Of a stretch of 27,252 nucleotides of DNA, positions 1 to 27,252 are shown piece after piece. The position numbers and the translations under genes were made by a program. Position 1 is the first letter of the stretch; every line of letters begins with the position of its first letter. The notes beneath the pieces are model-generated. The model saw only the letters and a list, made by a program, of their open reading frames with translations. It did not search any database and was not told where the DNA came from. Source of the stretch: Fragilaria crotonensis (lineage: Eukaryota; Bacillariophyta; Fragilariophyceae; Fragilariales; Fragilariaceae); assembly GCA_022925895.1 (NCBI GenBank), contig JAKSYS010000758.1, positions 1 to 27,252 of the forward strand. The letters run 5' to 3'.

Positions 1-85
1 TGAAGAAGTGCATTGACAGCAGGCCGAAGCCACATCAGACACCGCATTCTCTCACGACTCACATGTCACAAAGGCTTTCCCCACA

Positions 86-1906
86 ATGTCGCCGCTTCCT
101 CTGTCGAAAGTAATGCATCGTATCATAGGCGCTCTGAGCGCAACGAGCCGAGGTGGGATATACGCTGGTCTCGATCGATTCGCTGGTTCTAAGCCGGAGA
201 ACTACGGGGTGGATTTTGAGACTGAATCATTTCTCGATTCCGTCGCCAAATGCCGGCTCGTCTTTCTTGGCGAGATTCACTCTGTGCCGCAGATTGTTGC
301 CATGCAAGCCGCTGTTTTGCAGAAAATGGCTTCGCTGCCTGGCACATTACATGTCATCTTCGAGCACTTTTCCTTCGAGATGCAAGAAATTCTGGAGAAC
401 TACCAAGCAAAGAAGATAACCTTTGATGAAATGGTAGAGCGCTATGATCAGATTGGCACAGAAGGGCACAATTTGCAACCCTACAGACCCTTGCTAGAGA
501 ATGCAAAAGAAGGACATATCAAACTTCACGCAGGATTTCTCCCACGCACGTACGCACGACTACTTATGAAGGACAGTGAAGCAGCCGCCTTGAAATCTGC
601 CGCGCCTTGGCTGAAACCCAACACAACAAAGCTTGAAGGTACGGAATTTCACTACAACCTCTTTGAATCCATGCTTTCGGGTCGCAACATTCACGACGGG
701 AATCCTCCAGTCGACCAGTTCCAACGAATCTTCAAAGCCCAACTACTCAAGGATGTTGCAATGGCACACAGAATCAATACCTTGATTAGCGAATCCGAAG
801 ATGAGGAAGATCGTTTTCTGGTCATAGCGGGGAATGGTCATCTGTCGTATTATCAAGGAGTTCCTGAGAGAGTCTTGGCGGAACATCCTCAGCTTGTCAA
901 TACATGCTGTCTAATAACAAGTCACGAATGGGATAAAGGGCTAATTGGAGGTAGTACTCCTATCCATTTGCTCGATGAGCTCGAAGCGGGTCCGCCAGGA
1001 GCCAATCCTGCCGATTATTTCTACGTCTTTCAAGAGGGTGAGGATCCGGACGCGGTGAAGGCTGAGACGAGAGAAGCCTATGACAAAGTCGGAGAGACAG
1101 CCCATGTTGAAGGCAATCTGCTGAGAGCCAGGGCGATCATGTCGTACTTGGGATACACAGAAGAAGAGATTGAGATCGCCGGTAGTGATGCTTTCAACTA
1201 TCAAGGCGTTGGAAACCCGCTTCGTCATGCAAACATTCAACCAGGGGAGAGAGTCTTGGATGTTGGCTCTGGTCTTGGCATCGATTCGATTCTTGCCTCA
1301 CACCACGCGGGTCCAGAAGGCAAAGTCATAGGTATTGACATCAGTCAACGCGAGGTTAGTCATGCCCAAGCACGAGCATATGAGAGAGGCCTGGATATCC
1401 GTTTCTCAGTCGCCGATATGGAATCGATTCCGCTTCCCGACAATTGCATAGATGTTGTCATTTCGAACGGGGCATTATGTCTCTCACCGAATAAAGAGCG
1501 GGCATTTGCGGAACTGTATCGAGTCCTGAAGCCAGGAGGGCGAATCGCTGTTTGTACGACAACAATCCTTTCGGAAAAGCTGGATAAAGCTGTGAAGTGG
1601 CCCCTGTGCATGAGAATGTTCATTGCAAAGAATGAACTTGAGCCTATGTGCAAACGGTTAGGCTACGTGAACGTTGTAATTGACGACAACGACTCAAAAA
1701 TGACGTACGAGTTGCCAGAGGAGCTACAAGAATTGAATCCAGATCGTAACCGTGTGCACATCGGAAGCAAAGAGTTCGAGCACTTACAAGAATACGACAT
1801 GGATGCGATCTGTGCACGAGTCTGCGTGGTAGCTCACAAACCAGAAGGGAAACCGCTTCGAACGCAGTCTGAACCTCTAGTAGCTCTACTAGAACCCACA
1901 AAGTAA
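86..1906 (+). CDS. ChaN-like domain fused to ArsM-like SAM-dependent methyltransferase
   Basis: Uninterrupted 606-residue protein. Residues about 55-320 resemble the ChaN/haem-binding-uptake (DUF399) family: LGEIH at 61-65, an acidic FEHFSFEM segment, and GNGH at 249-252, the family's two signature motifs. Residues about 370-560 are a class I methyltransferase closest in pattern to arsenite methyltransferases: GVGNP at 374-378, SAM-binding motif I VLDVGSGLG at 390-398, VIGIDIS, and VLKPGGRIAV. Two positions that are Cys in ArsM are changed (GCG to GVG at 375, SNC to SNG at 462), while a Cys at 508 (WPLC) remains. Arsenite is therefore not a safe substrate; the true one is unknown. The N-terminus is basic and could be an organellar leader, but this is weak. 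No intron or frameshift is seen. The fused architecture is clear; the role (iron/haem or metalloid related) is inference. Confidence 0.88.
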   Translation: MSPLPLSKVMHRIIGALSATSRGGIYAGLDRFAGSKPENYGVDFETESFLDSVAKCRLVFLGEIHSVPQIVAMQAAVLQKMASLPGTLHVIFEHFSFEMQEILENYQAKKITFDEMVERYDQIGTEGHNLQPYRPLLENAKEGHIKLHAGFLPRTYARLLMKDSEAAALKSAAPWLKPNTTKLEGTEFHYNLFESMLSGRNIHDGNPPVDQFQRIFKAQLLKDVAMAHRINTLISESEDEEDRFLVIAGNGHLSYYQGVPERVLAEHPQLVNTCCLITSHEWDKGLIGGSTPIHLLDELEAGPPGANPADYFYVFQEGEDPDAVKAETREAYDKVGETAHVEGNLLRARAIMSYLGYTEEEIEIAGSDAFNYQGVGNPLRHANIQPGERVLDVGSGLGIDSILASHHAGPEGKVIGIDISQREVSHAQARAYERGLDIRFSVADMESIPLPDNCIDVVISNGALCLSPNKERAFAELYRVLKPGGRIAVCTTTILSEKLDKAVKWPLCMRMFIAKNELEPMCKRLGYVNVVIDDNDSKMTYELPEELQELNPDRNRVHIGSKEFEHLQEYDMDAICARVCVVAHKPEGKPLRTQSEPLVALLEPTK

Positions 1907-2076
1907 CAGGTGTCCAACTTTTCAAAATTAACAAGTTCAAGGTTGCTCGTCTGTCTGCCTATCTCTGGGGTGAGCGAGAGAACGAACTGATGGCTCCCGC
2001 ATTACTGCCGCGCACTGCATTCTAGCTGATGGCCTCCACCGAAGGCTCGTCGTACGGTTTCCTTGAAGGGAGGACA
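1907..2076. other. Convergent intergenic region
   Basis: Short spacer between the 3' ends of the ChaN-methyltransferase gene and the MDP-1 fusion gene. It must carry both 3' ends. I see no clear polyadenylation signal, repeat or further gene. Confidence 0.6.
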
Positions 2077-3552
2077 TCATCCTGATATTGAGTAGATCGG
2101 TGAGGGAGATCGCTTTGATCCTGTCTGTGTTATTTGCCCAGAAGGTGTCTGCAAATCCCACCCGTCTGGCAATGCGGAGGGGTCGATCTCAGCCTTGAAG
2201 ACGCCTCCTTGTCCAGAAACTTGCAGTGGGCGTTTAAGATAGGCGACTCGTTTAATTTCCGTCACCATCCGACCGCTATCAGCGCCAAAAGCTGCAACCT
2301 TTCGTTCGAAATCAGGGATGCTTCGTTCGGCTTCAGTTGTTTCGTAGGTCTTGCCAATTTCGCAAATGGCTACGGCCATTCCTTTACCAAACCCCTTAGG
2401 CAATGATTTGAGTTGTCGAACCTCTAAGTCAGACAACCCATCTCTTTTCATAATATCGATGTGTTTGTCGCCGTCAGGATACGTGCGCTGACCCACGTGC
2501 AATAGCATTTGAGTTCCCTCTGGGTAGGGAGCAAACATAGTTCCATTCCTCGTTTCGAGCGTTTTGTAGCCGTTGGCCAACAATGCTGCGAAGGGTAAAT
2601 TCATGGAAAAGACCCTTACAACGACTCGTTCTTTATTTGTGGAGGACATGAGAGCCAGATCCTTCGCAAAACTTTTACCATTCTTCGGGTCTCGGGCCAG
2701 TGCGAACGAAACCTTATCTCCCACTTCCACAATGGCGTCGTTTGGAAGATTGATGAAATGAAAAAACACGTCCGTTGTGGTACGATCACCGTATTTAATG
2801 AATCCATAGCGTTTTTCCAAGCTTGCGGTTTTTACAACACCTTCCAGTCGCTGTGTCGAGACCGTTTTGTGATTGGTAACAGACCCGTCCCATTCGACGA
2901 TAGTGCTTGGTAATTTATCCCATTCCTCAAATTTCCTTAAGCCAGTCTCAAAAATTGCGTAGTTCTGCAGACCTGCGGGACAATGCACAGTTAGAACTCC
3001 CAACTCGCTAACTGGTTCGCAGTTCCCGAATTTTCCATCGCGAGCATCATCGAAGAATAGCATCTGGTCGTAATCTACTCCGCTTGCCTTTTTCAGGTTC
3101 GCAAAGTGTGTACGCTTGTTTCCGGGGAAGATTTCAACGTAATCCATGAGTTCACGCAACTTGAATTGATCTAGCAAATCTTGCGCCCACTCGACCGACT
3201 TGGTTCTCGAGGCCACAGCAAACTTGGTACCCGACGGATAATCACCCCTCCTGATTGCGTCCACTACAGCTTTTGAGCCTTCAAAAAGTGTCACATCTTT
3301 TCCAGCTATTGGTGTCGTTCCAGCCCGTTCGTGTGTGCGTAGCTGATAGAGTTCTGGGGTCCAAATCGTATTGTCCAAATCGAAGACAATCAGTGCAGGG
3401 AATGCACTCAAGAGCTGCTGCGATAACAACCGAGATTCACGCGGAAAAAAGGTATTTTGGAAGCCACAAACATTGGCAGATAGAAACAAACAGCAATGCA
3501 GGATGAAATTGAGGATCGAACGGGAGACCCTAATGGAATTCCGGCCTGCCAT
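2077..3552 (-). CDS. MDP-1-type HAD phosphatase + cold-shock domain + ASCH-like domain, plastid-type leader
   Basis: 491 residues from the chosen Met at 3552; the open frame runs further upstream to 3822, but only this Met opens a good signal peptide. Residues 1-30 are a hydrophobic leader ending ANVCG, followed by Phe31 (FQNTFFP), which fits the diatom plastid presequence rule. Residues about 53-205 match magnesium-dependent phosphatase-1: FDLDNT with D58/D60 as nucleophile and general acid, VASRT at 113-117, and FFDD at 166-169. Residues about 235-302 are a cold-shock OB fold with RNP1-like KRYGFIKY and RNP2-like DVFFHF. Residues about 312-440 resemble an ASCH domain (SMNLPFAALLANGYKTLETR). 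MDP-1 relatives act on phosphotyrosine or glycated-protein/sugar phosphates; CSD and ASCH suggest nucleic-acid binding. The joint role is unknown. Single exon, no frameshift. Confidence 0.86.
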   Translation of the reverse strand: MAGRNSIRVSRSILNFILHCCLFLSANVCGFQNTFFPRESRLLSQQLLSAFPALIVFDLDNTIWTPELYQLRTHERAGTTPIAGKDVTLFEGSKAVVDAIRRGDYPSGTKFAVASRTKSVEWAQDLLDQFKLRELMDYVEIFPGNKRTHFANLKKASGVDYDQMLFFDDARDGKFGNCEPVSELGVLTVHCPAGLQNYAIFETGLRKFEEWDKLPSTIVEWDGSVTNHKTVSTQRLEGVVKTASLEKRYGFIKYGDRTTTDVFFHFINLPNDAIVEVGDKVSFALARDPKNGKSFAKDLALMSSTNKERVVVRVFSMNLPFAALLANGYKTLETRNGTMFAPYPEGTQMLLHVGQRTYPDGDKHIDIMKRDGLSDLEVRQLKSLPKGFGKGMAVAICEIGKTYETTEAERSIPDFERKVAAFGADSGRMVTEIKRVAYLKRPLQVSGQGGVFKAEIDPSALPDGWDLQTPSGQITQTGSKRSPSPIYSISG

Positions 3553-3977
3553 CGTGATGAGTGATGTGGCGGTATGTGCGACAGCATATGAGCATTGCCA
3601 ATTGCCTGCACCGGCAGTGTAGACCGTCGAACGGTGACGGCCGCTGATGATGACCATGACAGAGGCCTTGTACAGTAGCCTTCGTACGTTACTGTACTGG
3701 AGTTCCAGTAGCTTATTGCGTCTGTGAGAGATGCACGCTGCACGCTGCAAACTTAATCCAAAAATGCAGACAACCGTTATAGATTTTATAGAGCACTGTA
3801 TTCCGTACTCCGAGTACGACACAACACAACTGTAGTCTATGCACTATGCACCATCTCGATTCCGGAGAAGGTAGGGACGACGGGTAGAGTCCTCGTAACT
3901 GAAGCTTCCCAACTCGCAACGCAAGATGCAACTACCTCCAAGTACAATTGCAATTCTGAAAGCTATAAAATGCTCCA
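3553..3977. promoter_or_regulatory. Upstream region of the MDP-1 fusion gene / 3' flank of GOGAT
   Basis: About 425 bases that must hold the promoter and 5' UTR of the MDP-1 fusion gene and the 3' end of the glutamate synthase gene. The frame stays open through part of it, but the translation is low quality (Cys-rich, no domain), so I do not extend the gene. A tandem CACGCTG pair lies near 3730-3745. No promoter element can be named. Confidence 0.4.
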
Positions 3978-6900
3978 TTAATCAGCACACCGAGCAGTTT
4001 GATCTGGCGACAGTTGGCCACCAACTGCAAGGAAACACAGAGCTCCGTCAGGGGCCGCTGCTGATACTCGGGTGGCAACGTCCTGCGTTTCACCGGAGAC
4101 AGCAGTGGACAGCCTCTCTGAAGGTGGGAATATTTGCCAGAACTTTTTCTTCTCGCTGTCCCAGTTGTTCAGAATCTCCTCCGCTCGTTCACTTCCAGTC
4201 TTCTCGAAGTGCCTTTCGATCATCAACTTTAGTTGAGCTTCCCCGGCAGCCGTACTGACCCGTTGAACTGCGACAATTTCTCGATTAACTTTTTCCAAGA
4301 ACTCGTCTCCTTCAGTATTGTCGTAGAAGTAGGCAACGCCACCTGTCATTCCGGCGCCAACGTTTCTGCCTACAGAGCCGAGCATCACAACCACACCGCC
4401 AGTCATGTACTCGCAGCAGTGGTCACCGGCCCCCTCCGCAACCGCGAAGGCGCCGCTGTTTCGAACGCAAAATCGTTCACCAGTGCGCCCGTTGGCGTGG
4501 AAATCGCCACCTGTCGCTCCGTAGAGACAAGCATTTCCAACAATGCTTGAGTCAGCAGCGACGAAACCAGCGCTGTTGTCAGGAACAATTACGATCTCTC
4601 CGCCGTGCATGCCCTTTCCAACGTAGTCATTGGCTTCTCCAGAAAGTCGCACGTTCAACCCTGGGAGCATGAAGGCGCCGAATGACTGACCCGCGCTACC
4701 GTCAAACTGAACATTGATGGTTCCTTTGAATCCGGAATTGCCATGAGCGCGGGCAATATCACCCGCCAACATGGCACAGGTACTGCGATCAGTGTTCCTG
4801 ATATTGTAGCGAGCAAGTGTTTCACCCTCGTTGTTTGCGATGATCTGTTTGATATCGTTGTTGCTGCAGATTTCGCGATCCAAGTCGGAACTGAAGCCAT
4901 TTCGGTGAATGACTTCCTCCTTCATGACTTCTACACCCCCTTCAATCTTGGCGCGAAGGAAAGAGCGGTCTCCACTCACATCTGGAATGCCCGAGAAGAA
5001 CTGATTCAAATCAAGGCTCTTCGTCTTCTCGATACGCTGTTTCTGAAGCTTGCTTTGTTTCAAGAGGTCAGCTCTTCCAATCAGGTCTTCAAAGCGAGCG
5101 TATCCGAGGTGGGCCATGAGCTCTCGCATTTCCTCAGCAACAAATTCAAAGAAATTGACGACATGCTCAGGGGTACCTGGAAATTTCTTTCGAAGTTCTT
5201 CTTTTGACTTGTAACACCAACTGGGCAAGTGTTCAAGTGACAAACACGAGCCATAACACATCCCTCGGCGATCATCGCAATGGTTCCGAAACCATACTCT
5301 TCGGCACCCAGCATGGCCGCAATGGCGACATCACGTCCGGTGCGAATGCCTCCGTCAACACGAATAACAACACGGTCGCGAAGACCATTGTTAACAAGCG
5401 CTGCATGTGCTTCAGCAAGGCCGAACTCCCACGGACTGCCAGCGTGCTTGATTGACGAAAGTGGAGACGCTCCGGTGCCGCCATCTCCTCCGGAGATTTG
5501 AATGACATCGGCGTCAGCCTTTGCCACTCCACACGCTACAGTTCCAATTCCAATAGAGGAAACAAGTTTGACCGAAACACCAGCCTTTTCGTTAACCGCG
5601 TGAAGATCGTGAATCAACTGAGCAAGATCCTCAATACTGTAGATATCATGGTGAGGTGGAGGCGAGATGAGGGTGACTCCTGGCTTACTGGCGCGGAGGC
5701 CGGCGATGTATTCGGAGACCTTTGGTCCTGGGAGCTGACCACCCTCACCAGGCTTCGCACCTTGGGCCATCTTGATCTCCAATTGCTTAGCAGTAACCAA
5801 AAACTCAGGTGTTACACCGAATCTGCCACTTGCAACCTGGTGGATGTAGGAATTCGCTGAATCTCCATTTTTCAAACCAGCAAGATGAGGAAACGTCGCA
5901 CTTCTGCCCTTCTCGTCAACATCCATGATGGGCTTTCCGCGAATGACATCTTCCCCACCCTCGCCAGAGTTAGATTTTCCACCTATGCGGTTGACAGCTA
6001 CGGCAAGAGTTTCATGAGCCTCGCGACTCAAAGCACCAAGAGACATGGCACCAGTGCAGAAACGAGCCATGATAGCAGACGCAGGCTCGACTTCAGAGAT
6101 TGGGATACTGGGGCGATCCGAGTCAAAATCAAGTAAGTCGCGGATATTTGCGAGAGGTGCAACCTCAAGACTCTTTCTGAAGATCTCGTAGTTCGCAACA
6201 CTCTTAGGCTTAACTCCGTCGTTCTCGAGCTCATCCCGGTTGGTGGCAGCGCTGACCTTTTTATCCATCCCGATCGCGTCATGCAAGAGCTTAGCTAAAT
6301 CAGCTGAGTTTGCATGGTATTCCCCAAGAGCAGGGACCGGCTTGTAGAAGCCAAAGTTCATCAGCTTAGTTTTTGCAGCAGCAACCTCTGGGCGCATCAT
6401 AACAGTTTCGTGGGCAATGTCGCTCAATGTCAACCCGCCGATACGGCTAGTGGTTCCCTTGAAACTGCGCTCGATGGTCTCTTCGCCGAGTCCGATGGCT
6501 TCAAAGATTTGGGCTCCGGAATAAGATGTAAGCAGAGAAATTCCCATCTTGGAAAGGATCTTAAGCAAACCATCTTCAACAGCCTTGCGATAGTTCTGTT
6601 GAGCTTCATCAAGGGATGTCTTGGTCAATTTTCCGGACTCCATCATCTTTTGAACCTTCTCCTGTCCATGCCATTGTTTCACAGTCTCAAGAGCTAGGTA
6701 TGGGTGCACAGCGTTTGCTCCGTATCCTACCAGGCAAGCGAAATGATGAGTTGACCAAGCCCCACCAGTTTCTGCAATAATACCAGCGTCCATGCGCAAC
6801 CCTTCATCAATGAGTCTGTGATGGACGGCCCCAACTGCCAAGAGAGGTGGGATGTAGCTGGTCTCGTCAAGTACAGCCTGCGTCTCAGCCAAGTCGCTAA

Positions 6901-9245
6901 GAATGACAACTTCGATGCCACTTCTCACAGCGGCGACAGCTTCGTCGCACAGTTTGTCGAGGGCGGATTTGATTCCTTCGGGGCCGAGCTTGAGGTCGAA
7001 GCGAGTGGTGAGAGTAGCTTGCTTGAACCCGCCATTTTCTTCCTTTGCATACTCCTTGATGAGGGCCATCTCCGAATCGTTCAGGACAGGAGATTCAAGG
7101 TGGATCAAACGCGCACCTTTCTCGGAAACCTTGTAGATGCTTTCCTTTCTACCCAGCGTCGTTGCAAGGGACATCACAACACCCTCGCGAAGTGGATCAA
7201 TAGGAGGGTTGGTGACTTGAGCGAAGCGTTGCTTGAAATAATTGTAAAGTGGTTGAGGACGTGTTGAAAGGGCAGCGATAGGAGCGTCATCTCCCATTGA
7301 ATACGTCGTCTCCTTCCCGCTTCCAGCCATATCAGCTATCTGCATACCGATGTCCTCCAGACCCCAACCAAAGGTGCTTTGCGCAAAGGTGGCAGTGAGA
7401 TCATCGTACAAACGCTCATCGGAGCCAAATTTCATCTTCTTGACATCCTTTCTCTGGCGTTGAATCCAATCTCCATAAGGATGACCTATGGTAGTGACGA
7501 CTGTTAGAAATTGAATAGCTCTCAAATCACAGTTTCCCAGTTCACTTACGGGAGGCAATCTCGCTCTTGATTTTAATATTGTCCTTGAATTCTCCAGTAA
7601 CAAGGTCGACGTTGATCATTTGTCCTGGGCCTAGACGTCCCTTTTCGATAATGGTTGACTCGTCGAGACCAGGAATGACTCCAGTTTCGCTCATCATGTA
7701 AACAGTTCCATCGATAGTTCTTGAAAATCGCGCAGGACGAAGGCCGTTTCGATCCAAAGAAGCACCAATTGACTTTCCATCAGAAAACACGAGAAGGGCA
7801 GGACCATCCCAAGCCTCCAAGAGGCCGCCGTGGAATTTGTAAAAATCGACAATTTCGGGATTGTCCTTTAAGTCGGGAGAGTTCTCATACGCAGTAGGGA
7901 CCAGCGCCATGAGGGCGCAAGGAGCACGATGACGAGAGTGGCACATGAGTTCAAAGACAGCATCTAAGTTGGCGGAGTCTGAACGGCCCAAGTCGATGAG
8001 GGGCTCCAAGACAGATGGGATATCTTGGGTGTTGCACATCATCACAATATTGTCAGTGGCGTCATAGTCAACCAAATCGCGGACATCCCCTTTGGAGTCA
8101 CCGTTGGCTCCATTGATCGTGGAGCTTGAGGAAGTGTCTTCATCGAGATCAAACTCTGACGAGATTGGGATACCCTTGGCAGCCTCTCGAGCCTTAATCC
8201 AGTTTACGTTGCCCAGCAGGGTATTGATTTCACCGTTATGACCCACAACACGCATAGGCTGGGCAAGGGGCCATCGCGGGTTTGTGTTGGTCGAGAAGCG
8301 TCTGTGATAAATGACAAACTTGGTTGTGTAATCTGGATTTTGCAGATCTTTGTAGAACCGAGGGAGAACTTCGGATTGGACCATGCCCTTGTATACAATT
8401 GTGCGACAGCTGAAGGATGCCACATACACTTCGCCATCGCCATCCTCCCAAACAAGTCCACGCAATTTGCGTTCGACGTCGAAACGACGTCTGACCAAAT
8501 ATAGGGTTCTCTCAAAGCCGTCGCGGGAATCGTCGTCGTAATCCAGACGCGGTGGGGCCTTGACGAAGAATTGCCACATACTTGGCTGTGCTTTGCGGGC
8601 CATCTCACCAAGAACAGAAGGGTCGACTGGAACCTCGCGCCATCCCATGAACTCCAGTTCGTTGGCACGGCAGACATCTTCAATGACTTGCTTGACATCG
8701 TTTCGTCGCTGCTCGTTCTGTGGCAAGAAGATCATTCCAACACCTGGCTTGTGGGTGCTGCCTTCGGAGAGGAATTCGGGGAATAATTTCCAAGGAATTT
8801 GCGTCATGATACCAGCACCGTCTCCTGAGACACCATCACCTCCGCAAGCCCCGCGGTGCTCCATGCAACCGAGGGCCGAAAGACCGTCTTGTAGGACCTT
8901 GTGACTGCCAAATTCATCTGCAACCAAGAGACAAAGAAGGAGAGCAAAGTATGTCAGATGGACAGAAAGGCAGAGAATCACCATTCGACTCGTTTGACCT
9001 TCTTCCTCGATAAGCACGTCCAACTCACCACCTGAGTGTGTGTTTGCGATGAAACCGACACCACATGCGTCACGCTCCTTGACGAGTGCCCGCGGACCAT
9101 CGAACATGTTGGATGGTTTGTCGGTAGTAAAGGCCATTTGGAGCTTCGAGTCAAAAATCTTGGCAGGCACTCTCGGCGAAGAAGGCAAGAAAGCATTAGC
9201 AGGCCATGCCGCCATCATTAAGGTGGCTGTCAACGAATATCTCAT
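3978..9245 (-). CDS. Ferredoxin-dependent glutamate synthase (GOGAT), plastid
   Basis: Transfers the glutamine amide to 2-oxoglutarate to make glutamate, completing the plastid GS/GOGAT cycle. Exons 8999-9245, 7550-8917 and 3978-7485 give about 1707 residues. The leader MRYSLTATLMMAAWPANA is followed by Phe19-Leu-Pro, a classic diatom plastid signature. Cys61 (ACGVGF) is the expected N-terminal nucleophile of the class II glutamine amidotransferase after processing. The central FMN/synthase domain follows. The 3Fe-4S motif C-x5-C-x4-C (CVMARVCHLNTC) lies near 5230-5265. The C-terminus is the GXGXG beta-helix (HGGEIVIV, GATGGDFHANG, MTGGVVVMLG). There is no NAD(P)H-binding beta subunit, which argues for the ferredoxin type. 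One frame change sits at 5202-5205, where an A run looks one base short; TSQK continues as EELRKKFPG in the next frame. Both introns are listed separately. Confidence 0.95.
7486..7549 (-). other. GOGAT intron 2 (64 nt)
   Basis: On the minus strand the donor reads CTCCC/GTAAGTG and the acceptor ACCATAG/GTCATCC. Removal joins the two open frames in phase 1, giving IASRHPYGDW, which is continuous with the family pattern. Confidence 0.9.
8918..8998 (-). other. GOGAT intron 1 (81 nt, in frame)
   Basis: Donor GAAG/GTCAAAC, branch-like CTGAC, acceptor TTGCAG/ATGAATTT on the minus strand. The length is a multiple of three with no stop, so an unspliced reading would insert 27 mostly hydrophobic residues between VLIEEE and DEFGSHK. 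Family alignment favours removal. The donor is weaker than the GTAAGT donors used elsewhere in the window. Confidence 0.75.
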
Positions 9246-9602
9246 GGTTGGATCGACTTGATGAATGTGTCTGTATAGCCTATAAGAATATCAAATCAAT
9301 GGGTTCGACAATCAAGTCAATCTCTGGAAATGAGCAAGAACAGCAGACTAGCTTCAGAATGAAGCAATTGCAAAGAAGGGAAACGTGTGGGACTCGGCGA
9401 GTTCGGACAGTATCACTCCAACTTCCGCCGTAGGAACAAGAGCAACTTCTTTAATGCACCCAACTCAGAAGGATCGGATCGAATGAACTTTCGGGTCAGC
9501 CCGGTGTTCCGAACCCCAAAATCTTTTTCAACAAAGGGAATGAACGGCTGATGGACTGCGGACGGTGGACCACTAAAAATCTCTCATCACGACGAAGTTG
9601 CG

Positions 9603-10008
9603 GTACTTGTACATATGATACAAGTACACACTGGTAGAGAAGTACTGGTACATGGTACTAATATACTGTATGCATATGTTAGTACATAACTCATTCTGTA
9701 TTCTGTACCAACCTCACTACCCACAGATGCAAGTACCTGGTACCAGGTGCTTGTACTCCATATGAAATATTCTGTACAAGTCCACTATCATACAAGTATG
9801 TATGCCATAGTTGGTCTACTCTGACTCCTGAGACTCCTGACTTCGACTCCGACTCCGGACGCATCATATTCTAGTTTGTATGCATAGTTTGTACATGTAC
9901 CCTCAGACAATGACAGTTCTACGGTAAGCGTACATCTACCGGTACTTGTATCATATATCATATGCATATCTCTTAGGTAGTACTAGTACCAAGTACAGTA
10001 CTTGTACC
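9603..10008. repeat. GTAC-rich palindrome cluster
   Basis: Dense run of short palindromes built on GTAC. At 9603-9627, GTACTTGTA faces TACAAGTAC across 7 bases. At 9731-9752, AAGTACCTGGT faces its near-complement with one mismatch. Near 9990 there is CAAGTAC-A-GTACTTG. The same sequence style returns in every intergenic region of this window and is rare in the coding exons. I cannot assign a family or function. Confidence 0.7.
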
Positions 10009-10110
10009 AACAGTCCTCGTTCCTCGTCGCCCACTCGTGACTCGTGATTCTTTGTCCACGAGAAGAAGCGAACCTGTAAATGTCTGCACTGTGCACCAGT
10101 ACACCTTTGT

Positions 10111-10135
10111 GCCCAGAGCCCAGAGCCCAGAGCCC
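10111..10135. repeat. Short CCCAGAG tandem repeat
   Basis: A 7-base unit CCCAGAG repeated three times and ending in CCC, about 100 bases upstream of the small membrane-protein start. It is perfect over its length. It could be a polymorphic microsatellite; no regulatory role is evident. Confidence 0.85.
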
Positions 10136-10233
10136 GATTCAAGCCACGATGAAAAACAGGCACCAAGTATCAGCGGACTTGATTATTTGCTGAACTCGAG
10201 CAAAGGTGCCGATTGTCGGTCTTGACCTCCACC

Positions 10234-10879
10234 ATGACGCAGTCCAACAACGTATTCCTAACCAGCGAGAACCTTGCCTTCTCTCTGCCCCTCCTCACTG
10301 TATGCGGAGCCTATGTAAGACTAAGACACAGATCAGAGTCGACATGTTGTGGTCAGTCATTGTTGCCGTCATTTATACCCACACTCTCTCCTCACCGCTG
10401 ATTTGTTTCTTCGATCATCTCCTTTTCATGCCTTTCTCTCTGCAGGCGTACTTCAATTACATTCCCCTATACATAGGAGGGCCAATCTTGGTCGGTGTGG
10501 GGCTTGTGTTCTTGGTAAAGTCTCAAATGAAGGCCCGTAAGTGAGCGGGACGAAGCGACCCGTGACAAATGGGACAATACATCCATCACATCTGACACCT
10601 GTTCTCTGTATTCCAGTCAAGAACAAGAAGTTGCAAAATTTGGATGAAGATTTTATCAAGGATTTGGCTGGTGACACTGAGGAGGAAGCCAAGGCCAAGC
10701 AAGAGGCAGAAGCGGCCAAGGCGCGCAAGGCCAAAGCCAAGCTGGAACAGCGTTTGGCCATAGAGCAGAAGAAACTCAGGCAAATGAATGGGGAGAAAAA
10801 GAAGAAGAAGAAAAAAGGTGCGGATAATGACGATGAAGACGAGGCTTTGGAAATGTTTATCAAGAAAAAGACCAAGTAA
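10234..10879 (+). CDS. Small membrane protein with coiled-coil and lysine-rich tail
   Basis: Three exons (10234-10314, 10446-10536, 10617-10879) give 144 residues. The start is chosen because it opens exon 1 with MTQSNNVF and splicing then joins all frames cleanly. Residues about 14-52 are hydrophobic and could form two close membrane helices (a hairpin around AYFNYIP) or one long one. Residues about 62-110 are a charged helical segment rich in Ala, Lys and Glu, typical of a coiled coil. The tail has seven consecutive Lys, an acidic patch, then EMFIKKKTK. I do not recognise the family. The order of membrane anchor then basic cytosolic coiled coil suggests an ER or other membrane tether, but that is inference. 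Confidence 0.75.
10315..10445 (+). other. Intron 1 of small membrane protein (131 nt)
   Basis: Donor CCTAT/GTAAGA and acceptor CTCTGCAG/GCGTAC, phase 0, with a pyrimidine-rich stretch before the acceptor. Splicing runs one hydrophobic segment straight into the next (GAY/AYFNY). Confidence 0.85.
10537..10616 (+). other. Intron 2 of small membrane protein (80 nt)
   Basis: Donor GGCCC/GTAAGTG and acceptor GTATTCCAG/TCAAGAAC, phase 1. Without splicing the frame stops two codons after the donor; with splicing it continues as KALKNKKLQ into the coiled coil. Confidence 0.9.
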
Positions 10880-11027
10880 TAGGGAAACAGCAGAGGCTAG
10901 GCACTGCCATCTTGACTAGCGCGCAAAGGATTGCATAGTATTGCATAGTTCGATGTTTAGAAGTTCGTTCGATCGGAATTACCACTACAGTATACCATAC
11001 ATACTCCATCCAAGAAAGTGTGATAAG
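10880..11027. other. Convergent intergenic region
   Basis: Short spacer between the small membrane-protein gene and the cyclophilin gene, holding both 3' ends. It has a small direct repeat (TTGCATAG twice near 10932-10950) and nothing else I can name. Confidence 0.6.
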
Positions 11028-11719
11028 CTACAGTTCTCCACATTCTGTAATCCTCAATGGTATTCTCGGTTTTTGATTTGACACTGGCACTGCCTCACAC
11101 TTGCGGACAGTGAGCATAGACTCGGCATCCAAAACGCGCCCAAAGACTACATGCACCCCATCCAACCAGTCCGCTTTGGCCAATGTAATAAAGAACTGCA
11201 AGCGTTTGTATCCTTTCCCGAGTTCGCCATGCTCAACATTCCAGGTTGATCGTGACGGTGAAGAAAGTTTTCATCAGGAAACGATGTTCCGTAGATGCTG
11301 TTTTGGCCAGTGCCATCGCCCTTGACGAAGTCACCACCCTGAATCATAAAGTCCTTAATGACTCGATGAAATGTGGCCCCTTTGTATCCCGTCGGTTGTT
11401 CATTCACCAGAAATTCACCTGTACAGAGCTGACGAAAGTTCTCGCACGTTTTGGGGCACTAGGCGGACAAGAAGGAAAAAGACGAAGGAAGCAAAGCATC
11501 GCGTGTGAGGTCAATATCATTCAAACAGTAGACGCCGATTCCTGTCTGTTTCCTGCTTTCAACTTACATCTTGAGCAAAGAGTTCCAACTTGATTCGTCC
11601 CAAAGGCGCCGCAGTATCACCTTCCCCAGGCTGATATCAAGGAAAACAACCGCATTGCCTTTATTGATAGCTTCCATCACTTCAGGATCTGGACCGACCA
11701 CCACGTCAACGTCGTTCAT
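11028..11719 (-). CDS. PPIH: Peptidyl-prolyl cis-trans isomerase, cyclophilin H-like
   Basis: Two exons (11568-11719 and 11028-11458), about 194 residues once two single-base losses are allowed for. Catalytic core [15 protein letters not shown] carries the cyclophilin Arg, Phe, Met and Gln; QFFITL, DWLDG and HVVFG complete the active site. [10 protein letters not shown] and the SIYG.SFPDENF insert are closer to human PPIH (USA-CyP, U4/U6.U5 snRNP) than to CypA, so a spliceosome-associated role is likely but inferred. There is no signal peptide; the start [14 protein letters not shown] is a short acidic extension. Frame changes lie at 11624-11627 (G run one short, [12 protein letters not shown]) and near 11198 (one C short before QFFIT). 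All active-site residues lie in intact stretches, so the gene is probably functional. Confidence 0.92.
11459..11567 (-). other. PPIH-like gene intron (109 nt)
   Basis: On the minus strand the donor is CAAGAT/GTAAGTTG and the acceptor CCGCCTAG/TGCCCC, phase 0. It joins KLELFAQD to [10 protein letters not shown], matching the cyclophilin fold. Confidence 0.88.
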
Positions 11720-12131
11720 TGTTATCAAGCACCTTGCTAATGAAGCATTACATGTATGCCATCATGGTGAGAAAGCTTTTCCTCGGTGTACTGGTCGAGT
11801 ACTGACTCTACCGGTACAGTAGCTAGCAGTACCGGTATTTCCATTAGGTGTATTAGGTAGTACTGTACCAGGTACGACATACTTGTACCTGGTACGACGT
11901 ACCCAATCTCCGTCCGATAGTCACCAATATGAGTCAACGCCAGTCACAGTCGAAGACGTTCCAGACCCAGTCCAGTCGTATATCGAGAGCTGATTGGAGC
12001 TGACGCAAATTGGTGTAATCGGATCTACATAGTCAGAGAGCTCGGGTCCAGCCGTATATTGTAGCAGGGGGTAGGGGTAGGTACAAGTAGTAGGTACGAC
12101 AGTAAAAGAGGCAAAACCTTCAGGTGATACA
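11720..12131. promoter_or_regulatory. Upstream region of the PPIH-like gene with GTAC palindromes
   Basis: Contains the promoter side of the cyclophilin gene. Around 11800-11905 there are repeated palindromic blocks (ACCGGTACAGTAGC, TACCAGGTACGAC twice). No core promoter element can be named and no gene is seen. Confidence 0.45.
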
Positions 12132-12594
12132 TTGTTGATTGTTGACCATGACATCGCATCATCCACACCAGCTCATAATGTGCAAATCCAATTGAGGTCA
12201 AAAGTGGCATACATGATGCTCATTTCATTGCTAAAGCAATGGCTGATGATTGGGATCCATCCAATGTTGGCCATTGAGCATGCACCCACAGATGCCAAGG
12301 TGTCACAAAAATGGTGGCTGCTTAGCTAATTCTTCCACATCTTCGTGTAGAGAGCAAAAGAGGTGGCATTCAGGGTGGCAGTAGAGAATTGCACCACAGT
12401 TCTGGCCTGGGCCAAGACCACTTTTTTAGCTCTCCCAAATCAACAATGGGAGCCGTTTGCTGGAACATCTAGCTTGCACTACTGCACTCCATGATGACCA
12501 ATTTGTGTTATCTGATGAGGTAAGAGTCTGCTTTCATGAGTGTCAAGATGTTGCTATTGACCATGAGGGTCAACTCTTTTTGACTAGCTACTAG
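12132..12594 (+). pseudogene. Decayed coding remnant, possibly from a mobile element
   Basis: Segments in different plus-strand frames read like protein: DIASSTPAHNVQ near 12150, EVKSGIHDAHFIAKAMADD near 12195-12255, RAKEVAFRVAVENC near 12352-12395, and LSDEVRVCFHECQDVAIDHE near 12510-12570, ending at a TAG at 12592. They are separated by frame changes and stops. I do not recognise the family. Its place in repeat-rich intergenic DNA suggests a degraded transposon gene. Assembly errors may add to the breaks, so how decayed it really is remains unclear. Confidence 0.35.
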
Positions 12595-13488
12595 AGGCCG
12601 CAGTTATATTCCTAGCACAAATTAAGTGACTGTAGGAAAAATATTGCAATATTATACACACAGCGTGTTTAAATTCAAATTTTTAAGACAGGTACGAGTA
12701 CTACAGAACTACAGTGCTAGCTAGAGTACTCGGAGTAGTACTGAGCGCACCATCATATGAAACAGTGAATCCAACAACTTGAGAACGTGTGCATCGCATG
12801 CAGTGATTTTCGAGTTACACTTTGATCATCAACACTGTCTACACTCTACACTCCGACTCCAGGGGGGTTCCGGAACTTTGACTAATGTCTCAGTACATTC
12901 TGCACAATTTTATTTCATGGTGAACAAGAATTCCCGGACCTCCAAGTTTGGGAATGTTCAGTCTTGTACTATACATATTCATACGCATGAAATGGATAAT
13001 CCAAAACAACGACGAGGATGTACATGTACCAAGTACAAGTACCAATACTTGTCGGGAATATACGGTAAATGACGATTAAGTCATTGAATGTCTCTTTGTA
13101 AAGGACGGTTTTGCCAATCTCTAAATAGTAGTACAGTCTACTCGAAGAAGTAACGGAGCTGTGTCTCTTTGATTGTGTCTTTTTGATAAATGATAATTTT
13201 AGCACACCGAGGTGCGTTTCCTGATGTCCGAGGTTTCAGCACGTATGCCTTGGAGTAGGTCTCTACTACTCTACTACACTGAGAAAGCGTAATCGGAACT
13301 TTTTGTTGTCCTTTTCAGATTCGCCCGAAAATTGGCGGTCACACCCACCTTGTTTACGCAGCAAATTGAACGCATAAAAGCACTTGCTGTGTCGGAAGGT
13401 ATTTGTACCTCGTCCTTAATCCTCTCCCAGAAGAGGATCCAGGACCGAGGACTTCCTGTCGGGACGCCGAAAAACACACAAGAACAAG
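12595..13488. promoter_or_regulatory. Intergenic region upstream of the adenylyl cyclase
   Basis: No gene seen. It is AT-rich near 12630-12690, then has GTAC-type blocks near 12690-12740 and 13020-13045. The last 200 bases before the cyclase start are less repetitive and are the likely promoter/5' UTR. Confidence 0.45.
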
Positions 13489-16400
13489 ATGGACAACGAT
13501 GAATCGTTGAAATCCTCCAGCTCTCGAGTGGTGGATTCAAACCCTGAACGAGTTCGATCCCGCACGGTTCAGTCTATTCAATATCTTGCCACCCATGTTC
13601 CAATGTCGGTTCTAACGCGCCTAAGCGAGGAGACCAAGGCATGGGCAATTACCATGACACATTGCCACGGCGACGGCGAAGGATCGATTCACCACGCTCT
13701 AAACGACTGTACGACTGATGAATCAGATCTTCAGGATAATCAGGATGATCAGGACCATGACAGCGTCACAACCGAGGATACGCTTTCTGAGCTTTCTCGT
13801 GAATTCGACGACTCAGAGACTGATCTGACACAGAATAGTGGCATGGAACGAATGGCGCTTCACGAATCTCTTGCAACCGAGCCTGAAGTGGACGAGTTAC
13901 CTGCCTCTGCTAATTTGGAGAACCACGAGGTGATTTTTGACACCAGTGCGATTCCTCGGCGCAAAATGGTTCGCCGAGGGTCGATGGCTTCGATTGTGTC
14001 GTTCAGATTGTCAGATTTTCAAGGGATGCCTCACGCATCCAGAACTGATGCATCTCTCTTACTTGTTGATATCTCAGGATTTACTCGTCTCTCTACCGTG
14101 TTGGGCCCGGAAGCGCTCAGTAGGGCCATCAACGAATATTTTGAATTGATAGTGAATGAAGTCACGAATCATTCAGGGACATTTGCAATTTGCTGGGGAT
14201 TCGTTGCTTGCAACGTGGAGAGTGTCCACAAGCAAACCATACGCTGCGTGCCGATCACTAGAGTTGAGGGCTCTGATGAGCTGCGATGAATGTGTCACTG
14301 CAGCTGCGTTATGCGGTGCGGCTATTGTATCCAAATACAGTGAATATCCAATATGTGTCAGTGACACAGCCAAGCATAACGAAAGGGGAAAGGGACACAT
14401 GTTGAATGTACACTGTGGAATAAGCTTCGGCACACTTGTATCAGTGCACGTGGGGATGACACTTTTCGAAGGCAAAATATATTTCTGGGCTCATCAGTTG
14501 ATGCGATTGCGCTCGCAGCGACATTCGCCGAGATTGGGGAGGTTGCTGCTTGTCCCGCTTCGATTGAAATATTGTCGCGAACGTGCGTGCTATCTGATTC
14601 AATTTCTTCTTCTAAACAGAACACTCCTGCGGTCATTGCGAACCAGTCTATGACAATGTTTACGTTGACAGCACCGTTTTCCCCTGCCGTGAGTGATCCA
14701 TTGGCATTGAGAGTGGAAAGGTTTTTGAGTGGATGGGACACCGCGGCGTTGATTCATTACCGAACGCTGTTATCGTTGTATGTGCACCCGGTCGTGGCTG
14801 CAAACGATGCCGGTGATGGCAATGCGTCATATCCAGATGTTGCTGGGAACACCACGCTTGTTCAAACACGCCAGGTTGAAGAAGCAGAGCTCAGGAATGT
14901 GTTTGTTATGTTTATTGCACCACTTATATCAGTATCGATACCTGGAGATGACGAAAACGATTCACCGCTGTTTGATCTTCTCAATTCAATTATGAATCTT
15001 GCAACGAGAGAGTTAGCGCGCTTCGGTGGCCATTTGAGACAATTCGTTGTGGACGACAAAGGGTTAGTGCTGATTGCAACTTTTGGATTAAGGGGTTCGA
15101 ATTTCCAAAACATGGTGACGGAGCGAGTGCTTCCAACAGCAACAACAATTCAGAACTGCCTCCTTTCAGAATTTGATGTCAAAAGTCGAATCGGTGCCAC
15201 GATGGGCAACGCGTATTGTGGAGTTGTTGGTGGAATCATGCGACACGAATATGCGATATTGGGTCCTTCAGTCAATTTGGCGGCTCGTTTGATGGCATTG
15301 CCATCGAACCCTGGGTTACTGGTTGATGATGCAATCCGCCAATTAGCAGATAGATCGTACGGATTCAACGCCCTTTGTCCTGTCCAAGCCAAGGGATATT
15401 CGATGCCGGTCGCAATCTTTGAGCCTATCTCATCTGTGCAGAGACGTTGGGGTCGAAAGACTATTAACTTTGTTGGTCGAACCCGCGAGCTGGGAATGTT
15501 GACAAAACTGGGGTATCAGATTGCTACGTCGTCTGTAAAAACGCCTGCTAGGCTTGTCCTGGTCTCAGGTGTCGCTGGCCTAGGCAAAAGTACTTTCGTT
15601 CTACAAATGATCGACGAAATCCAGAGGACCCTTCGCACGAAAAGGAAGCGTGTTTTCGTTGCGAAGTGCGTGATTAGGGACAGCGACGCGAGGACTCCGT
15701 TCGGTGCTATTAGCTCAATTTTGATGGATGCTATAAAGGAAAGTGAAGGATATCAGATGGATGAATCGTCTGTCATGTCGAATGCAGGATCAATCAATTC
15801 GTGGGTCTCCAGTTGTGGAGTTTCTATATCGATGATGAGCACGTCAAAAGTTGGAGATCGAGTCTCTGCCCTGTGCAACGAGATTGGTGCCTCACCCGAG
15901 TTCGCTCAGCTTGTGGGTCAGCATCTGCTGAAGTTGAACCTGCGCATGATTGGCGGGAGTGACAAGCTGGAACATGAAAAGAAAGCTTCACTCGCAACGC
16001 AAATGGCTGACGTTATTCTGCGCTGCACAAGGAATGCTGACCTCTCTATTATTGCTCTCGACGACGTTCAATTCGCAGATGATATGTCGTTCGAAGTTGT
16101 CCAAAAGTTGTTCGAGAGTGGCTTAAATCTTATGATCGTTTGTGCGTCCCGCCCTCTCTCGGAGTACAAATTGGCTATGGATAATGGGTTCTGGGACCGA
16201 TTGAACAATGATTATGTCTTCACCGGAAGGTATCTGCCTGTCGTCTTGAACCCGCTTAACGAACCAGAAATGAGAAAGTTGATAGCGAGAACACTGGGGC
16301 TTCCAAACGAAGATGTCAGCGAACAGCTGTTGAAGTCCACCTTGGCCCAGACAGGAGGTATACCCCAAATGGCGTCGGTCTTGCTTGAGCATCTAAAACG

Positions 16401-18438
16401 AAACTATTCATCTGCTGTGGCCGGAGGTGTAGTTAATGATATGAAAGAATTTGGTGCGATTGCAGAGGTACGTGTTCCCTTGTGATCGACGTCAATCATT
16501 TTTGACCTCATATGCTCACGGTCAACTAACAAATTGACTGTTAGACAACGTCTGCAACGCCTCTCAATCAAATGATTCTGCAAGAGATTGATCGCTTTCG
16601 CGGTATAGCCCGAAAGGTGCTGAATTTAGCAGCCGTGATGGGATCTTCATTCGAGTTTTCAGAACTCATGGCAGTCATGTTTACACTTTTAGGGACAACG
16701 GCAGGCAAAGCGTCGGCAAATGCCGATGCATTGAGAATTGGTGCTCTGCGGGCACTATCCTCGGCAGCGAAAAAGGGAATTCTTTGCGTTGAGTGGAACG
16801 GGGGCGAGACTATTGACCACCCCCCTGCCTCATACTCAGGTTTGGTCGAATCAAACCTGCAGCAGCAATCCGATCCCATACCTGACGAACTAACATGTTG
16901 CTTCTCGCACGATATGTGGCGGTCATCGATCTTAGGCCTAATGCTCGACAGACGGAAGTCCGAGTTACACAGAGCAATAGCTCTCACTTTAGAAGGCACT
17001 GATCTCAACAACACCAAGGATTTTACATCCCGATTGCTCCTATTTGGCCATTGGAAGGCAAGTGGAGACTTCCTCGAGACTTCAAGAATTGCTCTTGAAA
17101 CCGGCAAGATGTTTGAGGACCTGGGATTGCACAAGCAGAATGTTGGGCTGTACCAAGAAGCCCTTGGTATGTGGGCCAGAGCAGTCGATTCAAAGGATGC
17201 AGCGGGCGGATTCTCTCCTGAAGTTCTCAACGTTATCTCAAGTGACCAGCTTGTGGCATGTGTTAAGATTTGTGTCGCTTTGGGCAAAGCATACCTTAAT
17301 CTGCACCTGGTGAACGATGCCGCCAAGGTTTACCAGGATGCTTTGGGAGTAAGTCAACCGTGTTTGGAATGCCTTATTTAAGACTCACTCCATCTGACAT
17401 CATGTTCTCGTGGAACAGTTGCTGGGAGCATCAAAGAGCGGCCGAAATATCACAGATCGTTCAATTGTCTTTCCGATATTCAGCGGGTTGTTCCTGTTGA
17501 TCAAGTTGGGGGCGATCAAACAGGACGAGACATGTTCCTATGAGCAAGGCTTAGTTGCCAAATTTGTTGACGAGACTCGATTGCATGGAGATCCCATTCA
17601 TTATGCTCGGGCCTTGGCTATGCAATCAGATATGTTCGCTCGGCAATGCGATTTCGAGAGCGCTCTTTCAACCCATGATCACCTCAAAGAGATCTATCAC
17701 CCTGATTGCCATTCGAGTGGAATCTGTCGTGAATATGGAAGTGACAGAGCTGCACAATGCCTCAGCCTGAGCGCAATTTGGTTGGTTGAAGTTGGCAGGA
17801 CAGAGGAGGCTCTTCGAACGTGTGATTCTGTTGTTTCAGAAATAATGCCGCTCATGGAACCATCGAATGTTCACAATTCATGCGTCATCTTATACCCTTT
17901 ACTCTGGGTACTGAAAGACAATGGAATGGCCTTGAAAGCTAAGCAAGTCTTCATGAAGTACGTCATTGACGCGTTTGACCTATATTTTGGGGAAGGGGCG
18001 ACCACGTTCAGTCTTAAATTATTCAATCCAATACTAATGCTTCTGGATCTCGACGAGAACCAAGATGCTGATGTTGCAAACCTGCAAGAATACCTTGAGT
18101 GGGCATTGTGTGAACAGAATTTACGTCTGGGAGAAACATTGAACAACGCCTTTTTGCCATTTGGGCGTCTGGCTGACAGCATCGGTGCCGAGATCTGCCT
18201 TTTGCTTGCCAAACGCCCCGGCATAGCTACAAATGACCAGGAAATGCTCATGAAGAATGGACTTCGGTTGAGTCGGGATGGAGTTGAATATTGCAGACTT
18301 GCGAAGGCCAACGCCAGTCTGCGTCGCGTCCTTCCCATCTTGACTGATCTGGAAAACATGGCACAGGATCGGAGAGTACTCGATGAAGGCGGGCTCGATC
18401 TGGGTTCTCCACACCGATGCGGCTCATTTGAGTGCTAA
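13489..18438 (+). CDS. Soluble adenylyl cyclase (ADCY10-type): tandem class III cyclase, P-loop NTPase, helical tail
   Basis: Makes cAMP from ATP by homology. Exons 13489-16467, 16545-17348 and 17419-18438 give about 1601 residues, close to human sAC (1610). Residues 1-185 are acidic and disordered. The C1 domain (about 188-371) has DISGFT (metal Asp about 194) and QFAGDSLLATW (second metal Asp about 238). The C2 domain (about 473-645) has DDKG and RHEYAILGPSVNLAARLM, with the transition-state Asn and Arg kept. The P-loop NTPase has Walker A GVAGLGKST (15568-15594) and Walker B LSIIALDDVQFAD (near 16045-16080). Exons 2-3 are helical, as in the sAC tail. Against human sAC, the bicarbonate residues Lys95 and Arg176 align with Gln and Ala. 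Frame changes lie at 14182-14184 (T run, two bases short) and 14452-14455 (G run, one short). There are no membrane helices. GTP specificity cannot be excluded. Confidence 0.92.
16468..16544 (+). other. Adenylyl cyclase intron 1 (77 nt)
   Basis: Donor GCAGAG/GTACGTG and acceptor TGACTGTTAG/ACAACG, phase 0, with a branch-like CTAAC upstream. An unspliced reading stops within seven codons. Confidence 0.88.
17349..17418 (+). other. Adenylyl cyclase intron 2 (70 nt)
   Basis: Donor TTGGGA/GTAAGTC and acceptor GTGGAACAG/TTGCTG, phase 0. It joins YQDALG to LLGASKSG; the unspliced frame stops after 11 codons. Confidence 0.88.
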
Positions 18439-18801
18439 GGCATCGTTTGATAGGTGAGATGCTGAACTCAAGCTAATTGCTCCACATGCTCGCCGACTCT
18501 ACAATTGTGAGCGCCCAAAGGTCGATATTTTCCTTAGATTATACCCCATACCTACTTGTTAGTACTTAGGACTCGTAGTACGAGGTGCGCTTCATTTCCT
18601 TCGCACATAGGCTTTGCATGCAGACGTGTACTCTAGCATCCAGTGATACTGCGAGGCAGGGATGCCTGTCCACTCCTAATCCGATAAAAGTGCAGGCTGA
18701 GTCATGATAAGGGGATCATAGTACTGTAGAGTTATAATCTTATCGTCTGACCTCCCATCCCGTACATCGTTCGGATTCGCAGCCTGGTGGGTGGGCGATG
18801 G
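18439..18801. other. Intergenic region, 3' flank of the adenylyl cyclase
   Basis: Holds the cyclase 3' end. I see scattered GTAC/AGTAC motifs (near 18560-18590 and 18720) and no gene, RNA or terminal-repeat structure. Confidence 0.5.
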
Positions 18802-19815
18802 TCAATCTACTTCAATTCTCGCGCATCGTTTTGTTATGAGACCCATTCTGAGGCCGTCTCTATTGACGTTTCCATGGGCACAAAAAGTGAAATGAGAACG
18901 ATGTGCACCTTCTCTATTATGGGTACTCCCTCCTGCTGTGTTTAGGAAATACTTCTGGAATACTCCACAGGTTCCTTGGACAAAACCATTTCGTTTCACC
19001 AAAACGTCATTGCATTTGGATTGCAATTTTGATATCATGTATCATGGAAGACCTATTTGCAGTTGTTTGTCTGAAAACTTTGTTAGACAGTTTTTGCACA
19101 TAGTACTGAACAAAATTAGGGAAGAATTAGTGAGAAGGTAAAAAATAAGATCATCACTTGACTTCTTTGGGAGATCAAATGTGGCTATTGAAATGCAAAA
19201 TTTGTTCCTGCTAGATGCTAATGAAATGCACAATTTGTTCCTGGATGATAATGACCGTTGCTGTGGATGAGTCCCATGTGATCACCATGCCACCATATAA
19301 GTTTAGAAGCATCATGCTGTCCAACAATTTGAATATCCAAATCAAATTGATCAGCTTTGTGCAGTGCCTCTCAAGTCCACGAATTGCAGGTGCATAAGGT
19401 GAACAGGGATGCCATTGGGGATGCAAGCAAGAGAGAAATCCATGACATTGATGACGGACAATTGGACCCCTCATAGCTGCTTTTTGAAATTCTATCAATG
19501 TCCTCACTATACGAAGCGGAGAAATGATGACAACAATGAAGAGGTAATCATTACTTGTATTAGTTCCTTCTTGAATCCTGCATTGACACCCCACCACAAG
19601 TTACTAACATGCTGAGCAAGGTGAAAGCAGATAACCTTTGTATGAATGATGCTTTTTGTCAGCCAGTAGTTCCCCAAAGATTAGTACTAGTGGCTTTTTT
19701 CAGAAGAAATTGTTTTTTTTGTATTTTGTGCAAAGAGAAGAAGGATACTGCATTCTACCACCAGAACAAAGGAGACAAGGTGCCCTATTTACAAAGTTTT
19801 GGGTCATTCTCCTAG
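18802..19815. pseudogene. AT-rich tract with broken coding-like segments, strand unresolved
   Basis: About 1 kb of distinct, AT-richer sequence with few GTAC palindromes. Minus-strand stretches look protein-like: HFTFCAHGNVNRDGLRMG near 18820-18890, DLPKKSSDDLIFYLLTNS near 19130-19180, and LDIQIVGQHDASKLIWWHGD near 19270-19340. Plus-strand stretches also look plausible: TVAVDESHVITMPPYKF near 19255-19305 and VNRDAIGDASKREIHDIDD near 19400-19455. I cannot decide the strand or family. An old or error-ridden transposon gene is the best guess. Confidence 0.25.
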
Positions 19816-20176
19816 GTTACAACACATTGACTCGTTGACCTTGGATCCGGCGCTCGAGGAGCGCGTTGGAAGTACAATGAAGCGAGCTAACGGCCACGGG
19901 ACTGAAGGGCTACAGGAGTAACGTGGGCAGACGTAGTGAAGAAAGGAGTGGACAAGGATAGCGAACACGAGTGTAGAGGGAATAAGAATGTTGGTTTGAG
20001 AGATCATTCCCTCAAAAGACTTCAGTTAGCGAAATGAGGCTTTAATTGATTTTCCTTAGTACTTGTACCAGACTACTTGTACTACGAGAGTGTCGGATTC
20101 CCGTAGACTACTACTAGTAGGATTACCAGATTAAATATGCATAACTTCCGTACAATCGGATTAGTTCTCCAGTATA
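19816..20176. other. Intergenic region before the hAT element
   Basis: No gene seen. It contains AGTACTTGTACC-type motifs near 20060-20095 and a short palindromic CTACTACTAGTAG near 20107-20119. Confidence 0.5.
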
Positions 20177-20184
20177 TCCTACTG
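20177..20184. repeat. Target site duplication, left copy (TCCTACTG)
   Basis: Matches 20766-20773 exactly and directly abuts the left terminal inverted repeat. Confidence 0.85.
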
Positions 20185-20765
20185 CAGGGATTGGAAAATA
20201 GTTATTACTGGTACCGGATACCAAATACCGATGGTATATACCCCCACCAAAACTGAGATTTTCCCACGGCCTGGTATCCGATAACTGAATTCATATCGGT
20301 ACTGGTTCTACCTACCAGGGTGCTTTCGAGTATACCAACCAGTAACCCGTACCCCTTGGTTATTATTTACCAAAGAAGGGCGTTGGTATCTCGAAAGGCG
20401 GTATTAAGACATTCCGACGTATATATGTACATTCAGCAATGCATTTTTAAACACATATGATGGTACATTCTTAATTTTAGCAGCAAATATCTAAGTAAAA
20501 GCCAGTTCCGTTAGACGTTACAGTACTGTAATGCACCCTACAGTATGTTGCAGTAGTACCGATACCTACCAGACTGGAATGAAAGATACCGGTCATTTAC
20601 CCACGCTCGAAATAAATGGGAAATATATTTTATACCAACCACTTGGACTTCGTATTATTGCGTAACTATCCGTTCGTTCAAATTCACGACGGGGTATACC
20701 AAATATTTACCAGACGCTCTCAATACTGAAATCCGAGTCCTGCAGTATTATTTTTCCAATCCCTG
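20185..20765. mobile_element. Non-autonomous hAT-type element (581 bp) with TIRs and 8-bp TSD
   Basis: The left end reads CAGGGATTGGAAAA (20185-20198), and the reverse complement of the right end (20752-20765) begins with the same 14 bases. With one gap the similarity continues into an AT-rich stretch. The flanks carry an identical 8-base direct repeat, TCCTACTG, at 20177-20184 and 20766-20773. An 8-bp duplication with CAGGG-type ends is the hAT superfamily signature. No transposase frame lies inside, so it is a MITE-like passenger. The interior has repeated ATACC/GGTAT motifs in both orientations, as expected of hAT subterminal repeats. The perfect duplication suggests a fairly recent insertion. 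Confidence 0.85.
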
Positions 20766-20773
20766 TCCTACTG
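20766..20773. repeat. Target site duplication, right copy (TCCTACTG)
   Basis: Matches 20177-20184 exactly and directly abuts the right terminal inverted repeat. Confidence 0.85.
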
Positions 20774-20793
20774 TACTCCTTTTAAATTTGCTT

Positions 20794-20840
20794 TGTGCGT
20801 GCGTGTGTGTGTGCGTGCGTGTGTGCGTGTGTGTATGTGT
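20794..20840. repeat. TG/TGCG microsatellite
   Basis: About 47 bases of alternating GT with interspersed GC (GTGCGTGCGTGTGTG style). It is a likely length-variable microsatellite and can adopt Z-DNA because of purine-pyrimidine alternation. It lies 20 bases outside the hAT element. Confidence 0.9.
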
Positions 20841-21113
20841 TACGGAGTATGACCACTCTGGGGTACTGTTGCACTGTTACGTGGATTGCATGTACTACAG
20901 GTATACAGTACATAAATGGACGGTAATTTATGTTGAAACGACAGTGTGTTACGTTACTGAAGTACAATACTGTACGAATTCAAAGTTACTGGATGGAATA
21001 CTCATTGAATTTTTGCTGTAAAGCACAGGTTTCTGCTTCACAAATGCTACTGTTAAACACCAGTATGTATCATACTCCGATCAGTTGTGAGGAACCCACT
21101 ACCTGTACTTGTA

Positions 21114-21735
21114 CAGTGCAGGAAGCCTATAATCGACAAAAAAACTGGATTCTATTTCTCCTTGATTTGGGATTTTATTCAAAATGTGAGCCGATAAGTG
21201 TGATGTTTGCGATTGCATTATGAAAGTTATCGGCTTACAAATTTTCAGAATTTATTTTTCAAAGATTTATTGATGGCTGAAGATGTGACTTTTTTTCACG
21301 ACACTAACTTTTTATTGCATTTCTGGGCGATTTAGGATAAACTAAAATTTGGTTTGAGAATTTGAGAAACAAAATTTCTGGCATGGCACTTAGCGAAAGG
21401 TACTCTTCCTCAATTCCTCAGTAGCTTCTACATAGAATCAGTACCAGCAAAGTCACGAGGGAAACGTATGGAGCTCTACGGTGGAATGCCTCTGTAGCAT
21501 CTACATAATTTCAGTAGCAGGAAACTCAACGAGGAAGCATAGTGGTGTTCTACAGTGCACCGCGCATATTCTAGATCACTACCAGGTACAGTAGTATAAT
21601 GGTACTGGAATTGTGTAGACGGGCTGACAGGTTATGAGCTCAACTTTGAGTACAGTACTACAATTGCTGTACAGTACTACAGTAGCAAGTAATCTGGAAT
21701 TTCACCAAATTGTTGTTTATAGGCTTCCTGCACTG
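21114..21735. mobile_element. Inverted-repeat element (622 bp) bounded by TA, mariner-like MITE candidate
   Basis: CAGTGCAGGAAGCCTATAA at 21114-21132 is repeated perfectly in inverted orientation at 21717-21735. TA lies immediately outside each end (21112-21113 and 21736-21737). TA duplication with CAGT-type ends fits Tc1/mariner, but GTAC is so common here that TA alone is weak evidence. No transposase is inside. The interior contains a 13-bp inverted repeat (21185-21197 with 21227-21239, one mismatch) and a degenerate tandem duplication at 21416-21557. Confidence 0.68.
21416..21557. repeat. Degenerate tandem duplication, about 73-bp period
   Basis: Two adjacent units start CCTC-GTAGC-TCTACATA (21416) and CCTCTGTAGCATCTACATAA (21489). 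Both continue through a TCAGTA-CAG block and an ACGAGG block and end CTAC-GTG. It lies inside the inverted-repeat element and is clearly older than a recent copy. Confidence 0.65.
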
Positions 21736-21737
21736 TA

Positions 21738-22284
21738 CTCTAGTTACAGATAACAACACATGCGCTGACCATCATGTAGACTACATACACTTGTACTAGT
21801 ACCTTGTACCCTCAACCCTCAACAGCATGGTTGGACTGCAGCACTCTCTACTGTCATAAGAGAATTCGAAGTTTTTTGAATGAACCCGAATTGACTGTAT
21901 GTTCGCCATGCGTCAATGTGTCAATCGTCAATCACGTATCACGTCCCAAGTCCCAACATCGATTTCACAGACTCCACACAGACACACAGTCGATTTCACA
22001 GACTCGCCCACACAGTCTCCGTGGGGGCATTTCGTTTGGCGCCAAATTTGCAAGAAATTCAAAAAACAAGAAAAAAGAAGTCGAAAAGTCAACACCACAC
22101 CACCCAACCACCAAACGCAACTTAGTACGCAATCATAAGATTGCCATTGATGAATACAGCAAGAACTACGGAGTAGACGAGTCATTGTCAACCGCGCCTC
22201 ACATCTTAGTTTCGCAGCGTCTGACCGCTACTGAAGAGTATCGGAGACAATCCTGGGTCCGCACTCAGAACAAAAGAATACTGA
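21738..22284. promoter_or_regulatory. Upstream region of the organellar DNA polymerase gene
   Basis: Presumed promoter/5' UTR. It holds a CTTGTACTAGTACCTTGTACC palindromic block near 21790-21810 and the 31-bp tandem. A long open frame (21804-22478) crosses it, but its translation is low complexity and it overlaps the polymerase start, so I reject it as a gene. Confidence 0.45.
21960..22016. repeat. Two-copy tandem repeat, 31-bp period
   Basis: CGATTTCACAGACTC occurs at 21960-21974 and 21991-22005, each followed by a CACACAGT-containing stretch. It lies upstream of the DNA polymerase gene, in the presumed promoter region. Confidence 0.75.
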
Positions 22285-22347
22285 ATGAACCTGTTGCTTC
22301 TTCATCTACTTGCACTTGTGGATTCGTTACAGCCCACATCATTCAAT

Positions 22348-25300
22348 ATGATGAGAAGAGCTATCCTGTCGAACCCATATCGACGGCAGCTGTGTCGAAA
22401 CAACCCTCGGATCATTGCACCACACTCATTCCTTCTGCGTTCCTCATTGTCAGAAGCAGCGGCCATCAGACTACTTGACGATGACGATGAGCAAGATGTC
22501 TACTCTTACGAGAACATCAAGCCGCCTATCGTTAAGGATGTTCCTCTTGAGCACAAGACGCTTCTTGCTTCCGACAAGTTATTACTGCCAGACTACGTAG
22601 CCTGCACTCTTGCTCATCCATCGGATAAACCGGAGTATGTTCCTCCAGCTTACACAGCTGACCAGGATGATTTGTTGCAAGATCTCAAGTCTCGCCCCGT
22701 CGAGAGGGGTAACTGGAATCCTGCTGCTCCCCTAAAGTGGGCGCAAACGTTTGGACGCCGGTCGGCAGAATCAGCAGCAAGATTGGCGACGCTTGTGAAA
22801 CTCGGACCCGGCGATGAAGGATATTTTGATGTTTCCGACATGAAAATACCGGGGTTACCATCGTCCGCACGAAGAAGAGGCGCGTATCGTTCTGCAAAAG
22901 CTTTTGACGCCCCTGATGGCACATTTCATGCGTGCGATACAGAAGTTATGGACATTGATTTGAAAACTGTTGGTCCTGTCGGCAATGGCTATGTCACTTG
23001 CGTATCCGTGTATAGCGGTCCTGACTTTGACTATGGGCTCGGGGATGGTCCTGGTTCTACGTTATGGATTGATAATCTGGACGATTCTGCTGGACTACTT
23101 CAAGAATTCAAGGACTGGTTTCAAGATTCAAAACAACTAAAAGTGTGGCACAATTACGGATTCGATCGACATGTCATGTGGAACGAAGGAATCGACTGTC
23201 GTGGGTTTGGTGGTGATACGATGCACATGGCACGCCTACAGGATACTTCGCGATCGAAGTATGGGCTTAGCACAGGATATTCTTTGGAAGCATTAACAGA
23301 ATCCTTGCTTGAGCGACGCAAGAAGCCTATGAAAGAGCTTTTCGGAATAAAGAGAACTCGAAAGGATGGAACGGAAGGTCTCGTGGCAGATATTCCACCT
23401 ATTGAAGTGATGCAGCGTGATCCAAAGCACCGACAAAGTTGGATTATATATTCAGCATACGATGCTGAAGGGACGTGGCTGCTCCGGGAAGAACTGCAGA
23501 AATTGCTTGAAAAAATGACGTGGGTCGGCGACAAGAATATGTACGATTACTACCAAATGTATATGCGCGCATTTGGAAGTATTAACCGATATGGAACGTC
23601 GTGGCATTCGCGTTGATGCACGGGACTATTTGGCTGGAGTCGAAGTGCAAGCGCGCAAAGACCGAGCGGCACGTCGATATCTTCCGACACTGGGCAGCAA
23701 AGCAGATTGGCCCAGATGGATTGGCAATCAACACAGCCTCTAGCTTGCAGCTGTGTACGTTCCTCTTCGGAGGTGCTGAAAACCCGAAAAGCAAAGAGAG
23801 AACAGAAAGTGTGCGCGTATTCAAAGTTCCGCGGGAAGAAATTCCTGAGGATGCTTTGGAGGCAATGCGACTGCGCGACAGCAGTGAGGCAAATGACGCC
23901 CCACCGGAAAGGACGATTTTGACTGCATGAATGCAGTTCAATTGAAGGCGCTTTGTAAAAGCCTTGGACTGAAACAGTCCGGCAAGAGGCTGAGTTGCAG
24001 GAAAGGCTGCAGGGACATTATCTGACTCAAGCTGGGGATGAGGATTCGAATCTTTTGGGCGTTGGCGATGATTACGAGGTGATGAAAGACGATGACCTGC
24101 GGTGCGTGCTCGTCGGGAGGGGTTTAGACAACACTGGAAATAGGAAACAACTTCTTGATCGGTTGCGCGACGACACCTCCTTCGCGTTAGAGCTTATGTC
24201 TGCTCGAAACCCCAACGACAGGAATGGTTATGAAGCGATAAGTCGGGCTCTTAAAGACGCAGCCGATCGAGACGGTGGTACCTTGCAGGATATTCTTGCA
24301 GAAGTACGAAAGAAAGCGGATACGGTCTCGAAGTTCGTGGATGTCACAATCAGTAGTATCGGGATGACTCCTAGCAAGTATACTGCTGGAGGTGCCCCTA
24401 GTGCCACAGCTGATGTTATTCGGGCTCTTGCCGGAGATCCCTTTAGGGAGAACCCCAAGTTCGGCACCGCGTATGATTTTTTCGGAGGTGGAGATGCTGG
24501 ACGCGAAGCGTGTGAAGCGCTTTACAGCCTTGGTGCCATCGGCTCTATAGATACGATGATCGCAAACTTCCTCACTAGCCTTCAGTTGTTGGCTGACGAG
24601 CAAAGTCGGGTTCACGGATCAGTTAATCTTAACACCGAGACTGGTCGTCTGTCGTCAAGGCGACCGAACCTTCAAAACCAACCGGCACTTGAAGGACACG
24701 TACAAGATTCGTAGGGCATTCCAGGCGTCACCTGGCAACAACTTCATCGTTGCTGATTACGGTCAACTGGAGTTGAGGTTGCTCGCGAGTATGACCAAAT
24801 GCCGATCAATGATTGATGCTTTTCATGCTGGTGGCGACTTCACTCTCGAACTGCATTGGATATGTTCGATTATGTCCAGCAAAAGGTTGACGCGGGTGAG
24901 TGTCTGTTGGAATGGGACTATAGCAAGGGCGAACCACCCAAACCAATGTTGAAAGACATGTTTGCATCGGAACGTCGAAAGGCGAAAACGTTAAATTTCT
25001 CCATCGCGTACGGCAAAACAGCTCATGGTCTTAGCCAAGATTGGGGTGTTTCCAAAGAAGAGGCAGAAGAAATGCTGAACGCATGGTACAATGCCCGCCC
25101 TGAGGTGCTCAAGTGGCAAACAATGACCAAGGAGTACGCAAAGGAATATGGTCTCACGAGAACACTCATGGGACGCTATCGTCAATTGCCGGACGCAAAA
25201 GGAAAGGATCGAAAGTTGCTCGGTCATGCTCAACGGGCTAGCATTAACACAGCAATTCAAGGGGGTGCGGCAGATGTGGCTATGATGGCCATGATCAAGA

Positions 25301-25514
25301 TTAACGACAGCGAAAGCTCAAACGATTAGGATGGATTCTGTTGATGCAGATTCACGATGAGGTTATTCTAGAGGGTCCCCAGGAGACAGCCGAAGAGGCC
25401 TTTGCCGAAGTTATTGATTGCATGGAAAGTCCGTGGGTATATGGCTTGCAAACTGCTGTTCCACTGCTCGTTGATGGATCGTACGAGCACAACAATTGGT
25501 ATGATGCCAAGTAG
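22348..25514 (+). CDS. Family A organellar DNA polymerase (POP type) with 3'-5' exonuclease and tandem SAP motifs
   Basis: Replicates organellar DNA by homology. About 1058 residues from Met at 22348, or 1079 from Met at 22285. Exonuclease motifs: CDTEVMDID (Exo I, near 22933), HNYGFDRHV (Exo II, near 23149), YSAYDAEGTWLL (Exo III, near 23447). Two SAP-like helix-extended-helix motifs follow: LKALCKSLGLKQSGKR-AELQERL (23940-24004) and LRCVLVGRGLDNTGNRKQLL (24097-24160). Polymerase motifs: TETGRLSSRRPNLQNQ, motif A VADYGQLELRLLA, motif B KTLNFSIAYGKTAHGLS, motif C QIHDEVILEGP. Seven frame changes lie near 23575, 23682, 23917-23920, 23988, 24692, 24841 and 25320; each fits loss of 1-2 bases from a short run. 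Motif residues are all intact, so an active gene with assembly errors is more likely than a pseudogene. The start choice affects targeting: the short form has a basic mitochondrial-like leader, the long form a signal peptide. Confidence 0.93.
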
Positions 25515-25696
25515 TGATGCAAACCTCATGGCTTCAATACCGAGAACTCGTTGATGAAGGTCTCTACGTGTGAACCAACTAACACACACAATGTATCATG
25601 ATTGTTGTTGATATAGTGAGTGCTAAGATATAGATTGACAAATGGGTCCGACCCCAACAAAAATCACTGGTAGCAAATAGGTACACGGGTCTTGAA
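25515..25696. other. Convergent intergenic region
   Basis: Spacer holding the 3' ends of the polymerase and HMG genes. Nothing further is recognised. Confidence 0.55.
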
Positions 25697-26931
25697 TCAA
25701 CGGGAAAACCTCCACATAAAGTTAAATTTCCCCCAGGGCTTCAGGGCGGTGATTGATGGTGCGCTGCTCATCATCACCCAAGGTAATGATCCTTCACCAT
25801 GCTCATATTGAGGAGGAGGCTGTCCCTCATATCCTGGTTGAATGGGCGGCGGTCCAGCGTAAGCAGGAGGTTGGTAATGCGCCATGCCGTTTGGACCCAA
25901 GACCGCTACGTGTTTCCCATTGGCATATGTGCCCTGCGCTTTGAAGGATACTGCGGTGCTGAGGAGATAGTTAGATTATCGTGTTGTTCGTTACGCAAGC
26001 GCGCGATCCGTTGACTTACGATACATTTGAGGAGGAGGAGGATATTGTGGCGGGTACCATACGGTGGATTGCCAGGATGCATATAGTGACTATATGCACC
26101 ACCATGGTGGTCGCCGTATGGATTAGGAGGATACTGCTGTTGGTATTGGGGGTTCTGACTGTCAGCGCCTTGCTCAGAGCTTTGAAACATACTGGTCATG
26201 TAAGCAGCTTGTTCTGCTTGAAACTTGCGTTGTTCCTCAACCTTCTGTTCGTACTCAGTCCGCCACTCAGCAATAGCAACCTTATATTTCTCGCGTTCAC
26301 TTTTCTCTCGCTCAACATGAGGACTTTTTTCCTCTTCACCAGCATTTCTCCAGAGCTCACCAAGGATGCGAGAAACTTCGGTGTTACGAATGGTTGGATT
26401 CGCGTCCTTGATTTGGCGACGCTTGTCCTGGCTGAAATAGAGAAAAGCAGACATGGGGCGCTTCGGGGCGGATGGATCTTTCTTAGCTCTCTTCCAAGGA
26501 ACCTGCCATGGACCAGTGTAACTTGACTTTTCAACCATGTATCTCTGCTTATCCTTTGCTGCAACATCATCCCAATGAGCGCTCTTCTGCTGGGAGGTTC
26601 CTCCACATTTCTGCTGACTTCTTGGAAACCTCGGTGATGATTTGTCTCCAAGCTCTTCCTTGATCTCCGGTTGCTTGGCCATGAAGAAACAAATGTAACT
26701 TGATTTGAACCTCTTGGGGGCTAGGGAAAGAGAAAGCGTCAATGTCTATACCCTACAACGCTTGACGGTGATCAGATGACATATACGACTTACCTTGTGG
26801 AGCTTTCCTCAGCGTCGCTGCGTCTCGCTTTTTCTTGTTTTTCTTCGGGGATGAATCGGTATACTCGGAGACTCCTCGAGCTCGTAGTCCACCTCATTGG
26901 GGGCTTGTTGTTCGTCTACCTGCAGTGCCAT
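25697..26931 (-). CDS. Tandem HMG-box protein with proline/tyrosine/glutamine-rich tail
   Basis: Non-sequence-specific DNA-bending chromatin protein by homology. Exons 26794-26931, 26020-26720 and 25697-25958 give about 368 residues. After an acidic N-terminus and a basic KKNKKKR stretch, box A begins APKRFKSSYICFFMAK and ends HWDDVAAKDKQRYMVEK. Box B begins APKRPMSAFLYFSQDKRRQ and ends EREKYKVAIAEWR. A short coiled segment leads into a tail of PPQY/GYPP/GPPP type repeats. Five frame changes are inferred near 26869, 26639, 26580, 26056 and 25941, each fitting loss of one or two bases. The last residues are uncertain: if another base is missing near 25790, the stop would be at 25774 after HYLG. 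The 3' boundary is therefore the weakest part. Confidence 0.88.
25959..26019 (-). other. HMG gene intron 2 (61 nt)
   Basis: On the minus strand the donor is TGTATC/GTAAGTC and the acceptor TCTCCTCAG/CACCGCAG, phase 1. It joins PPPPQMY to PPQYPSK, continuing the proline/tyrosine pattern. Confidence 0.8.
26721..26793 (-). other. HMG gene intron 1 (73 nt)
   Basis: On the minus strand the donor is CACAAG/GTAAGTC and the acceptor TTTCCCTAG/CCCCCAAG, phase 1. It joins TLRKAPQ to APKRFKSS at the start of box A. Confidence 0.85.
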
Positions 26932-27252
26932 GGCGACAGGAAATCCGTGAGAAGGGGATTGCGAGCGGTTAAAGTGTCACGCATCCGTTGAAACAAAACA
27001 AAAGCGAACACGCCCGAGTTGGCAGGATGGTTCACACTCGATTTGAACAAACCTATGAGCAGCGCCAGCGAATTAGACACTTTGGTTTTCGGTACAGTAT
27101 CATAAATGCGTAACGATACTATGTACTCGGTGTAGTCAGTACCAGTACTAGGAGCACTCCCGAAGGAGCACAGTGGCGCCAGTACGGTAAACGTGTACCT
27201 GGTGTGTACAGTGTATATGTGCTCTGGAGGTGCAGTGAATCGGACTGAGTTG
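26932..27252. promoter_or_regulatory. Upstream region of the HMG gene, window edge
   Basis: Presumed promoter of the HMG gene. The last 150 bases again carry GTAC/AGTAC motifs (near 27120-27150 and 27180-27215). No other gene is visible before the window ends. Confidence 0.45.

Follow-up and report, generated by a model that had tools for sequence, protein, structure and literature searches.

A diatom soluble adenylyl cyclase without the bicarbonate-contacting lysine and arginine of the mammalian enzyme

In diatoms, cAMP is linked to CO2 sensing; among the literature matches listed we found no paper on this link. Which inputs could then set a diatom cyclase, if the residues that contact bicarbonate in the human enzyme are missing from it? 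A gene of Fragilaria crotonensis raises this question. The window, meaning the whole stretch of DNA analysed (27,252 bases, contig C734 of a 62-Mb assembly), carries on its forward strand, at about 13489-18438, an ADCY10-like soluble adenylyl cyclase (sAC) gene. From cyanobacteria to mammals, soluble adenylyl cyclases are described as conserved sensors of bicarbonate and acid-base state (PMC5269408).

The gene model comprises the following features:
13489..16467, forward strand: exon 1, with an N-terminal extension, C1 (frame broken in the window contig), C2 and an AAA_16 ATPase; from ORFs, the C758 copy open in C1, and Pfam PF00211 and PF13191, the 3' end being predicted from GT..AG
15466..16137, forward strand: AAA_16 ATPase (PF13191), with its Walker A at 15568-15594; from Pfam, 48.1 bits against a cut-off of 32.6
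16468..16544, forward strand: predicted intron 1, GT..AG, 77 bases; from splice signals, with continuity to the C47 paralogue judged by eye
16545..17348, forward strand: exon 2, C-terminal region; from the open frame and likeness to C47 by eye, no Pfam match
17349..17418, forward strand: predicted intron 2, GT..AG, 70 bases; from splice signals
17419..18438, forward strand: exon 3 with the stop; frame open to TAA, no Pfam match

The order C1, C2, ATPase is that of human ADCY10. Two cyclase domains were recognized per chain, since C1 of the second contig, C758, and C2 of the window both matched human sAC in phmmer searches. The closest relatives with solved structures were human sAC entries (4clf, 4oya and others), with E-values of 5.1e-10 for C1 (C758 copy) and 1.1e-12 for C2. 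Against PF00211 (cut-off 21.9 bits), C1 and C2 of C758 scored 29.2 and 22.0 bits, and C2 of the window, with 21.6 bits, was just below. In the paralogue C47, C1 and C2 lie within a single ORF of 1521 aa. The original prediction, made from the letters of the window, had assigned the protein a full ADCY10 architecture. Pfam bore this out for the cyclase domains and the AAA-type ATPase downstream of C2, while the C-terminal part is assigned by its likeness to the paralogue; exons 2 and 3 gave no match in the Pfam search, including no TPR-like region.

No continuous C1 frame exists in the window contig. The reading runs in frame 1 to ~14182, in frame 2 to ~14430-14451, and then again in frame 1, due to the following breaks:
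14175..14182 (14175 and 14182), forward strand: frame break, two single bases present in C758 missing here; from the contig alignment
14451, forward strand: frame break, in a G run one base shorter than its C758 counterpart; from the contig alignment

The C758 copy has one extra base at each of 14175, 14182 and 14451, and its C1 is open, within an ORF of 509 aa. C758 has single-base losses of its own in the sAC coding sequence, at 15009, 16738, 16775, 16800 and 16820, so that an unbroken full-length gene is found on neither contig. In total, the window and C758 differ in exons 1-3 by eight single-base indels and one 3-base indel. The original prediction had read C1 as continuous, bridging the breaks without mentioning them; the residues it read were right. 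A separate second gene on C758 was considered and rejected: C758 is collinear with window positions 5564-27252, in three segments of 97.9-98.3% identity and one of 92.5%, and we read it as the other haplotype. Apart from this, ~2.7 kb are found only in C758, and ~1.6 kb (20178-21749) plus 120 bases (near 11910-12028) only in the window. Introns or a programmed frameshift were rejected as the source of the breaks, because each break is a one-base difference within or next to a short run, and the other haplotype does not have it.

The motifs recognized in the window were DISGFT (14068-14085), LQFAGD (14183-14200), VDAIALA (14497-14517) and RHEYAILGPSVNLAARL (15241-15291). Aligned with human sAC, they gave the following assignments:
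14068..14070, forward strand: Asp at human Asp47 (metal); MAFFT
14186..14188, forward strand: Gln at human Lys95 (bicarbonate contact), most simply derived in the window paralogue; phmmer, MAFFT and tree
14198..14200, forward strand: Asp at human Asp99 (metal); MAFFT
14411..14413, forward strand: His at human Lys144 (pyrophosphate contact), in all six diatom paralogues; MAFFT
14509..14511, forward strand: Ala at human Arg176 (bicarbonate switch), Arg in 0/6 diatom paralogues; phmmer and MAFFT
15040..15042, forward strand: Gln at human Lys334 (base recognition), in all six diatom paralogues; MAFFT
15253..15255, forward strand: Ala at human Thr405 (base pocket), Ala in 5/6 diatom paralogues and Asp in the sixth; MAFFT
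15274..15288, forward strand: NLAAR, equivalents of Asn412 and Arg416 kept; MAFFT

The phmmer alignment to human sAC paired ilqfagd with ILKFAGD, gssvdaialaa with GQAVDDVRLAQ, and rheyailgpsvnlaar with RHEYTVIGQKVNLAAR. The second C1 block, around Arg176, reached only 9.9 bits alone, and in MAFFT the Arg176 column was unchanged with or without 27 bacterial proteins. The three exchanges of the original prediction (Lys95 to Gln, Arg176 to Ala, Thr405 to Ala) were thus recovered by both methods; in MAFFT the catalytic aspartates and the C2 Asn and Arg were kept as well. These sequence-based alignments placed neither Lys nor Arg at the bicarbonate pocket. C758 has the same residues at the C1 and C2 sites, so the mammalian-type pair of Lys95 and Arg176 is absent on both haplotypes. 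The span given for these residues, 14050-14600, was too short, as the 405 site lies at 15253. Two further differences had been overlooked, Lys144 to His and Lys334 to Gln, both found in all six diatom genes. Human ADCY10 therefore differs from the window gene at Lys95, Lys144, Arg176, Lys334 and Thr405. The absence of the base-recognition pair Lys334/Thr405, here Gln/Ala, lowers the certainty on the substrate, not on descent. In C2, the stretch LRQFVVDDKG (15034-15063) has an Asp at human Phe338, a position mirroring the metal-binding Asp99 of C1; an Asp is also found here in 21/27 bacterial relatives.

The genome holds at least six sAC-type genes: the window gene, C47, C79, C362, C327a (282986-284553) and C327b (407286-407780). 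At positions 95 and 176, respectively, we found Lys and Cys in C47, Lys and Ala in C79, Lys and Ser in C362, Lys and Ala in C327a, and Thr and Gly in C327b. Arg176 was thus present in none of the six and Lys95 in four, with the window gene and C327b lacking both. His144 and Gln334 were found in all five other paralogues, and position 405 was Ala in four of them and Asp in C327b. The Ala predicted at the Thr405 site is correct, but as a family-wide change it is not particular to the window gene. C47, C79, C362 and C327a resemble the window gene in His144, Gln334, Ala405 and the lack of Arg176, and differ from it in having retained Lys95. The window gene cannot stand for “the” diatom cyclase, being one of at least six, of which four of the other five have Lys95. 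C327b (L043 2112-3275, contig C327 near 407286) is very divergent, with Thr95, Gly176, Asp405 and a Val for Asn412. From these residues, it is possibly non-catalytic or using another substrate.

In a tree of 34 rows, five diatom genes formed one clade, with support values of 99/98. The window gene grouped with C47, C79 and C327a at 93/91, below the 95/80 mark, and C362 was outside. All six diatom genes came together only at 59/98; C327b and human sAC had very long branches, and their placement is unsure. Since Lys95 is present in all four neighbours (C47, C79, C362 and C327a), its loss is most simply read as derived in the window lineage.

The bacterial scan covered 548 stretches and gave one confirmed relative, while none of the 49 stretches in the viral contig scan was confirmed as a relative. 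The wider bacterial set was drawn from 201 genomes of the phylum of L044 (Chloroflexota), 22 of them with a match at E <= 1e-15. The 31 loci (L044-L074) gave 27 distinct proteins, four being dropped as the same protein. L044 had 33% identity over its best segment. As in the window gene, both cyclase domains lie in one protein (27/27 by profile). The residue counts in these tandem proteins are not independent, due to near-copies (L050, L051, L053, L054 and L059; L052 and L060), a single phylum and selection by likeness to the diatom query: Asp47, Asp99 and Arg416 were found in 27/27 and Asn412 in 26/27; Lys95 in 21/27 (otherwise Gly 3, Ser 2, Asn 1); Lys144 in 8/27 (otherwise Arg 18, His 1); Arg176 in 1/27 (otherwise Gly 9, Ala 5, His 5, Ser 5, Val 1, Asn 1); Lys334 in 15/27 (otherwise Arg 7, Gln 4, Ser 1); and Thr405 in 24/27 (otherwise Ser 2, Ala 1). 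Thus, most of these proteins share with the window gene the lack of Arg176 and, unlike it, have Lys95 and Thr405.

With Arg176 missing in 6/6 diatom genes and 26/27 bacterial relatives, its absence is probably ancestral, that is, the diatom sAC lineage probably never had it. The original prediction had both bicarbonate residues replaced. Both are indeed absent; “replaced”, however, fits Lys95 only.

A Gln at position 95 could also reflect relaxed constraint in a recent, strain-specific pseudogene, with real indels that break C1 on one haplotype and C2 and exon 2 on the other. The breaks listed above for the window (14175/14182, 14451) and for C758 (15009 to 16820) agree with this, and so does the branch length of the window gene, which at 0.53 exceeds those of the other four genes in the diatom clade (C47 0.18, C79 0.26, C362 0.41, C327a 0.45). 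Against it, the codon differences between the haplotypes were 13 synonymous to 5 replacement (pN 0.0014, pS 0.0123, binomial p 1.6e-5 against site proportions), in a count that omits 14171-14459 and, like the other indel and substitution counts between haplotypes, uses exon ends up to two bases off the final ones. The indel losses were also one-sided by stretch, a pattern given by consensus error. In the glutamate synthase stretch (5564-9245), none of the 22 indels was a multiple of three and 21 were bases missing from C758, a sign of consensus error; in the polymerase stretch, 15/17 were bases missing from the window. As counter-evidence to a working gene, replacement differences outnumbered synonymous ones by 6 to 3 in the N-terminal part of the glutamate synthase (1 to 7 in the middle part), indicating that false replacements also arise from consensus error. 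Substitutions per kb between the haplotypes were 27.7 upstream (12100-13400) and 4.7, 0 and 4.9 in sAC exons 1-3, but this low divergence alone does not prove constraint, because the intergenic stretch 9300-11900 likewise had only 5.4. Given that the indels differ between haplotypes, that similar ones occur in neighbouring genes, and that the codon differences are 13 to 5, we favour a working gene carrying consensus errors, and consider a pseudogene unlikely.

How would such an enzyme be regulated? In human sAC, a salt bridge between Arg176 and Asp99 is described as inhibitory until bicarbonate engages Arg176 (PMC12250328). All six diatom members lack Arg176, and hence this switch could not work in the family as described. 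In the window paralogue the other positive contact, Lys95, is changed to Gln as well. The single active site would lie at the interface of C1 and C2, with the metal aspartates from C1 and Asn412 and Arg416 from C2, followed by the AAA ATPase and a long C-terminal region. From these residues, we consider it moderately likely that the window gene encodes an active adenylyl cyclase lacking the bicarbonate switch. It would make cAMP without activation by bicarbonate, its inputs being pH, substrate, calcium or partner proteins. With Lys144, Lys334 and Thr405 changed too, its activity could be low or its substrate altered. Counted against this reading was the His at position 176 in 5/27 bacterial relatives, as His can be charged.

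The regulation by pH is extrapolated from animals. According to PMC12867704, a neutral residue at Lys95 and/or Arg176 is found, with exceptions, across nonmammalian animals of 13 phyla; many fish kept Arg176, and some species lack both residues, Gln being among those found instead. Sea urchin and salmon sAC are reported there as activated by alkaline pH and insensitive to bicarbonate. They resemble the window sAC in their tandem cyclase domains, the catalytic Asp and Arg, and one or both bicarbonate contacts being neutral. At least one neutral residue at these two positions is the genotype by which that study recognizes pH-activated nonmammalian sACs, and the window sAC has it. Unlike the diatom enzyme, with its Gln and His, both animal enzymes retained Lys334 and Lys144 (PMC12867704 Table 1). 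The Lys95 equivalent of the sea urchin was predicted to have a lowered pKa, and the pH dependence with Mn persisted after its replacement. Restoring Arg at position 176 of the sea urchin enzyme gave no bicarbonate response (PMC12867704), so more than Lys95 and Arg176 would be involved, a point against our reading.

Bicarbonate or CO2 might still be sensed by an active cyclase through another site or mode. The Anabaena enzyme is bicarbonate-activated, with contacts other than the Lys95 equivalent not conserved in bacteria (PMC4506562), so a response is possible without Arg176 in some relatives, and a role in carbon sensing has been described for cyanobacterial soluble cyclase (PMC10096703). However, it is the Lys95 equivalent that is reported to be crucial in the Anabaena enzyme (PMC4506562), and this residue is Gln here; we regard sensing through another site as rather improbable.

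A different doubt concerns the base. With Gln and Ala at the Lys334 and Thr405 sites, base choice could be altered or relaxed, which would be compatible with an active cyclase lacking the bicarbonate switch. Gln334 is found in 6/6 and Ala405 in 5/6 diatom genes, and among the bacterial relatives in 4/27 and 1/27, with the two together in L066. Mycobacterial Rv0386 is a working adenylyl cyclase with Gln at the Lys334 position, which counts against this alternative. Two substrate-binding positions are reported to steer the ATP/GTP preference, Ala being among the second-position residues of guanylyl cyclases (PMC4215837). At the first of these positions, the Lys334 site, guanylyl cyclases are marked by a Glu (PMC4215837), which the diatom gene lacks. 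Altered base choice appears very unlikely to us. A class III guanylyl cyclase was rejected outright, as there is no Glu at position 334 and all six diatom genes have Gln.

Judging by their residues, the at least six paralogues might also have split inputs. The four with Lys95 and no Arg176 (C47, C79, C362 and C327a) have the sea urchin genotype and could use Lys95 to sense pH or carbon, whereas the window paralogue, additionally without Lys95, would be blind to both. All six would read the base by Gln and Ala, or Gln and Asp, instead of Lys and Thr, with a relaxed or altered nucleotide choice. The salmon enzyme, which is pH-activated without Lys95 (PMC12867704), speaks against such a split, and we put it forward as a doubtful proposal.

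A cyclase that is active but has no bicarbonate switch would not be a new kind of sensor. Neutral residues at Lys95 and Arg176 are already described in animals (PMC12867704), and the window sAC is an uncommon variant of this known pattern. The main text of PMC12867704 mentions no diatom, algae, protist, unicellular, choanoflagellate or bacteria. Adenylate cyclase was reported from four diatoms by sequence similarity, with the type not given as sAC (PMC3727952). Among the listed papers pairing “soluble adenylyl cyclase” with “diatom”, no title was on a diatom sAC. Judged from the listings, none of the matches listed was a published account of a diatom sAC family, of Gln334 throughout such a family, paired with Ala or Asp at 405, or of a paralogue split at Lys95. 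Read alongside the animal study of 2026, the diatom and bacterial counts suggest an origin of the Arg176 switch on the animal side, with Lys95 being the older residue. A set of paralogues sharing a background without Arg176 but differing at Lys95 offers a natural test of the role of Lys95 in a carbon-fixing cell.

Several other genes were recognized around the sAC locus and elsewhere in the assembly. In the window, a glutamate synthase on the reverse strand (3978-9245), with GATase_2, central, Glu_synthase and GXGXG domains, is split in three overlapping ORFs in two alternating frames. A single ORF at 86-1906 (forward strand) fuses a ChaN/Tiki-type haem-binding domain (PF04187) with a methyltransferase domain (PF13847), and another at 2077-3822 (reverse strand) fuses an acid phosphatase domain (PF12689) with a cold-shock domain (PF00313). 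On C758, past the 3' end of its sAC copy, the ~2.7-kb stretch found only there holds an ORF (L010 383-982) with a match to GCR1_C (PF12550, 25.3 bits against a cut-off of 23), which may belong to a mobile element. The silicon transporter domain (PF03842) had 19 matches in the assembly, 18 above the cut-off, with a best E-value of 4e-193, marking its source as a diatom. Contig C97 (29749-33762, L024 in part) encodes three silicon transporter units in one open frame of 1456 aa, and C771 two in 1008 aa, that is, fused tandem transporters.
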